From positions 21,689 through 85,688 of the forward strand of contig NZ_JBEWSZ010000013.1 of NCBI RefSeq assembly GCF_040537815.1: a DNA stretch of 64,000 nucleotides. Reading direction: 5' to 3'. Made by a program: the position numbers and the translations under genes. The notes under the pieces were generated by a model, which searched no databases, was not told where the DNA came from, and was given only the letters and a program-made list of their open reading frames with translations. Positions 1 through 64,000 of this stretch are shown here, in pieces (position 1 is the first letter of the stretch; each line of letters begins with the position of its first letter). This stretch comes from Mesorhizobium shangrilense. Lineage in GTDB: Bacteria > Pseudomonadota > Alphaproteobacteria > Rhizobiales > Rhizobiaceae.

Positions 1-17
1 CAGACGGAGCGCCGAGT

Positions 18-33
18 CGGCACGCAACTTGCT
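18..33 (+). promoter_or_regulatory. Sigma-54 (-24/-12) promoter
   Basis: The sequence CGGCACGCAACTTGCT has GG and GC separated by ten bases, as in the consensus TGGCAC-N5-TTGC. The same core recurs at 4194 and 14374, in blocks that also carry a NifA site about 90 bases upstream. Any upstream site here would lie left of the window. The first credible gene downstream starts at 359. Confidence 0.7.
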
Positions 34-358
34 GCCATGATTTCGACGCGCGAGATCGGCCTCGCCGTCGTTATGCTCGGCGGCGGCGCACACGGCCGGA
101 AGACAGCGTCGCCCATTCGGTCCATATCACCCGGATGCTCCCTTGTCGGCGCGGAGGCGCCGCCGCAGCCAGCGCCGCGAAGCCGCCCCATGGTGAGCAT
201 CCCTGCATCCCCTTGCGCGTGATCATAAAGGTCTTCCGAGTATTGCTGGCTTCGAAGCCAAGACGCACCGGCTCAGAGCCCTTGTCCGACGCGCCCTGTG
301 CAAACGACAATCTTAGAAGGTGGCTTCGCTGCGACTAGCAACCAAGGAGGATGGCAGC

Positions 359-1234
359 ATGACAAAGATCGCCTTCATCGGACTGGGTTCGATGGGCGGG
401 CCCATGGCCCGAAATCTTCTCAAGCACAGCTTTGAAGTTCGGGGCTTCGACATCGCCTCAAAGAGCCTTGCGGATCTACAAGCGGCGGGAGGCACGCCGG
501 CCGCCTCGGCTGCCGGAGCCTGCGCGGGTGCGAATTTTGTCGTGCTTATGGTGGTCGATGCGGCGCAGGCGCAAATGGTGCTCTTCACCAATGGAGCGCT
601 CGCGGCAGCGCTTCCTGACGCGACCGTCTGTCTGATGGCGACCTGTCCGCCGAAATCGGTCGAATCAATCGCCGCGCGCGTCACCGCGACCGGGCGGGGA
701 TTCATCGACGCGCCGGTCTCGGGCGGCACTGCCGGGGCGACAGCCGGGACGCTGACGATCACGGCGGCTGCGCCGCAGAGCGTCTTCGAGGCGGCCCAGC
801 CGATCTTCAAGGCGATGGGCGACAGGGTCTTCCACATCGGCGAGCGCCCCGGGCAGGCAGCAGTCGTCAAGACCGTCAATCAGCTCCTCTGCGGCGTGCA
901 CATCGCTGTGGCGGCCGAGGCCTTTTCCCTCGCTGAGAAGGTCGGTGTCGATGCCGCGAGCATGCTCGACATTCTCTCGGGCACATCGGCCTCGAGTTGG
1001 ATGCTGAAAGATCGCGGGCCGCGCATGATCATGGACGACCCGGAGGCCTTCAGCACAGTCGATATCTTCGTCAAGGATCTCGGCATCGTGCTCGAGGCGG
1101 GCCGAGAAACAAAGGCGGCGCTGCCGTTCGCCGCTCTGTCCCACCAACTCTTCCTTTCCGTTTCCGGCCGCGGCGACGGCCAAGCCGACGACAGCCAGGT
1201 GATCCGCGCCTATCGCGCGCTCAACGGTGAGTGA
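359..1234 (+). CDS. NAD(P)-dependent beta-hydroxyacid dehydrogenase (HIBADH/LtnD family)
   Basis: This 291-residue protein belongs to the 3-hydroxyisobutyrate dehydrogenase family, which oxidises beta-hydroxyacids in the cytoplasm. The N-terminus carries the dinucleotide-binding motif GLGSMGGPM (about residues 8-16). The substrate motif DAPVSGGTAGA lies near residue 120, and the catalytic lysine is probably the one in VKTVNQLL near 170. Length is normal for the family. I chose ATG 359 because AAGGAGG sits at 344-350 with ideal spacing; an in-frame GTG at 320 has no such site. A sigma-54 promoter at 18-33 suggests expression with the nif genes. The substrate cannot be read from sequence; L-threonate or a related acid is possible. 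Confidence 0.85.
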   Translation: MTKIAFIGLGSMGGPMARNLLKHSFEVRGFDIASKSLADLQAAGGTPAASAAGACAGANFVVLMVVDAAQAQMVLFTNGALAAALPDATVCLMATCPPKSVESIAARVTATGRGFIDAPVSGGTAGATAGTLTITAAAPQSVFEAAQPIFKAMGDRVFHIGERPGQAAVVKTVNQLLCGVHIAVAAEAFSLAEKVGVDAASMLDILSGTSASSWMLKDRGPRMIMDDPEAFSTVDIFVKDLGIVLEAGRETKAALPFAALSHQLFLSVSGRGDGQADDSQVIRAYRALNGE

Positions 1235-1562
1235 GCGCGATCAATCAGCCCCAGAACCTTAATCCAACCCGACGTAGATCGGGAAACAACCGAGAGGAAA
1301 TTGCCCAAGGCGGCTCCATGAGGTTCAGACGTCCTGCAGCCTGACCGGCGACGTCTGGGACCGCTGTTGGGTGCTCGGCAACAAGCGCGCCTTCACACGT
1401 CTTGCTAAGGATATCCAGGAGATTGTTAGCCCCGAGCTCGACCGCTCCGCGCTCGATCAGTGGGCCGACATTGCGCGTCTCAGCCAGAGCTTGCGCAGCG
1501 ACTGACGGCCAGTGTGATCTCATTCATCGAGGTCGACCGGGAGGCGTTGCGGAAAGCATCGC
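1235..1562. other. No gene recognised
   Basis: Short open frames occur on both strands but none has a start, ribosome site and composition that I can support. The plus-strand stretch ending near 1504 has codon bias like a gene tail (reads ...LDQWADIARLSQ...) but I do not recognise it. Confidence 0.4.
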
Positions 1563-1855
1563 CGCTTCCTGCAGATGTGCAGCCATTATCGGGTGCAGCC
1601 GTTCGCTCCCACGCTGGCGTCGGGCTGGGAGAAGGGTCAGGTCTAGAACCTAGTCGGGCAAGTGCGCGAGCCCTTCTTCACGCCGCGGCTGCGCTTCAAG
1701 ACCTACGAGAAGCTGAACGCCTGGCTGCATGACAAGTGCGTCGCCGACGCCAAGGCGCATCGTCACGTCGAGCAACCCGGAACGAACGATCTGGAACGTG
1801 TTCGAGGAGGAGCCCGGCAAGCTGGTTGAATACCGCGGTTCCTTCGACGGTCCAT
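1563..1855 (+). mobile_element. IS21-family IstA transposase remnant
   Basis: One plus-strand frame reads like the C-terminal third of IS21-type IstA transposases. Recognisable pieces are FAPTLASGWEKGQV, VREPFFTPRLRFKTYEKL and NAWLHDKCVADAKAH, followed in shifted frame by IWNVFEEEPGKLVEYRG. A TAG interrupts the frame at about 1647, and there is at least one frameshift near 1770. No IstB, inverted repeats or start codon were seen, so this is a dead fragment. Confidence 0.7.
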
Positions 1856-2072
1856 GGTGCCGGCCTCGGTCTGAAGGTCGGCGAGGCCCCGGCGCTGGTC
1901 ATGCCCGATCGGAAGTCGACGCGGAAGAGGCAGTAGCCGCGATCCGGGCGCTATACGATTTGGCGAGACGAAGCCTGCAACCGCCAGAGTAATCGTGCGC
2001 AGGATCGCGCCGCCGGCTGATGCGATTGCATCTCTCGCCGCGCTGCGCTGAGAGCCTCTTCTGTCAGGCAGT

Positions 2073-3290
2073 CTAGGTTTCGCGCTTCGGGCCGAGCAGG
2101 AACACTGTCAGGGCGGCGAGGAACATGGCAACCGCGCTGTAGGCAAAGACACTGGCAACGCCGGCATTATCCACCAGTAATCCGCCGAAAATCGCGCCGG
2201 CTGCGATGGCCACTTGGAACGTTGCCGTCATCAGCACACCGGCGCTTTCGGCCTGCTTGGAAGCGGCGCGCAGCACCGTCCACGTCTGTAACCCCACCGG
2301 CGCCGCGCCGAAGGCAAAGCCCCATACGGTAACCGCAATTGCCGAGGCCGAGGCCGATGCTCCCACCGTCAGCAGCGAGACAGCGGCTATCGCTATGACC
2401 AGGGGCGGCAGGGCCGCGACTGCCTTGAGGCTGTGCTCGGCCAGGAATGCGCCGGCTAAATTGCCGAAGAAGCCGCCGATGCCAGAAGCGAGCAACACCA
2501 GCGAGATCGTCTCGATATCGAGCGCGGGAACCTTCTCGAGAAACGCACGGATGTAGGTGAAGCTGGCGAAGTGCCCAGAAGCGACCAGCAGGACGACCAA
2601 ATACGCGACCCTGATTGTCGGATTCTTGGCCACATCCAGCAGACTGCGGAATGTAGCCACTTCAACCGGAGGCAGCGTCGGAATGGTTATGAGTTGAACC
2701 AGCAGTGTAACGGCATTAACAACTGCGGCGATCATGAAGGCGGCTCGCCATCCCCAGATCTCACCGACATAGGCGCCGATTGGAGGCGCGCAAACGGTAG
2801 CGACGGAAACGCCGGTAAGGATGATCGACATGGCGCGCGGCAGGAGGTGACTTGGAACGAGCCGCATCGCCAGCGCTGCCGAAATCGACCAGAAGCCTCC
2901 GAGCGCTATGCCGAGCACGACGCGTGCCGTCAGGAAAACCGGCAGCGACCAGGCTACCTCCGCCAGAACGTTGGACAGGATCTGCAGCAGCGTCATCGCC
3001 CACAGGACGATATTGCGATCCAGACGCCTTGTAATGATGGCCATCGTCGGCGCTGAGATCGCCCCGGCGATTGCGGTCGCTGTCAGCGCCTGTCCAGCCG
3101 CACCCTTGGTGATGCCGAGATCATGCGCGAGTGGCGTCAGCACGCTGGCAGGCAGAAATTCTGCCGTCACCAGCCCGAAGGTGCCCAAGGCAAGCGAAAT
3201 GACCGCACCCCAAACGGGACAAGACCGTTGATCGGGCTTTTCTGGGTCGTGCAGAACAGCGTCCGTGAAGTCTGTCGCCGATTCGGTCAT
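2073..3290 (-). CDS. MFS efflux transporter (NepI/YdhP-like)
   Basis: This protein of about 405 residues has twelve predicted membrane helices. It has the major facilitator layout seen in small-molecule exporters such as NepI and arabinose-efflux proteins: a loop RRLDRN after helix 2, and a glycine-rich helix 5 with APPIGAYVGEIWGWR. It would sit in the inner membrane and use the proton gradient. The ATG at 3290 is preferred over the TTG at 3296. It lies tail-to-tail with the plus-strand fragments upstream, and no promoter was identified. The substrate cannot be inferred. It may be unrelated to symbiosis. Confidence 0.8.
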   Translation of the reverse strand: MTESATDFTDAVLHDPEKPDQRSCPVWGAVISLALGTFGLVTAEFLPASVLTPLAHDLGITKGAAGQALTATAIAGAISAPTMAIITRRLDRNIVLWAMTLLQILSNVLAEVAWSLPVFLTARVVLGIALGGFWSISAALAMRLVPSHLLPRAMSIILTGVSVATVCAPPIGAYVGEIWGWRAAFMIAAVVNAVTLLVQLITIPTLPPVEVATFRSLLDVAKNPTIRVAYLVVLLVASGHFASFTYIRAFLEKVPALDIETISLVLLASGIGGFFGNLAGAFLAEHSLKAVAALPPLVIAIAAVSLLTVGASASASAIAVTVWGFAFGAAPVGLQTWTVLRAASKQAESAGVLMTATFQVAIAAGAIFGGLLVDNAGVASVFAYSAVAMFLAALTVFLLGPKRET

Positions 3291-3347
3291 GAACAAGCTC
3301 TTCAGTTTGAATGCGCTGCAACATGGGGATGGCTGCGTCGACCCGCA

Positions 3348-3566
3348 TTAAAGCCAGAAGCGCCGCCTTTCCCGACGGCGTTGCACGGAAGAGGGGATGT
3401 TCATCGCTTCGCGACATGTTGTGACAATGCGGCGCGCAATATCGATGACCGTTTCCTTGAGCCGGACGATGCTGTCATCGTCGGAGGAGGGGACGATGTC
3501 CCGACGTCCGGCGGGAATGGGCACGGTCTGCTTGGCCGCTTGTATGGAGCTTCGCGTCTTAGCCAT
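3348..3566 (-). pseudogene. Chimeric ORF ending in a duplicated rpoN C-terminus
   Basis: This 72-codon frame starts with MAKTRSSI, matching the MADTRSSI start of the ORF at 13805. It then runs into the last ~45 residues of an RpoN protein. VRLKETVIDIARRIVTTCRE corresponds to the RpoN box region of the intact gene at 11081, and REAMNIPSSVQRRRERRR to its tail. The box itself is altered (ARRIVTTCRE against ARRTVTKYRE). A deletion in a duplicated rpoN2 locus explains it best. It is preceded by its own sigma-54-like promoter at 3610-3625, so it may be transcribed. It cannot act as a sigma factor. Confidence 0.8.
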
Positions 3567-3609
3567 AGTTTGTAGCTCTCTCCGCGCTTTGATGGGCACC
3601 AACGGTGAG

Positions 3610-3625
3610 CGCAAGCGCCATGCCA
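3610..3625 (-). promoter_or_regulatory. Sigma-54-like promoter facing the rpoN fragment
   Basis: On the minus strand this reads TGGCATGGCGCTTGCG, with GG and GC ten bases apart. It is the counterpart of the better-matching site at 13854-13869. It lies 44 bases before the ATG of the chimeric ORF. Confidence 0.55.
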
Positions 3626-4093
3626 TTTCACTTGAAGGCACCCAATCGGCTACTTTTTTGCAGAGACCCTTTTGGCTCGAGCAGGAGCACCGTGCCTTCG
3701 CGGAGACCGAGCGCCCCTCACAATCCTCGCGCACCAGGACCGAGAAGGGTCCTGTATGGTCGGGGCGATCAGCACTTTCGCACAGGCTCGGGAACCCGTT
3801 CCGGACAGGCCGGCCGACGCATTGTCGCGCGCCGGCGCGCACTGCAGCGATCGGGTAAGGCTTTGTCTCTACCGCAGGCACGGCGATCCGCGAAGACGCC
3901 GCTGTCGCAGCATCTACGATCGCGCTGTTGCTACTCCGGCCCTGTCGAGGAAGCTCTTTGACATCTTCCAGCCCTTCAACAAGCGCGCACCGCTCCGGAC
4001 GCCGTGGGGATCGAGTTCGGCTCGGGTCGCGGCGTTTGCATGCCTCAGGTCCCTTTCATTTGCTCCTCCGTGGCGTCTATCCGCAACCTTCTG

Positions 4094-4109
4094 TGTTCGA
4101 AGCTGAACA
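4094..4109 (+). promoter_or_regulatory. NifA upstream activator site (TGT-N10-ACA)
   Basis: TGTTCGAAGCTGAACA matches the NifA binding consensus exactly and is nearly palindromic. It lies about 85 bases upstream of the -24/-12 element at 4194, the usual geometry. Confidence 0.8.
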
Positions 4110-4193
4110 AGTATGTCGCAAACCCGACCAAAAGGCCGCCAAGGCCGGGCCACCGGGACCGGGCAAGGGGTGCAACGCAAACGGTGCGCTAAT

Positions 4194-4209
4194 CGGCACG
4201 CAACTTGCT
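4194..4209 (+). promoter_or_regulatory. Sigma-54 promoter of the P450 operon
   Basis: CGGCACGCAACTTGCT is identical to the element at 18-33. With the NifA site at 4094 it should start transcription near 4220, leaving a leader of about 155 bases before the P450 ATG at 4378. Confidence 0.8.
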
Positions 4210-4377
4210 CCGACAGTTTTGTCAGAGTGACGTTCGCAGTGCTTCATGGAGCTCAGTGGTCATTGACCAATCTGCACGGCGCCTGAGCCGGAACATATCC
4301 CCTGCTGGTAATCGACCTTGTGACCAGTCGTGCGATCCAATCGAGCGCAAGAACGCCTGACGTTCAGGAGAAACCAA

Positions 4378-5595
4378 ATGGCGGTCAACCCGGTTCCAGA
4401 TCATGTTCCGCCCGAAATGGTGAGGGACTTCAGTCTGTTCACGTCGCCTGGCATGGCGCCGACGCCGAACGGGGATCCGCACGCAGCTGTCGCTTGCGTC
4501 CATAGCGGGCCGCCGATCTTTTATTCGCCCTGCAACACGCGCGATGGCCGGGGCACCTGGGTCGTCACTCGGGCCACAGACCAGCGCCGAGTGCTGCAGG
4601 ACGCCGAAACCTTTTCCAGCCATCGCAGCATCTTCTCATCCGCGCTGGGCGAAAGCTGGCCGATGATCCCGCTTGAACTCGATCCACCGGCCCATGGTGT
4701 TTTTCGCTCACTGCTCAATCCCCTGCTTTCGCCGAAGCGGGTGGTGGTATTGGAGCCGAAGGTCCGCGAGCGAGCGATCACGCTGATCGATAGGATAGCC
4801 GCATCGGGCACAAGCTGCGACGTCATGAAGGATTTTGCCTTTCCTTTCACGGTCAGCATCTTCCTTCGCCTTCTGGGGCTGCCGGATCACCGACTCGATA
4901 CATTTGTGGGCTGGGCGAAAGATCTGCTCCACGGCGACGATGTGAAGCGACCGGCGGCGGCCCAGACGATTGTGGCCTTCATCGACGAACTTGCAACCAA
5001 GCGCCGCAAGGAACCGGCCGACGATTTCATGACCTTCATCGTGCAGGCACAGGTCGAGCGACGCCGCCTGACCGAGGAGGAAGTCCGTGGCATCGGCGTG
5101 CTCGTGTTCGTCGCGGGGCTCGACACGGTCGCGGCAGCTATTGGCTTTGGCTTGGCTTATCTCGCGCGCAACCTCAAAGATCAGGATTTGCTGCGGCGCG
5201 AACCGGACCGAATCGTGCTTGCAGCCGAAGAATTGCTGCGCGCCTATCCGACCGTTCAGATAATCCGCGTGGCAACCAAAGATATCGACTTCGAAGGCGC
5301 GCCGATCCGCAAGGGGGATTATGTTTCCTGCGCCACGATGATTGCCAATCGTGACCCGGCGGAATTCGAATGCCCCAACACGGTCGATCTGGCGCGAGAG
5401 GACAACCGCCACGCCGCCTTTGGCTATGGTCCCCATCGTTGCCTTGGCTCACACCTTGCCCGGCGGGAGATTGTCATTGGCCTGGAGGAGTGGCTGGCGC
5501 GCATCCCGGCTTTCCGGATCAAGAAGGCTACGGCACCCATTACCTCTGGCGGCCATGTATTCGGGATCGAAAATCTAATCCTGGACTGGTCCTGA
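4378..5595 (+). CDS. Cytochrome P450 (CYP127-like)
   Basis: This soluble bacterial P450 of 405 residues is a heme monooxygenase that needs ferredoxin. The I-helix AGLDTVAAAI (oxygen activation), the E-x-x-R pair in EELLR and the heme loop FGYGPHRCLGSHLAR with its cysteine ligand are all present. The ATG at 4378 has AGGAG at 4365-4369. The frame opens earlier, but upstream starts lack ribosome sites. It is followed by its likely ferredoxin partner and driven by a NifA/sigma-54 promoter. From memory the gene order resembles the y4vG (CYP127A1) region of Sinorhizobium NGR234. It is not part of a gibberellin operon, since no CYP112/114/117, cyclase or synthase genes are present. Substrate unknown. 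Confidence 0.9.
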   Translation: MAVNPVPDHVPPEMVRDFSLFTSPGMAPTPNGDPHAAVACVHSGPPIFYSPCNTRDGRGTWVVTRATDQRRVLQDAETFSSHRSIFSSALGESWPMIPLELDPPAHGVFRSLLNPLLSPKRVVVLEPKVRERAITLIDRIAASGTSCDVMKDFAFPFTVSIFLRLLGLPDHRLDTFVGWAKDLLHGDDVKRPAAAQTIVAFIDELATKRRKEPADDFMTFIVQAQVERRRLTEEEVRGIGVLVFVAGLDTVAAAIGFGLAYLARNLKDQDLLRREPDRIVLAAEELLRAYPTVQIIRVATKDIDFEGAPIRKGDYVSCATMIANRDPAEFECPNTVDLAREDNRHAAFGYGPHRCLGSHLARREIVIGLEEWLARIPAFRIKKATAPITSGGHVFGIENLILDWS

Positions 5596-5640
5596 CTAAG
5601 CCCCGTCCCGAGCCGGGGCGCAGACATTGGAGGTAGCGCT

Positions 5641-5850
5641 ATGCGCATTATTGTCCACAAAGCCAGATGCCAGGGTCACGCGCGATGTTCGGCGCAAGCG
5701 CCGGACGTCTTCAGGCTTGATGACGAGGGCTACATCCTGCCCGGTGACATTGAGGTTGGGGAGGGGGAGCAACTGCTTGCGTCACGCGGTGCGCGATCCT
5801 GCCCCGAACGTGCGCTGGAACTCGACCGTACACCCGCTGCGCGAGGTTGA
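5641..5850 (+). CDS. P450-associated [3Fe-4S] ferredoxin
   Basis: This 69-residue ferredoxin is of the type that feeds electrons to bacterial P450s. The motif CQGHARC, with histidine at the second position, followed later by CP (in SCPERALEL) predicts a [3Fe-4S] cluster. A strong ribosome site (GGAGG) ends 8 bases before ATG 5641. It follows the P450 gene by 45 bases in the same operon, so it is the natural electron donor of that enzyme. Electrons would come from an unidentified reductase outside this operon. Confidence 0.88.
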   Translation: MRIIVHKARCQGHARCSAQAPDVFRLDDEGYILPGDIEVGEGEQLLASRGARSCPERALELDRTPAARG

Positions 5851-6063
5851 ATCGGACGTCATTGAACCGAGAACCTGGCGGGCTTGAATGGGGGATCGAC
5901 CATGTGGCCGCACACTGGAAGAACGGCACGCTGCCTTTGCCCCAACCCGTCCTCGTCCAACTGCGCAAAGGCATCCCCGGCATCGAGGTGCTGCCATGAT
6001 GCGCAACCGGCGGCGGGGTTCGCCAAACATTTCTTCCAATCACGCAATTTTGCGACAGAGACA

Positions 6064-6654
6064 ATGGACCAGGCAAAAATTACCGAATTACTCGACCGTG
6101 AGGCGATCCGCGACTGCCTCTATCGATACTGCCGCGGGATAGACCGCGCGGATGAGGCGGCGTTGCGCAGCGCGTACTGGCCCGATGCGCATGACAGTCA
6201 TGGGGCCTATTGCGGCTCGGCAGAGGGCTTCATCCGGTTTGCGCTCGGTGTCTTCAAGACCAGGCCCCGCAACATCCATCAGATCACGAACATCCTGGTC
6301 GAATTCATCAGCCCGGCAGAGGCCGCGGTCGAAAGCTATTTCACCGCGCTGCAACGCGGACCGGACAGAGACGGAGAAGTACGCCAGACCCTCCTCTGCG
6401 GCCGCTACTGTGATCTGTTTCAGAAGAGGGAAGGGGAGTGGCGAGTTGCCGAACGGACGGTGGTCTACGATTGGCTCGAGGAGCAGATCCCACCAGGGGC
6501 CCTTGAGGCAGAGCGGTTCGGGTCTCGGCAGCCGATTGGAGCACCTCATCCGGATGATCCGGTCTATGCGCTCGGCAAGCGTCCTTCTCGCCATGATGCC
6601 TTCAGTGATTTCGAACGGGAGATCCGCATCGGCAGTGGGGACGACAGACTATGA
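6064..6654 (+). CDS. SnoaL-like (NTF2-fold) protein
   Basis: This 196-residue protein has the SnoaL/NTF2-like fold pattern: an N-terminal helix region ([20 protein letters not shown]), a [13 protein letters not shown] loop, then strands ending in [14 protein letters not shown]. Members include dehydratases, isomerases and hydroxylases acting on small ring compounds. The conserved Asp/His/Tyr set is present but the reaction cannot be assigned. The region 5851-6063 holds a short gene-like tail but no start. Position between the P450/ferredoxin pair and the oxidoreductases suggests that it acts on the same substrate. Confidence 0.75.
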
Positions 6655-6689
6655 CAACTTTGCAATGCCACAGCGGCCCGGCGAAAGCC

Positions 6690-6985
6690 TGCCCAGTGAA
6701 GATGCGGCCGATAAATTGCCTTTCTGCCCCGCGTCGGCGTGACCGTGATCAGCTCTGGCGTCACGAGCCCGCCGACGAGGCTGGTGCGCATCGATCCGCG
6801 GGATATCGGCACAGCCGCCCATCGAGGCTACTGCCTGTCTTGGCGGGTCGCTTGCCAGCTTGGGATATCAAATCGAGAGTTGGACCGCAGCCGGAACGCA
6901 CGACGTCTATCTGGGACCGCAACGGGCCGTCACCAGGGCGTGCTGCTTTACCTCGACCGGTCATTCCGCCGCCCAACGTTGATGG
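6690..6985 (+). pseudogene. Decayed flavin reductase-like gene
   Basis: Pieces in two frames resemble small FMN reductases: GVTVISSGVTSP near the start, GTHDVYLG in the middle and GVLLYLDRSFRRP at the end. The frames cannot be joined without at least two frameshifts. A flavin reductase would make sense beside the luciferase-like monooxygenase at 8931. The assignment rests on short motifs only. Confidence 0.4.
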
Positions 6986-7021
6986 GCTGAAATCGCTGCG
7001 GCTGGTCGCGGGGAAGTTCTC

Positions 7022-8624
7022 ATGAAGCAGGCAGGACGCATCGTCATCATTACAGGCGCCGCGGGCGGGATCGGCCGTGCCCTAGTCGATGTTGTTGCCA
7101 AGGATGGAGACACTGTTGTTGCGGTGGACCTTCCGGGCAGCGGCGTCGTTGAACTGGCTCATGGTCTCGGCTACCCGCATCTCGGCCTCGAGTGCGATGT
7201 CTCCCGGGAGGAGGATATTCTCGCGCTTTACGGCCGGGTCGAAGCACAGTTCGCGCAGATTGGCGTCCTCATCAACAACGCGGCGATGGGACCCACCATG
7301 GCCGCAACTGTCGACACCGGTGTCGACGCCTTCCGACGCGGGCTGGCAGTAAACCTGATTGGGCCGTTCGTCATGGCTCGCGAAGCGGCGAGGCGCATGA
7401 GGCCGGGCGGTGCTATCGTCAACATCGCTTCCATGGCGGGCATGGTCGGCAATCCCAAGCGCAATGCCTACGCAGCATCGAAAGCGGGCCTGATCTCATT
7501 GACGAAGTCGCTTGCATGCGACTGGGCTTCTCGCGGCATCCGCGTGACGGCGGTAGCGCCGGGCTACGTGCGCACGCCGATGGTCGCTGAACTGGAACGC
7601 GCGGGCAAAAATCGACCTCGCCGCGGTGCGCCGCCGCGTGCCGATGGGGCGCTTGGCGCGGTCCGACGAGATCGCCCTCGCTGTGCGTTTTCTGGCCAGC
7701 ACGCAGGCGCGCTATATCACCGGATCGGTGCTGGCGGTCGACGGCGGCTGGATGTCATTTAACCAGCCGGGGAATGCGCACCCGCCGGTGGATGGGACGC
7801 CCCGAGCCGAACTCTCCTGTCCGGCCGAACGCGCCGACGCGCGAATCGTGCTCGTCACGGGTGGTGCGAACGGCATAGGCGCGGCCGTGGTTCGCCGCTT
7901 TGCCGCGAGCGGCGATACCGTCGTGATTGCTGACAGAGATGGCGCTGCAGCAGCAGAGTTCGCTGGATTGCTCGACGGCAAGAACCCGGCCAAATCCGTG
8001 GACGTGGCCGTCGAGAGTGAGGTTGTCGCGCTGTTCGAGGAGTTGCGGGGACGCTTCGGGCGCGTCGATGTCCTCGTCAACGGTGCTGGTGTCGCCGAGA
8101 CGTTGTTGTCGGGGATCGAACAAATACCGGAACGGATCGAACACGTCCTGGATGTCAATCTTACCGGCGCCTTCATTTGCGCGCGCGAGGCGATCAAGAC
8201 AATGCGCCCTGGCGGCGTGATCCTCAACCTCGGATCGATCAACAGCTTTCTGCCGTTCGCGCCGCGCCATGCCTACGGCGCCTCCAAGGCGGGGATGGGC
8301 ATTCTGACCCGATGCATGGCGGCCGAACTCGGGCCGGTCGGCATTCGGACAGCCACCGTCGCTCCTGGTTACATCCGCACGCCTGGCGTTGCTCAGTTGG
8401 CGAAAGTCGGCCGCATCGACTCGACAGCGATCAGACGACGCATCCCGATGGGCAGGATGGGACGGCCGGAAGATGTCGCAGACGCGGCATTTTTCCTCGC
8501 TTCGTCTGACGCCTCATACATCAACGGCTCGATCCTCTACGTGGACGGCGGCTGGACCTCGTTCGGTGATGCGGGAAACGCCAGCGAACTCTATGACGAA
8601 TGTTTTGCGGAGGCCGCGGGCTGA
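7022..8624 (+). pseudogene. Double-domain short-chain dehydrogenase, frameshifted between domains
   Basis: Two complete SDR units are encoded in tandem. Unit 1 (from 7022) has TGAAGGIG, NNAAM and YAASKAG. Unit 2 (to 8624) has TGGANGIGAAV, NGAG and YGASKAG. Each would bind NAD(P) and has the catalytic Tyr-x-x-x-Lys. The frame breaks at a run of five A (7607-7611). Removing one A gives a continuous protein of about 533 residues, close to the fused y4vI-type protein I recall from NGR234. As written, unit 1 ends at 7762 with a scrambled tail. A possible restart for unit 2 is ATG 7626, which would keep its domain intact. This may be a true mutation, a sequencing error or slippage. Confidence 0.85.
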
Positions 8625-8930
8625 GTATCGACCATTCGCCAGGCGACGGGCTTCGGCTCATGGAAGCCCAAGATTTCAAATTGCTCCCAGGCTCCCGCTG
8701 CGCGACGCGCCCGCAGCGTGGTCCGCGATCGAGGATATGGTCTTTGGCGCGGAAAGGTCCTCCTCGGGGTCGAAACAGTTCCGAGCCTTCCGGGTGCGCT
8801 TGCAACCGCGGAATGCGAGCGGTTTGCCGCAAGACTATGCCGGCGCCGAGCGTCGGATCGCCACCGCGGCCAAAGCAATCTGTGCGCATGCCCCTGATTG
8901 GCCAACTCCATCTGCAAACAAGGAGACACC
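8625..8930. other. Spacer without a recognised gene
   Basis: The interval between the SDR gene and the monooxygenase is open in several frames but shows no motif. The ribosome site of the next gene (AAGGAG, near 8919) lies at its end. Confidence 0.4.
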
Positions 8931-9983
8931 ATGGAATTCGCCACCTTCATCCTGGCCGCCCAACGTGGCTACCATCAATCCTCCGACAGCGTCATCCGAA
9001 ACTCCATCGAACAGGCCGTCGTTTCGGAGCAGGCTGGCTTCGGCACCGCCTGGTTCCCCGAGCACCACTTCAACAATTACAGCCTGATTCCGTCACCCTT
9101 GATGATGGTGGCGCACTGCGCCGGCGTGACGAACACCATTCGCCTCGGCACTGCCGTCTGCGTGCTGCCGCTCTATCAACCGCAGCGCCTGCTTTCCGAG
9201 ATCGGCTTCGCCGACATCGTTGCGAACGGTCGTCTCGAGCTCGGCGTCGGCGTGGGATACCAGCAATTCGAGTTCGAGCGCTTCGGCGTCAATATCGATG
9301 AGGCGCCGGCCGTCTTTTCGGAATACCTGGACATCCTCCTGAAGGGCCTCAACCAGAAGGTCTTCGAGCACAACGGCCAGTATGAGAACATACCCCCGAC
9401 AGCGATTTCGGTGCGCACCGTCCAGAAGCCGACCCCGCCGATCTGGATCGCCGGCGGGCCGGCGCGCATGGAGCGGGCCTATCGCGAGGGACACAATTTC
9501 TTTGTCACAGCATTCCACGATGGCCTGGAGGATTTGAGCAGGCTGCGCCGAACCATCGAGAAGGCAGCGGCTTGCGAGGGCAGGAATGTCACGGACGCCA
9601 AGATTTCGCTGCTGCGCTGCTGCTATGCCAGCGACGACCAGGCGGAGATCAACAGCTATCTCGATAACGCCCGCTTCCAGCGCCGGCTGTCAGAGGCGTT
9701 GCATCAGCGCCGTCAGCAGAGCGACGACGGCTATCTGCTGACGGAAACACCGACGCGGCAGGATCTGTCGTTCGAGACCATGCGCAAGAACCTGCCGATC
9801 GGCAGTGTCAATCGCGTGATCGATCGCCTGCTGGAAGAGATGGACATCTTGAGACCGGATCAGATCGCAATTCAGACCCAATTGGGAGATTTCGACCAAA
9901 AGACGATGCTGCGCCAGATCGAGCTCTGGGGAGACAAGATCATTCCCGCGATCAACAAGTCGCTGGGTCATGCGCAGATTTGA
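8931..9983 (+). CDS. Luciferase-like flavin-dependent monooxygenase
   Basis: This 350-residue protein belongs to the bacterial luciferase-like superfamily, which uses reduced flavin and oxygen. N-terminal FILAAQRGYHQSSDS, the FPEHHF motif near residue 45, the NGRLELGVGVGYQQFEF segment and TPPIWIAGG near 165 are typical. ATG 8931 follows AAGGAGACACC. Enzymes of this group need a separate flavin reductase; the only candidate nearby is the wrecked gene at 6690-6985. It sits inside the NifA-driven operon and probably acts on the same metabolite as the P450. From memory it corresponds to y4vJ of NGR234. Confidence 0.85.
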   Translation: MEFATFILAAQRGYHQSSDSVIRNSIEQAVVSEQAGFGTAWFPEHHFNNYSLIPSPLMMVAHCAGVTNTIRLGTAVCVLPLYQPQRLLSEIGFADIVANGRLELGVGVGYQQFEFERFGVNIDEAPAVFSEYLDILLKGLNQKVFEHNGQYENIPPTAISVRTVQKPTPPIWIAGGPARMERAYREGHNFFVTAFHDGLEDLSRLRRTIEKAAACEGRNVTDAKISLLRCCYASDDQAEINSYLDNARFQRRLSEALHQRRQQSDDGYLLTETPTRQDLSFETMRKNLPIGSVNRVIDRLLEEMDILRPDQIAIQTQLGDFDQKTMLRQIELWGDKIIPAINKSLGHAQI

Positions 9984-10092
9984 AGTGCGCAACGGCTTGA
10001 ACTTTTTGCCTCAGCTGCATGATCGTTTCAGCCGGCATAAGCGCACGTCCAACGGCAGGGCTCAGGGACGGGACTTAAAGATCGCTTTTCGA

Positions 10093-10455
10093 ATGAGGAG
10101 CGCTTTCGTCACCCTCGACGGCGCCAGATGGGTGCCGGGATGTCTCACCGCTATCGACAGCTCCGCCTGCACCGGCCGCGGCCGCTATTTCAAGGTCTGC
10201 TCGCGCGAAGTCATGCACCTTCACGGCGTCGGTGACCCGGGTGAACTCCTCGGCGCCTGCGGCGGCGAGGACGATGACTTCGATGGCGAGCTCAATCGCA
10301 TGATCATGGTCGTCGACCATGCCGGCCGCTGCATCGGTTGCGGAGCCTGCGGCCACCTCTGCCCGAAGGACTGCCAGACCCACGTTGCAGCCGACAAAGT
10401 CGCTGCATCATCTGACGAGACAAACCCAGGAGAACGGGACCATGTTCGCCCCTAA
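10093..10455 (+). CDS. fdxB: Ferredoxin III-like protein, copy 1, with a damaged cluster motif
   Basis: This 120-residue protein is a divergent copy of the intact ferredoxin at 50617. The second cluster motif CIGCGACGHLCPKDC is complete. The first reads CTGRGRYFKVC, so two of its four cysteines are replaced by Arg and Tyr. That site can no longer hold a normal [4Fe-4S] cluster. The stop codon used in copy 2 has become a sense codon (TGA to TCA), extending the tail by about 15 residues into the start of nifQ. It lies between the monooxygenase and nifQ. It may be a one-cluster carrier or a gene in decay. Confidence 0.8.
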   Translation: MRSAFVTLDGARWVPGCLTAIDSSACTGRGRYFKVCSREVMHLHGVGDPGELLGACGGEDDDFDGELNRMIMVVDHAGRCIGCGACGHLCPKDCQTHVAADKVAASSDETNPGERDHVRP

Positions 10456-11062
10456 CTATGGCTGTCTTAGCCCCGGCCAATGGCCTCGGATCGAGCTCGA
10501 GAAGGAGTTCGACCAGCATGTGCTTGCCTGTGTCCTGTCGTGTGCGCTCAAGGAGGTCGAGGCCGGCGAGGCGACGGCGACGGAGGCAACGGGCCTTTCC
10601 CGCGCCGAGTTGAGCGATGTCCTGACCCGCAGTTTTCCTGCTACCGCTATAAACGCCTTCGCCTTGGATGACGCCGGCGACCCAGAGCGGGGTACGGAGG
10701 AAGAACTTTTGCACGGCCTGCTGCTGGCGCATGCCAGGCCTGGCGATCCGGCCAGCGCCCGCTTCGCTAAGATCATCGCCCGTCGTGCCATGCGCAACGA
10801 CCATCTCTGGCAGGACCTTGGCCTTTTCAATCGGGCCGAGCTCAACCGCCTGCTTGCCACGCATTTTCCGATGCTGGCGGCCGGCAACACCCAAAACATG
10901 AGGTGGAAGAAGTACTTTTACCGCAAACTCTGCGAGGCCGAAGGTTTTTCGCTATGCACCACACCCAATTGCCGGGAATGCAATGATTTCGAAAGCTGCT
11001 TCGGCCCGGAAGAAGGAGAAAGTCGCCTCATGCGGGTCAAGTACGCGATCGCATTAGATTAA
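10442..11062 (+). CDS. nifQ: NifQ, molybdenum delivery for FeMo-cofactor
   Basis: NifQ of 206 residues helps to supply molybdenum to the nitrogenase FeMo-cofactor, probably through an Fe-S/Mo cluster. The diagnostic C-terminal motif is present as CTTPNCRECNDFESC, matching C-x4-C-x2-C-x5-C. ATG 10442 follows AGGAGAACGGGACC. It overlaps the extended tail of the upstream ferredoxin by 14 bases, so translation may be coupled. It is the last gene of the NifA-driven operon and converges on rpoN. Confidence 0.92.
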   Translation: MFAPNYGCLSPGQWPRIELEKEFDQHVLACVLSCALKEVEAGEATATEATGLSRAELSDVLTRSFPATAINAFALDDAGDPERGTEEELLHGLLLAHARPGDPASARFAKIIARRAMRNDHLWQDLGLFNRAELNRLLATHFPMLAAGNTQNMRWKKYFYRKLCEAEGFSLCTTPNCRECNDFESCFGPEEGESRLMRVKYAIALD

Positions 11063-11080
11063 GGGCCGCATTCGTTTGGG

Positions 11081-12490
11081 TTACGAGGCCTTCAGGCCTT
11101 GTTCGCCGTTGAACCATAGCCGCTTTTCCCGGCGCCGCTGTATGGAGGAGGGGATGTTCATCGCCTCGCGATATTTTGTGACGGTGCGGCGAGCGACCTC
11201 GATGCCGGTTTCCTTGAGCCGGACAGCAATGTCATCGTCGGAAAGCACGTCATCAAGCGATTCTTCGGCGACGATTGCCTTGATCCGATGGCGGACAGCT
11301 TCGGCGGAATGCGCGTCACCGCCCTCCGAGGAGGCGATCGCGACAGTGAAAAAGTACTTCAGTTCGAATACCCCGCGTGGGGTAAGCATGTACTTGTTCG
11401 ACGTCACCCGGCTCACCGTTGACTCGTGCACGTTGATTGCGTCAGCGACAGTCCTGAGATTGAGCGGCCGCAGGTGGGCGACGCCATGTTCCAAAAAGGC
11501 ATCCTGCTGGCGCACGATTTCGGTCGCCACCTTAAGGATCGTCTTAGCGCGCTGATCGAGGCTGCGGATTAGCCAGTTCGCATTTTGCAAGCATTCATTG
11601 AGAAATACCATGTCTTTCGAATTTTTGCCGGCCCGGCGTGAGACCTCCGCGACATAGCTTTGGTTAATCAGCAGCTTGGGCAGCGTGTTCGGATCAAGCT
11701 CGATCTGCCATCCACCTCCGGGCGAGGGCAGGACCCAGACGTCGGGTATGATGGTTTCCGGCGGCCCCGATTGGAATCTGTTTCCAGGCTTGGGATCGAG
11801 CGCACGGATTTCTTGCAACATGTCGAGGAGGTCGTCTTCATCGACGCCGCAACGCTGTTTCAATGCCTGAAAATCGCGTCGCGCAAGCATCTCAAGATTG
11901 GCGACCAAAGCCGCCATCGCCGGATCGAACCGGTCGCGCTGGCGCAGCTGTATCTCGAGGCATTCGCTGAGAGTTCGTGCAAAAATTCCCGGTGGATCGA
12001 AGTGCTGCAGGGTTTCCAGAACCCGCTCCACATCAGCCACACGGACGTTTAGGCTCCCGGCCAGCTCCAACGAACTTACCTCAAGATAGCCGGTGTCTTC
12101 CAGGTGAGCGGCAAGCTCGCCAGCAATGAGCTGCTCCTGCGGTGTGAATGCAGTGAGGGCGATCTGACGAGCGACATGGTCGTGCAACGTTTCGACCAAG
12201 GCGACAAATTCCTCGAGGGCAGGACGATCACCCGGCGCGGTACTGGTCCCATTGGGCAGGGATTTCCCTTGCCTGAGCCGGTCCGGTGACCCGGACCAGG
12301 TCGGTCCCTCAACCTCGCCAAACGACCCGTCGTCCTTTGAGGCAGGCTCCAAAAGCGGGTTCTTCTCGAGTTCCTGCTCCACGAATTGATGCAGTTCGGC
12401 ATGCGCCAGTTGCAGCAAACGAATCGACTCAATGAGTTGAGGCGATGCAACCAGAGACTGTTTCTGAAGTAGGCTTACTGATGGTTGCAT
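11081..12490 (-). CDS. rpoN2: RNA polymerase sigma-54 factor, symbiotic copy
   Basis: This sigma-54 factor of about 469 residues recognises -24/-12 promoters and requires activators such as NifA. Region I is glutamine/leucine rich (LLQKQSLVASPQLIESIRLLQL). The central core-binding part includes DPPGIFARTLSECL. The C-terminus has the helix-turn-helix (VHESTVSRVTSNKYM) and the RpoN box ARRTVTKYRE. I prefer ATG 12490 to the TTG at 12511. It lies 170 bases downstream of the peroxiredoxin gene on the same strand. A prxS-rpoN2 operon is known in Rhizobium etli, and a sigma-54 promoter at 13854-13869 suggests self-amplified symbiotic expression. A housekeeping rpoN probably exists elsewhere. Confidence 0.95.
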   Translation of the reverse strand: MQPSVSLLQKQSLVASPQLIESIRLLQLAHAELHQFVEQELEKNPLLEPASKDDGSFGEVEGPTWSGSPDRLRQGKSLPNGTSTAPGDRPALEEFVALVETLHDHVARQIALTAFTPQEQLIAGELAAHLEDTGYLEVSSLELAGSLNVRVADVERVLETLQHFDPPGIFARTLSECLEIQLRQRDRFDPAMAALVANLEMLARRDFQALKQRCGVDEDDLLDMLQEIRALDPKPGNRFQSGPPETIIPDVWVLPSPGGGWQIELDPNTLPKLLINQSYVAEVSRRAGKNSKDMVFLNECLQNANWLIRSLDQRAKTILKVATEIVRQQDAFLEHGVAHLRPLNLRTVADAINVHESTVSRVTSNKYMLTPRGVFELKYFFTVAIASSEGGDAHSAEAVRHRIKAIVAEESLDDVLSDDDIAVRLKETGIEVARRTVTKYREAMNIPSSIQRRREKRLWFNGEQGLKAS

Positions 12491-12660
12491 GGTCAGTGCG
12501 GTCCCTGTCAAAGAAGCTCTTGGCCGTGGCTAATTGGTTCTCTCACAGGTCGACGCCTCTAAAGCGCATCACATTTCTCCGGCCTCATGGGATGCGCTTT
12601 GGAGTTTTGTTTTTGTGCACTTCGTCGCCCAAACACCGCTGCACACCTATGATCGAAAGG

Positions 12661-13194
12661 TCATGCAGCGGCTTTCAACGTCTCAAGAACGTTCTGTGGG
12701 GATGAGACGCCATAGGGGTCGGTCTCACAGTTGTCGGAGAAACCTTCCTCCTCGAACCACTGCTCCACCACGCCATTGTTGATCAGGGCGGCGTAGCGCC
12801 AGGAACGCATACCGAAGCCGAGATTGTCCTTGGCGACCAGCATGCCCATTTTGCGCGTGAACTCGCCTGAGCCGTCCGGGATGAGCTTGACCTTCTGCAG
12901 AGCCAAGGACTTCCCCCACGCATTCATGACGAAGGCATCGTTGACGGAGACACAGTAGACCGCGTCAATTCCCTGCTTCTCAAACTCGTCGTAGAGCTCT
13001 TCGAAATTGGGCAGTTGGTAGGTCGAGCAGGTCGGGGTGAAGGCACCAGGCAGCGAGAATAGGATGACGCGCTTGCCGCCGAAATAGTCGTCGGATGTCT
13101 TTTCTTCCCAGCGATATGGATTTGGCCCCTGGACTGACTCATCGCGTACACGCGTGAGAAAGGTGACGAAGGGAACCTTCTTTTGAACGGTCAT
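12661..13194 (-). CDS. prxS: Peroxiredoxin (Prx5-type, prxS-like)
   Basis: This 177-residue atypical peroxiredoxin reduces peroxides through a peroxidatic cysteine in PGAFTPTCSTYQLP. The Prx5 pattern is seen in the GKRVILFSLPGAF strand and in the C-terminal GFGMRSWRYAALINNGVVEQWFEE segment. Its start ATG (13194) overlaps the stop of the upstream ORF as TGATG. In Rhizobium etli prxS is cotranscribed with rpoN2 and expressed in nodules; the arrangement here is the same. It likely protects microaerobic bacteroids from peroxide. Confidence 0.9.
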   Translation of the reverse strand: MTVQKKVPFVTFLTRVRDESVQGPNPYRWEEKTSDDYFGGKRVILFSLPGAFTPTCSTYQLPNFEELYDEFEKQGIDAVYCVSVNDAFVMNAWGKSLALQKVKLIPDGSGEFTRKMGMLVAKDNLGFGMRSWRYAALINNGVVEQWFEEEGFSDNCETDPYGVSSPQNVLETLKAAA

Positions 13195-13805
13195 CAACTT
13201 GCTCCTCTAGAAAAACTGGCGCACTGGATTTCGGCTGGGACTGGCGCAATACCGAACTGCGGCCCGCATGCCGGGCATGAGATGAGGCCTTCGCGGCTCC
13301 CGAGTGCATGGGAACGGCCTGGCTCCTGGTCTTTGTCACCCGAACGGCATCTATATGAGGGATCTAGAGGCCTTCGAGCGGCTTGGTCACTCTTTCCGCG
13401 GCTACGACGCCGGAAGCGGCCTCGATCACCCGCTGCTCGTGCCCGGAATGAAAGTGGTAGCAACCGGAAGTGGCCAGTATCGGAATAAGCGTGTGAAGCC
13501 GCGAATATGACCTCACGCAAGAGACCCGCGTCACCGAACTGGTTCAGCTTATTGTCGTGGCCTGCCGGTGACCCGCCGACCTTGGCTTGGGTGACCCTTT
13601 GATGGGGCTCTTGGGCACTCACATGCTGATCGGAACCGGTAAATGGCAATCGCGCGAGCGCCACGTGATGCCGTGTCGGCATCGGACCAGCCATCCGCAA
13701 AGCAGCTACCAAGCATGGATCTCCGAAGCCGACGATGTCCCGATCTTCAGCGAGACTGGGCGCCGTCGCCTCGGGCGATCCTATAGAGCTTCGCGTGTCA
13801 GCCAT
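13194..13805 (-). CDS. Unrecognised ORF between the sigma-54 promoter and prxS
   Basis: This 203-residue open frame starts at ATG 13805, 49 bases downstream of a near-perfect sigma-54 promoter. It ends in a TGATG overlap with prxS, which favours real translation. Its first residues (MADTRSSI) are conserved in the duplicate at 3566. Against this, the middle and end are rich in Arg and Ser with no known motif, and composition looks less gene-like after about residue 60. It may be a short leader peptide gene that has been extended by decay. I do not recognise it. Confidence 0.4.
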   Translation of the reverse strand: MADTRSSIGSPEATAPSLAEDRDIVGFGDPCLVAALRMAGPMPTRHHVALARLPFTGSDQHVSAQEPHQRVTQAKVGGSPAGHDNKLNQFGDAGLLREVIFAASHAYSDTGHFRLLPLSFRARAAGDRGRFRRRSRGKSDQAARRPLDPSYRCRSGDKDQEPGRSHALGSREGLISCPACGPQFGIAPVPAEIQCASFSRGAS

Positions 13806-13853
13806 GGTTCGGTAGTCGCTTTCTTCGTGCTTTGATGGGCTCTAACCACGAGT

Positions 13854-13869
13854 AGCAAGCGCCGTGCCA
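13854..13869 (-). promoter_or_regulatory. Sigma-54 promoter of prxS-rpoN2
   Basis: On the minus strand this reads TGGCACGGCGCTTGCT, an exact match to TGGCAC-N5-TTGC. It precedes the ORF at 13805, prxS and rpoN2. An imperfect activator site, TGT-N10-GCA, lies at about 14089-14104; the exact TGT-N10-ACA site of the block is at 14271. Confidence 0.8.
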
Positions 13870-14270
13870 TTTTAAATGAAGAGCTTTTGCAGCGATCCTT
13901 TGGCTTCGCGAGGACGTCTTCGCTTGGGCTGGGTGCGCGCTATAACCGCCTGGTCACCACACTGAACAAAGGTGCCGCATGGTGCGGGTATTCAGCGCTT
14001 CCGCGACCGGCTGGGGAATGACGAAACGGGCAGACGAGCCGATGCCGCACCGGGCAGTGCAGCGATTGCATAGCGTCTGCCGTTTGCGTGTTCTTGCGTG
14101 CGCAGGCACGGCTATGGCGCAGACACGGCTGGCGCAGCAACCATGAGCGCGCGCTCTTCAGCAAGCGCCCTGGTCCGAATTCGTTGGGATCAAGTTCCGC
14201 CCTGGTGAGACCTTTACATGCCTGAGGTTCCATTTGGTCTCCCCGAGAGTGTTGATCGGCAACCTTCTTT

Positions 14271-14286
14271 TGTCCGAAACTGGACA
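14271..14286 (+). promoter_or_regulatory. NifA upstream activator site
   Basis: TGTCCGAAACTGGACA matches TGT-N10-ACA and corresponds to the site at 4094 in the duplicate block. It could serve the plus-strand promoter at 14374 and, from a distance, the minus-strand promoter at 13854. Confidence 0.75.
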
Positions 14287-14373
14287 AGAATGTCGCAAAC
14301 CCGACCGAAAGGCCGCCAAAGGCCGGGCCACCGGTTAGTGGGCAAGCGGTGGAACGCAAACGCAGCGCCAATC

Positions 14374-14389
14374 CGGCACGCAAATTGCT
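14374..14389 (+). promoter_or_regulatory. Orphan sigma-54 promoter
   Basis: CGGCACGCAAATTGCT has correct spacing and a NifA site 88 bases upstream, but no credible plus-strand gene follows before the convergent glycosyltransferase gene ends at 14762. Confidence 0.65.
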
Positions 14390-14761
14390 TCGGTGATCTT
14401 GTCAGTGGGGCGTTGTGGAGAATAGGCGATCAACATGGAGCGTGCTCGATGCTCGCCAATGCGATGGCCAGAACAGGACGATGAACCCAGCCACACCAAG
14501 GAGCTTGACCGCTACTAGTAAGCCACGGCGCTTCCCCCCAAGATCGCGCCTCTGTCTCCCAAGCCGGTTGGCCTCGACCAGTAAACGAGGGCCACCCGAT
14601 GAAGCTCTCGGACCTGGTCACAGCGCATATGGCACCAAGGACGCCCCTCGGCCATGTCCGCTCGATGCGGGCCAGGCACGCACTGATATGTGGACGAAAA
14701 AGTGCGCTTGGCCGGTTGGACGCTCGAGCAGTCCCGCACCTCTCCGATCCGTCGCCCCTGA
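14390..14761. other. Gene-free stretch after an orphan promoter
   Basis: Plus-strand frames here (for example from 14415) have poor composition and no motif. Any transcript from 14374 would run antisense into the glycosyltransferase gene. Confidence 0.45.
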
Positions 14762-16198
14762 TCAGCTGGTTTGGAACGGTTCCCGGTATTGCACCCCCTC
14801 AAAGCTGGATAGAGCCGATTGAATCGACTCATACCACTTTGGAATTTGCGAGATTTGCGTACTCGAGCGCAGGCAGTTTTCGCGCGCGGTTCTGGCCATC
14901 TCCTCGAAATCACTATAACCGGTCGCAAGGCGATGCATCATTTCTGCAGCTTTGTCCTCGATGTCCGGCTCGTCGAGGACAACGCCATTCAGCCCATTTA
15001 CGACCTGCCTCTTTAGGCCAAAGGCGGACGACACTACGACGGGTTTTCCTCGGAACAGGGCCTCTGTTGCTGTCAGGCCGAAGCCCTCCTCGCGAGAGAG
15101 CGCAAATACTCCATGGGCGTTCTGTTGCAGCCGGCCGACAATTTCGGCATTTGCGTCGTGGTCCTTCATCGAGATACAGGTCAGATACACGCGCCGCCGC
15201 ACTTCCTTGGGTAATTGAGAGCATAATGCGACGCATTTCTCGAAATACTCGCGTCCTTCAGGATCGTCGGCAACATCCAAAGGATCCGGTCCCGCGATCA
15301 CCATGCGTATATCGTCTGCATCGGCGAGCGCCATTTTCACAAAGCGATCGAAAGCGGCGATGATCCGGTCAATTCCTTTCAGTCCATCCCACCTGGATAC
15401 ATGCAGGAAATACCGCGAGCCGAGAATGTTCTGAAGGGATGAGGTGGGCTCGAATTCTTGGCTATTGAACGAAAACGAATTCTCCAGCGTCTTGCCCGCT
15501 GGCCCTTCATAGTTACGGTTCTTGCTTGAGAATGGGCTGATCGATGGCTGGATGATATCTATGGGGAGACCGGTATCAAAGGCATATTCCTTGGCGCTCA
15601 GGACAATGCGCTGGAATTGACGCAGGTATTCTCCCAGAAACCCCCAGGTTTCGTCGACTGTCGGGGTGCGCTTTGGATAGCCGATGTGGCATCGCCAGAT
15701 AGCCGGGTGCGGGTGAGAGTCCAGGAACTTCGCAGCTGCACCAAGTGGCTGCGGATCATGAATAATCAGAAAGGCATCAGGTCTGATAATCCTTTCCAGC
15801 TGCGCGGCGCCTTGCTTCGATGCCTCAAGATAATGCGGCAGCAGATCATTCAAGCCTGCCACAGCGGCGTCGTGCAGAGAATTGTGAAGTCCTTTGGTGA
15901 ACTCAAAAAATTGCTCTTCCTTCGGTTTAAAAATGAGCCAACGCACATCAAAACCAAGTTCCCGAAGGAGGCATATGTGGTGTGGAAGCATTTCGGCCAC
16001 CCCACCGCCGAACGCGGTGGAATTTATGTGCCAAATAGAACGGCGGCCAATCTTGTCACGAATTGCACTGGACGAACGAAATAGTTCATTGAGAAGTTCG
16101 TCATACTTGTTTCGTTCCGCTGCGTAATGCTCAAGTACCGAGCCTTCTATCAGCACCTCATCAAATAGTGGTGTGCGGGATTTCGTTGATACTTTCAT
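14762..16198 (-). CDS. GT4-family glycosyltransferase, TreT-like
   Basis: This protein of 478 residues resembles TreT, the trehalose glycosyltransferring synthase that joins a nucleotide sugar to glucose. The N-terminus has the TreT-like stretch WHINSTAFGGGVAEMLPHH and LGFDVRWLIF. The C-terminal Rossmann half has HVSRWDGLKGIDRII and the E-x7-E donor site EEGFGLTATE. Length is near that of TreT. Its ATG overlaps the end of the HAD phosphatase gene by 4 bases, so the two are translationally coupled. It is the last gene of a minus-strand cluster preceded by a sigma-54 promoter at 20432. The acceptor may be an amino or keto sugar rather than glucose; that is inference. Confidence 0.82.
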   Translation of the reverse strand: MKVSTKSRTPLFDEVLIEGSVLEHYAAERNKYDELLNELFRSSSAIRDKIGRRSIWHINSTAFGGGVAEMLPHHICLLRELGFDVRWLIFKPKEEQFFEFTKGLHNSLHDAAVAGLNDLLPHYLEASKQGAAQLERIIRPDAFLIIHDPQPLGAAAKFLDSHPHPAIWRCHIGYPKRTPTVDETWGFLGEYLRQFQRIVLSAKEYAFDTGLPIDIIQPSISPFSSKNRNYEGPAGKTLENSFSFNSQEFEPTSSLQNILGSRYFLHVSRWDGLKGIDRIIAAFDRFVKMALADADDIRMVIAGPDPLDVADDPEGREYFEKCVALCSQLPKEVRRRVYLTCISMKDHDANAEIVGRLQQNAHGVFALSREEGFGLTATEALFRGKPVVVSSAFGLKRQVVNGLNGVVLDEPDIEDKAAEMMHRLATGYSDFEEMARTARENCLRSSTQISQIPKWYESIQSALSSFEGVQYREPFQTS

Positions 16199-16884
16199 TT
16201 CGTGGCCCGCCGTTCAGTCTGAGAAGCAGGTTCAGCGCGGCCGGTTAGAAAGGAAGCCTCGCTAAAATTCTCTATCCAGCCCCTGGTGTCAGGGTGACCC
16301 CTGGCATTGGGGCCGACACCTACGCAGTCGCAGCCTGCAGCGATCGCCGCTTCAATACCGGTGCGGGAATCCTCAAAAACCAAGCATCTTTTGGGAGTGA
16401 TGCGCAGCATTCGCAACAGCGTTTGATAGGGTTGCGGATGCGGCTTTCCGTGACTGACGTCCTCGGCTGCAATCATGATCCTCGGGCGGGAGAGCCCAGC
16501 GGCCTCGAGGCGGGCAAGGGCCGAAACCCTTGCCGAAGAGGTGACAATAGATCTCCGTTCGGCGGGGATCGAGCTATAGAACTCTGCGGCGCCCTGGATC
16601 GGTTGCAACAGCCTCATCGCTTGGATCTCATAATCCGCAATGCGAGTTGCTTCGCGTTCTGGCGAGCGACCGGGCGTAATCGCCGCCACCAGGTCGACGT
16701 CCCGGCGGCCGGCCGACATCCGAATTGCGTAATCCGGAGAGATCCGTTCCTCTCGTGCCCATCGACGGAGTGCGCTTTCGACCACAGCCTCCGAATCTAC
16801 AAGGGTACCGTCCAGATCGAAGGCAACATGATCATAATCTTCGAGCTGAACATTGACGGTTGTGGTTTTCGTTCGATCTTTCAC
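16195..16884 (-). CDS. HAD-superfamily sugar phosphatase or phosphomutase
   Basis: This 229-residue haloacid dehalogenase-type hydrolase is probably a sugar-phosphate phosphatase. Motif I is FDLDGTLVDSE, motif II is in VTSSAR, motif III is the lysine in GKPHPQPY and motif IV is VFEDSRTGIEAA. The spacing between motifs I and II fits a small helical cap, as in beta-phosphoglucomutase relatives. The GTG start at 16884 has GGGAGG upstream. It sits 16 bases after the aminotransferase gene and overlaps the glycosyltransferase start. In the pathway it could remove phosphate from a sugar or amino-sugar intermediate. Confidence 0.82.
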   Translation of the reverse strand: MKDRTKTTTVNVQLEDYDHVAFDLDGTLVDSEAVVESALRRWAREERISPDYAIRMSAGRRDVDLVAAITPGRSPEREATRIADYEIQAMRLLQPIQGAAEFYSSIPAERRSIVTSSARVSALARLEAAGLSRPRIMIAAEDVSHGKPHPQPYQTLLRMLRITPKRCLVFEDSRTGIEAAIAAGCDCVGVGPNARGHPDTRGWIENFSEASFLTGRAEPASQTERRATK

Positions 16885-16900
16885 GGCTTTCCTCCCCGTA

Positions 16901-18147
16901 TCAGCCCGAATGATGCTTGCTGGAGAGACATACTCTTTCTGTGGTGTGGAACGCCTCCGCGCAGTATTCGACTATGGGTGCGTCAGTGACCTGTGCAGTC
17001 ATGTCCTCGTCCTTGCGGTAGTCTGCGAGTGCTCGCTCCAGTGCCGGCTGCAAAGCTGCGAAAAATGCACCTTCCATGGACGCATTGCTCATGTATGTCC
17101 CTGGGTAGCCGGTGTAGATACCGTGTTGCAGACACCTCTGAGCGAAGACCCTTCCATGCTTTTGCGAGGGCAGAACGATTCTGAACATGGTATCGCTCCG
17201 AGCACGCGCGCAGGTATTTCGCTACGCTCGAACGAGGTCTGGAACTGCCTCTTGAGCGCTAAGCCGCTCTCGGCGATGCGAGCCGCGATTTCTGCTTCTT
17301 CAGAGATTTCCTGTGTCAGGTTGCCGGCCACATAGGCCCGGTTCTCGCGCAGATAGGTATTACCAAGGTAGGCCTTGTCGGCTCCCACCATGGCACCGGC
17401 GGTGCCGACGACCGCGGAAAGGCCAATGCCTTGTGCGATCCCCTTCGCCAATGTGATGAGGTCAGCTTTCACACCGTGTTTTCGGTAGTAGCCACCCTTG
17501 GCGTAACGACGTCCGCATAGAACCTCATCAACGATAAGCAATACTCCATGCGGGCTAGCCATCCTGGAGATCTCCTGGAGCAATTCCGGAGGAAAGACCG
17601 AAGACTCAGGCGTGACGAAAATGCCCGCGACTCTCCCCTCGTTCCCGACTAGCTGCTGCTCAAGGTTATCGAGATCATATTGGAAATCCTGGATATGCTG
17701 ATCCTTGGCCGGCGGATTGCCCGACCAGGGGTGCTGTTGAAAGATGTCGTGCCACCCGTGGAAGCCAGCCGTCAGGATGACCGGCCGGCCAGTTCGGTGT
17801 CGGGCGATCCGAACAGCCGCTTCCGTCGCACAAGATCCGGTCCTCAGAAAGAACACTCTGGAATTGCTTGGGAACATCTCCGAGATTTTCCCGGCGAGTA
17901 TCTGGCGTTGCTCACTCACCGGAGATGGCAGAATATCAGTTTCTCGCTCCATCGCCTGCGCAAGCTTGGCCTTGAACACTGGGTCATTGTTGCCCAAGGG
18001 CGAAGCCCCGCTGCAGGACGTCATATCCAGATAGATCTTGCCGTTGATATCCTCCGCCATCCCGCCATTGGCGGACCGGAATATGATGGATGACCGGGTG
18101 TCACGCTCCCATTCCGCCAAATGCTCGGTAGCTCCAGGATCGAGCAT
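16901..18147 (-). pseudogene. Class-III aminotransferase (GSA-aminomutase-like), frameshifted near 17190
   Basis: This is a PLP-dependent class-III aminotransferase. Recognisable features are RTGSCATEAAVRIAR, GFHGWHD, the PLP-binding aspartate in LIVDEVLCGRR and the PLP lysine in LITLAKGIAQG. The first frame runs from 18147 to about 17190. The natural C-terminus (FRIVLPSQKHGRVF... GIYTGYPGTYMSNASMEGAF) continues in another frame to 16901. One lost or gained base at about 17190 explains this. As written the protein lacks its C-terminal domain and is probably inactive, unless this is a sequencing error. It lies 12 bases after the GMC oxidoreductase gene. Together they could convert an alcohol to a ketone and then to an amine. 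Confidence 0.82.
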
Positions 18148-18159
18148 CGAAATTGCCCC

Positions 18160-19650
18160 TTACTTGACTGACATGGCCATTCGCCTGGCGTTGGCCATGA
18201 ATGTGTGTGTCGGATTGCTGCTCCCCGCGAAGTTCATAACGGAGCCATCCATGACATGGATGTTGGTGAACCCGTGGACCCTGCCGCAGCTGTCTACCAC
18301 CGAGGTCCTCGGATCACATCCGGCACGCATCGTGCCGTGCAGGTGGCCGCTGCCTTTTCCATGGGAAGATGGCTCTCGCTCGATGCGGAATGCGCCAAGA
18401 TGGCGCAGAATGTCATCCGCGCGGTCGGCGAGAAAATTTATTCGCGCACGGTCATTTTCGGAGTTTCGGTATTCGAAACGGATGTAAGGGATACCGTACT
18501 GGTCAACGGCCTCGTCAAGCACGACGCGATTATGCGACCATGGCTCTTCTCCAGCTGTGTAGTGCAGGCGCACAAGGCCGACGTTCTTATCCGGCGAGGG
18601 GAAATTCGCTTCATAAATGAGGCCGCCAAATCTGCATGGCACGTCGTTATGCTCGTAGAAGTCATCGGTATAAACCGTCGCATGCGGTCCCCAGTGCGGA
18701 GCAAATGCACCGGAGCCGCGATCGGCCGGTTCCATGTAGCCGACGGAGTAGCCTTTAATCTTGAATGAGAGGCCCCGCCCAACGAGGCCGGATTCGTTTC
18801 CTATTCCCTTCGGTGCATGCCCACTCTTCGACCGAAGCATCAATGCCGCTGATTGTATCGCGTTTGCGCAGACGATGACCCTTTCAACTGGGATCCGGAT
18901 CAGTTCCGATGAGAGCGGCACATAGCACTCAAGGGCTTCAGCCCGACCGTCGTCCCGCATTTCGATCCGGTTGACGAAACAGCCGTATAGAACCGAGATC
19001 GTTCCTGGCAGGGGAGAGTCATCCAAAATGTTTCTTGCAAGCACTGATGCTCTCGCATCCGTAGGGCACACCAGATCATCGCAAGCCGAACAATTGGTGC
19101 ATCCCTTGTTGGTCCTTGGCGGCCTGATTGCCAGGGGGATGCTCTTTGATCTTATGCTGAGTTCCTGCATTGCATTGGATAACATCAACCCACGCGGACT
19201 GGCTGGATACGATAGGAACCCATTCGCACCACTGACCTCCAGGAGATGCTCGATCTCCGAATAGTAGGGTTCAAGATCCTGGAGGGTAATGGGCCAATTA
19301 ATCTCCATGTCAGTCGCAAGATATTGGGAGACTGACAGATCTGCTTGTCGGTACCTGAACGTTATCCCGTTGTAGAACGGCATCCCGCCGCCGACGCAGC
19401 ACGCTGTCCATGGGTTACCATCGGCGGGGCCGTTGGAAGTGAGTGCCTTGCTGTAGGCCGCTTGATGAGGCTCAAGCATGGCGCCAGGGGAAACCAGGCC
19501 TCCATATTCCAGGACGGCCACATGGCAGCCCCTTTCCGCAAGTGTTCGGGCGACGATCGATCCAGATGGCCCGGAGCCGACGATAACCGCATCGAAGTTT
19601 GTGTAATTACATGAGTCCGCTGCAATGTGTCTGATGTCCGTCACGGTCAA
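18160..19650 (-). CDS. GMC-family oxidoreductase (sugar or cyclitol dehydrogenase-like)
   Basis: This 496-residue FAD enzyme oxidises an alcohol. It has the N-terminal FAD motif VIVGSGPSGSIVARTL, the ADGNPWTACCVGGG segment contacting FAD, and a C-terminal active site with GHLHGTMRAGCD and SSNPTHTFMANARRMA (His/His or His/Asn pair). A cysteine cluster GCTNCSACDDLVC near residue 185 resembles that of gluconate and fructose dehydrogenase-type subunits. No signal peptide is evident, so a cytoplasmic location is likely. Start is TTG 19650 with AGGAG upstream; a GTG at 19644 is an alternative. It is followed by an aminotransferase gene, which suggests oxidation of a ring hydroxyl before transamination. 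Confidence 0.85.
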   Translation of the reverse strand: MTVTDIRHIAADSCNYTNFDAVIVGSGPSGSIVARTLAERGCHVAVLEYGGLVSPGAMLEPHQAAYSKALTSNGPADGNPWTACCVGGGMPFYNGITFRYRQADLSVSQYLATDMEINWPITLQDLEPYYSEIEHLLEVSGANGFLSYPASPRGLMLSNAMQELSIRSKSIPLAIRPPRTNKGCTNCSACDDLVCPTDARASVLARNILDDSPLPGTISVLYGCFVNRIEMRDDGRAEALECYVPLSSELIRIPVERVIVCANAIQSAALMLRSKSGHAPKGIGNESGLVGRGLSFKIKGYSVGYMEPADRGSGAFAPHWGPHATVYTDDFYEHNDVPCRFGGLIYEANFPSPDKNVGLVRLHYTAGEEPWSHNRVVLDEAVDQYGIPYIRFEYRNSENDRARINFLADRADDILRHLGAFRIEREPSSHGKGSGHLHGTMRAGCDPRTSVVDSCGRVHGFTNIHVMDGSVMNFAGSSNPTHTFMANARRMAMSVK

Positions 19651-20258
19651 TAGTCTCCTGTGGGGTGTGCGGTAGCTGGCCAGCGGGCGGTGCTCGCGAT
19701 GGAGGCCAGGAGGTGCTTATACGGGCCACGTAGTGGGGAACCGCGATGCCTGCCGGGCCGGTGGCAGGGTGACGGTAGTTGACGAAGAGGCCGTCGTAGG
19801 TACGCGCGACCCAGAGGTACACTTCGTCCGGGTCGCTGCTGCGGCCGCAGAGGATGACAATCCGCCAAAGTGTTCCAGTCTCGGGCACCGGGGGTGCGAC
19901 GAAGGTCACTGTACGAAACCATGAAGGGGTCGCGGAGGGGTCGGCCGAGGAACTCCTCCACTCGGGGTATGGGTATCTGGGCCAGGTCCTTCACTCCGTC
20001 GAGGCCGGAGACCGCGGAGCGCACCGCCTCAGCGAAGGAGTCGGTTGCGCTTGCAGGGAAGGTGATGGGGCCCATACCTACGTACCAGCCGATGGAGGAC
20101 CGCGAGGGACCCGTCAGGGTGTCGAGCAGGACACTGAGCAGAGTGGTGCCGGAGCGGTTCTCACCGCCGAGCAGGACAGGGTTAGAGGGCAGGGCGAGAG
20201 GAGGGGACACGTCTTTGTCCATGCCCACATTTACTAGGAGAGGTTTGGAAGTGTTCAC
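19607..20258 (-). pseudogene. Degenerate sulfotransferase gene
   Basis: The N-terminal part has a PAPS-binding P-loop, GGENRSGTTLLSVLLDTL, typical of sulfotransferases. A GTG at 20258 follows GAGGAG closely and is the best start. After about residue 115 the best codon bias switches frame (PPVPETGTLWRIVILCGR onwards, ending at 19607), and the downstream PAPS-binding region expected in a full enzyme is missing. Total coding length is well below the roughly 300 residues of the family. It is the first gene after the sigma-54 promoter at 20432 and overlaps the start of the GMC gene. It is probably a remnant. Confidence 0.6.
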
Positions 20259-20431
20259 TTTCGTCTCCTCAAGCACGAGACTTTAGGCGACGCGATCACT
20301 GCCGGACCGGTACCCCTCGGGAGGTGGCGTAGCCAGAATTCATGCGCATCGACCTCAGATGGCTTTTTGAGCCCCCTGGAAGAGGTTTTGGGAGACTTCT
20401 CCTCAGTCCGTACTCGTCTTGCGGATAGCCT

Positions 20432-20447
20432 TGCATGTACCGTGCCA
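20432..20447 (-). promoter_or_regulatory. Sigma-54 promoter of the sugar-modifying cluster
   Basis: On the minus strand this reads TGGCACGGTACATGCA: perfect -24 box, GC at the right place in the -12 box. It lies 174 bases before the first start codon of the cluster and about 60 bases downstream (on the minus strand) of a NifA site. Confidence 0.75.
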
Positions 20448-20508
20448 AAGCAGAAAGCATTTGAAAACATCTGATTGGTCAGATTCTGTTACGTTGCATA
20501 CCCGACAT

Positions 20509-20524
20509 TGTCGGGTATTGGACA
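20509..20524 (-). promoter_or_regulatory. NifA upstream activator site
   Basis: TGTCGGGTATTGGACA matches TGT-N10-ACA. It overlaps a perfect 21-base palindrome at 20498-20518. The site begins with the same TGTCGG as the one before iscN at 55916. Confidence 0.75.
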
Positions 20525-20650
20525 ACGATGGCGCATGATGCATGCTTTATCTTAGAGTTCTGTCCGCAATTCTTGGGACAGCGCCGGGCAACTATGGGCC
20601 GGAATGATCAGCGCGCCACTGCCGGCAGGCTGATGAGAGGATCATCTGAC

Positions 20651-20992
20651 ATGAAACAACTGCTTTACGCCGCAACTGGCTTTGCCGCTGTCACCTTCCT
20701 GCCGAGCGCCGCACTGGCTCAGGATGCCTCTTGGAGCGTCATCTGGCGTTCGATAGCTTTCTTGTCAGCTTCTTCGCCTTTCCCACTCATTGCCGTGATA
20801 TCCCCAACAAACCGCTGCTCTATAATGTGGGGATCTTCTGGTTCTCTGCTTCACGCTCATTGCATTGATCGCGAAGGAAAATCGAAGCGACAGGAGCAGC
20901 GCGGCGAGCGGCCCGAGGACCCACCACACTTTGGCCGAAACCGTAAGGAGGGCGAACGATATGGCTATGGCCAGCAACAGGGCCCGCCATAG
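20651..20992 (+). CDS. Possible small secreted protein, likely decayed
   Basis: The first 24 residues from ATG 20651 form a good signal peptide (charged start, hydrophobic core, ...SAALAQD cleavage region). After about residue 30 the composition becomes unlike a folded protein. The opposite strand of 20765-20977 reads as hydrophobic segments, so two old fragments may overlap here. No sigma-54 box was seen on this strand between the NifA site at 20509 and the ATG. The rest of 20525-21028 shows no other gene. Confidence 0.3.
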   Translation: MKQLLYAATGFAAVTFLPSAALAQDASWSVIWRSIAFLSASSPFPLIAVISPTNRCSIMWGSSGSLLHAHCIDREGKSKRQEQRGERPEDPPHFGRNRKEGERYGYGQQQGPP

Positions 20993-21028
20993 GATCGGTT
21001 GCGAGCGAGCTCTAAATATGGGCCAGGT

Positions 21029-21520
21029 CTAGCAATGATCGGTCTGCCCTCTTCGGTTTGTGACGGCATCGAAGGGAGGCGAAATTCCACTCTCGCGCTG
21101 AGCGAGTAGGTTAAAATCGGCGATCGGACGCCGGTCGGGCGTCTTGTCGACCGCCTTGCGTAGACACTCATTCATATCGAGGACGTAAGTGGCCCACATG
21201 CCGTAGCGCGCTGCCATCGCGTAGTTCTGAACGGTCAGATACTGGCCGTTCACGGGGTAGGGCGCGGCGACCCGCGCCCATCCGACACGCAGCATTTCGA
21301 GGGCGAGATCCTCGCCGCCCGTTGCGCAGCGACCGAGCGGCACACCGTCATGGCTGTAGCCGAGAACAGCACATTCGACGCTTTTGTTGCCGACAGTGCG
21401 TTTCAGCCATGCCTTGGCGAGCGGATCGCATAGGACCGGGGGCGGCGCCTTGATCTTGTCGCGGGCCTCCCATTTGGGATTGAGCGCCCATTGCGGCAGC
21501 CCGCATCCATCTACTGACAT
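21029..21520 (-). CDS. Staphylococcal nuclease-like domain protein, N-terminally short
   Basis: This 163-residue protein resembles thermonuclease (SNase) domains of rhizobial exported proteins in the part WLKRTVGNKSVECAVLG to EMLRVGWARVAAPYP. The usual signal peptide and first strand with the metal-binding aspartate are absent, and DGVPLGRC replaces the usual active-site D-x-x-G-R pattern. It may be inactive or truncated. It starts 21 bases after the S46 peptidase gene and would be cotranscribed with it. Confidence 0.5.
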   Translation of the reverse strand: MSVDGCGLPQWALNPKWEARDKIKAPPPVLCDPLAKAWLKRTVGNKSVECAVLGYSHDGVPLGRCATGGEDLALEMLRVGWARVAAPYPVNGQYLTVQNYAMAARYGMWATYVLDMNECLRKAVDKTPDRRPIADFNLLAQRESGISPPFDAVTNRRGQTDHC

Positions 21521-21541
21521 TTGCCAACGTTTTCTATCCGC

Positions 21542-23701
21542 TCAGGAGCGCGACGCCGGCCGCACTCCCATTTCCTTGAGCAGCCGGCCCGCGCCGTCGA
21601 TCTTGTCCATGGTCCAGAGCATGAAGCGACTGTCGACATGGATGCTGCGATTGCGATCCGCGTCAGGGGCCCAGTCCGAGATCACGCCCTCGAGCGTGCC
21701 GTCGAACGCGAGACCGACGAACTCGCCGCGCCCGTTCAGCGTCGCCGAGCCGCTGTTGCCGTTGGTGATGTCGACCGTGGACATAAAGTCGACCGGCAAC
21801 GTGCCCAGCGCTGGCGCGACATATGGGCCATAATCCTTGGCCCGAATCGCGGCAACCGCGGCATCCGGCGCATCGAACTCGCCCTTGCCAGTGTGCTTGG
21901 CCAGTAGTCCCTCGGCCGTGGTGAAGGGCGTCCAGATCTGCCCGTCGCGCGTTCGCCCTGTCACCTTGCCCCAGGTGATGCGCAGCGATCCATTCGCGTC
22001 CGGATACACGGGCCGGCCGATCGCCTGCCGATAGGCACGCAGGCCCTGCACATAGGTCGCGCGGGCCGCCTGCGTGCGGCCGGCGCGGTCTTTCTTCACG
22101 CCCTCCGCAGCTATGTCGCCAGGATAGAGCGCGACCGCCAGTTTAATGAAAGGATCATCCGACGCCTCGAAGGCAGTAGCCGGCTTGCCGAGCCAGCCGA
22201 GCCGCGTGGCCGTGTCGGCGAGTTTGGTGTCTGCATAAAGTCGGTCAAGGCCGATTTGGTCCAGAGCGGTCTCGAACGCAGTATTGCGATCCTTCGCGTC
22301 CAGCCGGCGATATACATCGAGCGCGGCCTCGAAGAGCTTGCGATCGATGTCGGGCAGATAACGGCGTTCGATCTGCGTCAGTTGATCGACGGTCTTGTTG
22401 CGGTTACGATCCTGAAAGCCGCTTTCGCGGTCTTCATCGGGCTTCTCGTGCTCCTTCGCCCAGCGATAGAGAGTGCGCGCGGATGAGAGGATTTGCGCGC
22501 GGCCCAAAAGCGCCTGCCGCAGTCCCTCGAGCGAGGCCCGGCTGTTCTCGGCCACCATGGCGTCCAGTTCGCGGATTGCTGCGCCATAGCGCGCCTGCCG
22601 CGCGGAATCGTCAGCAACCCAGTCGCGATAAGCTTTCTCCTCGTTGGCCTTGCGAGCGGTGAGCCCAATCGCATCGGCGCCGGCGAGATCGCCCGCCAGC
22701 TTCTTCTCGTAGTTTTCCACGCCTTGCAGGATGGCGGCGTAGCGGATCTGCGCGTCACGATTGCCTGCCGTGGCCTGCTTGATCTGGGCGGCATAGTCCG
22801 ACAACAAATGCTGCAGCAGCGGTTCGAAGTGCGCGAAGTTGAACCGTACTTCGCCGGCGGTGCGCAACCGATTGGTCGTCGCCGGGAAGCCGGCGACCAT
22901 CACGAAATCGCCTTCTTGGACGCCTTCAGGGGCGATGCGCAGCCAGCTCTTCGGCCGGTAAGGTACATTGTCGCGCGCATAATGGCGGGAGGAACCATCA
23001 CGAGCGACATAGGCGCGATAAAAGCCGAAGTCGCCTGTGTGGCGCGGCCACGTCCAATTGTCCGTTTCGCCGCCGAAGTTACCGATGCCGAGCGCGGGCG
23101 CATAGACGAGGCGCACGTCCTGAATTTCGAGCTTCTGCTGGAGATAGTAGGAGGCGCCGCCATAATAGGCCCCCACGTCGCAGCGGCGATTGGGCTGTTT
23201 TTCACATGCGGCGATCAGCGCCTTGCGGTTCGTGTCGAGCCGTTCATTGCGGGCAAAGCCGTTCAGCTTGTCCGAAACGCCCTTGAGCATGCCGGCGGTC
23301 ACATCCCGCATATCCTCGATCACATAGATGCGGCTGCCGGGCGCCGCGGGCAATTCTTCACCCAGGCTCTTCGCCAGAAAGCCGTTTGTGAGATAGTCCT
23401 GGCCCTCCCTGCTGTTGTACTGGATCGATCCGAACACGCAGTGATGATTGGTCGCGACCAGCCCTTGTGGACTGACGAAGGAGGCGGAGCATCCGCCCAG
23501 TGATACGATCGCGTTGAGCGGGTCAGCGTCCAGACGGCGCAGCTGGGCGGGATCGATCTGGAGCCCATCCGCGCGCATGGCCGCGCCCACTTCCGCAGTC
23601 TGGCCCGGCATCCACATACCTTCGTCCGCCGTCGTAGCGGTGACCGTCCAGAGCAAGGCGATGGCAGTTGCTTGGGCCAAACATTTCACATTCGAGTTCA
23701 T
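21542..23701 (-). CDS. S46-family dipeptidyl peptidase (DPP7/DPP11-like), periplasmic
   Basis: This serine exopeptidase of 719 residues removes N-terminal dipeptides from oligopeptides. A signal peptide is seen at residues 1-26. The chymotrypsin-like halves show the catalytic histidine in VATNHHCVFG, an aspartate region near GGETDNWTWPRHTGDF, and the serine in DITNGNSGSATLN. The helical domain lies between them. The substrate-selecting segment reads LAFDGTLEGVISDW. ATG 23701 is chosen because the signal peptide starts there. S46 peptidases are best known from Bacteroidetes and some Xanthomonas or Sphingomonas relatives. Upstream (23884, 23934) are a sigma-54-like promoter and a NifA site, so nodule expression is plausible. 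Confidence 0.9.
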   Translation of the reverse strand: MNSNVKCLAQATAIALLWTVTATTADEGMWMPGQTAEVGAAMRADGLQIDPAQLRRLDADPLNAIVSLGGCSASFVSPQGLVATNHHCVFGSIQYNSREGQDYLTNGFLAKSLGEELPAAPGSRIYVIEDMRDVTAGMLKGVSDKLNGFARNERLDTNRKALIAACEKQPNRRCDVGAYYGGASYYLQQKLEIQDVRLVYAPALGIGNFGGETDNWTWPRHTGDFGFYRAYVARDGSSRHYARDNVPYRPKSWLRIAPEGVQEGDFVMVAGFPATTNRLRTAGEVRFNFAHFEPLLQHLLSDYAAQIKQATAGNRDAQIRYAAILQGVENYEKKLAGDLAGADAIGLTARKANEEKAYRDWVADDSARQARYGAAIRELDAMVAENSRASLEGLRQALLGRAQILSSARTLYRWAKEHEKPDEDRESGFQDRNRNKTVDQLTQIERRYLPDIDRKLFEAALDVYRRLDAKDRNTAFETALDQIGLDRLYADTKLADTATRLGWLGKPATAFEASDDPFIKLAVALYPGDIAAEGVKKDRAGRTQAARATYVQGLRAYRQAIGRPVYPDANGSLRITWGKVTGRTRDGQIWTPFTTAEGLLAKHTGKGEFDAPDAAVAAIRAKDYGPYVAPALGTLPVDFMSTVDITNGNSGSATLNGRGEFVGLAFDGTLEGVISDWAPDADRNRSIHVDSRFMLWTMDKIDGAGRLLKEMGVRPASRS

Positions 23702-23883
23702 GTTGATCTCGCCCCATCCTGATTCTGTTCTCCGCAGACTCGATGACAATCGGGATGGCCGGCGTCCGCCAGCGCCTGCGCTGCCGCCACTCCGTGAAGA
23801 CTGAGTGGACCGTTAACGCAAGAATCCAGATGACGCGCACCTCTCATTGTATCGGTTCCGTGCAACGTTTGCGGATCATCCGC

Positions 23884-23899
23884 AGCACTAATCGTGCCA
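23884..23899 (-). promoter_or_regulatory. Candidate sigma-54 promoter of the S46 peptidase
   Basis: On the minus strand: TGGCACGATTAGTGCT. The -24 half is perfect and the -12 half keeps GC but has GT in place of TT. It lies about 185 bases before the peptidase ATG. Confidence 0.6.
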
Positions 23900-23933
23900 A
23901 TTTCAATTACAACGTGGGGAGCCGCCCCATCTA

Positions 23934-23949
23934 TGTCCGACCTCCGACA
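23934..23949 (-). promoter_or_regulatory. Candidate NifA activator site
   Basis: TGTCCGACCTCCGACA fits TGT-N10-ACA. It is only about 35 bases from the -24 box, closer than usual, which lowers confidence that the pair works together. Confidence 0.55.
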
Positions 23950-24390
23950 TTCGTTGTAGACCCGACGCTGTCCTCGCTAGCCATGAAGCGCCGCTACCAA
24001 CGGTTGTCGCTTGGCCATTAATTGTGAGAGTGCTGTCGTTTCGGTTAGACCGGTGATTTCTCTGGGTCAGGCAGCGCGCAGAAGAGGTGTGTCGCACTGC
24101 ATTTAGATGCGAGAATACGGCGGAAGCCTTGAAACTGGGATTCTGTGCGTAAACCCTTACCTTCGCGGCGATCTCTGCCTTGGTAATTGCCGCGTAAGCA
24201 TGAGCAGCAGCGCGGGTGACGCGCTCCAGGACAGCGGCGCTGGAAAGCCAAAGCTTTATGTGTCCCTTTTCGATCTCCGGGAACTTACGCAGGAGAGCGT
24301 TAAGGTCGCCGCCGGAATATATGTCCGCTCTCTGACTTACTTTTGTGGTTCTCCAAGCGTCTTCTTCGACAAGCCAGTTCGACCGCGTGA
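23950..24390. other. Non-coding stretch
   Basis: No gene recognised. Short plus-strand frames have no ribosome site or motif. It separates the NifA-type region from the AbiE pair. Confidence 0.45.
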
Positions 24391-25317
24391 TTACTTATCA
24401 CCGATTCCCAATACTGTTGCCAGCCGGTCAGTTAAGACGGCCCTGGCCTTCGCGCTCAGCCGATCAAGGTTCTGCTGCTTGAATCTCACCGCAGGTAGAT
24501 CGGCCGCCCCGGCGACTCCGAGCTTTTCCCAGTCAGGCTCGCCCTTCTTGAAGCCAACCAGAAATTCCCGATGCGCCTGGGGCATACCGCCGATCAGGAT
24601 TTCAACGAGTTGCGCCCGCGCGGCGTGAAGCTCGGCGAGCGGTACATCCTCCTCGGTCATCCCGGCAAAGTTCCTCTCATATTCGGCCGCAATGTCCTTC
24701 TGGCCCGAGGCGATGATTTCCCCGATAGGGCGGCCATGGCTGATGAGATAGACGATAAACCCCTGGCGCAAATCGTCGGTGATCCCCTCGTTGGCTAGCA
24801 AATCCCTGATATCGAAAAGGTCGCGCGGGTGCTGCCGGTCAAGGGCCGCCATGATCTTACCCGCATATAAATCCGCAAACGAAACGACCTGGATCTCCGC
24901 GAAGCCGAATTCATCTTCTACGGCTGCCGACACGGGCCTTATTTCCGGGGTAAAAACACAGCCACGCAGAACGGGCGTGACTTCGATCTTGATCCGCGTG
25001 CGGTTCCTGTCCTGAACGACAAGGCGTGTAAGGCCGCCGTCATTCTGGCGGCTTTCAAAGACGCGCACGCCTGCGACTGCGTCTTCGATCCGTTTCTTGA
25101 TACGCAGGAGCGCAACCTCGATGGCAGCCAGTGATTCATCGCGCGGCATGACCGGTAGGAAGGTCAGGTCGATATCGACTGACAGTCGCGGCATATCGCG
25201 GACGAACAGATTGATGGCGGTGCCACCCTTGAGGGCGAAGTCCTTCTCCTCGGCAACAGCTGGGAGTGTCTGGATTAGCAAGGCGACCTGGTGGCGGTAC
25301 TGTTCACTGACCGGCAT
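24391..25317 (-). CDS. abiEii: AbiEii-family nucleotidyltransferase toxin
   Basis: This 308-residue protein is the toxin of a type IV toxin-antitoxin system with a nucleotidyltransferase fold. Key motifs are KGGTAINLFV, the metal-binding SVDIDLTF, and the later AALDRQHPRDLFDIRDLL. Related enzymes transfer nucleotides to RNA and block growth, often giving phage resistance. Its start overlaps the AbiEi antitoxin gene by 14 bases, the usual arrangement. It probably helps to maintain the mobile replicon or resist phage. Confidence 0.9.
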   Translation of the reverse strand: MPVSEQYRHQVALLIQTLPAVAEEKDFALKGGTAINLFVRDMPRLSVDIDLTFLPVMPRDESLAAIEVALLRIKKRIEDAVAGVRVFESRQNDGGLTRLVVQDRNRTRIKIEVTPVLRGCVFTPEIRPVSAAVEDEFGFAEIQVVSFADLYAGKIMAALDRQHPRDLFDIRDLLANEGITDDLRQGFIVYLISHGRPIGEIIASGQKDIAAEYERNFAGMTEEDVPLAELHAARAQLVEILIGGMPQAHREFLVGFKKGEPDWEKLGVAGAADLPAVRFKQQNLDRLSAKARAVLTDRLATVLGIGDK

Positions 25318-26155
25318 ATAATTCCTCCGGCACGGTGATCAGGTAGGTGGGATCAAGGCGACCGCCCGGCACGAGCATCCGCTTCCCGGTACCTAGATTG
25401 ACGGCCTCTTTGTTGAGGTGCTTGCGCCACGGGTGGTTGTGGCGGTCGGCGAAGAAGAAGAACAGGCGTTTGACCTTGATACTCTTGCAGTCCACGAGCA
25501 GCTTCTGCAGCCGTCGGGGACTGAGGGTAGTGAGCCCTTCTATGATTTTGTCGGCCTGGTCGAAACTCTCATGGCCGGGCAGCCCGTCCAGCATTTCAAG
25601 GACGGCGCGCTCAGGCGTTGAAAGTGTCAGCGGCCATTCCCACTGGCCCCATGGCATAACCCGGAAAGAGCCGCCGTGGATATTGTCGTCGCTGACATGG
25701 CTGCCGTCTTTGAGGTTCCACGCCAGACTGGTAAGCCCGAAGTGTATAGGCTCATTGCGAAACAGCGCCTCGCTATTGTGATAGACGAACGTAATTTGCA
25801 GCGGGAGCTTGTTCAGCCAGGTGGGCGCTTCGTCGGGGCCATAGAGGTGAACCTCTTTCTCTTCCCGCCTGAGATAGTGAGAAAATCCGTGGAGTGACAG
25901 CGCCGTGCCTCCACCAACAAGGAGCGGTTTCATCAGCAGGGTCTGCAGCGATATGACCACATGCTCCCACAGGAGTTTTCCGCCGGGCTTGCGATAGGCG
26001 CCGTGAGCGACGCGTTCGAGCCAGCCGTTGGTTACGTATTTCCGGCAAAGCTGCGCAGAGTAGCCGCGCTCCTTCAACCATGCCGAATCTACGACCAGCC
26101 CTTCGGGAAGTTCGCGTTGGAGGTGGTTTAGTTTTCCATGGAATTCTTCACTCAT
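25304..26155 (-). CDS. abiEi: AbiEi-family antitoxin/transcription factor
   Basis: This 283-residue protein has the AbiEi layout: an N-terminal winged helix (WLKERGYSAQLCRKYVTNGWLERVAHGAYRKPGG, described in pieces) and a larger C-terminal domain with GGGTALSLHGFSHYL. It represses its own promoter and neutralises AbiEii. ATG 26155 is followed by the toxin gene with an overlap. The AT-rich stretch at 26156-26220 is a likely promoter/operator, though I could not define repeats in it. Confidence 0.88.
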   Translation of the reverse strand: MSEEFHGKLNHLQRELPEGLVVDSAWLKERGYSAQLCRKYVTNGWLERVAHGAYRKPGGKLLWEHVVISLQTLLMKPLLVGGGTALSLHGFSHYLRREEKEVHLYGPDEAPTWLNKLPLQITFVYHNSEALFRNEPIHFGLTSLAWNLKDGSHVSDDNIHGGSFRVMPWGQWEWPLTLSTPERAVLEMLDGLPGHESFDQADKIIEGLTTLSPRRLQKLLVDCKSIKVKRLFFFFADRHNHPWRKHLNKEAVNLGTGKRMLVPGGRLDPTYLITVPEELYAGQ

Positions 26156-26320
26156 GGTTTATATTATAGGAGATTTCTAAACCGAAAGTCAAGTTCATAT
26201 TTTCCAGTATTTATAAACCCAGAGGCTACAAATAGAGGCGCTATCAAACCGCAATTTTCCTTTCGCTAGGAGCGGTAGGGGGCTGGCAGGCCGGAGTTCC
26301 GTCCACGCCGACGATGCCGC

Positions 26321-26857
26321 CTAAACGACGGCCACCTTCTTGAATCCTGGCGGCAAGATAATGGTCGAAGCGGTCAACGCCTTAACGGGATAGAGGAGGA
26401 TCAGCACATTGTGCTGGGTATCGAACGCCTCAGCGACGCACTCGTGCGAAGTTCCATTCTTGTCTGTAATCGACAAGGAAACAGGACGCGTCATCTTGCG
26501 GCCGATCGGCAGTACCGGGCCCAGGGTATGGTTCAAGGTAACGACTATATCTGACGGCCGTCCGAACTGCGCGATGAAGGAAGGGGAAGGCTCGATGCGG
26601 CGGAGTCTGGCTTCAGCACCGTGCCCGGCAACGAACCCGTTGGGCTCCAGAATATAGGCGACGCACGCACGATGATTGGTGCTGGCAAATTCCCGCGCCG
26701 ACGCGTAGACTGACGCCCCGAATTTTTTCGCAAGCTTCATTGGGGTTTTGATTTCGAACGCGCAGTCGGCGGCATGCCGTGCGAAGGCGTCCCCTTTGAA
26801 AAGCGCGTAACGCGCGAAGTTATTTGCCTCGCGTGGGGTGCTTAGACACCCGCACAC
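26321..26857 (-). pseudogene. C-terminal fragment of an ImmA/IrrE-type protein
   Basis: The frame begins with REANNFARYALFKGDAF and continues with KLAKKFGASVYASAREFA, resembling the region after the zinc motif of ImmA/IrrE metallopeptidases. It is followed by a domain of unknown role. The HExxH motif that should lie just before is absent. The first residues are not convincing and the effector gene ends at 26925, so the 5' part has probably been lost. These proteins often regulate mobile elements. Confidence 0.5.
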
Positions 26858-26924
26858 ACGGTCTGGGTGGTGTCGGCGAGAAGAGAGAAGCCGCTCCAGC
26901 GAGCTCTATCTACAGAAGCCGACA

Positions 26925-29900
26925 TCATCCCCTGAGTCGGGTTTGCAGTGCCTGCCGATTGACGACGAGGTTGTCGAGGTTCAGCAGGTCTGGCTGCAAT
27001 CTTTGCAATCGCCTAACCAGCGCCCGCGTACCGTCCACCACGAAGACGCCGCAATCATAACCGTTCCGCTGTTGGGCCATGCCGGGTGACATCAGGCCGG
27101 AATGGCCCAGCCTTGCTGCGAGCTCTGCTGCAGGCTTGTCATTGTATCCCCTGTTGGAGTCGTAGTGATAAGCAACCGGCCTTTCCCGCTCGCTGCGATC
27201 AACGAACAGCAGCGACCAATGGCTACCGCGGCGATTAGGATCCGTAGCACTGGCATCGTTCACCGGCACGAACAGGAAGTCGGCTCTATCGTCCCCATTC
27301 TGATCATCGACGACGCGCCGGAATGCGCGTGACGCGTCGCTCTCGGCGCCCAAGCGCAGATGATAGTGGGCTACGAGGGGATCCACGAACCGCGTTCGGG
27401 CGGCCAGATCTGGATTGTTCCGCTGCAACTCCTGCGCCAGGAGCTCGTAATCCCTCAGGATATGTTCGTCGCCCAGCCATTGCCTGGCGCCGAGCACCCG
27501 CCCGCTGCGGTCGTGGGACGAGGCTGTAGGATACGAAGCCCCGATCTGAGCATCGGAGGATGTGCTCGGAAACACTGGCGCATAATGAGCATCGTCACGC
27601 AGCTCGTGCGGTGTGGACGGCAAATCAAGGAGAGACCCAAGCCCGCGGTAGAAATCTGACGACAGAGCCCTTGCCGGTGCCGCTAACGCAGCTTCACTCA
27701 TGGGCCGAGGTCGAGGGTGATGGATGAGCTGAACGTCATTGGGCCCTCCGGTCCCCAAGACGGCGGTGTAGCGCTCACCGCGAATGTCGTAGCTCATCAC
27801 CCGCTGTTCCGCGTCCGGCAACAGGCCCAAGTGGCTCAAGCTAGAGAGCATCGTTTCCGGGGCGGATTGGGTGCGGTGGGAAAAGTCCTCGGGAACGGCG
27901 AATGAAACATCAATTGTCTCGCCGACAGGGGGGGCGGTCTCCTCAGCCCTCGCGGACGCTGGCACGGCCTGCTCCATCGTCGGTCGAAAGAGCTCTGGCG
28001 AGGCGGAATTTCCCACCCGCAAGCTGGGCTTCGGAGCGAGTTCCGGTCGATATCTCAGTGGTACCTCCTCGCTTGGTAGCAGGCTGCTCCTGTCCAGTGC
28101 ACCCATCAGCTCGTCCGGCGCGCGCCGGTCGCCGTGGCGCCAGTTCAAGTGACGAACGGCCCCTCCGAAATCCGGTGCTTGGTGATGGTGCGCAGTTGGC
28201 ACGGGAGACGATGGTAGAACCGCGTCGTCTTCATTACCTTCCCCTGGGAGGTTCTCTGGCCAACCGAATGCCTCCTGCGGTGCGCTGTGCTGCGCAGCGG
28301 CGTCCCCAATGGGACTAGCGTCCATGCCGACCGTGTCTTCCGGATGAGCAGCAAGGGCAATTTCGCGTCCGAGTGCGGCGCGCGGCAGGAACTTCTGGAG
28401 ATGAACCAGTGCAGCACCGATCTTTTGCTCACCACCGGAGTCCTTATAGCGCCTGACATCTTCATCCAGCGACCCCTCGTGAATCCGAGCCGCAATCCCC
28501 GGCTTGTTGTTTTCACGCAGGTATTGACTGAAACGTTTAAGAACAGTTGCATAGCTGCGAGTGGTATTTGGAGTCGGCCAGATCGCAGGCGCTGCCTCGT
28601 ACTGTTTGATGAGGGCCGCTGTGTATCTTCTGATGAGCGCCGCGTCGTCAGGATCGGGATTCAGGGCAGTGCGCCCCACCATTGGCGCGGCTCCGCCCGC
28701 CGACTTCTTGAGCTGACCCAGTGCGCCAGCCACGGATGAGGAACCACCCTTGCTCTCGTACTCCTTGAGATCCTGATTCAGCGACGGATGGTAAAGCCGA
28801 GCAGCAAATCCCCGCCTGTTGTTTTCAAGGAGCCAACGACCAAAGCCGAAAAGAAGACTTACATTGCGCGTGACCGTGCTCTCCTTGGCCTTACCCGCGC
28901 GGAGTGCTGACCTCAGCCCTTCAATAACGGTCGCATCGCTGGAATAAAGAGGACGCTTGTTGCGACCGTCGGAGACCACTATCGGAGGATCCGGCTGCAT
29001 TGCCGAGGGCATCGACCCACCGCCTCCGGCATGCGGTGCTGGGGTGTATTCGTGCTCGTCCCCGGGCATCATAAGCCGCGCCCCCCATGCCGATGTACCC
29101 ACTTGATGGGCGGGGTCCTGCATCGGTTCGATCTCCTCCATCTCCTCCCGCAACCAAGCCAAAGCTTGTCGAGCGGCCTGCGCGGCCTCGCCAACCGCGG
29201 AGGATGTCTCCTCAGCCCTGGCGAACGCCGGCCCGGCAGGCGCCGGCACAGAATGAGAATGGTCACGCAACTCGAACGGTGCGGGCGGAGCCAGATCAAC
29301 CACTGACGAATGCGGCGCATGATGATGCCGCGTCGTTGAGTGACCCGGCTGCAGCACCGAGGCACCCAGCATCGGCACACCGCCTCCGGCGTACGGCGCC
29401 GCGGCGTGTTCCTGTCCGCTCCCTTGCATCATGGGCTGCGCTTCCCATGGCAATGCGCCCGCTTGATGAGTGGGGGCCTGCATCAGCACGCGAGCGCCTG
29501 AATTGTCGATCTCGCTTAGCCGCGGCTCAGTGGCAACGTCGCCTGGCGGGAGGCTGCTCCTGTCCAGTGCACCCATCAGCTCGTCCGGCGCGCGCTGGTC
29601 GCCGTGGCGCCAGTTCGAGTGACGAACGGCCCCTCCGAAATCCGGTGCTTGGTGATGGTGCGCAGTTGGCACGGGAGACGATGGTAGAACCACGTCGTCT
29701 TCATTACCTTCCCCTGGGAGCTTCTCTGGCCAACCGAATGCCTCCTGCGGCGCGCTGTGCTGCGCAGCGGCGTCCCCAATGGGACTAGCGTCCATGCCGA
29801 CCGTGCCTTCCGGATGAGCAGCAAGGGCAAATTCGCGTCCGAGTGCGGCGCGCGGCAGGAACTTCTGGAGATGAACCAGTGCAGCACCGATCTTTTGGTC

Positions 29901-32060
29901 ACCACCGGAGTCCTTATAGCGCCTGACATCTTCATCCAGCGACTCCTCGTGAATCCGAGCCGCAATCCCCGGCTTGTTGTTTTCACGCAGGTACTCACTA
30001 AAGCGGGTAAGAGCATGTGCATATCTCCTGGTGGTATTTGACGGGACATTGTTCGCAAAGGCCGACGCTTGGTACTTTTGGACGAGTGCTTCGTGGGGAT
30101 AACCTTCAAGGATGGGTCCGCTCGCTGCGGCCTTGAGATTAGCTAGTGCCGTAACGACGGACGAAGGACCACCCTTTCTCTCGAACTCCTGGACATCCCG
30201 GGTCAGCGACTCGTCGTCAAACCGAGCAGCAAGGCTCGGCTTGTTGTTTTCAAAGAGCCAACGAGCCAAGTTGAGTAGATGCTCTCCATTGGACTCGATG
30301 ATCGCTTGCCCAAATCCCAAGATAAGGGACGCGTCATCGGAATAAAGAGGGCGCGTGCTGCCAGTTACGCAAACCCCTGTTGGCTGGCCCGGCTGCACCG
30401 CCGGGGGCATCGACCCACCGCCTCCGGCATGCGGTGCTGGGGTGTATTCGTGCTCGTCCCCGGGCATCATAAGCCGCGCCTCCCATGCCGATGTACCCAC
30501 TTGATGGGCGGGGTCCTGCATCGGTTCGATCTCCTCCATCTCCTCCCGCAACCAAGCCAAAGCTTGTCGAGCGGCCTGCGCGGCCTCGCCAACCGCGGAG
30601 GATGTCTCCTCAGCCCTGGCGAACGCCGGCCCGGCAGGCGCCGGCACAGAATGAGAATGGTCACGCAACTCGAACGGTGCGGGCGGAGCCAGATCAACCA
30701 CTGACGAATGCGGCGCATGATGATGCCGCGTCGTTGAGTGACCCGGCTGCAGCACCGAGGCACCCAGCATGGGCACACCGCCTCCGGCGTACGGCGCCGC
30801 GGCGTGTTCCTGTCCGCTCCCTTGCATCATGGGCTGCGCCTCCCATGGCAATGCGCCCGCTTGATGAGTGGGGGCCTGCATCAACACGCGAGCGCCTGAA
30901 TTGCCGATCTCGCTCAGCTGCGGCTCAGTGGCAACGTCCTGCAGATCGTTCAGGGTCCTCTGCCTCTTCGCCGGTCTCAACTCCGCTGTATCATGCTCAC
31001 TATTGATGAGGACCTCCTCGCATGGCGGGAGGCTGCTCCCGAGAAGTGCACCGATCAGCTCGTCCGCGGCCTGCAGGTAGTCGTGGCGCCAGCTTAGGGG
31101 ACGAAAGGACTCTGCGGGATCCGGATCAAAACTTAACTGCGAAGAGAGTTGATCCTCCGACGGTCGCTGAAGCTCGTCTGGATCGATAGCTAAGACTGAC
31201 GAATGGACCGGTTCAGCGCCTACCGCGTCGGGCGAGCGCCGAATCTGCTCTTCGTTGACAGCTAGCACTGGCGGGGCGGCAGCCTGACCCCCGTCCTGTC
31301 GAGAGCCGCTCGCCACGGAAGCGCCGCCCCCGCCGTTGTCACGAGTGACACTAAACCCGTCATCAGCTGAAGCACCGAACTCACGATACCTACGGAGGGT
31401 CTGCGACGCCTGATGATCATTCCGGAATGACTGGTCAGCATAGGCGAGCAAGAAATCGTCATCGAGCGCATTGATCGTTTCGCGTCGAGGCTCGAGATGT
31501 TTCGCTGACGTGCGAAGGGCCGCAGCATAATTCTGCGCGGTGTCCGGTTTCAGCCGTGGGAGCGCAACGTCTGCCTCGACCGACCTCTCGATGAGGCTCT
31601 GGTTGTTTTGACCAGCCGGTGCACTACGCTCGCGAAACTTACGAAGCGCCTCCAAGGCGGGCCGCATTAGCGCCTTCGGGAACGCCGCGTCAGCGATAGC
31701 GACCAACGAATCGTGACCAAGGCCTTCAATCGTCTCGCCCCGAAACCCGAGATAATCCCCCAATCTGCGAAGAGCCCCAACATAATTCTGCACGGTCTTC
31801 GACTGCAGTTTCCGCCGCGCAGCGTCTGCCTGAACGGCGGCGTCGATGAGGCTCAGGTCTCCCTGAGACAGATGAGGATGGAACGGGTCTGGCAGAGTCG
31901 GAAAGCCGGGGGCGGGAATTTGGGCAGCGGCTCGGCGCGCCTCGCCCAAGTGCTGCTCAAAGCCCTCTTGCCCGGCCTGTCCCGCTTGCTCTTGCGATAC
32001 CGCGTGCTGCACCTGCCGCCAAGCTGTTACGCTGGATGGGTCAAGTTTGTGCGGGTCCAC
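26925..32060 (-). CDS. nopD: Giant Ulp1/C48 SUMO protease, NopD-type type III effector
   Basis: This 1711-residue protein ends in a Ulp1 (C48) cysteine protease domain, about residues 1510-1711. The catalytic His is in GSHWSLLFVD (about 1614), the Asp in HYDSN (about 1634) and the Cys in NGYDCGVFV (about 1670), with Gln just before. Such domains in XopD, NopD and Bel2-5 cleave SUMO from plant proteins in the nucleus. The N-terminal 1400 residues hold at least six helical repeats of about 60 residues (for example KRFSQYLRENNKPGIAARI), a basic NLS-like AKRQR near residue 360, and two large near-identical segments. The GTG start lies 43 bases after a tts-box core, so TtsI-dependent expression and type III export are likely. 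The symbol is by family resemblance. Confidence 0.88.
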   Translation of the reverse strand: MDPHKLDPSSVTAWRQVQHAVSQEQAGQAGQEGFEQHLGEARRAAAQIPAPGFPTLPDPFHPHLSQGDLSLIDAAVQADAARRKLQSKTVQNYVGALRRLGDYLGFRGETIEGLGHDSLVAIADAAFPKALMRPALEALRKFRERSAPAGQNNQSLIERSVEADVALPRLKPDTAQNYAAALRTSAKHLEPRRETINALDDDFLLAYADQSFRNDHQASQTLRRYREFGASADDGFSVTRDNGGGGASVASGSRQDGGQAAAPPVLAVNEEQIRRSPDAVGAEPVHSSVLAIDPDELQRPSEDQLSSQLSFDPDPAESFRPLSWRHDYLQAADELIGALLGSSLPPCEEVLINSEHDTAELRPAKRQRTLNDLQDVATEPQLSEIGNSGARVLMQAPTHQAGALPWEAQPMMQGSGQEHAAAPYAGGGVPMLGASVLQPGHSTTRHHHAPHSSVVDLAPPAPFELRDHSHSVPAPAGPAFARAEETSSAVGEAAQAARQALAWLREEMEEIEPMQDPAHQVGTSAWEARLMMPGDEHEYTPAPHAGGGGSMPPAVQPGQPTGVCVTGSTRPLYSDDASLILGFGQAIIESNGEHLLNLARWLFENNKPSLAARFDDESLTRDVQEFERKGGPSSVVTALANLKAAASGPILEGYPHEALVQKYQASAFANNVPSNTTRRYAHALTRFSEYLRENNKPGIAARIHEESLDEDVRRYKDSGGDQKIGAALVHLQKFLPRAALGREFALAAHPEGTVGMDASPIGDAAAQHSAPQEAFGWPEKLPGEGNEDDVVLPSSPVPTAHHHQAPDFGGAVRHSNWRHGDQRAPDELMGALDRSSLPPGDVATEPRLSEIDNSGARVLMQAPTHQAGALPWEAQPMMQGSGQEHAAAPYAGGGVPMLGASVLQPGHSTTRHHHAPHSSVVDLAPPAPFELRDHSHSVPAPAGPAFARAEETSSAVGEAAQAARQALAWLREEMEEIEPMQDPAHQVGTSAWGARLMMPGDEHEYTPAPHAGGGGSMPSAMQPDPPIVVSDGRNKRPLYSSDATVIEGLRSALRAGKAKESTVTRNVSLLFGFGRWLLENNRRGFAARLYHPSLNQDLKEYESKGGSSSVAGALGQLKKSAGGAAPMVGRTALNPDPDDAALIRRYTAALIKQYEAAPAIWPTPNTTRSYATVLKRFSQYLRENNKPGIAARIHEGSLDEDVRRYKDSGGEQKIGAALVHLQKFLPRAALGREIALAAHPEDTVGMDASPIGDAAAQHSAPQEAFGWPENLPGEGNEDDAVLPSSPVPTAHHHQAPDFGGAVRHLNWRHGDRRAPDELMGALDRSSLLPSEEVPLRYRPELAPKPSLRVGNSASPELFRPTMEQAVPASARAEETAPPVGETIDVSFAVPEDFSHRTQSAPETMLSSLSHLGLLPDAEQRVMSYDIRGERYTAVLGTGGPNDVQLIHHPRPRPMSEAALAAPARALSSDFYRGLGSLLDLPSTPHELRDDAHYAPVFPSTSSDAQIGASYPTASSHDRSGRVLGARQWLGDEHILRDYELLAQELQRNNPDLAARTRFVDPLVAHYHLRLGAESDASRAFRRVVDDQNGDDRADFLFVPVNDASATDPNRRGSHWSLLFVDRSERERPVAYHYDSNRGYNDKPAAELAARLGHSGLMSPGMAQQRNGYDCGVFVVDGTRALVRRLQRLQPDLLNLDNLVVNRQALQTRLRG
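28081..28523 (-). repeat. Effector internal repeat B, copy 2 (protein order)
   Basis: Nearly identical to 29551-29993 (offset 1470). It encodes a proline/histidine-rich linker and one helical repeat. Confidence 0.9.
29006..29540 (-). repeat. Effector internal repeat A, copy 2 (protein order)
   Basis: Nearly identical to 30404-30938 (offset 1398, a multiple of three). It encodes a His/Pro-rich disordered segment with WLREEMEEIEPMQDPAH. Confidence 0.9.
29551..29993 (-). repeat. Effector internal repeat B, copy 1
   Basis: Partner of 28081-28523; the few differences are mostly single bases, so duplication or gene conversion is recent. Confidence 0.9.
30404..30938 (-). repeat. Effector internal repeat A, copy 1
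   Basis: Partner of 29006-29540. The A and B copies together make a tandem unit of roughly 1.4 kb that keeps the reading frame. Confidence 0.9.
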
Positions 32061-32102
32061 GCTAGCCTCACGTCCACATATCGGCTGAGCAACCTACTCG
32101 GG

Positions 32103-32124
32103 CAAACTTTCGACAAGCTGACGA
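32103..32124 (-). promoter_or_regulatory. tts box core (TtsI site) before the effector
   Basis: On the minus strand the site reads TCGTCAGCTTGTCGAAAGTT, matching the conserved tts-box core with GTCAGCTT and TCGAAAG. It lies 43 bases upstream of the GTG start. TtsI activates type III secretion and effector genes after flavonoid/NodD signalling. Confidence 0.75.
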
Positions 32125-32326
32125 GGTCCGCGGTCCCAGAGCGCGTAGGACCTAATTTTCTGCGCGCCGATTGTGCTGCCGCGATGTAGCCTGCTTGCCA
32201 GCTCGGCAGCTACGGCTCGCAACGAGCGTCGTAGGCTTGCCGCGCCGGTGGTGACGCTGCAGGTTAGCCCCGGATGCCAGCGCCCAAAGGCTTGACGCAG
32301 CGTCAGGGAGTGACAATATTTGGGGC

Positions 32327-32815
32327 TCACGACTTGATCGCCGCGGCGTCGCTGAAGCCGTGGCGCGCGCCCGGTCCGGTTCCGAAGGGGACCGCCCAGT
32401 CGCTGCCGCCGCAATGATTGAAGACCGCCTCGATACGGCCCTGTTCGATGCGCTGCGACCAGATATAATCTGGGCGGCCCACGCTTCCGGCCGCGATGAC
32501 TCGGTCGAACTGCAGATCGTCGAATTCGGGAAGCGCGAGCAGCTGAACGAACAGCTGGCTGCCTAAGCTGTGAATGACGACGTCGGGCGGTTCGGGGATC
32601 CTGCTCGCCCGCGCGTGCGCGATTCCGGTCCGGATGGTGGTGCCCAGTTGGCGGGCCAGCGTGCGGTGTTGCCAGCGCGGCAGAACGCTGAAGCGGATCA
32701 GCCCATACTTGAAGATGAGGACGGGCGCGCTGTACTTAAGTTTGGTCGCGCAGCGCCAGCGAATGCGATCTTCGCGGCAACGGGCAAGCGCTATCCGCGC
32801 GCTGCCCATCGACAC
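32327..32815 (-). pseudogene. Fragment of an alpha/beta-hydrolase-like protein
   Basis: The 162-residue frame contains a nucleophile-elbow-like VVIHSLGSQLFVQLL and a later FDRVIAAGSVGRPDYIW strand-turn, which suggests an alpha/beta hydrolase core. The usual GxSxG reads IHSLG, the N-terminal part is short and a C-terminal catalytic His is not evident. It is probably a remnant. Confidence 0.4.
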
Positions 32816-33052
32816 CGAAATCCCGAGATCTTTCTGACCGCTGTCAGAGGCATAAGGTCAATGGCATTTGCCGGTGGATGTGCCGATCTTGCAGCCTTCT
32901 GCCGTCACATAGCCGCGAACAAAAATGCGTATCGGAATAACCACGAATCGCGACAATGATAGTGATGACTGATGACCGCAGTCCACCGGACGATAATAAA
33001 TGGGGTAGCACCCCTGCTCTGTTCGGAACGTCCTTGTCGTGGTCAGCGCCGG

Positions 33053-35002
33053 TCAATCGCGAGATAACGCCTCGATGGGTTTCAAACGCGCCGCTTTTTT
33101 CGCAGGAAAAAAGCCAAAGACCGCACCGACCACAACAGCCATGACGCAACCGACGCTGACTGCGTGCAACGAGATCACCATCGGAATAGGTGTTCCGATG
33201 GAGTGGGTGAGCGCGCCAAGGCCGAAGGCGAGGGCGACGCCCGCGCACCCCCCCATGATAGTGATGGCAAGGGTCTCGATCAAAAACTGCAACATAATAT
33301 CGCTCGTCCGGGCTCCGACTGCCATCCGCAGGCCGATTTCGTTGGTGCGTTCGGTGATCGAGACCAGCATGATATTCATCACGCCGATACCTCCGACCAA
33401 CAGCGTAACAGATCCGACAGACACTAAGAGCATCGAGAGAGTTCGGGTCGTCTTCTCAATCGACCGTCGTATTCGATCGGTATTGTATGTGAAGAAATCC
33501 CGCGTTCCGTGACGTTTCTCCAAGAACGCTATCACGGCTTTCTCGCCAACGTCCGTACCAACGCTCTCGTTGATTCGGACCATTATCTCGGGCAGCCGTT
33601 GCGGGCCCGAGATGCGGGACATCATGCTGATGTGCGGAATGAACACTTGCGGGCGCTCGTCCTGCCCTAAGGCTCCGCCGAGCTCTCCAATGGCGCCGAC
33701 AATCACGAAGGGCACACCCTTTACGACCAGGATCTCACCAATCGGGCTCCTTGAATCTCCGAAGAACGTTCGTCGGATGTTGTTATCGATGATCGCTTCC
33801 TGCAGAGTGCGATTTTCACCGCCGGTGAATCGGTTGCCTTGCGTTAAGGGAAGTTCCGCGATGTCGAAATAGGCGTTGCTCACTCCCTTGATTACTCCGT
33901 CGACGGTCCTACTCTCGAACATGAGCTGCCCGGTTTCCTCAGCCAACGGACTGACACTATTTATGTAAGATTGCTCTGCCAGGGCGGCCGCATCGTCGGC
34001 GGTGAGCGTATCGACATTTCCGCGGTTGCGGTCATCCCAGCCGGTGCCAGGGAAGATGCTGATCGAGTTTGCGCCAAGGCTGTTGATCTGATCGAGAACG
34101 ATCGCCCGGCCTCCCTCACCGAGACCAACGACGGCGATTACAGACATGATCCCCACGACGATACCGAGCAGTGTGAGAGCGCTACGCAGCCAATGTGCAG
34201 CAATCGATTGGAATGCTATTCTGGCAGCCTCGGACGTTCTTCTGAGGAAGCTTGTCAGGAAATCGGCCTTTTCCGCAAAATCGACCAGACCGGGCAAGGG
34301 AGGCCCTCCAGTCGCGACGTTGCGTCGATCGGAGACGATCTGTCCGTCGTTGATCTCGACGATCCGATCGGCGTGTCGAGCTACGCCCATGTCGTGTGTA
34401 ACCATGACGATGGTGTGTCCTTCCCCATGAAGGGTCTTCAGGTGGTCCAGAACAATCGCCCCGCTCTTTGAATCGAGCGACCCTGTCGGCTCATCTGCAA
34501 GAATGATCTCTCCCCCATTCATCAACGCTCGGGCGATCGATACGCGCTGCTGCTGCCCACCCGACATTTCCATAGGGCGATGATGGAGCCGATCTTCCAG
34601 ACCGAGTTGGGTTAGCAATCGCCGGGCTCGGGCTTGCCGCCTCAACTTCGAAACGCCGTTATAGATCGCTGGCACCTCGACGTTCGAAACTGCGCTCAGC
34701 GAGTTCAGAAGGTGATACCGTTGAAACACAAAGCCGAAATGCCTGCGCCTGAGTTCTGCGAGCGCGTCCTGACCAAGAGCCGACACATCCTGCCCGGCCA
34801 AAAGGTAAGTGCCGGCCGTCGGCGCATCCAAGCACCCCAGGATGTTCATGAGCGTCGATTTGCCGGAACCGCTCGCGCCCACAAGCGCAACGAATTCGCC
34901 GCGCTCTATGTCGAGATTGATTGCGCCAAGCGCCTCGACGGTTTCTCCTCCCAGGGTGAAAGAACGGCCAAGATCGCGGAGCTCTACCAGATGGGTCATC
35001 AT
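33053..35002 (-). CDS. macB: MacB-type ABC transporter (ATPase-permease fusion)
   Basis: This 649-residue protein joins an N-terminal ABC ATPase (Walker A GASGSGKST, signature MSGGQQQR, Walker B ILADEPTGS, H-loop VTHD) to a C-terminal MacB permease. The permease has one membrane helix, a large periplasmic domain and three terminal helices (GVMNIMLVSITERTNEIG). It would export peptides, toxins or small molecules with the adaptor encoded just upstream and an outer-membrane channel. Its first ATG directly abuts the adaptor stop codon; a second ATG follows. No TolC gene is in the window. Confidence 0.92.
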   Translation of the reverse strand: MMTHLVELRDLGRSFTLGGETVEALGAINLDIERGEFVALVGASGSGKSTLMNILGCLDAPTAGTYLLAGQDVSALGQDALAELRRRHFGFVFQRYHLLNSLSAVSNVEVPAIYNGVSKLRRQARARRLLTQLGLEDRLHHRPMEMSGGQQQRVSIARALMNGGEIILADEPTGSLDSKSGAIVLDHLKTLHGEGHTIVMVTHDMGVARHADRIVEINDGQIVSDRRNVATGGPPLPGLVDFAEKADFLTSFLRRTSEAARIAFQSIAAHWLRSALTLLGIVVGIMSVIAVVGLGEGGRAIVLDQINSLGANSISIFPGTGWDDRNRGNVDTLTADDAAALAEQSYINSVSPLAEETGQLMFESRTVDGVIKGVSNAYFDIAELPLTQGNRFTGGENRTLQEAIIDNNIRRTFFGDSRSPIGEILVVKGVPFVIVGAIGELGGALGQDERPQVFIPHISMMSRISGPQRLPEIMVRINESVGTDVGEKAVIAFLEKRHGTRDFFTYNTDRIRRSIEKTTRTLSMLLVSVGSVTLLVGGIGVMNIMLVSITERTNEIGLRMAVGARTSDIMLQFLIETLAITIMGGCAGVALAFGLGALTHSIGTPIPMVISLHAVSVGCVMAVVVGAVFGFFPAKKAARLKPIEALSRD

Positions 35003-36178
35003 TCAGCTCGTGCTCTTTGGCGCGGACACGTCCAGCAATACGGTTTCCCCTTGACGAAGGCCTTCAAGCACCTGAGCGTGAATCCTGTCCGTATAGCCAG
35101 TCCGAACCGATCGCTCTGTCACCTTGCCGTTTATGCCCTTCACCTTGACTAGATATGATCCGTCCGCCTGCCGCAGCGAAAGCGCCGCCAATGGCACGAG
35201 TAAGACATCATCAGCACGCCCTATTGAAATGCGTACTTGGGCGGTCATCTTGGTTCGAAGTTTTTCTTCTGGATTCTTCACCCTGAGCACGCCGTGGTAA
35301 TAGACCGCGCTGTCTTTCGCCGCCTCCGTGGAGCGATCGTGCGCCGACTCATCGGCTATGGATGGAGGTGCATATTCAACCGCCTCAAGCGGGGCCTGGT
35401 AGCGAGTCTGTGGATCTCCGAAGATCGTGAACCAGGCGTTTTGACCAGGTCTTGTGCGCCAGACGTCGACTTCGGAAATCCGGATCTTTACCACCATCTC
35501 CTCAAGGTTCGCGATCACGGCGACCGTTGGCGAAGTCTGCGCAGAATTGAGCGTCTGTCCCGGCTCGATCGGGACCGCTACGATCTTCCCCTTCATTGGT
35601 GAGATTATCCGCGTGTATGCGATGTTGGCTTGCGCGGTCTCAACGTCGACCTCGCTTTGCAGGATCTTGGCCTCCAGCGAGACCTGTTCCGCCAATAGCG
35701 TCTGGTACTTTGTTTCAGCCTCTTCGAACGTCTTCTTAGAGACTGCATTATGCTCGCTGAGGTTACGTTGCCTTCGGAGGTCTGATCCAGCGAATCGCAT
35801 CGCTACTTGCTTCATGCCCCTCTGGGCTTTCGTGTCCTCTACCTTGGCCTCCGCAATCCTAAGGGCGTTTTGCTGCGGAATCGCGTCGATCTCCGCCAGA
35901 AGGTCTCCGGGCATGACGGTCTGGCCGACGTGAACATGGATCGCCTTGATCTGGCCCGATACCTGGGCGCCAACGCGGACCATTGAGACCGGCTCTAGAG
36001 TGCCCAGGGCTAATACGACCTCTTCAACTGAACCTCGCGTAACAATCGCCGTCATTTCGTCGGGTCGCGCGCTTTCCGCATAATCTGCCGAAAGAAACGA
36101 ATGATACGCCGCATATAAAGTCAGGGCCGCGACCGCCACTAGAACATATGTCGATTTATTTTTCACGTTATGTTCCAT
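35003..36178 (-). CDS. macA: MacA-type periplasmic adaptor (HlyD/RND fusion family)
   Basis: This membrane-fusion protein of 391 residues has an N-terminal membrane anchor (STYVLVAVAALTLYAAY), a split lipoyl domain (VGAQVSGQIKAIHVHVGQTV and AYTRIISPMKGKIVAV) around a long coiled coil, and a C-terminal barrel. It couples MacB to an outer-membrane channel. I place the start at ATG 36178, although the frame is open to 36286. The upstream DNA is AT-rich. A motif CTCTCGAAAG at about 36221-36230 resembles part of a tts box, but the match is weak. Confidence 0.88.
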   Translation of the reverse strand: MEHNVKNKSTYVLVAVAALTLYAAYHSFLSADYAESARPDEMTAIVTRGSVEEVVLALGTLEPVSMVRVGAQVSGQIKAIHVHVGQTVMPGDLLAEIDAIPQQNALRIAEAKVEDTKAQRGMKQVAMRFAGSDLRRQRNLSEHNAVSKKTFEEAETKYQTLLAEQVSLEAKILQSEVDVETAQANIAYTRIISPMKGKIVAVPIEPGQTLNSAQTSPTVAVIANLEEMVVKIRISEVDVWRTRPGQNAWFTIFGDPQTRYQAPLEAVEYAPPSIADESAHDRSTEAAKDSAVYYHGVLRVKNPEEKLRTKMTAQVRISIGRADDVLLVPLAALSLRQADGSYLVKVKGINGKVTERSVRTGYTDRIHAQVLEGLRQGETVLLDVSAPKSTS

Positions 36179-36927
36179 CACTCTCACTATTGACACCTGT
36201 CTATGCGGATAGTAATAACTTTCGAGAGTTTTATGTCCATCGATATATATTATATATATACATTTTGTCGGGTGACGCAAAAACATACATCTACGAATAC
36301 CACCTATATTTACTTTTTATTGAACATATAAATCGATATGCGGCGAGATCCCAATTAAACAAGGAGACATTTTTCTCCGAAGGCCATTTATTTCAACTCC
36401 CGTTGAATGAGGTCGTACTCAGCAATCCTAAGCGTAGCAAAGATTTCAATGCGTGTTGCCATCGCGAGCCGTCCACTGGCTGCCCTGCAATGCGCATGCC
36501 AACTTTATGGCTGGAACGCGACAATCTGGGATTCTTCGGCGCATTTGGTGCAGGTTGCAGGTTTCAGCGCCGGTGCGAGTAAGTTCATGGAGTCGGAATC
36601 GCAATCGACGCCGTGATTTGCCCGTGCTCTGTGCCACCGCTCGCTGATTTCACCCGAGCTTTCGATCGACCAAATTGTCCCACAGGCCAATGGGGTTGTG
36701 CTCGTAGGCCCGGCCGGAGGCGATGGACTTGTGTATCCATGTTGCGGCCGCCGAACCGCGCGAAATCAAAAGCAGCCTGGAGCGATACACAGCTACGCGT
36801 GGACCGAAGTCTCTACAGCAGGTCTATCGACGAAAGTCGCCTTAACTCGCTGCTCCAACTTGCTTCGGACACCAAGGTCAACCTGTAGCGGTCTCGAGCA
36901 GCGCCATCCGACACTTTCTGTCGCCTT
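36179..36927. other. Long intergenic region, AT-rich near MacA
   Basis: No gene supported. 36180-36380 is much more AT-rich than the rest of the window. The part from 36400 to 36900 is open in several frames without motifs. It separates the divergent macAB and nifH transcription units. Confidence 0.5.
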
Positions 36928-36943
36928 TGTTGCGTCCGCAACA
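36928..36943 (+). promoter_or_regulatory. NifA upstream activator site of nifH
   Basis: TGTTGCGTCCGCAACA is a perfect palindromic TGT-N10-ACA site, about 102 bases upstream of the -24 box. Confidence 0.9.
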
Positions 36944-37044
36944 TGGCTTGTTCCGACAATCACTTGTTTGCGCACTTGTTTGCGCTCAAGCTAACTCGCT
37001 GAAAAGAAATAACAAACTTTTTTCTTCCGTCCGATCAAGCCAAT

Positions 37045-37060
37045 TGGCACGAGTCTTGAA
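37045..37060 (+). promoter_or_regulatory. Sigma-54 promoter of nifHDK
   Basis: TGGCACGAGTCTTGAA has a perfect -24 box; the -12 box is TTGA where TTGC is usual. It lies 85 bases before the nifH ATG. Confidence 0.85.
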
Positions 37061-37075
37061 ACCCTTTGGGTGTGA

Positions 37076-38038
<963 letters not shown>

Positions 38039-38051
38039 CCGCCCTGCCGCC

Positions 38052-38100
38052 ACGAGGCGCGGCCTTGAGCTGACGCGCCTTTCAAAGAACGGCGCCTCGT
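38052..38100 (+). promoter_or_regulatory. Stem-loop between nifH and nifD
   Basis: ACGAGGCGC at 38052-38060 pairs exactly with GCGCCTCGT at 38092-38100. No T-run follows, so it may stabilise the nifH message or reduce read-through rather than terminate. Higher NifH than NifDK output is normal. Confidence 0.65.
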
Positions 38101-38135
38101 CAGTGAGGCGTCACTCAAACCTTTATAGGGGTCCC

Positions 38136-39638
38136 ATGAGCCTGGAATACGAGAATGACGGCACTCTCCATGCGAAGCTTATCGAGGAGGTGCTGTCGCA
38201 ATATCCCGACAAGGCGGCGAAGCGCCGCAAAAAGCACCTCAGCGTCGCAAAGAGTGGGGACGAGGCTAGCGAGGAAGGCGAGGTCGTTTCCGAATGCGAC
38301 GTCAAATCGAACATCAAGTCCATTCCGGGCGTGATGACGATTCGCGGCTGCGCTTATGCCGGCTCTAAGGGCGTGGTGTGGGGTCCAATCAAGGATATGG
38401 TCCATATCTCGCACGGCCCGGTCGGCTGCGGGCAATATTCCTGGTCGCAGCGCCGCAACTACTACGTCGGCACGACGGGCATCGACACGTTCGGGACAAT
38501 GCAGTTCACCTCCGACTTCCAGGAGAAGGACATTGTTTTCGGCGGTGACAAGAAGCTGGAACAGATCATCGACGAGATTGAGGGACTGTTTCCCCTCAAC
38601 AACGGCATGAGCGTGCAATCCGAATGCCCGATCGGCCTGATTGGCGACGACACCGAAGCCGTGTCCCGCAACAAGGCCAAGGAGCACGGAAAGACGATCG
38701 TGCCGGTGCGCTGCGAGGGCTTTCGCGGCGTCTCGCAATCGCTCGGCCACCACATCGCCAACGACGCGATCCGCGACTGGGTCTTCGAGAAGAAGGATAT
38801 CGAGTTCGAGGCCGGCCCTTACGACGTCAACGTGATCGGCGACTACAATATCGGCGGCGACGCCTGGGCCTCGCGCATCCTGCTCGAGGAGATAGGGCTG
38901 CGCGTGGTCGGCAACTGGTCGGGCGACGCCACGCTCGCCGAGATAGAGCGCGCACCGAAGGCCAAGCTCAATCTCATCCATTGCTATAGGTCGATGAACT
39001 ACATCTGCCGGCACATGGAGGAAAAATATGGCGTCGCCTGGATGGAGTACAATTTCTTCGGCCCCTCCCAAATCGAAGCCTCTCTGCGCAAGATAGCCAG
39101 GCATTTTGGGCCCGAAATCGAGGAGAAGACTGAGAAGGTCATCGCCAAGTACAGACCGCTTGTTGATGCCGTCATTGCCAAGTATCGGCCGCGCCTCGAA
39201 GGCAATACCGTCATGCTCTATGTCGGCGGCCTGCGCCCCCGCCACGTCATCACCGCCTACGAGGACCTCGGCATGGTGATCGTCGGCACCGGCTACGAGT
39301 TCGCCCACAACGATGACTATCAGCGCACCGGCCATTACGTAAGGAACGGCACGCTAATCTATGATGACGTGACCGGTTACGAGTTGGAGAAGTTCATCGA
39401 GGGGGTTCGCCCTAACCTCGTTGGCTCGGGGATCAAGGAAAAATACCCGGTGCAGAAGATGGGCATACCGTTCCGCCAGATGCACTCCTGGGACTATTCG
39501 GGACCGTATCACGGCTATGACGGCTTTGCCATTTTCGCCCGCGACGTGGATCTTGCCATCAACAACCCGGTCTGGGGCCTGTACGACGCCCCTTGGAAAA
39601 AAAGCCCGAGCCGTGGGCGGGCGCTGGCTGCCGAATAA
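38136..39638 (+). CDS. nifD: Nitrogenase MoFe protein alpha chain
   Basis: NifD, 500 residues, binds the FeMo-cofactor and half of each P-cluster. P-cluster cysteines are seen in [20 protein letters not shown] and [12 protein letters not shown]. The cofactor cysteine is in [14 protein letters not shown] and its histidine in [15 protein letters not shown] use ATG 38136, the usual start (MSLEYEND). A long minus-strand open frame over this gene is a codon-bias shadow. Confidence 0.98.
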
Positions 39639-39655
39639 CACCCGGCCTTAGCCTG

Positions 39656-39672
39656 GTCTCCCCAAGGGAGAC
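39656..39672 (+). promoter_or_regulatory. Stem-loop between nifD and nifK
   Basis: GTCTCCC and GGGAGAC pair around a three-base loop. No T-run follows; a processing or stability role is likely. A second GC-rich dyad lies near 39680-39705. Confidence 0.55.
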
Positions 39673-39772
39673 GATGAACGCCCGCGGCCCCGTGGCCCGC
39701 GGGACACCTGAAACGTCTCGACGTCCCTGAGCTGCGGTATGGCGCGGTCAGATGAAAAAGAGGTAATCACCA

Positions 39773-41314
39773 ATGCCGCAGTCGGCTGAAAAAATTCTCG
39801 ACCACGCTCCCCTGTTCCGCGAGCCGGAATACAGGCAGATGCTCGCCGAGAAGAAGCTGAATTTCGAATGTCCGCATCCGGATCAGATCGTTACCGATCA
39901 ACGAGAGTTCACCAAGACGTGGGAATACCGCGAATTGAACCTCGCCCGCGAAGCGCTTGTGGTGAACCCCGCCAAGGCCTGCCAGCCGCTCGGCGCGGTG
40001 TTCGCGGCCGCGGGCTTCGAGCGAACCATGTCTTTCGTCCACGGCAGCCAGGGCTGCGTGGCCTATTACCGCTCGCACCTGTCGCGCCATTTCAAGGAGC
40101 CTGCTTCGGCGGTTTCCTCCTCGATGACCGAGGATGCGGCGGTATTCGGCGGCCTGAAGAACATGGTCGATGGGCTCGCCAACACCTACCAGCTCTACGA
40201 TCCGAAGATGATCGCCGTCTCGACGACTTGTATGGCGGAGGTCATTGGCGACGACCTGCACAGCTTCATCGAGAACGCCAAGGACGAAAACTCGGTCCCG
40301 CGCGACTTCGACGTGCCCTTCGCCCACACGCCGGCCTTCGTCGGCAGCCATGTCGATGGCTATGACGTAATGGTCAAGGGCATTTTGGAGCACTTCTGGA
40401 AAGGCCAGGAGCGCACGGAAGCCGGGGGAACCATCAACATCATTCCCGGTTTCGACGGCTTTTGCGTCGGCAACAACCGGGAACTCAAGCGCCTGCTCGA
40501 TCTGATGGGCGTGTCCTACACCTTCATCCAGGACGCCTCAGACCAGTTCGACACGCCGTCGGACGGCGAATACCGCATGTATGACGGCGGCACGAAGATC
40601 GAAGACGTGAAGAAGGCAGTCAACGCCGAGGCGACACTTTCGCTGCAGTATTACAACACCCGAAAAACGCTGGACTACTGCCGGGAAGTCGAGCAGGCCA
40701 CGGCCTCGTTCCATTACCCGCTCGGCGTCCAGGCGACCGACGAACTCCTGATGAAGGTCTCGGCGATTTCCGGCAAGGAGATCCCCGAGACAATCCGCCT
40801 TGAGCGCGGTCGACTGGTTGATGCCATGGCGGACAGCCAGTCTTGGCTGCACGGCAAGAAATATGCGATCTACGGCGATCCGGACTTCGTCTACGCCATG
40901 GCCCGCTTCGTCATGGAGACCGGCGGCGAGCCCACCCATTGCCTCGCCACCAACGGCACCTCGGCGTGGCAAGCCGAGATGAAGGAACTGCTTGCATCCT
41001 CGCCCTTCGGCAAGGACGCTCAAGTCTGGCCGGGCAAGGACCTCTGGGCGATGCGTTCGCTGCTCTTCACCGAGCCGGTGGACCTGCTGATCGGCAATTC
41101 CTATGGCAAGTATCTGGAGCGCGACACCGGCACGCCGCTGATCCGGCTGATGTTTCCGATCTTCGACCGGCACCATCACCATCGTTTCGCGCTCATGGGC
41201 TACCAAGGCGGGTTACGCGTCCTGACGACGATCCTCGACAAGATCTTCGACAAACTCGATCGCGAGACAAGCGAGACGGGCGTGACGGACTATTCTTATG
41301 ACCTCACCCGCTAG
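39773..41314 (+). CDS. nifK: Nitrogenase MoFe protein beta chain
   Basis: NifK, 513 residues, pairs with NifD and supplies the other P-cluster ligands. The cysteines are in [27 protein letters not shown] and [15 protein letters not shown] 39773 follows GAGGTAATCACC. The gene is intact and lies 134 bases after nifD in the same transcription unit. Confidence 0.98.
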
Positions 41315-41377
41315 CAGCGGCGGCCGGCCTTTCGCCAAGGCTGGCCGCCTTCCAATGCACTTTTGGAGACCGACGCA

Positions 41378-42868
41378 ATGTCCTCGCTCAGCGCCAAAAT
41401 TCAGGATGTCTTCAACGAGCCCGCCTGCGAGAGAAACCGCGGCAAGGATGCCAAGGCGCGCAAAGAGGGCTGCTCGAAGCCGCTGACCCCCGGGGCGGCA
41501 GCCGGCGGCTGCGCCTTTGACGGCGCCAAGATCGTGCTGCAGCCGATCACCGACGTCGCGCACCTGGTCCATGCGCCGCTCGCCTGCGAGGGCAATTCCT
41601 GGGACAACCGGGGAGCGGCTTCGTCGGGGGCAACGCTTTGGCGCACAAGCTTCACAACCGACCTCACCGAACTCGACGTGGTGATGGGGCAGGGCGAGCG
41701 CAAGCTTTTCAAAGCGATCCGCGAGATCAAGGAAGCTTACGCGCCGCCAGCGATCTTCGTCTATTCGACCTGCGTGACGGCGCTGATCGGCGACGACATC
41801 GAGGCCGTCTGCAAGCGCGCGGGGGAAAAATTCGGCTTGGCCGTGGTGCCGGTCAATGCGCCGGGCTTAGCCGGCTCCAAGAACCTCGGCAACAAGCTCG
41901 CCGCCGAGGCGTTGCTCGATCACGTCATCGGCACGGTAGAACCCGACGACGCCGGGCCGTACGACATCAACATCCTTGGCGAATTCAACCTCTCCGGCGA
42001 ATTCTGGATGGTGAAGCCGCTGCTTGATCGGCTCGGGATCCGGGTGCGCGCCTGCATTCCGGGCGACGCGCGTTACCTCGACGTTGCTTCCGCGCACCGG
42101 GCCCGGGCGGCTATGTTGGTGTGCTCGACCGCGCTCATCAATCTTGCCCGCAAGATGGAGGAGCGCTGGGACATCCCGTTCTTCGAGGGCTCCTTTTACG
42201 GCATTACCGACACCTCGGAAGCACTTCGCAACATTGCTGAGCTGCTCGTGAGGAAGGGCGCTGATCCGGAGATCCTCAACCGCACACAGACGCTGATCGC
42301 AGTGGAAGAGGCGATTGCGTGGAGGAAGCTCGAGGCCTACCGGAGGCGGCTTCAGGGCAAGCGCGTGCTTCTCAATACAGGCGGCGTGAAGTCTTGGTCG
42401 ATCGTCCACGCGCTGATGGAGATCGGCATGGAGATCGTCGGCACCTCGGTCAAGAAATCCACCGTCGAAGACAAGGAGCGCATCAACCAGATCCTCAAGG
42501 ACGACAACCACATGTTCGAGCAGATGGCAGCGCGCGACCTTTACGCCATGCTCTCAGAACACAAGGCCGATATCATGCTGTCGGGCGGGCGCACGCAATT
42601 CATCGCGCTCAAGGCCAAGACACCCTGGCTCGATATCAACCAGGAGCGCCAACACCCTTATGCCGGCTATGACGGCATTGTGGAACTCGTACGCCAGATC
42701 GACCTCGCCATTCATAACCCGATCTGGTCCCAGGTGCGGGAGCCGGCACCGTGGGATTGCCAGCCTGCGGTAGTGGACGAACCGCCGGGCACGAAGAGCG
42801 AGACCGCGACCTTGCACACTGTCCAGGAATTTACCGCCACGATGGCCGACGATTTCGGCGAGTGTTGA
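41378..42868 (+). CDS. nifE: NifE, FeMo-cofactor scaffold subunit
   Basis: NifE, 496 residues, is a NifD paralogue and forms the NifEN scaffold on which NifB-co is matured to FeMo-co. Conserved cysteines are seen in GGCAFDGAKIVLQP, APLACEGNSWDNRG and YSTCVTALIGDD. I choose ATG 41378 (MSSLSAKIQDVF) over an upstream TTG. The nifN gene follows after 9 bases. Confidence 0.97.
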   Translation: MSSLSAKIQDVFNEPACERNRGKDAKARKEGCSKPLTPGAAAGGCAFDGAKIVLQPITDVAHLVHAPLACEGNSWDNRGAASSGATLWRTSFTTDLTELDVVMGQGERKLFKAIREIKEAYAPPAIFVYSTCVTALIGDDIEAVCKRAGEKFGLAVVPVNAPGLAGSKNLGNKLAAEALLDHVIGTVEPDDAGPYDINILGEFNLSGEFWMVKPLLDRLGIRVRACIPGDARYLDVASAHRARAAMLVCSTALINLARKMEERWDIPFFEGSFYGITDTSEALRNIAELLVRKGADPEILNRTQTLIAVEEAIAWRKLEAYRRRLQGKRVLLNTGGVKSWSIVHALMEIGMEIVGTSVKKSTVEDKERINQILKDDNHMFEQMAARDLYAMLSEHKADIMLSGGRTQFIALKAKTPWLDINQERQHPYAGYDGIVELVRQIDLAIHNPIWSQVREPAPWDCQPAVVDEPPGTKSETATLHTVQEFTATMADDFGEC

Positions 42869-42877
42869 GGAAATCCG

Positions 42878-44260
42878 ATGGCGCGCATTCTTTCCCAGAC
42901 CAAATCAGCCGCGGTCAATCCGCTGAAGTGTTCGCAGCCGCTGGGTGCCGCCTTGGCCTTTCTTGGGGTCGACGGTGCGATGCCGCTGTTCCACGGTAGC
43001 CAGGGCTGCACCAGCTTCGCGCTCGTGCTGTTCGTGCGGCATTTCAAGGAGACGATCCCCCTGCAGACCACCGCGATGGACGAAGTGACGACGATCCTCG
43101 GCGGGGCGGACAATCTGGAAGAGGCGATCCTCAACCTCAAGATCCGCACAAAACCAAAGCTGATCGGGGTCTGCACGACGGCGCTGGTGGAAACCCGGGG
43201 CGAAGATTCCGCAAGAGACATCGCCGACATCAGGCTGAAGCGCGCGGAAGAAATCGCGGGTACGGAGATCGTACTGGCCAACACGCCGGATTTCGATGGC
43301 GCGATCGAGGAGGGCTGGGCCAAGGCGGTCACCGCGATGATCGAAGGTATTACACGGCATGGCGAGCAGGTGCGGCAGTCAAAGAAGATCGCAATCCTGC
43401 CCGGCTGGAACCTCACTGTGGCTGACATCGAGCATTTGCGTGAGATGGTTGAAAGCTTCGGACTCGAGCCAGTGATCCTGCCGGACGTCTCAGGCTCGCT
43501 CGATGGCACCGTGCTCGACCGCTGGATCACGACCACCTACGGCGGCACCAGTGTCGAGGATATCCGCGAGCTTGGTACCGCCGAGCACTGCATCGTTATC
43601 GGCGAGCATATGCGCCGCCCCGCCGAGGTGCTGCGGAAATTGACCGGCGTGCCTTACGTGCTGTTCCAGTCGCTGACCGGATTGAAGAGCGCCGATCGGT
43701 TCGTCTCCCTGCTGTCCGCGATATCGGGCGCGTCTGTGCCGGCAGGGATGCGCCGCCGAAGGGCGCAATTGCAGGATGCGTTGCTCGACGGACATTTCCA
43801 TTTCGGAGGCAAGAAAATTGCGATCGCTGCTGAACCAGACCAACTCTATCAACTCGCAACCTTCTTCGTCGGCATGGGCTCCGAAATCGCGGCGGCAGTC
43901 ACCACGACCGATATGTCGAAAATTCTGGAGAAAGTACCGGCGCAGTCGGTTCAAATCGGCGATCTCGGCGATTTGGAAGCTCTTGCCGCCGGCGCTGATC
44001 TTCTGGTCACTCATTCCCATGGACGCCAGGCGTCGGAACGCCTTGGCATTCCGCTCATGCGCGTCGGCTTCCCGATCTTCGACCGGCTCGGCAGCCAGCA
44101 CAAGCTCACAATCCTCTATCAGGGGACCCGCGACTTGGTTTTCGAGGTTGCCAATATTTTCCAGGCTAACCGGCAGGCGCCGACGCCCAAGGAACTTGAT
44201 CCACTCCGCAAGCGAGAAACGCCAGATGGGGCCCGTTCGTCGCCTCTCACTTGTCACTGA
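42878..44260 (+). CDS. nifN: NifN, FeMo-cofactor scaffold subunit
   Basis: NifN, 460 residues, is a NifK paralogue and partner of NifE. The typical segments KCSQPLGAALAFLGV, HGSQGCTSFALVLFVRHFKE and CTTALVETRGED are present. ATG 42878 has GAGGAAATCCG upstream. The end overlaps the start of nifX by 35 bases. Confidence 0.97.
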   Translation: MARILSQTKSAAVNPLKCSQPLGAALAFLGVDGAMPLFHGSQGCTSFALVLFVRHFKETIPLQTTAMDEVTTILGGADNLEEAILNLKIRTKPKLIGVCTTALVETRGEDSARDIADIRLKRAEEIAGTEIVLANTPDFDGAIEEGWAKAVTAMIEGITRHGEQVRQSKKIAILPGWNLTVADIEHLREMVESFGLEPVILPDVSGSLDGTVLDRWITTTYGGTSVEDIRELGTAEHCIVIGEHMRRPAEVLRKLTGVPYVLFQSLTGLKSADRFVSLLSAISGASVPAGMRRRRAQLQDALLDGHFHFGGKKIAIAAEPDQLYQLATFFVGMGSEIAAAVTTTDMSKILEKVPAQSVQIGDLGDLEALAAGADLLVTHSHGRQASERLGIPLMRVGFPIFDRLGSQHKLTILYQGTRDLVFEVANIFQANRQAPTPKELDPLRKRETPDGARSSPLTCH

Positions 44261-44726
44261 CGAGGTTCACGCTCCGATGCCGGAACGAAGAGCAGGCGCA
44301 TTGCGCGTGGCGATCGCCACGCAAGACATGAAGGACCTCAATGCCCATTTCGGGTCGGCCAAGCGCTTTGCTGTCTACGACGTGACGCGCGAGGAGTGGA
44401 ACCTCGTGGAAGCCGTGGCCTTCGATGACGTTTCCGACGAGAGCGGGGAGCATCGGAGCGAGGGCGATGACCGCATCACACCGAAGGTGGAGGCGCTGAA
44501 GGGCTGTCATCTGCTGTTTTGTCTGGCGATCGGCGGGCCGTCGGCAGCCAAGGTTGTTTCGGCAAAAATCCATCCGATCAAGGTGCCGCAGCCCCAAAGC
44601 ATCCAAGAGGTGCTGTTGCGCACGCAGATGATGCTCAGGACGTGTCCTCCCCCCTGGTTGCGCAAGGTGCTGGCGGAGGCAGGCGTCACCGAGAAGAAGC
44701 CGTCCTTCGAGGATGAGGACGACTGA
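44226..44726 (+). CDS. nifX: NifX, FeMo-cofactor carrier
   Basis: NifX, about 166 residues, binds NifB-co/VK-cluster and passes it to NifEN. It shows the fold signature ALRVAIATQDMKDLNAHFG at the N-terminus and LFCLAIGGPSAAKVV in the middle. The ATG at 44226 lies inside nifN; ATG 44278 just before the conserved domain is an alternative. The final acidic tail (KKPSFEDEDD) is partly copied in the scrap at 49838. Confidence 0.93.
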   Translation: MGPVRRLSLVTDEVHAPMPERRAGALRVAIATQDMKDLNAHFGSAKRFAVYDVTREEWNLVEAVAFDDVSDESGEHRSEGDDRITPKVEALKGCHLLFCLAIGGPSAAKVVSAKIHPIKVPQPQSIQEVLLRTQMMLRTCPPPWLRKVLAEAGVTEKKPSFEDEDD

Positions 44727-44743
44727 AATGAGGAGAAGGCGAA

Positions 44744-45223
44744 ATGTCAGATGCCGCGGCTAGCATTGCCGTCGCCGAGGACGAGGCGGCCCTTGCCACC
44801 CCGTTCGTCAAATGCCTCGTACGGCTGATCCGTGCTCAGGATCCCCACGGGTCGTGGGAAGGCAAACCAGATGCCGAGCTTCTCGGAGACTACATCATCA
44901 CCAGGGAACAGCGCCGTGCGAACCCGATCATCGGCGATCCCGATCCGGACGTGCTGTGGAGGCTCGATAAGTTCTATGCCGCCGTCGGGCTTGCGATCGA
45001 GGAGCGCTGCGGCCTGATGGCATCGCCGATGATGGAGATGAGCCATGAGGGCTTCGGGCGCGTGCTCTTCACGGCCGGCCGGCTGGTCGTCCTGTCGAAG
45101 ACCCTGCGCGACGTGCACCGGTTCGGCTTCGAGACGTTCTGGAAGCTCGCACAGGCCGGTACGAAACTGGTCGGCGATGGCATCGCAGCCATCGAAACCT
45201 ATCCCGATGTGGCACGGGCGTGA
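44744..45223 (+). CDS. nafX: NifX-associated protein (DUF269), copy 1
   Basis: This 159-residue DUF269 protein is typically encoded directly after nifX and assumed to help with FeMo-cofactor assembly. It shows [20 protein letters not shown] and [25 protein letters not shown] 44744 has a GAGGAG-type ribosome site. Copy 1 is intact throughout and serves as the reference for the altered copy at 49921. The usual next genes (DUF683, fdxB) are instead found after copy 2. Confidence 0.92.
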
Positions 45224-45273
45224 TGGAACCGAGTTTCGAACAAGGGGGTCATGTCAGGCCTTGAGGAGCTGCG

Positions 45274-46035
45274 ATGCCAGTCCACTCAACCGACGCGGTC
45301 GAGACCGATTTGGTTCCTGGGGTAGCGCTGATGAAGCCACTCGTCCTGATCTGTTCGCAAGATGCCGAGTTCTATCTGTTCCTCAGCCACATACTGGAGG
45401 TGGACGGCTTTGCCAGTGAGCCGGCAGGCGGCGCCAAGGAAGCACTTGCAATGGCCGACGAACGGGACTTCCAGGCCATTGTGCTGGACTGCGGGCCAAC
45501 GAGCATGACTGGGTCCGCAATCTGCGCCCGGCTCAAGCGGGAGCCCCGGACCGGCGGACTGCCCATTATTGCCCTGATCGCGCCCGGCGCCGAGAACCAG
45601 CACCTCGATCTCCTGAAGGCAGGCATTGACGAGAACTTTGTGCGGCCGATCGCCCCGGCCAAGCTGCTCGATTGTCTACGGGCGAGGCTGGCGCTGACCA
45701 AGCGGGGTTCGAACGGGGTTGAAAACGGCGGCTGGCTCTCCTGTGGCGACCTTGAAATGAGGCTCGACGCCCACCGGGTTCGTGGCAATGGCCACGAGAT
45801 CCATCTCGGGCCGATCGAGTTCAACCTGCTGCGGCTGCTGCTTGAGACTCCCGGCAAGGTCTTCACTCGGGACGAGCTGATCGGCGCGGCCTGGCCGGCC
45901 AACATCCACGTCGGTGTACGCACCGTCGATGTGCATATGAGCCGGCTCAGAAAGGCGCTGAAGGCGGCCTCCCCCTCCACCGTCATCCGTACCACCAGGT
46001 CTGCCGGCTACTCACTCGAGAGGCCGGACGGCTAA
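45274..46035 (+). CDS. OmpR/PhoB-type response regulator with unusual receiver
   Basis: This 253-residue protein has an N-terminal receiver domain (about residues 20-140) and a C-terminal winged helix of the OmpR type (IEFNLLRLLLETPGKVFTRDELI, VRTVDVHMSRLRKAL, IRTTRSAGYSLE). The phosphoacceptor Asp is kept (AIVLDCG). The acidic pair near the start reads CSQDAEF, the conserved Thr/Ser is replaced in IIALIAPG, and the switch Lys is Arg in NFVRPIAP. Phosphorylation may therefore be weak or absent. No kinase gene is nearby. It lies 50 bases after nafX, probably in the nif transcript, so it is a candidate nodule-specific regulator. Confidence 0.85.
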   Translation: MPVHSTDAVETDLVPGVALMKPLVLICSQDAEFYLFLSHILEVDGFASEPAGGAKEALAMADERDFQAIVLDCGPTSMTGSAICARLKREPRTGGLPIIALIAPGAENQHLDLLKAGIDENFVRPIAPAKLLDCLRARLALTKRGSNGVENGGWLSCGDLEMRLDAHRVRGNGHEIHLGPIEFNLLRLLLETPGKVFTRDELIGAAWPANIHVGVRTVDVHMSRLRKALKAASPSTVIRTTRSAGYSLERPDG

Positions 46036-46075
46036 ATAGCGAACCGGTGGCCCTGAGCACGACGGAGATGAGGAG

Positions 46076-46091
46076 TGGCACAACTCTTGCG
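46076..46091 (+). promoter_or_regulatory. Sigma-54 promoter before the stress-protein gene
   Basis: TGGCACAACTCTTGCG matches TGGCAC-N5-TTGC perfectly. I found no exact TGT-N10-ACA site in the 150 bases upstream, so the activator is uncertain. Confidence 0.7.
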
Positions 46092-46139
46092 GCTTCGGAA
46101 CGCGCCTAAAGGTACGACATACTTAGAAAGAAGCAGTCG

Positions 46140-47027
46140 ATGGGTTTTAAAAGCGTACTCTGTGTGACGGGTTCTGACCACTCCGATGAGGACGTCAGAA
46201 CAGCTGCCGGCTTGTGTGCCGAGGTCGGCGCGTATCTTTCCGTATTGATTATGTCGCCTCCGCCGCTCGTTATGTCGCCTCCGCCGCTAGGCGATGGCAT
46301 CCCCGAGTGGCCTAGACAAAGCGCACAGGCCATTGTCAGGTTGGACAAACGGTTTAGGCAGATCGAGACATTTTCACAGGACATGGCCAGACTGGAAAAA
46401 ACCACCAGGGAAATTCAGAGACTGCTCAGAGCCATGTCGCTTTGCTATGACGTCGATACCGACTACTGCGATCGGGCCAGCGTCGGGGACGCGGTGCGAC
46501 AGCGGGCGCTCTGCAGCGACCTGACAATCGTCGGCCCCGCACTTCTCAACGACATTAATCTCGGACCTCTTGTTATCAACGGCAGCTTGTTCGATACCGG
46601 AAAGCCGGTGCTTGTTGTGCCCAAGGGCGCTGAGGCGACCTTGTCGCCCCGGCGCGTGCTGGTCGGCTGGGATTCGCGAGCGGAGGCGTCCCGTGCGGTT
46701 CGGGAGGCGCTGGATCTGCTAACCGGTGCCGAGGAAGTTCGTATCGCACTGGTCGATCCGGAGGCGACCTACAACGGAAACGGCGCTGAGCCGGGAGCCG
46801 GCATCGCTGCCTATCTCACTCGCCACGGTGCCCGAGTTTCGGTTGACCGGCTGCCGAGCGCTGGCAAACCGGTGGCCACGGTACTCGCGCAGCACGCAAT
46901 CGATACGTCCGCCGATATGATCGTCATGGGAGCTTATGGCAGCCGCCGGCTGCGTGAGCGGCTCTTCGGCGGTGTGACGAGATGGATAGTTGGGAAGCCG
47001 CCATTGCCGCTGTTTTTGGCTCGCTGA
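46140..47027 (+). CDS. Universal stress protein, two-domain
   Basis: This 295-residue protein has two UspA-like halves. The second half is clear: VLVGWDSRAEASRAVREAL, then IVMGAYGSRRLRERLFGGVTR, which contains the ATP-binding G-x2-G-x9-G(S/T)-like loop. The first half is more divergent. A direct tandem repeat near 46247-46288 duplicates MSPPPLV. Usp proteins bind nucleotides and support survival under energy or oxygen stress. A perfect sigma-54 promoter 50 bases upstream points to expression in microaerobic nodules. Confidence 0.88.
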   Translation: MGFKSVLCVTGSDHSDEDVRTAAGLCAEVGAYLSVLIMSPPPLVMSPPPLGDGIPEWPRQSAQAIVRLDKRFRQIETFSQDMARLEKTTREIQRLLRAMSLCYDVDTDYCDRASVGDAVRQRALCSDLTIVGPALLNDINLGPLVINGSLFDTGKPVLVVPKGAEATLSPRRVLVGWDSRAEASRAVREALDLLTGAEEVRIALVDPEATYNGNGAEPGAGIAAYLTRHGARVSVDRLPSAGKPVATVLAQHAIDTSADMIVMGAYGSRRLRERLFGGVTRWIVGKPPLPLFLAR

Positions 47028-47678
47028 CTGGTTCCGAAGTAGCACCGATGCTTTTGGAAGCTCGACTCTCCTGGGTCACCGATCCTGATGCCAATTCGAA
47101 GAAAGGTCGCGGCAACCGGGGGAAATTTCGCGAAGCTCCTGGGAGCCAATCTGAACGCGCGGTCGCCGAGACCATCCGGGACGTCTCTAGCGCGCTCTCG
47201 GGGTTCTGCTCACCCGAGATGATCCGTAACGCGGCGACCCCCGGCCGCGCAGAGGTAGATGCGCTCCTCAATGGAGCCAAAACCACGGCTTCGCAGGTTC
47301 GGCGTCAGGAGAGGAGGAGAGCCGTTTGTACGGCAGGCCGGGTTCGGAGTCGTGATGGCGTCGCACGCGCGCTACCGCGATCTCTCCCTCACTGCGGCTT
47401 GGGAGCTGAGCAAAGCAATGACCCATACCGTCGCCGAGGCTCTCACTTCAAGTCGAGACGGTCGTGCTCTTGGCCGTAGTCGGCGGAAATAGATGGCATC
47501 GATTACGTTGTCATCGCCTGGGACGGTAGCCAGTAGCGGCGAGGGCGGCCGCATCTTCAGCGTTTTCAGTCGGTCCGGCCCGACCCGCGTGGCGACCACC
47601 GGGCGGTCTTTTGGATGGTCAATCTCGACAACCCTCACATTCGCACCAGGCGGCCCGCGTAGCGCCTGAGTACCGAGG
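47028..47678. other. Stretch without a recognised gene
   Basis: Open frames occur on both strands (for example a plus frame to 47479) but none has a recognisable motif. Given fixH debris immediately downstream, this may be eroded fix-gene DNA. Confidence 0.4.
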
Positions 47679-48005
47679 ATGCGGAAGATAACGACACAAA
47701 GCAGGAACTGCTGGGGAGTTCACCGGACGGCACATGCCGGCACTCTTCCTGGCCTTTTCGTCACGATCATCATCGTCACGACGGCGATATTCGCGAGCCG
47801 CAGCTGGCCCGGCTTTGTCGGAAAGAACTCTATGTCGCCAGCCAGAAATTCAATCGCAAGGCGGAAGAGGGCAGGGCACAGGCGACGCTCGGATGGAGCG
47901 GCACCTTGCGATCGCAAATGGCGAGATCCGCAACAGCCTGACGGACCCGAACGGCAAGAAGCTCAAGCCAGGTGGCGTGACGCGGACGATGACAAGTGCA
48001 TGGCG
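47679..48005 (+). pseudogene. fixH: fixH remnant
   Basis: From ATG 47679 the frames read QSRNCWGVHRTAHAGTLPG, a membrane segment LFVTIIIVTTAIFASRSWPG, then in other frames SQKFNRKAEEGRAQATLGWSG and NGEIRNSLTDPNGKKL. This order is that of FixH, the membrane protein of the FixGHIS complex needed for cbb3 oxidase maturation. Several frameshifts and a missing C-terminus make it inactive. No fixG, fixI or fixS is visible. Confidence 0.7.
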
Positions 48006-48137
48006 GTAGCCAACGCAATCATGATGTCCATCGACTCGTCCCTCAGCTCGAATAGATGTTCAGTCGTCCGTGGCCACGCTTTTTTGGCGATGCGAAGCGC
48101 GTGATGCGTGTCCAGAACCTGACGAAGGGAGAAAACA

Positions 48138-48153
48138 TGTCGGGTTCAATACA
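48138..48153 (+). promoter_or_regulatory. NifA upstream activator site
   Basis: TGTCGGGTTCAATACA matches TGT-N10-ACA and lies 69 bases upstream of the -24/-12 element at 48222. Confidence 0.75.
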
Positions 48154-48221
48154 ACCGGCCATCTTGGCCATTTGGAAGTTTTTCAAAGCGCAATCATGGG
48201 CTTATTGCGCGCTGAGCGCGC

Positions 48222-48237
48222 TGGCACGGTCTTTGCA
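48222..48237 (+). promoter_or_regulatory. Sigma-54 promoter of the thioredoxin-like gene
   Basis: TGGCACGGTCTTTGCA is a perfect consensus element. The start codon of the next gene is at 48394, leaving a leader of about 145 bases. Confidence 0.85.
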
Positions 48238-48393
48238 AATTGAGATGCGGCAACACGGAGTGAAGGCTGACTGCATGCAGACGAGCAAGACGAGCGATGC
48301 TCTCCTTTCCTTGAACCTTCTGCCCCGTCTCTAAGGGGGAAACAAGCTCGCGCATGAAGCGCGCAACTTTTGGCAATAGCTTTGGAGAACAAC

Positions 48394-49551
48394 ATGGTAT
48401 TGCGGATGGAGTCCCCGGCTCCTTCGATCAAAGTGGAGGACTGGCTGCGTGGCGAGCCCCTCACGAACCTCCAGCCCGGCAAAGTGTACATCGTCGAATT
48501 TTGGGCAACCTGGTGCGGGCCATGTGTGGCGGCAATGCCCCATCTGGTGCAGCTGCAGGACAAATACAAGGACAGCGGACTTGAGGTCATCGGAGTCGCG
48601 GCTGATGAACAGGCTCCAACGGCCGATGAGGCCCGAACCAAGTTGGACGCGTGGTTAAGCGAAAAGTACTCGAATCTGAACTACCGGATCGCGTTCGACC
48701 ACACAGGCGAAATGAACAAGCTTTGGAAGGAACCCAGCTTTTCTGTCGGGATTCCGGCCTCGTTCGTGGTCGACCGAGACGGCCACATCGCCTTTATCGG
48801 TCATCCCATGCAACTCGATGAGGTTTTGCCGAAAGTGCTTGCCGGCAGCTGGCGCACCAGCGATGAAGCGAAAGCCGCCGATGCGGAGCGGATTGCCAGC
48901 CACCAACGCAAAGCGCGCGAACTGACGCTGACCAACCCGATATACGCCAAACTTCGGCCGGCGATGGAGGCTGAGGATTGGACGGCGGCACTCACGGCCA
49001 TCGAAGAAGGCCTCGCGTTGATGCCAGATTATATCGGGTTCCGGGAAACTCATGCGAATCTACTGCTTCACAAGCTGCGCGACATGCGGGCCGGCTTGCC
49101 AGCCATGCGCCAGTTGGTCGAGGACGCGATCGACAAAAAATTCGAGGCCGTGTCTTGGATGGTCATGGCCCTGAACCAACTCTTCGATCCCGCGATGGAG
49201 AACTCCCATCTCCCCCGTGCTGAGCGCTTTGCGATGGGCGACAACCTCTCGGAACAGATCCTGACACTGAATCCCCCGCAAGGCGACGGGCCCCTTAAAT
49301 TCCGTTGGTACCTCCCGGTCGCTCAGTATTATTACGAGAGCGGCAACAAGGATCGCGCGATCGAGTTGATCGAGGTGGCATTGAAATCGCTGGGTGATCC
49401 GGAGCCAATGCCGGACCACATCAAACAGTACTACCTTACCCCATTGCTCCAAGCCCTGGCCAACTACACGGGTGAGAACGCCTGTTACGCGGATCTTTGT
49501 GTGGTTCCGCAAAACAAGGCTCCTGAAAATCAAACCGCAGTCGCCTCATGA
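48394..49551 (+). CDS. TlpA/AhpC-type thioredoxin-domain protein with helical C-terminal half
   Basis: This 385-residue protein has an N-terminal thioredoxin/TlpA domain with the active site EFWATWCGPCVAAMP (CGPC) near residue 45 and the cis-proline region FSVGIPASFVVDRDG. The C-terminal 220 residues are helical and TPR-like (LRPAMEAEDWTAALTAIEEGL, AQYYYESGNKDRAIELIEVAL). No signal peptide is seen, so it is probably cytoplasmic, unlike classical TlpA. ATG 48394 follows GGAGAACAAC. A perfect NifA/sigma-54 promoter precedes it. Likely role: thiol-disulfide or peroxide handling during nitrogen fixation. Confidence 0.87.
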   Translation: MVLRMESPAPSIKVEDWLRGEPLTNLQPGKVYIVEFWATWCGPCVAAMPHLVQLQDKYKDSGLEVIGVAADEQAPTADEARTKLDAWLSEKYSNLNYRIAFDHTGEMNKLWKEPSFSVGIPASFVVDRDGHIAFIGHPMQLDEVLPKVLAGSWRTSDEAKAADAERIASHQRKARELTLTNPIYAKLRPAMEAEDWTAALTAIEEGLALMPDYIGFRETHANLLLHKLRDMRAGLPAMRQLVEDAIDKKFEAVSWMVMALNQLFDPAMENSHLPRAERFAMGDNLSEQILTLNPPQGDGPLKFRWYLPVAQYYYESGNKDRAIELIEVALKSLGDPEPMPDHIKQYYLTPLLQALANYTGENACYADLCVVPQNKAPENQTAVAS

Positions 49552-49740
49552 GCAACGATCGCAAAGGGATGACAATTGGAATTGAACCCTGGCCAATTCG
49601 TCCATTGTCGGCGGCGAGCCCGCGGTAAGTATGTCCATTGCAGCACAGGGCGCATCGCTTGCCGCAGGTTGGAGTTAAAATCTTGCGATGACCTCCGGCC
49701 GCATCGCGGCGGAAGTGATGTCGACGCGAATTCTGGCCGC

Positions 49741-49815
49741 GGTGGAAGACCTCGCAGTCGAGGACGTCTTCAAGGTCGGCCAGGGGGACATCAATTGCGT
49801 GGAATCGGCTGCCCC
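49741..49815 (+). pseudogene. nifH: nifH fragment
   Basis: The translation VEDLAVEDVFKVGQGDINCVESAAP aligns with NifH residues 69-92 ([25 protein letters not shown], given here in part). The DNA aligns with 37350-37424 with many substitutions. It is flanked by unrelated DNA on the left and by a nifX tail on the right. Confidence 0.7.
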
Positions 49816-49837
49816 AAGCTGGACGTCGATTGCGCAA

Positions 49838-49893
49838 GTGTGCCCGAAGCAGGCGTCCCCGAAAACAGAAATCGTCCTTCGAGGACGAGGACT
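49838..49893 (+). pseudogene. nifX: nifX 3' end fragment
   Basis: The bases encoding the NifX tail (GAAGCAGGCGTC... CCTTCGAGGACGAGGAC) repeat 44678-44724 with small changes and run directly into nafX copy 2 with the same ribosome site GGAGAAGGCGAA. This marks the boundary of a duplicated nifX-nafX segment. Confidence 0.75.
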
Positions 49894-49920
49894 GAAATTT
49901 GAAATTGAGGAGAAGGCGAA

Positions 49921-50388
49921 ATGTCTGATGCCGCGGTTGGCCCTGCCATCAACGAGGAGCAGGCGGCCCTTGCCCGCCCGTTCGTCAAATGCCTCCTGCG
50001 GCTGATCCGTGCTGAGGACTTCGACGGCTCATGGCAAGGCAGAGCGGACGCCGAGCTGCTGGCCGACTTCATCATCACGAAGGAACAGCGCCGTGCGATC
50101 CCTGTCATCGGCGATCCTGATCCGGACGTGCTGTGGAGGCTGGACATGTTTTACACCGCCGTCGGGCTTGCGATCGAAGAGCGCTCCGGCCTGATGACAT
50201 CGCCAATGATGGAGATGAAACCCATGAGGGCTTCGAGCGCATGCTTTTCACGGTCGGGCGGTTGGTCGTTCTGTCGAGACGTCCACCGGTTCGGCTTCGA
50301 GACGTTCCGGAAACTCGCGGAGGCCGGTACGAAACTGGTCGACGATGCGACTGCAGCGATTGCCTATCCCGAGGTGGCGCGGGCGTGA
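49921..50388 (+). CDS. nafX: NifX-associated protein (DUF269), copy 2, with a frame-swapped segment
   Basis: This 155-residue paralogue follows copy 1 closely at both ends ([42 protein letters not shown]). Between codon 100 and 121 (about 50219-50279) two bases have been gained and about eleven lost. The segment is therefore read in a different frame (KPMRASSACFSRSGG...), but the normal frame returns. The standard reading HEGFERMLFTVGRLVVLS survives in another frame. The protein may be non-functional or altered. It is followed by DUF683 and fdxB genes, the usual order after nifX-nafX. Confidence 0.85.
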   Translation: MSDAAVGPAINEEQAALARPFVKCLLRLIRAEDFDGSWQGRADAELLADFIITKEQRRAIPVIGDPDPDVLWRLDMFYTAVGLAIEERSGLMTSPMMEMKPMRASSACFSRSGGWSFCRDVHRFGFETFRKLAEAGTKLVDDATAAIAYPEVARA

Positions 50389-50416
50389 AGAAACAACCGA
50401 TTTCAAGGAAGGATTT

Positions 50417-50620
50417 ATGTCAAAACTAGATGAGATGGGGAAGAAAGTCCGAAAGCTTCAGCTGCGCGCGGCAGTTGCCAAGATGAAATTGCGCGACCTT
50501 GCAGAGGATCTCCCGGTCCAATGGACTGAGATAGAGGAAGTTGCCGAGAAAGCGTACGCCGCTTTTGCCGAGTTGGATGGTGCCAGGAGAGAGCTCGCTG
50601 CAATGAAGAATTTACGATGA
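50417..50620 (+). CDS. Small nif-associated helical protein (DUF683)
   Basis: This 67-residue, charged, all-helical protein belongs to the CCE_0567/DUF683 family found only beside nif genes. It shows MGKKVRKLQLRAAVAKMKL and a second helix EEVAEKAYAAFAELDGARRE. ATG 50417 has AAGGAAGGATTT upstream. Its TGA overlaps the ATG of fdxB as ATGA. Precise role unknown; related proteins may bind iron or assist nitrogenase. Confidence 0.85.
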   Translation: MSKLDEMGKKVRKLQLRAAVAKMKLRDLAEDLPVQWTEIEEVAEKAYAAFAELDGARRELAAMKNLR

Positions 50621-50934
50621 GGAGCACATTCACCACCCGCGACGGCTCCATATGGATGCCGGAATATCTGACCGTTATAGATGGCAAGACTTGTATCGGC
50701 TGCGGCCGCTGTTTCAAGGTCTGCTCGCGCGAGGTCATGCACCTTCACGGCGTCGATGACGCGGGTGAAATCCTCGGCATCTGCGACGGCGAGGACGATG
50801 ACTTCGATGGTGAACTCAATCGCATGATCATGGTCGTGGACCAGGCCGGCCGCTGCATTGGCTGCGGAGCCTGCGCCCGCGTCTGCCCGAAGAACTGCCA
50901 GACCCATGTTGCGGCCGACCAGGTCGCAGCATGA
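50617..50934 (+). CDS. fdxB: Ferredoxin III, 2[4Fe-4S]
   Basis: This 105-residue ferredoxin has two complete cluster motifs: CIGCGRCFKVCSREV at about residues 28-42 and CIGCGACARVCPKNC at about 75-89. It is nif-associated and thought to give electrons to nitrogenase or to cofactor assembly. It is translationally coupled to the DUF683 gene. It is the intact counterpart of the damaged copy at 10093. Confidence 0.93.
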   Translation: MRSTFTTRDGSIWMPEYLTVIDGKTCIGCGRCFKVCSREVMHLHGVDDAGEILGICDGEDDDFDGELNRMIMVVDQAGRCIGCGACARVCPKNCQTHVAADQVAA

Positions 50935-50963
50935 TCTGACGAGACAAAACCAGGAGAACGGCG

Positions 50964-51272
50964 TTGCCCTTTAGAATCTTTTGTCGCGTCCTTGGGCTGG
51001 TCCTGTGCAGCAACGCGCTGACGGTCTACTTCGCTTCTCATTCCATCCGTCTGGTAGTCGTCACGACGCTGGCTTGTTCGCTGCTCCTTCAGGTGGGCTA
51101 TTTCGCAAGCGTGCTCTTTCTGATCTGGCGGTCTGGCTGCGCTAGCAGAGCTGGCCAAAGGGCTGAGCATTTCGGTAGTTGCAAGGAAGTTCGATCCCAG
51201 CCGGCAGACCATGATGAGGTGAGGAATGAATCTTCAGATGTGCCTCAGCTTGGCCCGGCATTTCCCTGCTGA
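50964..51272 (+). CDS. exoX: ExoX-like exopolysaccharide production repressor
   Basis: This small membrane protein of 102 residues has two hydrophobic segments (RVLGLVLCSNALTVYFA and TLACSLLLQVGYFASVLFLIW), like rhizobial ExoX/PsiA-type inhibitors of exopolysaccharide synthesis. The start is TTG 50964, chosen because AGGAGA lies 8 bases before it and the conserved N-terminus begins there. It follows fdxB by 29 bases. In bacteroids it could limit polysaccharide output during fixation. Confidence 0.75.
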   Translation: MPFRIFCRVLGLVLCSNALTVYFASHSIRLVVVTTLACSLLLQVGYFASVLFLIWRSGCASRAGQRAEHFGSCKEVRSQPADHDEVRNESSDVPQLGPAFPC

Positions 51273-51598
51273 GGCGTCGTGATCCATGGGAAATCTACGC
51301 CACTTTGGATCAACCAGGGACATCGAGCTGACCGTCCAAGCGTAGGTGTGCTTGAAATGGGCAGAGGTGACCGCATCCTGGCCCGTCTAGCGTGAATCCA
51401 GCTGTTTGGGTTCGGTTGGCACATAATAGCCGTCGCAGCACGCCATCATGCGGGTGGCCTTGTCTCGATGACGAACGCGGCGCTGGAAAGAAAAGTGGGA
51501 GCCTTCTGCAACGTCCGACGACGCAGCTGGCTCCAAACCAAAAGCCCATGAGCGAGGGCGGAGCTGGTTCAGCTCAATCACGTGTTGCTGGAGAGAAC
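51273..51598. other. Upstream region of acdS
   Basis: No gene is supported. A TGGCAC at 51417-51422 is followed by AGCC instead of TTGC at the -12 position, so it is at best a poor sigma-54 site. No TGT-N10-ACA was found. Confidence 0.4.
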
Positions 51599-52612
51599 AT
51601 GCTGGAAAAGTTCGAACGCTATCCGCTCACGTTTGGACCAACACCCATCGAGAAGCTCGATCGCCTCGGCAAGCATCTAGGAGGAAAGGTTGAAATCTAC
51701 GCCAAACGCGAGGACTGCAACTCGGGTCTCGCGTTTGGCGGAAACAAGCTGCGCAAGCTCGAATACATCATTCCCGACGCGATCGCGTCAGATGCCGATA
51801 CGCTCGTCACCATCGGGGGCGTGCAGTCCAACCACACCCGCATGGTCGCTGCGGTCGCCGCCAAGATCGGCATGAAATGTCTCCTGGTTCAGGAGAGCTG
51901 GGTACCCCATGAGGATGCCGTCTACGACCGGGTCGGCAACATTCTCTTGAGCCGCATCATGGGAGCAGAGGTGCGCCTGGTCGACGAGGGCTTTGACATC
52001 GGTATCCGCCGCAGTTGGGAAAAGGCGCTCTATGAGGTCAAGGCGAGGGGCGGCAGACCCTATGCGATACCAGCCGGGGCATCTGTTCACCCGAATGGCG
52101 GCCTCGGCTATGTGGGGTTCGCGCAGGAGGTGCGCGCCCAGGAGAAACAGCTTGGGTTTGCTTTCGACTACATCGTCGTTTGCACGGTCACAGGTTCAAC
52201 GCATGCTGGGATGCTCGTCGGATTCGCCGAGGACGGTCGACAGCGCAACGTGATCGGTATCGATGCCTCTGCTATCCCTGCTAAGACCAAGGCGCAGGTG
52301 CTAAGCATTGCCGAACATACAGCGATGCTCGTCGAGCTCGAAACGGAACTCGTCGAAGATGACGTGGTGTTGCTCGAGGAGTACGCGTACCCGTGTTATG
52401 GCATTCCGTCCGAGGAAACCAAGAATGCCATCCGGCTGTGCGCGCGGCTGGAGGGTATGATTACTGATCCCGTCTACGAGGGCAAATCGATGCAAGGGAT
52501 GATCGACCTCGTCCAGAAAGGCTTCTTTCCGGAGCGGTCGAGGGTCCTCTACGCGCATCTCGGCGGCGCGCCGGCGATCAACGGTTATGGCTATACCTTC
52601 CGCAACGGCTGA
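51599..52612 (+). CDS. acdS: 1-aminocyclopropane-1-carboxylate deaminase
   Basis: AcdS, 337 residues, is a PLP enzyme that breaks down ACC, the plant ethylene precursor, to ammonia and 2-oxobutyrate. Lowering ethylene favours nodulation. The PLP lysine is in [10 protein letters not shown] and the catalytic serine region is [12 protein letters not shown]. The glutamate in DPVYEGKSM and the leucine in [11 protein letters not shown] separate true ACC deaminases from D-cysteine desulfhydrases. ATG 51599 follows GGAGAGAAC; an upstream in-frame extension lacks a ribosome site. In Mesorhizobium loti the symbiosis-island acdS is controlled by NifA, but I see no convincing site here. Confidence 0.95.
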
Positions 52613-52788
52613 CGCTCGACAGATTTCGATTACGCCGTCCTGCCGTGCGGCGATGACCTGAAAGTTCGTTCGAGGCCGCTTAGGCTCTCTGGCCCAGAGG
52701 ATGCCAGCATTCTGAGGCGGCCCCGCGGCCGTCCCGTGCGTGCGGAGGCGGCTCGCCGCTCGGGCTGGGGCTCATTGCGGAAAATCTG

Positions 52789-53661
52789 TCAGCTATGGTC
52801 CCTCAGCTTATGGCCGCGCTTGGACGGTTGGAACTGAGCGCCCACAGGCTTTCGGCCCCAAGCCTGGAAGATGCGCGGGCAAGACATTGTGGTATCAGGC
52901 CGCGCAGCAAAGGCGTCGAGCTTGGCTGTGACACGACCGACCTCGTCGCTGGTGGCGATACCCGATGACGTCAGTGCGTTAGCGATTGCCGAGAAAGTAA
53001 GCATCGGAACCTGCTTGACGTCCCCTTGTCGGCCGTATGGCTGCGTCAGTGCTGAGTCGACATCCGCGAACCCGACGCCTTCAAGGAGGCGGACAAGCCT
53101 GCGCCCGATGAAAGGATCGGCGCCGCGCCGACGGGACGCTTCGACATAGAGCTCGGCGTAGCGGTCGAAAGCCGGGCAGGGTGGATCGCAGAACTGACTG
53201 CCGTAGTCGATGTCCTCAGTAACGATCGCGCCGCCTGGCAGGAGCGCCTCCCATGCCCGCTCGAGGAGTCGTTCAGGATCGGCGAGATGTGTGAGCACGA
53301 AGCGGACATGAACCAGCGCGGCTCCGTCCGCCGGCCAGGGATGGAGTATGTTCGCGTTGTGAAATTCTATATTGCCAATGCCGCGCGCGGCGGCTTCTTC
53401 GCGCGCCAGCACAAGCTTGCTTTCGTCGAAGTCAATGCCGACGACGCGGCCATTAGCCCCGACCCGCTGCGCCAACTCGAAGCTTACATCTCCGCCCGCG
53501 CAGCCGGCGTCGATCACGGTGGAATCCGAAAGCGGCTCGAAGCGATCAAGCACCGATTGCGTTGAAGGCGCCAGCACGCGCGAAATGACCGCAAGGCGCG
53601 CCCGGCCCTCTTTACCCCCTTTGATGATGTAGGGGTCGGAGTTCCTTACTGCCATTGCCAT
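52789..53661 (-). CDS. Class-I SAM-dependent methyltransferase
   Basis: This protein of about 290 residues has a Rossmann-type methyltransferase core: motif I VIDAGCAGGDVSFELA near residue 48, the acidic residue in VVGIDFDESKL, and post-motif segments ALVHVRFVLTHLADPERLL and LLPGGAIVTEDIDYG. It resembles UbiE-like small-molecule methyltransferases. It is a single gene on the minus strand, next to the nolK/noeL remnants. Substrate unknown. The first codons give two nearby ATGs (53661, 53655). Confidence 0.8.
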   Translation of the reverse strand: MAMAVRNSDPYIIKGGKEGRARLAVISRVLAPSTQSVLDRFEPLSDSTVIDAGCAGGDVSFELAQRVGANGRVVGIDFDESKLVLAREEAAARGIGNIEFHNANILHPWPADGAALVHVRFVLTHLADPERLLERAWEALLPGGAIVTEDIDYGSQFCDPPCPAFDRYAELYVEASRRRGADPFIGRRLVRLLEGVGFADVDSALTQPYGRQGDVKQVPMLTFSAIANALTSSGIATSDEVGRVTAKLDAFAARPDTTMSCPRIFQAWGRKPVGAQFQPSKRGHKLRDHS

Positions 53662-53942
53662 AGCGGCTCTCCTTGATCATGGGTTGACGGTGCCCGTCGG
53701 GCACCCAAGGATATTAATAGAAGCTTTTGCGGAGTATCCGAAACCGAGGGATCACAGCCCGCGGCGATTGGTCCGGTACGGGGCGACTCGCCTTCACCGG
53801 CCGAAAGTACCATCTGGATCGTAGCGAGCAAGCTTTCTAAGAAGGGGAAGACCCGAATTTGCGCACCTTCGTCGATGGACAGTTGCCCCAGTTTGGTAGA
53901 TTTCCGTGTGCAGTGGACCGTCGATTCGGGAAACGGGTTGCT

Positions 53943-54338
53943 GGCAGGTCAGGCAACGTCCCTTTTAGCGCGCTTTCCTTGATCGGCTATGCCGCAAATT
54001 TGGGTAAATGCAGGACGAGCCGAGCAGCATGAAATCTCGCTGCCCGAATGCGGCCGCGATGGTAGAGAGCTCGATAGTGAGATTGTCCTGGAGGAAGCTG
54101 ACCGGACGTTCGTTTTTGGCTAGGACTCGGCCTTGGCGGCAGTCATGAAAACCAGGTCGGGACGTTGTGCCCGGGCCTAGGCGGTCGTCGCTGCGCGATC
54201 GGTCAGGTCGAGATTACGACTGTCCGCGTAAGGGCCTTTCCCTCGGGCGAGCCGGACAGCCGGCGCACCAGTGCGGATCCAACCATGCCGCGGTGGCCGG
54301 CGACCCAAATGCGTTTGCCCCCAGCGAAATCATTATCG
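53943..54338 (-). pseudogene. nolK: nolK (GDP-fucose synthase) remnant
   Basis: Three frames together read like the N-terminal half of GDP-L-fucose synthase: KRIWVAGHRGMVGSALVRRL (NADP motif), NERPVSFLQDNLTIELSTIA, FMLLGSSCIYP and FAAYPIKESAL. Frameshifts separate the pieces, no start codon is in frame and the C-terminal half is missing. It directly follows noeL, the normal order of this pathway, so the fucose step is broken at this locus. Confidence 0.8.
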
Positions 54339-54345
54339 TTTCACG

Positions 54346-55407
54346 TCAAGCGAGCGTGATCCCGTAGGCGCGGCAGTCGGCCTCGACCATTTCCGAGACG
54401 AGCTCATCGAAAGTGGTCTTGGGCTTCCAGTCGAGCTTGGTGGCCGCCTTGGAGGCATCACCGATCAGCAGGTCAACCTCGGTCGGACGGAAATAACGCT
54501 TGTCTATACGGATCAGCGCCTGATTACTCCTACGTTCGCGGCCCACCTCGTCAACGCCTTCGCCTTCCCAGACGATCTCCTTCCCGACCCGCCTGAAGGC
54601 AGCCTCGACAAAGCTGCGGACCGAATGCGTCTCGCCTGTCGCGAGCACAAAATCGTCAGGCTCATGGTGCTGCAGGATGCGCCACATGCCCTCGACATAG
54701 TCGCGGGCCGAGCCCCAGTCGCGCTTTGCCTCCAGGTTGCCAAGATAGAGGCAGTCCTGCTTGCCGGCCATAATCGCAGCTACTGCACGGGTCACCTTGC
54801 GCGTGATGAAAGTTTCGCCGCGCGTCGGCCCTTCGTGATTGAATAGTATCCCGTTACTTGCATAGAGCCCGTATGCCTCGCGGTAGTTCACGGTGATCCA
54901 GTAGGCGTAGAGCTTTGCCACTGCATAGGGCGAGCGTGGATAAAACGGGGTAGTCTCCTCCTGCGGGACGGCCTGGACCGAACCGAAGAGTTCGGAAGTG
55001 GAGGCCTGGTAAAACCGCGTTTTTTCCTCGAGGCGAAGAATGCGGATCGCTTCCAGCAGCCGCAGCGTGCCGAGCGCATCGGCATTGGCGGTATATTCGG
55101 GGGTCTCGAAAGAGACTTGCACGTGGCTTTGCGCAGCCAGATTGTAGATTTCGTCAGGCTGCGTCTCCTGCAGGAGACGTATCAGGTTTGTCGCATCCGT
55201 CATGTCCCCGTAATGCAGGACCATGTCGGGATGGTCCTCATGAGGATCTTGATACAGGTGGTCGATGCGCTGGGTATTCCCGATCAGCGAGGCCCGCCGC
55301 TTCAGGCCATGTACCATATAGCCCTTCGAAAGCAGCAGTTCGGCGAGCAACGCGCCGTCCTGGCCGGTGATACCTGTAATGAATGCTGTACGCCGAGGTG
55401 AACTCAT
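54346..55407 (-). CDS. noeL: GDP-mannose 4,6-dehydratase
   Basis: This 353-residue NADP enzyme converts GDP-mannose to GDP-4-keto-6-deoxymannose, the first step to GDP-fucose for Nod-factor or surface-sugar decoration. It has the cofactor motif [17 protein letters not shown], the catalytic [10 protein letters not shown] (Tyr-x-x-x-Lys) and the [14 protein letters not shown] substrate segment. I start at ATG 55407; the frame extends to 55494 without support. A nod box 275 bases upstream indicates flavonoid/NodD induction. Confidence 0.93.
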
Positions 55408-55681
55408 TTCTGATATTTCCGTGAATGAAGCGTGTGGGCAGGAATAGTCAACGGCGCGTAGGAAGACTAACTGCGCGCTACAATCGCGGTGCAATCAACG
55501 CTGTATGACCGTCTTAGCTAGGGTCTGAGGCTTGGGTGATATTAAGAGCGTGCGGATTACATCGAATGTGGTGTGCCCTCGGCATCAGACCCAGAAGGAC
55601 TTCGCTCCATCTTCCGCACGACGGGAGAAACCTCCTTGTAGGCGTCGCCTTCCGAAGCGGCGTCTTTTCATGTCCGTTACT

Positions 55682-55728
55682 CGTCGTAAAATCGATTGTT
55701 TCGATGCAATGCATCCACAGGACGGATG
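55682..55728 (-). promoter_or_regulatory. nod box (NodD binding site) before noeL
   Basis: Read on the minus strand, the site starts with CATCC(G), has GTGGATGCATTGCATCGA in the middle and ends with AAACAATCGATTTTACGA. This is the conserved nod-box layout including the ATC-N9-GAT half-sites and the AAACAATC(A/G)ATTTTAC 3' part. Orientation is toward noeL. Confidence 0.88.
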
Positions 55729-55915
55729 AACTCTTATCGATTAGATGGAAAGTTCAGAGCCTTTGAACGCAGATCAGCTCAGCGAGATCCGCGCCGCGAG
55801 GAGATGGCAAGAGCCGTTTTCCACGCCACAGTCCGTAAATACTGGGTGCTAGCCTCCGTGTTCCGGTGCGGAGCTGCCCTATTAGCCTACCGGCAAAAGG
55901 ACAACGACGTGTCAA

Positions 55916-55931
55916 TGTCGGATACCCGACA
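55916..55931 (+). promoter_or_regulatory. NifA upstream activator site
   Basis: TGTCGGATACCCGACA, a near-perfect palindrome, matches TGT-N10-ACA 47 bases before the -24 box at 55978. Confidence 0.8.
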
Positions 55932-55977
55932 GGAACACAAATCTGCTAACCCGTTGCTTTAATGAAAATTTCCTTTC

Positions 55978-55993
55978 TGGCACGTTCCATGCT
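55978..55993 (+). promoter_or_regulatory. Sigma-54 promoter of the iscN remnant
   Basis: TGGCACGTTCCATGCT has a perfect -24 box and GC at the -12 position. It precedes the dead iscN gene by 36 bases. Confidence 0.75.
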
Positions 55994-56028
55994 TGAGGCC
56001 TTCCGAACGCATCAGCCGAGGTCGTCCT

Positions 56029-56285
56029 ATGATCAGGCTCACCGAAAATGCTGTCGCCGCATTTAAGGCCGCGGTCTCGCTGGCCGCCGAGCCGGTCGAA
56101 GGTCGGCGCATCATGGTCGAGGGGGGCGGCTGCGCCGGATTAAAATCCGGAATTTGGAAAGCATCTCGCTGACGGTGACGCGGTCATCGAGGCGGTCGGA
56201 ACTAGGACATACGTCGATCCCGCCAACGAACCACATGTCGCCGGCATGACTGTCGCTCTCGTCACTGGGCTGGGATCCTTGGGCT
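56029..56285 (+). pseudogene. iscN: iscN/hesB-like A-type Fe-S carrier remnant
   Basis: ATG 56029 begins MIRLTENAVAAFKAAVSLAA, then VEGRRIMVEGGGCAG, the start of a nif-specific IscA/HesB protein. A frameshift and stops follow within about 45 codons. DNA matching the C-terminal part (YVDPANEPHVAGM) remains in another frame. The second cysteine motif is lost. In rhizobia iscN normally leads an iscN-nifUS operon; neither nifU nor nifS follows. Confidence 0.7.
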
Positions 56286-56804
56286 TAAATCACCGTCTAC
56301 CCCGCCGGCACGACTTGGAGATGGAATATTGCATAATTTTCTTAAACAATTCCGCTTATGGATAAATGAGGCTGTCAAGGATTTTTCCAGCGAGCATTCG
56401 AGCGCGCATGTGTCAGCGTGCGGCGTCGTCTTTTTTGATGACGACAATTGTAGCTATTCGATCCCTCCGTCTACTGTTTCGTCCCTCGATGCGGGGTCTG
56501 AGAACGCGCCTTCCAGTGATTGAGACGAAGCGCCTTGACGGTTCAGATTGACATCATTGAACAGCTGATCAGCCAATCGGAACTGTTGCGGTGACCTTTC
56601 GAAGGGACGCACCAAGCTGTAAGCGCCCTTCGAAAAGACGCATGTCTTAGGCGACTGGGGTATATTGATGGGTAGTATTCCAGACTTCAAACTTTCATAA
56701 CGAGCAACGATATCGTGCTGCGCAGGGGCTTGGGAAGTCAGCCTCGCTGTCCCACTGCCAGCAGTCAATGACACGGCGACCTGCACTGACCTGACACTGA
56801 ATCT
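56286..56804. other. Stretch with one weak ORF
   Basis: A minus-strand frame at 56454-56786 could encode 110 residues without recognisable motifs. I do not call it a gene. Otherwise nothing was seen. Confidence 0.35.
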
Positions 56805-57075
56805 TCATCTGGCTGCAATTAGAGCCTCGGCGGGTTTTAGGCCCTGTGGCTTGGGGTGAGCAACGGGCGATCGGCGGAGCTGGTCGGGGTTGCGCAGCCG
56901 ATCGCCCGTTGCGGTTAGATTGGCGGCATAGGCCGCAGGCGTGACGTAGCCCAGCACAGAATGTGTGCGCGATCGTTTATAGTCGTCGACCCATGCGGCG
57001 ATCGTGGTTCGGGCATGGTCGAGGTCGAAGAACAGGGTTTCGTTCAAGAGTTCGTCGCGAATTTCGGCGGGATGT
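56805..57075 (-). mobile_element. IS3-family transposase (OrfB) C-terminal remnant
   Basis: The minus-strand frame reads LNETLFFDLDHARTTIAAWV, DDYKRSRTHSVLGYVTPAAY and AANLTATGDRLRNPDQLRR, the typical end of an IS3-group integrase-core transposase. The catalytic DDE domain is missing upstream. No inverted repeat was found. Confidence 0.8.
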
Positions 57076-57890
57076 TCAAGGGCACGCCCATGGTCCTGCT
57101 TTGCGTGCGCTAAAGCCGCGTGGCGCCGCTACGTCCCTCGAGAATCTCGGCTCGAATATCCGCTCACTACACAGCGAGGTTTGTGACGGAAAAGCTGGTT
57201 TCGTTCGGTATAATCGCATCGAAGCGTAATAGCTGAAACTGGTATCGTCGCATCGATTGAGGGGAAGCCGAAGTCGGTCCGCCGATCGGATTGAAGGCGT
57301 ATATGGGCGCATTGCCAATGAATGAGGCGTCAAGCAGACCCTGGCCAGCCCTCTGAAACCTCAGATGAGATAGGCATGCGGCTATAACGGCCACACTGCC
57401 ATGCTGCTGGGTGCGCCGCCAATTCCTCGCGATACGCGAAAGTTCATGCGCTCGTTACCTTGATCTTGCTGCGGAAGGAGTGCTGGGCGGCCAAGGGAGG
57501 CTCCGGCACGGATCGTGGACACCGTTTCGGCCCAGGCTGAGGAGTTGTTCGCCAAGCAATGGGGGCATGCAGTCTCGCCACATATCAGAGCACGCAAAGC
57601 AGGATCACTCCCTGCGCAAAATGGCGACGTCACAGCCACCGAAATTCGCTGAGGCGCTCCATGCCACGCCGCTGGTAATCAAACGGTGCAACAGATTCTA
57701 CAAGTAATTTCACAGAACCTTTGCGACCTAAAATCCCTAACAATGCTACGTTCACCCCAAGTCTGAATCAGACACCTAGCGCCCTAGGTACCTGAAAGTA
57801 CCCCAACTGAAACGCGAGCCCTGTTCGGATGGTCGGGTCTCGTCTCGTACCCAGCAAATCCCACTTCGATGTACCTGACGGGGAAGTGAT
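57076..57890. other. Intergenic DNA upstream of the GHMP kinase operon
   Basis: No full gene was recognised. A plus-strand stretch at 57500-57650 has gene-like codon bias but no start. No sigma-54, NifA, nod or tts motif was found near 57690-57890. Confidence 0.4.
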
Positions 57891-58934
57891 ATGGCGGTCC
57901 AAAATTCTGTACATCCTATCGGCCCTCTGGGAAGCGGTGCGAGCATGTCGACCAGAGAACTTCTCGAGGCGGCCACCGATGAAGTTTGGAGCCCATACAT
58001 GTATCACCAGACGTTCGATAGCGCGGATGCGACCCAGATTATCGCCGAGGATGCGCAGCAGCGAAGGGTTCATTCTAGCGACGCTCTTTGTTGCGGCACA
58101 TTCGGCGAGTTGCTGCAAGGTCAGCTGCCGGTCGGCTCGGTTCCCCGGGACCCTCATTTCTTGGTCACGATGCCCATCGCGCTCTTTGCGCGAGCTCACT
58201 TCATGCCGATTGCAGGCACACGATCCGTAACCGTTTATCCGTCACATAAAGTCAAAGCAAAACGACTGGCTGAGACCCTCGTGATTGCGCTCGGCGTCTC
58301 AGGAGGAATCCTCCTTTTGCAATCGGAACTCCCAGAAGGCAAAGGGCTGGCGAGTTCGTCTGCGGACCTTGTTGCGGCTGCACGGTCAATCGCCGGGTGC
58401 TTCAAGCGTAGAGTCCGGACATCGTTGATTGAGAAGTTAATGGCGGAGGTCGAGCCATCCGACGGGGTGATGTACCCAGGAGTGGTCGCATATCAACAGC
58501 GAGCATGCAACCTTCTCTCCTTCCTTGGGCAAATGCCGCCGCTTGCAATCGTAGGTATCGATGAAGGAGGGACGGTCGAAACCGTCGACTATAATCAACG
58601 GCGAGGTGAAATCTCCGCCAGTCACAGGGCAGAATATCACGAATTACTCGACCGCGCACGAATAGCAATTCCGCAGGGTGACACGGCCACGATAGGCAGA
58701 ATAGCTACAGTCAGCGCCCTCCTGCATCAGGAGCGGGTTCCAAAGGAGCACCTGAACTCGATGCTGAAAGTATCCGAGGCCACTGGTGCTCTCGGGATCA
58801 TAGTCGCGCACAGCGGCACAATGATTGGAATTCTGCTTGATCGAATGGCGGCTGAGTTTCCACGGAAGCTTCGGTCCGTGCTCGCCCAAGTATCGCCGAT
58901 CGACCACTCGCCAAAAATATATCTGACTATGTGA
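57891..58934 (+). CDS. GHMP-family kinase, PduX-like (threonine/serine kinase)
   Basis: This protein of 347 residues belongs to the GHMP kinases and looks closest to PduX, the L-threonine kinase. The early segment CCGTFGELLQGQLPVG matches the PduX start, the ATP loop is PEGKGLASSSADLVAAA, and the C-terminal glycine motif is TGALGIIVAHSGTMIG. It would make O-phospho-L-threonine or O-phospho-L-serine. It carries about 55 extra N-terminal residues; ATG 57945 is an alternative start. The next gene follows after 24 bases, and that enzyme class can use such phospho-amino acids. Confidence 0.8.
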   Translation: MAVQNSVHPIGPLGSGASMSTRELLEAATDEVWSPYMYHQTFDSADATQIIAEDAQQRRVHSSDALCCGTFGELLQGQLPVGSVPRDPHFLVTMPIALFARAHFMPIAGTRSVTVYPSHKVKAKRLAETLVIALGVSGGILLLQSELPEGKGLASSSADLVAAARSIAGCFKRRVRTSLIEKLMAEVEPSDGVMYPGVVAYQQRACNLLSFLGQMPPLAIVGIDEGGTVETVDYNQRRGEISASHRAEYHELLDRARIAIPQGDTATIGRIATVSALLHQERVPKEHLNSMLKVSEATGALGIIVAHSGTMIGILLDRMAAEFPRKLRSVLAQVSPIDHSPKIYLTM

Positions 58935-58958
58935 CTGGGTGCCGGTGAGGTAAGCAAT

Positions 58959-60014
58959 ATGGACGCTGTTCGCAAACGCCTGCCATTCGCAGGCTATTCC
59001 GATGCCTATGCTCTCCCCAGCATTATTAGGTGTGAGACAAACCTCTATCTAGCGCAGTTCGCGTTCATGAAGCTTCTCCCTGCCAAGTACATCATTGAGC
59101 AGGCGCTGGCTCGAGGGACTTTGACGCACGGCATGAAAGTTATCGAGACCTCGAGCGGAACCTTCGCGCTGGGGCTGGCCGTAGTTTGCCGGGAACGTGG
59201 CTTCCAGCTCGAAATCTTCACAGACCCAGTGATGGACAAAGGCCTGGAAAACAGGTTGAACTCCTTGGGAGCCGAGGTCTTCATAATAACTGAAAAGGCG
59301 AAGCAGGGTGGTTATCAAAGAAGCCGCCTCGACGCATTACACGCTAGGATGAGACAGTTGGGCCACTCCTGTTTCTGGCCCCGCCAATACGAAACACCCG
59401 ACAACCCCGCAGCCTATAAGCTCTTCGCCGATCAAATATCGGGGATGTTGGGCGCCGACGTAACATTGGTCGGTTCTGTAGGGTCGGGCGGCTCAACTTG
59501 TGGAACGATAGACCGCCTCCGCCAAAAAGCCCCTGGTGCGCGCCTGGTCGGAGTGGACACCTTCAATAGCGTCATTTTTGGTCAACCGGACGGCGAACGG
59601 AAGCTGCGGGGGCTGGGGAACAGTCTTGTCCCCAAGAACGTGAAGCATGAACTGTATGACGAGGTGCATTTCATCTCGGCTCCGCTCGCATTTGCTGCAA
59701 CGCGTAACCTTCACGAGCTGCACGCCGTTTTCGCCGGTCCAACTTCCGGAGCGAGCTACATCGTTGGGCGTTGGCTCGCTCGGCAGCATCCAAGAGAAAC
59801 CGTAGTCGTCATATGTCCTGATGAAGGCCACCGCTACGTAGGAGCTGCTTACGACCACGAGTGGCTCAAGCAGAACGGATGCCTACATGAAGGTGTTCTT
59901 CTGGACGCTCCGTCTAGTGAAGAGCATCCCTCGACCGCTCTCCCGCCATGGAACCGATATCGTTGGAATCGGAAAAGCCTGGAAACTGTCCTAAACCCGC
60001 TGGAGGACGTTTGA
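58959..60014 (+). CDS. PLP-dependent cysteine synthase-like enzyme (SbnA/CBS family)
   Basis: This 351-residue fold-type II PLP enzyme resembles SbnA and cystathionine synthases. The substrate loop [15 protein letters not shown] matches the family's (T)SG(N/T)-type motif, the PLP phosphate loop is [12 protein letters not shown], and a C-terminal GPTSGASY completes the site. The PLP lysine is probably in [11 protein letters not shown]. Relatives replace the phosphate of phosphoserine or phosphothreonine with an amino-acid nucleophile. Its stop overlaps the next ATG (TGATG), so the three genes are coupled. Confidence 0.85.
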
Positions 60015-62713
60015 TGAACCGAGGTAGCTTCCTCTTCGTGGAAAGCAACACGACGGGCACTGGCGAACTGTTGATCAAGCGGGCCAGCGTCCTGGGCTTT
60101 GAGCCATATATCGTTACGCGCAATCCTGCGCGCTATCCGTTTCTTAAGGACTCCGTCGCTCACGTTATCGAAGCTGAAACGCGTAGTCCGGATGACGTCA
60201 TAGGGGTCGCCGCCAAATTAAGAAGGCTTGCAGGAATATATTCATCGTCGGATTATTTTGTGGAAGCAGCGTCACGTGTCGCGACGGCAATGGGGTTACC
60301 AGCTCCGAACCCGGAGGCTATAGCCACATGCCGGAACAAATGGAAGCAAGCGTCCGAGTTGCAGCGACAATCAATCACGATCCCTGAAACTCGGCTGGCC
60401 ACTTCCGTCAGGGACGTCGAGAATATTCTTGCCCAAGCTACTCTGCCGGTGGTTGTCAAGCCGGTGTCCGGAAGCGGTAGTAGCGGCGTGCGGTTGTGCG
60501 CTACTGCGGCAGCCGCTATCAAGGCGTTTGAGATTGCAAGGGTCGCACTGCTCGATCAAGTGGATCTTCCCAGCCCCGACATCCTCATCCAGCAATATAT
60601 AGAGGGTAAAGAATACTCTGCAGAGATATTTGCTTACGATGGGGCGGTGCATTGCCTTGGAATTCTTGCCAAACACAAAGGGCCGGCTCCCTGCTTCGTC
60701 GAGGTAGGGCACGACTTCCCGGCCCCGCTTCCGGAGCCGTCCCTCAAGGAACTGGCTCCTTTTGCTGCGCGAGCGGTTTCGGCGCTGGGCCTGAAGTTCG
60801 GACCGGCTCATGTAGAGTTCGTGATAGCGGAGTCGGGGCCCGTCATCATTGAGGTCAATCCCAGGCTGGCTGGAGGAATGATTCCAGTCATGCTCTCCCA
60901 CACTTTAGGTACCTCAATCCTGGACATGGTAATCAAACTTTACGCGGGAGAAGCGTTCACGCCTCCACGGGCGAGCGCAAGGGCGGGAGCCATCCGTTTC
61001 CGACTTGCTCACACGTCCGGGAAGCTCAAACGTCTGGGCTTTTCTCGAAATCCAGAGTCTACAGTGCCTGAAGCGGGTCTTCTGAAATCCGAGGGGGAGG
61101 AAGTTAATATATATGGCGACTTTAGAGACCGCGTAGCCTACGCCGTAGGCGTCGCTGATGACCTCGATGCCGCCGCTACGGCAGCTCAACGGATGATCGA
61201 TTCCATTGTAATCGATATCGAGACAACTAGTGATGAAGCGGACAACAAGCAAGCCGCTGGGTCAAACGAGGGCGGGTGGAACCTACATCCCGAAGCGATG
61301 AAGTTGCTCGCTCCGCCCATCGACATCTCGCGCGACGGCCGCCTTCTGCATTACCAAGCGGCCATAGACGAAGCACATCTGGTGATGCTTGCGGACCAGG
61401 GCTTGGTCAGCCAGGCAGCCGCTGCCGATCTCCTCAAGAACATCTTGGCCCTACAGGCCGAGGGCTTTCAGTCTTTGGAGGGTCGCGACGCTCCGCGTGG
61501 CCTCTATCTTGCCTATGAGACAGAACTTGCCACCAGAGCTGGGCCGGAAAAGGCCGGCTGGCTGCACCTTGCGAGGTCCCGCAACGACTTGAACGCGACC
61601 ATTTCTCTCCTGGCCCTTCGGGAAGCTGCGTGTTTCATCTCGCAAGAAATAGGAACTGCACAAGATGCCCTGCTTCTGCGAGCCGAGGAAGCATCGAGAC
61701 TTGTGGCTCCGTTGTTCAGTCAATACCAGATCGCACTCCCTGGGTCGCCCGGGCACTACCTGCTCGGCGTCTTCTTCGCTCTGGGGCGGGAACGCCAGCG
61801 CCTCCATTGCCTGCTGGAAGACATCAGGAACTGCCCTATGGGAGCTGGTGCCGGCGGAGGCACCAGCATGCCTATAGATCCGTTGAAGACCGCAAATCTT
61901 CTGGGATTCGAACTACCGTCATTCAACTCAATTGATGCGGTTGCAAGCCGCGATCATCACCTGCAAGGGCTTTCAGTCTTCGCTGGCATTTCAACTTTGC
62001 TCAGTCGTGTGGCCCAGGACCTGCAGGTTTGGACGACGCGTGAGTTCGCGCTCATCGACGTTCCTCACAATCTTGCCGGCGGCTCTTCCATGCTGCCTCA
62101 AAAGAAGAACCCGTTTCTGCTTGAACACATCAAGGGGTCGGCAAGTACCGTGATCGGCGCATACGTTTCTGCGGCAACAGCAACCTGCAAATCGCCTTTC
62201 AGCAACTCGATCGAAACGAGCAACTACGGCTGCTCTCCATTGGGCCTAGCAGAAGATGCCCTGAAGCGGGCCATAATCCTCACGTCGCTAATGGTGAAGT
62301 TCATGTCTTTCAACGAGAGGTCGATGCGTGAAAATCTGGAAGACGGCTCATCGATGACGGCTGTCGCCGCCGAACGGATGGCGTCGCGAGGCATTCCTTT
62401 CAGGAAGGCCCACACACTAATTGGCGAGATTGCGAAACGCCTGTCACTGGATAGCTCCGTTGCGGAGCGGCGAAGCGAGTTGGCCAGCCACCTCGCTGGC
62501 CTATTACCGGCGAGTCTTGAAGAGTGCAAGGATGCTCTGCAGTTCGGAGGAGGACCCGGAAAAAGATCAACCGACGACCAGGTTTCTGTAGCAAAATCGC
62601 TCTTTCGGGACACGCAGCTGAAATGCGCGGACATACGGGAACGCTGGACGCGCGCCGAGATGCGCCGCAAACAAAGGGTGAAAGAACTCATTGATACTCA
62701 CCGAGCCACTTGA
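60014..62713 (+). CDS. ATP-grasp ligase fused to argininosuccinate lyase-like domain
   Basis: This 899-residue protein is a fusion. Residues 1 to about 420 are an ATP-grasp ligase: [17 protein letters not shown] is the ATP loop, then [14 protein letters not shown] and the metal site [23 protein letters not shown]. Residues from about 440 to the end are an argininosuccinate lyase/fumarase-type domain with [14 protein letters not shown] and the signature [21 protein letters not shown] containing the catalytic serine. The lyase half could remove fumarate from an aspartyl adduct; the ligase half could join the product to another amino acid. Start ATG 60014 has GGAGG upstream and overlaps the previous stop. 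Confidence 0.88.
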
Positions 62714-62860
62714 ACGAGTAGATATAAGGAAAAAAGTCCAATGGTACTGTCGCCTCGACTTGGCAATGGGTCGTGTCCCGGCGAGTGGATGCTATGCGGC
62801 AAGCGACGAGGGTATGGCATCCTTAAGGGCTGTTGGTCCACATCAGAAAGGAGGTGCCGC

Positions 62861-63719
62861 ATGTCGCAGTCTTTTGACGCAAGCCGTCTCTTACCGCTCT
62901 CGAACAGAATAACACCGTCATTGCCGTAATCGAAATGGGCAAGGCGAAATGGCTGATTGCGGCGCTCGTACCGGGTCTCAAGCGCCAGCCCCTCATGGAG
63001 ATCGATGCCGGCGCGTATCACTGTTGAAGCTGTTGCAGCGCTGGCGCGACGAAGCCGGCCAAGCCGGGCACACGATCAAGCGGATCGCCGTCGCCTATGA
63101 GCCGGCTGGCAACGGTTTCCGGCTGGCGCGTTGCCTGTGGGCCATCCATCCCGCCAGCGTTGCGGTGTCGCGTGAGCACCGGCGCGCCAGACCGATGGTC
63201 TCGACACCGAGCTTTTGATGAGCGCCTTTCTCGGCTGGCTGCGAGGCAAGAAGCGCCATTGCATTATGGCGCGATCCCGACGCTCGAAGAGGGGGACGAG
63301 CAGCGGCCGATCCGCGAACGACAAACCTTGGTCGGTGAGCAGCAGACGCGGCTCGTCAACCGCATCAAGGCGATTCTCGCCCGCTTCGGCATTCGCAGCT
63401 TCCGCATAAGCCTGCGCGATGCGGAAGACAGGCTGATAGCCATCCACGGGACGCTGCTGCCGGACAACACCCGAGCCGAGTTGCACCACTTGCTTGAGCA
63501 GCTCGATCTCGTACGCGCAGATCCGGACCATCGAGGGCGACCGCCTTCTCATCGCACTGAGCAGGATGCTCCGCGCATAGCCAGCACGACGAGCAAGCTT
63601 GGATACGCGTGCGTCGCCTCGATCATATGGCGCCCGCCGGCCCGGCGATTCTCGACTCGTTTGAGGACCAGCGGACTGGCCTCGCCACCGTGAAGATCGT
63701 CTCAAGCGCGGGTACTATG
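62861..63719 (+). mobile_element. IS110-family transposase remnant
   Basis: From ATG 62861, which has AAAGGAGGTGCCGC upstream, pieces in all three frames read as an IS110-type transposase: MSQSFDASRLL, VIEMGKAKWLIAALVPGLKRQP, LLQRWRDEAGQAGHTIKRIAV, VAVSREHRRA, EQQTRLVNRIKAILARFGIRSF and DNTRAELHHLLEQLDLVRA. At least four frameshifts and the missing C-terminal domain make it inactive. Confidence 0.85.
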
Positions 63720-63772
63720 AACCGATAAAGTAGAACGGATTCGGTTTAAAAAGTCAGCCTATGGAGAAAACA

Positions 63773-64000
63773 ATGGAGTACCACTCATACGACAATGAAG
63801 GCCATCAGATCCAGCACGACGGTGGTTTTGATACGGTCGGTTCAATTGCCACAAACGTTGAAGACGGCTTCACAATAGCGGCAGTTGGCGATCTTCTCTT
63901 CGCGCGGCCCGTAACAAAAGGCTATCATCCAGGCTTGGCCGACGTCCTCAGGATCTTTCATAAGGCCGACGTCACTTTCGGCAACTTGGAAACCAACATC
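63773..64000 (+). CDS. CapA-family (poly-gamma-glutamate capsule-type) protein, start only
   Basis: The first 76 codons read AAVGDLLFARPVTKGY, then VLRIFHKADVTFGNLETNI, the start of the CapA/PgsA metallophosphoesterase-like domain (metal-binding GD and GNLE motifs). ATG 63773 has GGAGA upstream; an in-frame ATG at 63761 is less likely. The gene runs off the window. Such proteins act in poly-gamma-glutamate synthesis or on other peptides. It is separated from the diamino-acid-type operon by the IS110 remnant. Confidence 0.75.
   Translation, partial: MEYHSYDNEGHQIQHDGGFDTVGSIATNVEDGFTIAAVGDLLFARPVTKGYHPGLADVLRIFHKADVTFGNLETNI

Follow-up and report, generated by a model that had tools for sequence, protein, structure and literature searches.

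The window, the whole 64 kb stretch of DNA analysed here, appears to hold, in decayed form, a biosynthetic cluster for the modification of trehalose, a reading that, together with the route proposed for the intact form, is given a probability of about 0.6. Judged from the sequences, the product is likely to be 6-amino-6-deoxytrehalose bearing a sulfate and an acyl group. In the proposed route, trehalose would be made by a TreT-like enzyme, or by OtsA/OtsB in two enterobacterial genomes, and a HAD enzyme would probably take phosphate off somewhere in the trehalose-making step. A GMC flavoenzyme would oxidise one glucose unit at its C6 hydroxymethyl group, giving an aldehyde that a class III aminotransferase would convert to 6-amino-6-deoxytrehalose. 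A sulfotransferase would transfer sulfate from PAPS, a PapA2-like enzyme would use an acyl-CoA to acylate a hydroxyl or the amine, and a pump of the MFS or RND type may carry the product out. The cluster of the Mesorhizobium lineage would have come under nif-type promoters. Gene content and order, family relationships, decay, location on symbiotic replicons and promoter elements were computed; we infer every chemical step, the regiochemistry, the acyl length, function and horizontal transfer.

The decayed gene run

The minus-strand run of five genes described in the initial annotation was recovered with all its members, the ORF coordinates giving gaps of 16 bases or less, or overlaps. Pfam matches back the family calls for the glycosyltransferase (GT), the HAD phosphatase, the aminotransferase and the GMC oxidoreductase. 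The run and the elements preceding it are:

14762..16198, minus strand: TreT-like GT4 glycosyltransferase, intact ORF (478 aa); TreT_GT1 PF21269 at 1.6e-35, and Glycos_transf_1
16195..16884, minus strand: HAD-IA phosphatase, sugar-phosphatase-like, intact ORF (229 aa); HAD_2 at 1.5e-21
16901..18147, minus strand: class III aminotransferase pseudogene, frameshifted near 17194-17197; ORFs 17089-18147 and 16901-17188
18160..19650, minus strand: GMC FAD-dependent sugar oxidoreductase, intact ORF (496 aa); GMC_oxred_C at 7.3e-21
19647..20276, minus strand: deletion fusion of a sulfotransferase 5' end and the C-terminal third of a PapA2-like acyltransferase; blastn and tblastn
20432..20447, minus strand: sigma-54 -24/-12 element TGGCACGGTACATGCA, one mismatch to TGGCAC-N5-TTGCA
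20509..20524, minus strand: NifA upstream activator sequence (UAS) TGT-N10-ACA, 77 bp upstream of the -24/-12 element

The top NCBIfam model for the HAD protein is a sugar phosphatase, with a score under the model cut-off. The GMC protein is 83% identical to that of S. americanum over residues 1-494 (tblastn).

The first ORF of the run had been described as a sulfotransferase remnant. It is a chimera: near 20121, the 5' end of the sulfotransferase gene runs into the last (3') third of a PapA-type acyltransferase gene, and about 2.26 kb of S. americanum sequence is absent from the window at this join. Both parts are revealed by blastn blocks against the related loci L005, L006, L007 and L009, and tblastn of the region matched sulfotransferase residues 5-38 and acyltransferase residues 311-478. 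A plain sulfotransferase remnant is ruled out, since the ORF joins two genes. The key predicted gene, that of the acyltransferase, had been overlooked because most of it is deleted in the window.

The frameshifting noted earlier is borne out. The aminotransferase is split into two frames, its two tblastn pieces spanning residues 1-413 of 415, and the acyltransferase tail of the first ORF is broken as well, with homologous residues going on in ORF 19607-19909 (read by eye). Real decay rather than assembly error is a plausible explanation of these breaks, as other Mesorhizobium copies are also decayed. The window strain is probably unable to make the full product. The Mesorhizobium lineage appears to have lost sulfotransferase, acyltransferase and aminotransferase function, and its GMC, HAD and GT genes are still open. 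The omega of GMC is raised among Mesorhizobium-type copies (0.29-0.38, versus about 0.2 between intact copies), a hint of relaxed selection.

It is possible, though doubtful, that the reduced GMC-HAD-GT set of Mesorhizobium, including that of the window, is functional by itself and, under NifA control in nodules, yields an oxidised trehalose that lacks the amine. GMC and GT are full length in the window and in all five M. plurifarium-type loci, HAD is open over its matched part in the same loci, and the promoter pair is retained. The translated GMC, HAD and GT copies (seven or fewer) contain no stops. Between L017 and L018, both already without sulfotransferase and aminotransferase, omega is 0.29 for GMC, 0.27 for HAD and 0.16 for GT; however, these values come from few pairs and may cover time before the gene losses. 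The window also retains most of its frameshifted aminotransferase, which suggests that decay was recent.

Intact relatives and their distribution

A search for homologous clusters, which the initial annotation had proposed as a check, found the same gene order in other rhizobia. Of 24 related loci, 12 have all four core genes (sulfotransferase, acyltransferase, GMC oxidoreductase and aminotransferase) at full length. These 12 are from Sinorhizobium/Ensifer, Cupriavidus and Paraburkholderia, and eight of them also have the phosphatase and the TreT-like glycosyltransferase. HAD and GT are missing in three Ensifer/S. kostiense loci and in five of the six Cupriavidus loci; in the remaining Cupriavidus locus, L027, HAD is partial and GT is likewise absent.

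The cluster is accompanied by nodA and nifH on 5/5 plasmid records tested. In the family sample, every genome with the acyltransferase also bears nodA. The acyltransferase was found in one genome each of the order-wide (1/394) and phylum-wide (1/398) samples, each time the centre genome, and in 2/119 genomes of the family of Pectobacterium, centre genome included. Acyltransferase homologues also exist in Streptomyces, Xanthomonas, Variovorax and Agrobacterium. The cluster has apparently spread among plant-associated bacteria by horizontal transfer, to judge from these sequences. An identity correlation between genes was set aside, as it cannot tell co-inheritance apart from kinship of the species.

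These distributions bear on whether an ordinary osmoprotectant trehalose synthase merely lies beside unrelated genes by chance. The GT is a TreT homologue, but 9/24 loci carry GMC, aminotransferase, HAD and GT side by side at full or nearly full length, and on that ground a simple osmoprotectant synthase is rejected; the restriction of the acyltransferase to nodA-bearing genomes in the family sample likewise makes a chance neighbourhood very improbable.

Among six genomes searched, the TreT-like enzyme was found in P. atlantica only, so that the other five must obtain the disaccharide through a different enzyme. Two enterobacterial genomes have the oxidase and aminotransferase genes after otsB-otsA, the classical trehalose genes, and the aminotransferases there are just 31-32% identical to that of S. 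americanum. OtsA is present in 8/8 genomes tested, which is weak support for trehalose because OtsA is commonplace.

Promoter elements

The two elements that had been noted before the run, a -24/-12 at 20447-20432 and TGT-N10-ACA at 20509-20524, were both found again. The window has only two such pairs (one mismatch at most, UAS 40-220 bp upstream), and the chance expectation is 0.025 per strand (first-order Markov sequence, 40 simulations). Its promoter region is homologous to L002, L003 and L004 and to L017/L018, and the UAS is at a matching spacing of 74-75 bp in L017-L020 and L025. The pair is present in 5/5 M. plurifarium-type loci, where the -24/-12 has two mismatches. All six Cupriavidus loci have a -24/-12 (one mismatch) and TGT-N10-ACA, in a sequence that differs from that of the window. 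No -24/-12 with one mismatch or less was found in the 600 bp upstream of any of 12 Sinorhizobium/Ensifer, M. alhagi and Paraburkholderia loci, among which there are one two-mismatch site and, in four loci, a lone TGT-N10-ACA. The Pectobacterium sulfotransferase gene has no such pair upstream.

The suggested link to NifA and sigma-54 therefore stands for the window, Cupriavidus and the M. plurifarium-type loci, but does not extend to the 12 other rhizobial loci; NifA control, as predicted from the promoter elements, is lineage-specific. A NifA promoter common to the whole cluster family is rejected, as the elements were not found in Sinorhizobium. The region upstream of the Sinorhizobium loci, looked at by eye, is conserved and may contain a regulatory element.

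The pair in the window could also be the leftover of a recombined nif promoter, idle in a decayed cluster. In favour of this, the same genome has homologous promoter-like regions at other places, and the window's cluster is broken. This explanation is considered somewhat unlikely, because the pair is kept in all the M. plurifarium-type loci and a different sequence contains the same two elements in every Cupriavidus locus.

Enzyme families and the predicted product

Among solved structures, PapA2, a trehalose-2-sulfate acyltransferase, matches the acyltransferase family best by a wide margin, and the family has its full-length fold. The HxxxD motif is kept, with His173 and Asp177 as invariant columns among 49 aligned sequences, aligned to PapA2 His166 and Asp170. 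The zinc ligands of PapA2 are Cys19, His21, His124 and His135, according to PMC6996325. None of the four is present in the acyltransferase consensus, which has V, R, A and R instead (alignment read by eye). The predicted enzyme is PapA-like and not PapA2 itself, since these ligands are replaced.

The GT matches PF21269 and PF00534 above cut-off and thus has the TreT N-terminal and GT4 C-terminal domains; its family profile matches TreT (2x6q) at 1.2e-46. It scores 163 bits against the NCBIfam TreT equivalog, a model built for Thermococcales with a cut-off of 775. The best solved match of the aminotransferase profile is the aminoglycoside C-6' aminotransferase 7lm0 (9.2e-88); Lys235, invariant in 10/10 sequences, would from its motif be the PLP lysine. 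The GMC profile is nearest fructose dehydrogenase (4.4e-25) and then glucose dehydrogenase (4.6e-18), followed by pyranose 2-oxidase (6e-12) and 6'''-hydroxyparomomycin C oxidase (1e-11), so that oxidation at C6 is argued mainly from the aminotransferase. The sulfotransferase belongs to the Sulfotransfer_3 family, and its nearest relatives among the matches listed are tyrosylprotein sulfotransferases. Stf0, the mycobacterial trehalose sulfotransferase, is neither among its nine sequence matches nor among the 50 Foldseek matches listed, which include mycobacterial STF9 and STF1 (model pLDDT 72.8), and a relation may go unmatched in either comparison. No named trehalose sulfotransferase is among the structure matches listed by either sequence profile or Foldseek.

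The sulfated, amino-trehalose-like product first proposed fits better after these comparisons (likeness to PapA2, C-6' aminotransferases and TreT; linkage to otsBA), but the position of its amine has moved. The exocyclic C6 is more likely than a ring carbon, as the aminotransferase profile is nearest C-6' aminotransferases. An acyl group likely extends the product predicted from the genes. The calculated masses are 342.1395 for aminotrehalose ([M+H]+), 420.0817 for its sulfate ([M-H]-) and, with palmitoyl taken as an example of the acyl group, 658.3114 for the acylated sulfate ([M-H]-). Nothing found points to the aminocyclitol-containing alternative, which is rejected; no gene in the locus gene tables is annotated as a cyclitol synthase.

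The same enzymes could instead aminate another acceptor, a disaccharide or an aminocyclitol glycoside, in an aminoglycoside-like antibiotic pathway, with the TreT-like enzyme making a 1,1- or other linkage. The aminotransferase resembles aminoglycoside C-6' tailoring enzymes, GMC does so more weakly, and some sources name the latter paromamine 6'-oxidase. Such a pathway is nevertheless quite unlikely, since otsB-otsA beside GMC and aminotransferase genes in the two enterobacterial genomes and the PapA2-like acyltransferase both point to trehalose, and the lack of an annotated cyclitol synthase also counts against it.

The predicted trehalose pathway has parallels in several known systems. In aminoglycoside 6'-amination, an FAD/GMC oxidase and a class III C-6' aminotransferase convert CH2OH to CHO and then CH2NH2. 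The cluster has the same enzyme-pair logic, with an aminotransferase closest to the C-6' enzymes, but no 2-deoxystreptamine genes are annotated in its gene tables; its scaffold enzymes are predicted to make trehalose, with sulfation and acylation to follow. The mycobacterial sulfolipid (SL-1) pathway includes a trehalose sulfotransferase, PapA2 and PapA1, and the cluster likewise pairs a sulfotransferase with a PapA2-fold acyltransferase, presumably acting on trehalose. It differs from SL-1 in the family of its sulfotransferase, in the missing zinc ligands, in the addition of GMC and aminotransferase and, in many loci, of its own trehalose synthase, in having no polyketide synthase annotated in its gene tables, and in its pumps, of the MFS type or an RND efflux pair encoded by two genes. 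Nod factors have a sugar backbone and an acyl chain, with sulfate in some, and are encoded on symbiotic replicons; their likeness to the predicted product is analogy only, as backbone and enzymes differ. Bacteria also make other amino-deoxy trehaloses: PMC11019547 and PMC6960277 describe 2-, 3- and 4-aminotrehalose of actinomycetes and alpha,beta-3-trehalosamine of Bacillus, and the former gives 6-aminotrehalose as chemically synthesised. The predicted product differs in its amine at C6 and its additional sulfate and acyl groups. No account of the cluster or of a natural 6-aminotrehalose is in the titles and opening abstract lines of the literature matches listed, a weak absence, as subscription journals were mostly outside the search.

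A broader proposal is offered tentatively: the symbiotic replicons of alpha- and beta-rhizobia may encode a common pathway whose product, a sulfated 6-aminotrehalose acylated on N or O, is exported. Such a compound would represent a new class of symbiotic glycolipid, intermediate between Nod factors and the sulfolipids of mycobacteria. In some lineages NifA would turn the pathway on in nodules, and the product would be related to a compound that plant-associated enterobacteria make. Sulfate and acyl groups of this sort shape how hosts recognise Nod factors and mycobacterial sulfolipids alike. If this is correct, an amine-bearing trehalose compound with sulfate and acyl groups would be made by nodule bacteria from two classes of proteobacteria and by certain plant-associated enterobacteria, with its amine at the position that PMC11019547 gives as synthetic only. 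The pathway genes have been lost repeatedly on symbiotic replicons, a pattern that might arise where the product is selected against by some hosts or strains. The gene set provides a direct, testable handle on the predicted compound.

Intact relatives of the cluster

The cluster proposed in the initial annotation has homologs elsewhere. The same-order gene set is present in Sinorhizobium americanum CCGM7, S. terangae CB3126 and S. fredii GR64, where sulfotransferase, acyltransferase, GMC oxidoreductase, class III aminotransferase, HAD phosphatase and TreT-like glycosyltransferase are followed by an AraC-type or helix-turn-helix regulator, with hydrogenase genes nearby. Cupriavidus taiwanensis STM8555 has a sulfotransferase, an MFS pump, an acyltransferase, GMC and the aminotransferase. 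A blastn search of plasmids gave 15 records, five of which matched 80% or more of the query at a single place, and a genome scan for the cluster gave 19 loci. None of the titles and abstract openings listed in literature searches describes the cluster.

Completeness was scored in 24 loci (L005-L028), several being close relatives; a gene was counted as full when a single stop-free tblastn piece spanned 90% or more of its S. americanum counterpart. GMC is full in 24/24, the sulfotransferase in 19, the acyltransferase in 17, and the aminotransferase and glycosyltransferase in 14 each; the first four genes of the S. americanum order are all full in 12. The Pectobacterium betavasculorum locus (L026) bears a separate, divergent aminotransferase. 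A core gene is broken, cut or missing in L008, L013, L017-L020, L022-L025 and L027; L024 ends at a contig end, so its aminotransferase is not scoreable. Within the window's genus GMC occurs in 6 of 146 genomes, the window's and five of M. plurifarium type (L017-L020, L025), and whole sulfotransferase, acyltransferase and unbroken aminotransferase genes are absent from all six.

In C. taiwanensis SWF66294 (L008) a single annotated ORF (5750-7828) covers the sulfotransferase and MFS homology. The aminotransferase of this locus is truncated, and the annotation places an IS4 gene immediately after it. Two M16 (pitrilysin-type) peptidase genes adjoin the cluster in S. americanum (L005 5630-8364, by Pfam) and S. 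fredii GR64 (L009 5568-8302, by annotation). Certain M16 peptidases of rhizobia cleave peptides of the host.

The window copy and its predicted promoter

The window run (minus strand, 14762-20276; spacing 16 bases or less, or overlapping) comprises the glycosyltransferase, the phosphatase, the aminotransferase (split over two frames), GMC and the first ORF, which is 209 aa long. Pfam backs the four names; the first ORF has no match in Pfam or NCBIfam at 0.001. Comparison with symbiotic plasmids indicates that this ORF, initially read as a sulfotransferase remnant, is one only at its 5' end. Near 20121 it is fused to the 3' third of the acyltransferase gene, annotated as 'condensation domain-containing protein', and the join lacks about 2.26 kb that S. 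americanum has. Frame breaks were read by eye in the tail of this ORF, and a frameshift near 17194-17197 interrupts the aminotransferase. The copy is therefore broken in its sulfation and acylation genes and, as sequenced, in its amination gene. GMC, HAD and glycosyltransferase are open frames. Their Nei-Gojobori omega values, respectively, are 0.38, 0.18 and 0.36 between the window and M. alhagi and 0.29, 0.27 and 0.16 between L017 and L018 (both reduced), and GMC gives 0.17-0.22 among intact-cluster pairs (L005, L012, L014), suggesting that the three genes are still constrained or only recently released. The run is a real but decayed member of the cluster. A 735-aa S46-family peptidase (21542-23749) lies a little past its promoter. 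A 1711-aa ORF (26925-32060) with a C-terminal Ulp1/C48 protease domain is possibly a secreted effector, and nifHDK-like ORFs were recognised by eye from 37121 onward.

The NifA upstream activator motif (TGT-N10-ACA) and the sigma-54 -24/-12 element before the run are 77 bp apart, one of two such pairs in 64 kb (Markov expectation 0.025 per strand). The same genome has three further places with homology to this region; by eye, one copy (L004) precedes an IscA-like gene and two (L002 and L003, minus strand) precede genes with an M16 peptidase-like start. All five M. plurifarium-type loci have the pair, with two mismatches in -24/-12 and a spacing of 74-75 bp, and the upstream region of one (L018) is homologous to L002 across 214 alignment columns, as if a nif-type promoter had been captured. 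In 6/6 Cupriavidus loci the two elements recur at a distance of about 110 bp, within sequence different from the window's. General NifA control is not borne out, since twelve other rhizobial loci have no -24/-12 element (one mismatch or less) in the 600 bp scanned; L021 has a two-mismatch site without the activator motif, and TGT-N10-ACA stands alone in L005, L010, L012 and L028.

In seven Sinorhizobium loci (L005, L006, L009-L012, L028) strongly conserved non-coding blocks lie within the roughly 150 bp upstream of the sulfotransferase, perhaps a site for the AraC-type regulator encoded after the glycosyltransferase. Elsewhere in the window (48138-48237), a perfect -24/-12 element with an activator motif 84 bp upstream precedes a 393-aa redoxin/thioredoxin ORF (48370-49551).

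Association with symbiosis genes

Among the 16 of the 24 loci searched by genome or record, 15 have nodA and 14 nifH; Pectobacterium is without both and M. alhagi without nifH. On 5/5 plasmid records nodA, nifH and the cluster occur together. The acyltransferase is found in 6 of 394 family genomes, counting the window's truncated copy, all within the 21 of 394 with nodA (the counts taken as one sample, handles recurring); the hypergeometric value of 1.1e-8 overstates the evidence, since four of the six genomes are one genus. At least 73 proteins came out of the acyltransferase search, in which the best 7996 candidates were scored; the sources named for them include Sinorhizobium, Agrobacterium rhizogenes, Variovorax, Cupriavidus, Paraburkholderia, Xanthomonas, Lonsdalea, Pectobacterium and Streptomyces. 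The gene is rare in sampled genomes (1/398 in the phylum, 1/394 in the Pectobacterium order and 2/119 in the Pectobacterium family, the centre genome counted each time).

Probable trehalose scaffold and predicted product

In P. betavasculorum the modification genes adjoin a different trehalose route.

Genes of the P. betavasculorum locus (L026), all on the same strand
7716-8489, OtsB
8486-9880, OtsA
9911-11476, GMC oxidoreductase
11497-12807, aminotransferase

The acyltransferase, MFS pump and sulfotransferase are divergent from these. A second enterobacterial genome (G1276), probably Lonsdalea given the 98.9% identity between its acyltransferase and one from Lonsdalea quercina, has in succession OtsB (confirmed by Pfam over a slightly shorter stretch), OtsA, GMC, the aminotransferase and an additional sulfotransferase (L060 2620-8740); the same contig carries a sulfotransferase, an MFS pump and the acyltransferase at a distance of about 13 kb. 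GMC is in open frame there, one scoring of the match giving one stop. Past this additional sulfotransferase (7811-8740) come ORFs that, by eye, are glycosyltransferase-like and radical SAM-like, hinting at a more elaborate product.

Two unrelated trehalose routes, TreT and OtsAB, are thus tied to the same modification genes. Mainly for this reason, jointly with PapA2 and C-6' aminotransferase matches, the predicted product is an acylated, sulfated 6-amino-6-deoxytrehalose. This upholds and sharpens the amino-trehalose proposal of the initial annotation over its aminocyclitol alternative, although some loci lack the glycosyltransferase and a search of six genomes found the TreT-like enzyme in P. 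atlantica only. According to PMC11019547, 2-, 3- and 4-aminotrehalose are natural and the 6-isomer is made by chemical synthesis. Given the acyltransferase, a gene initially missed, the product would be a sulfoglycolipid.
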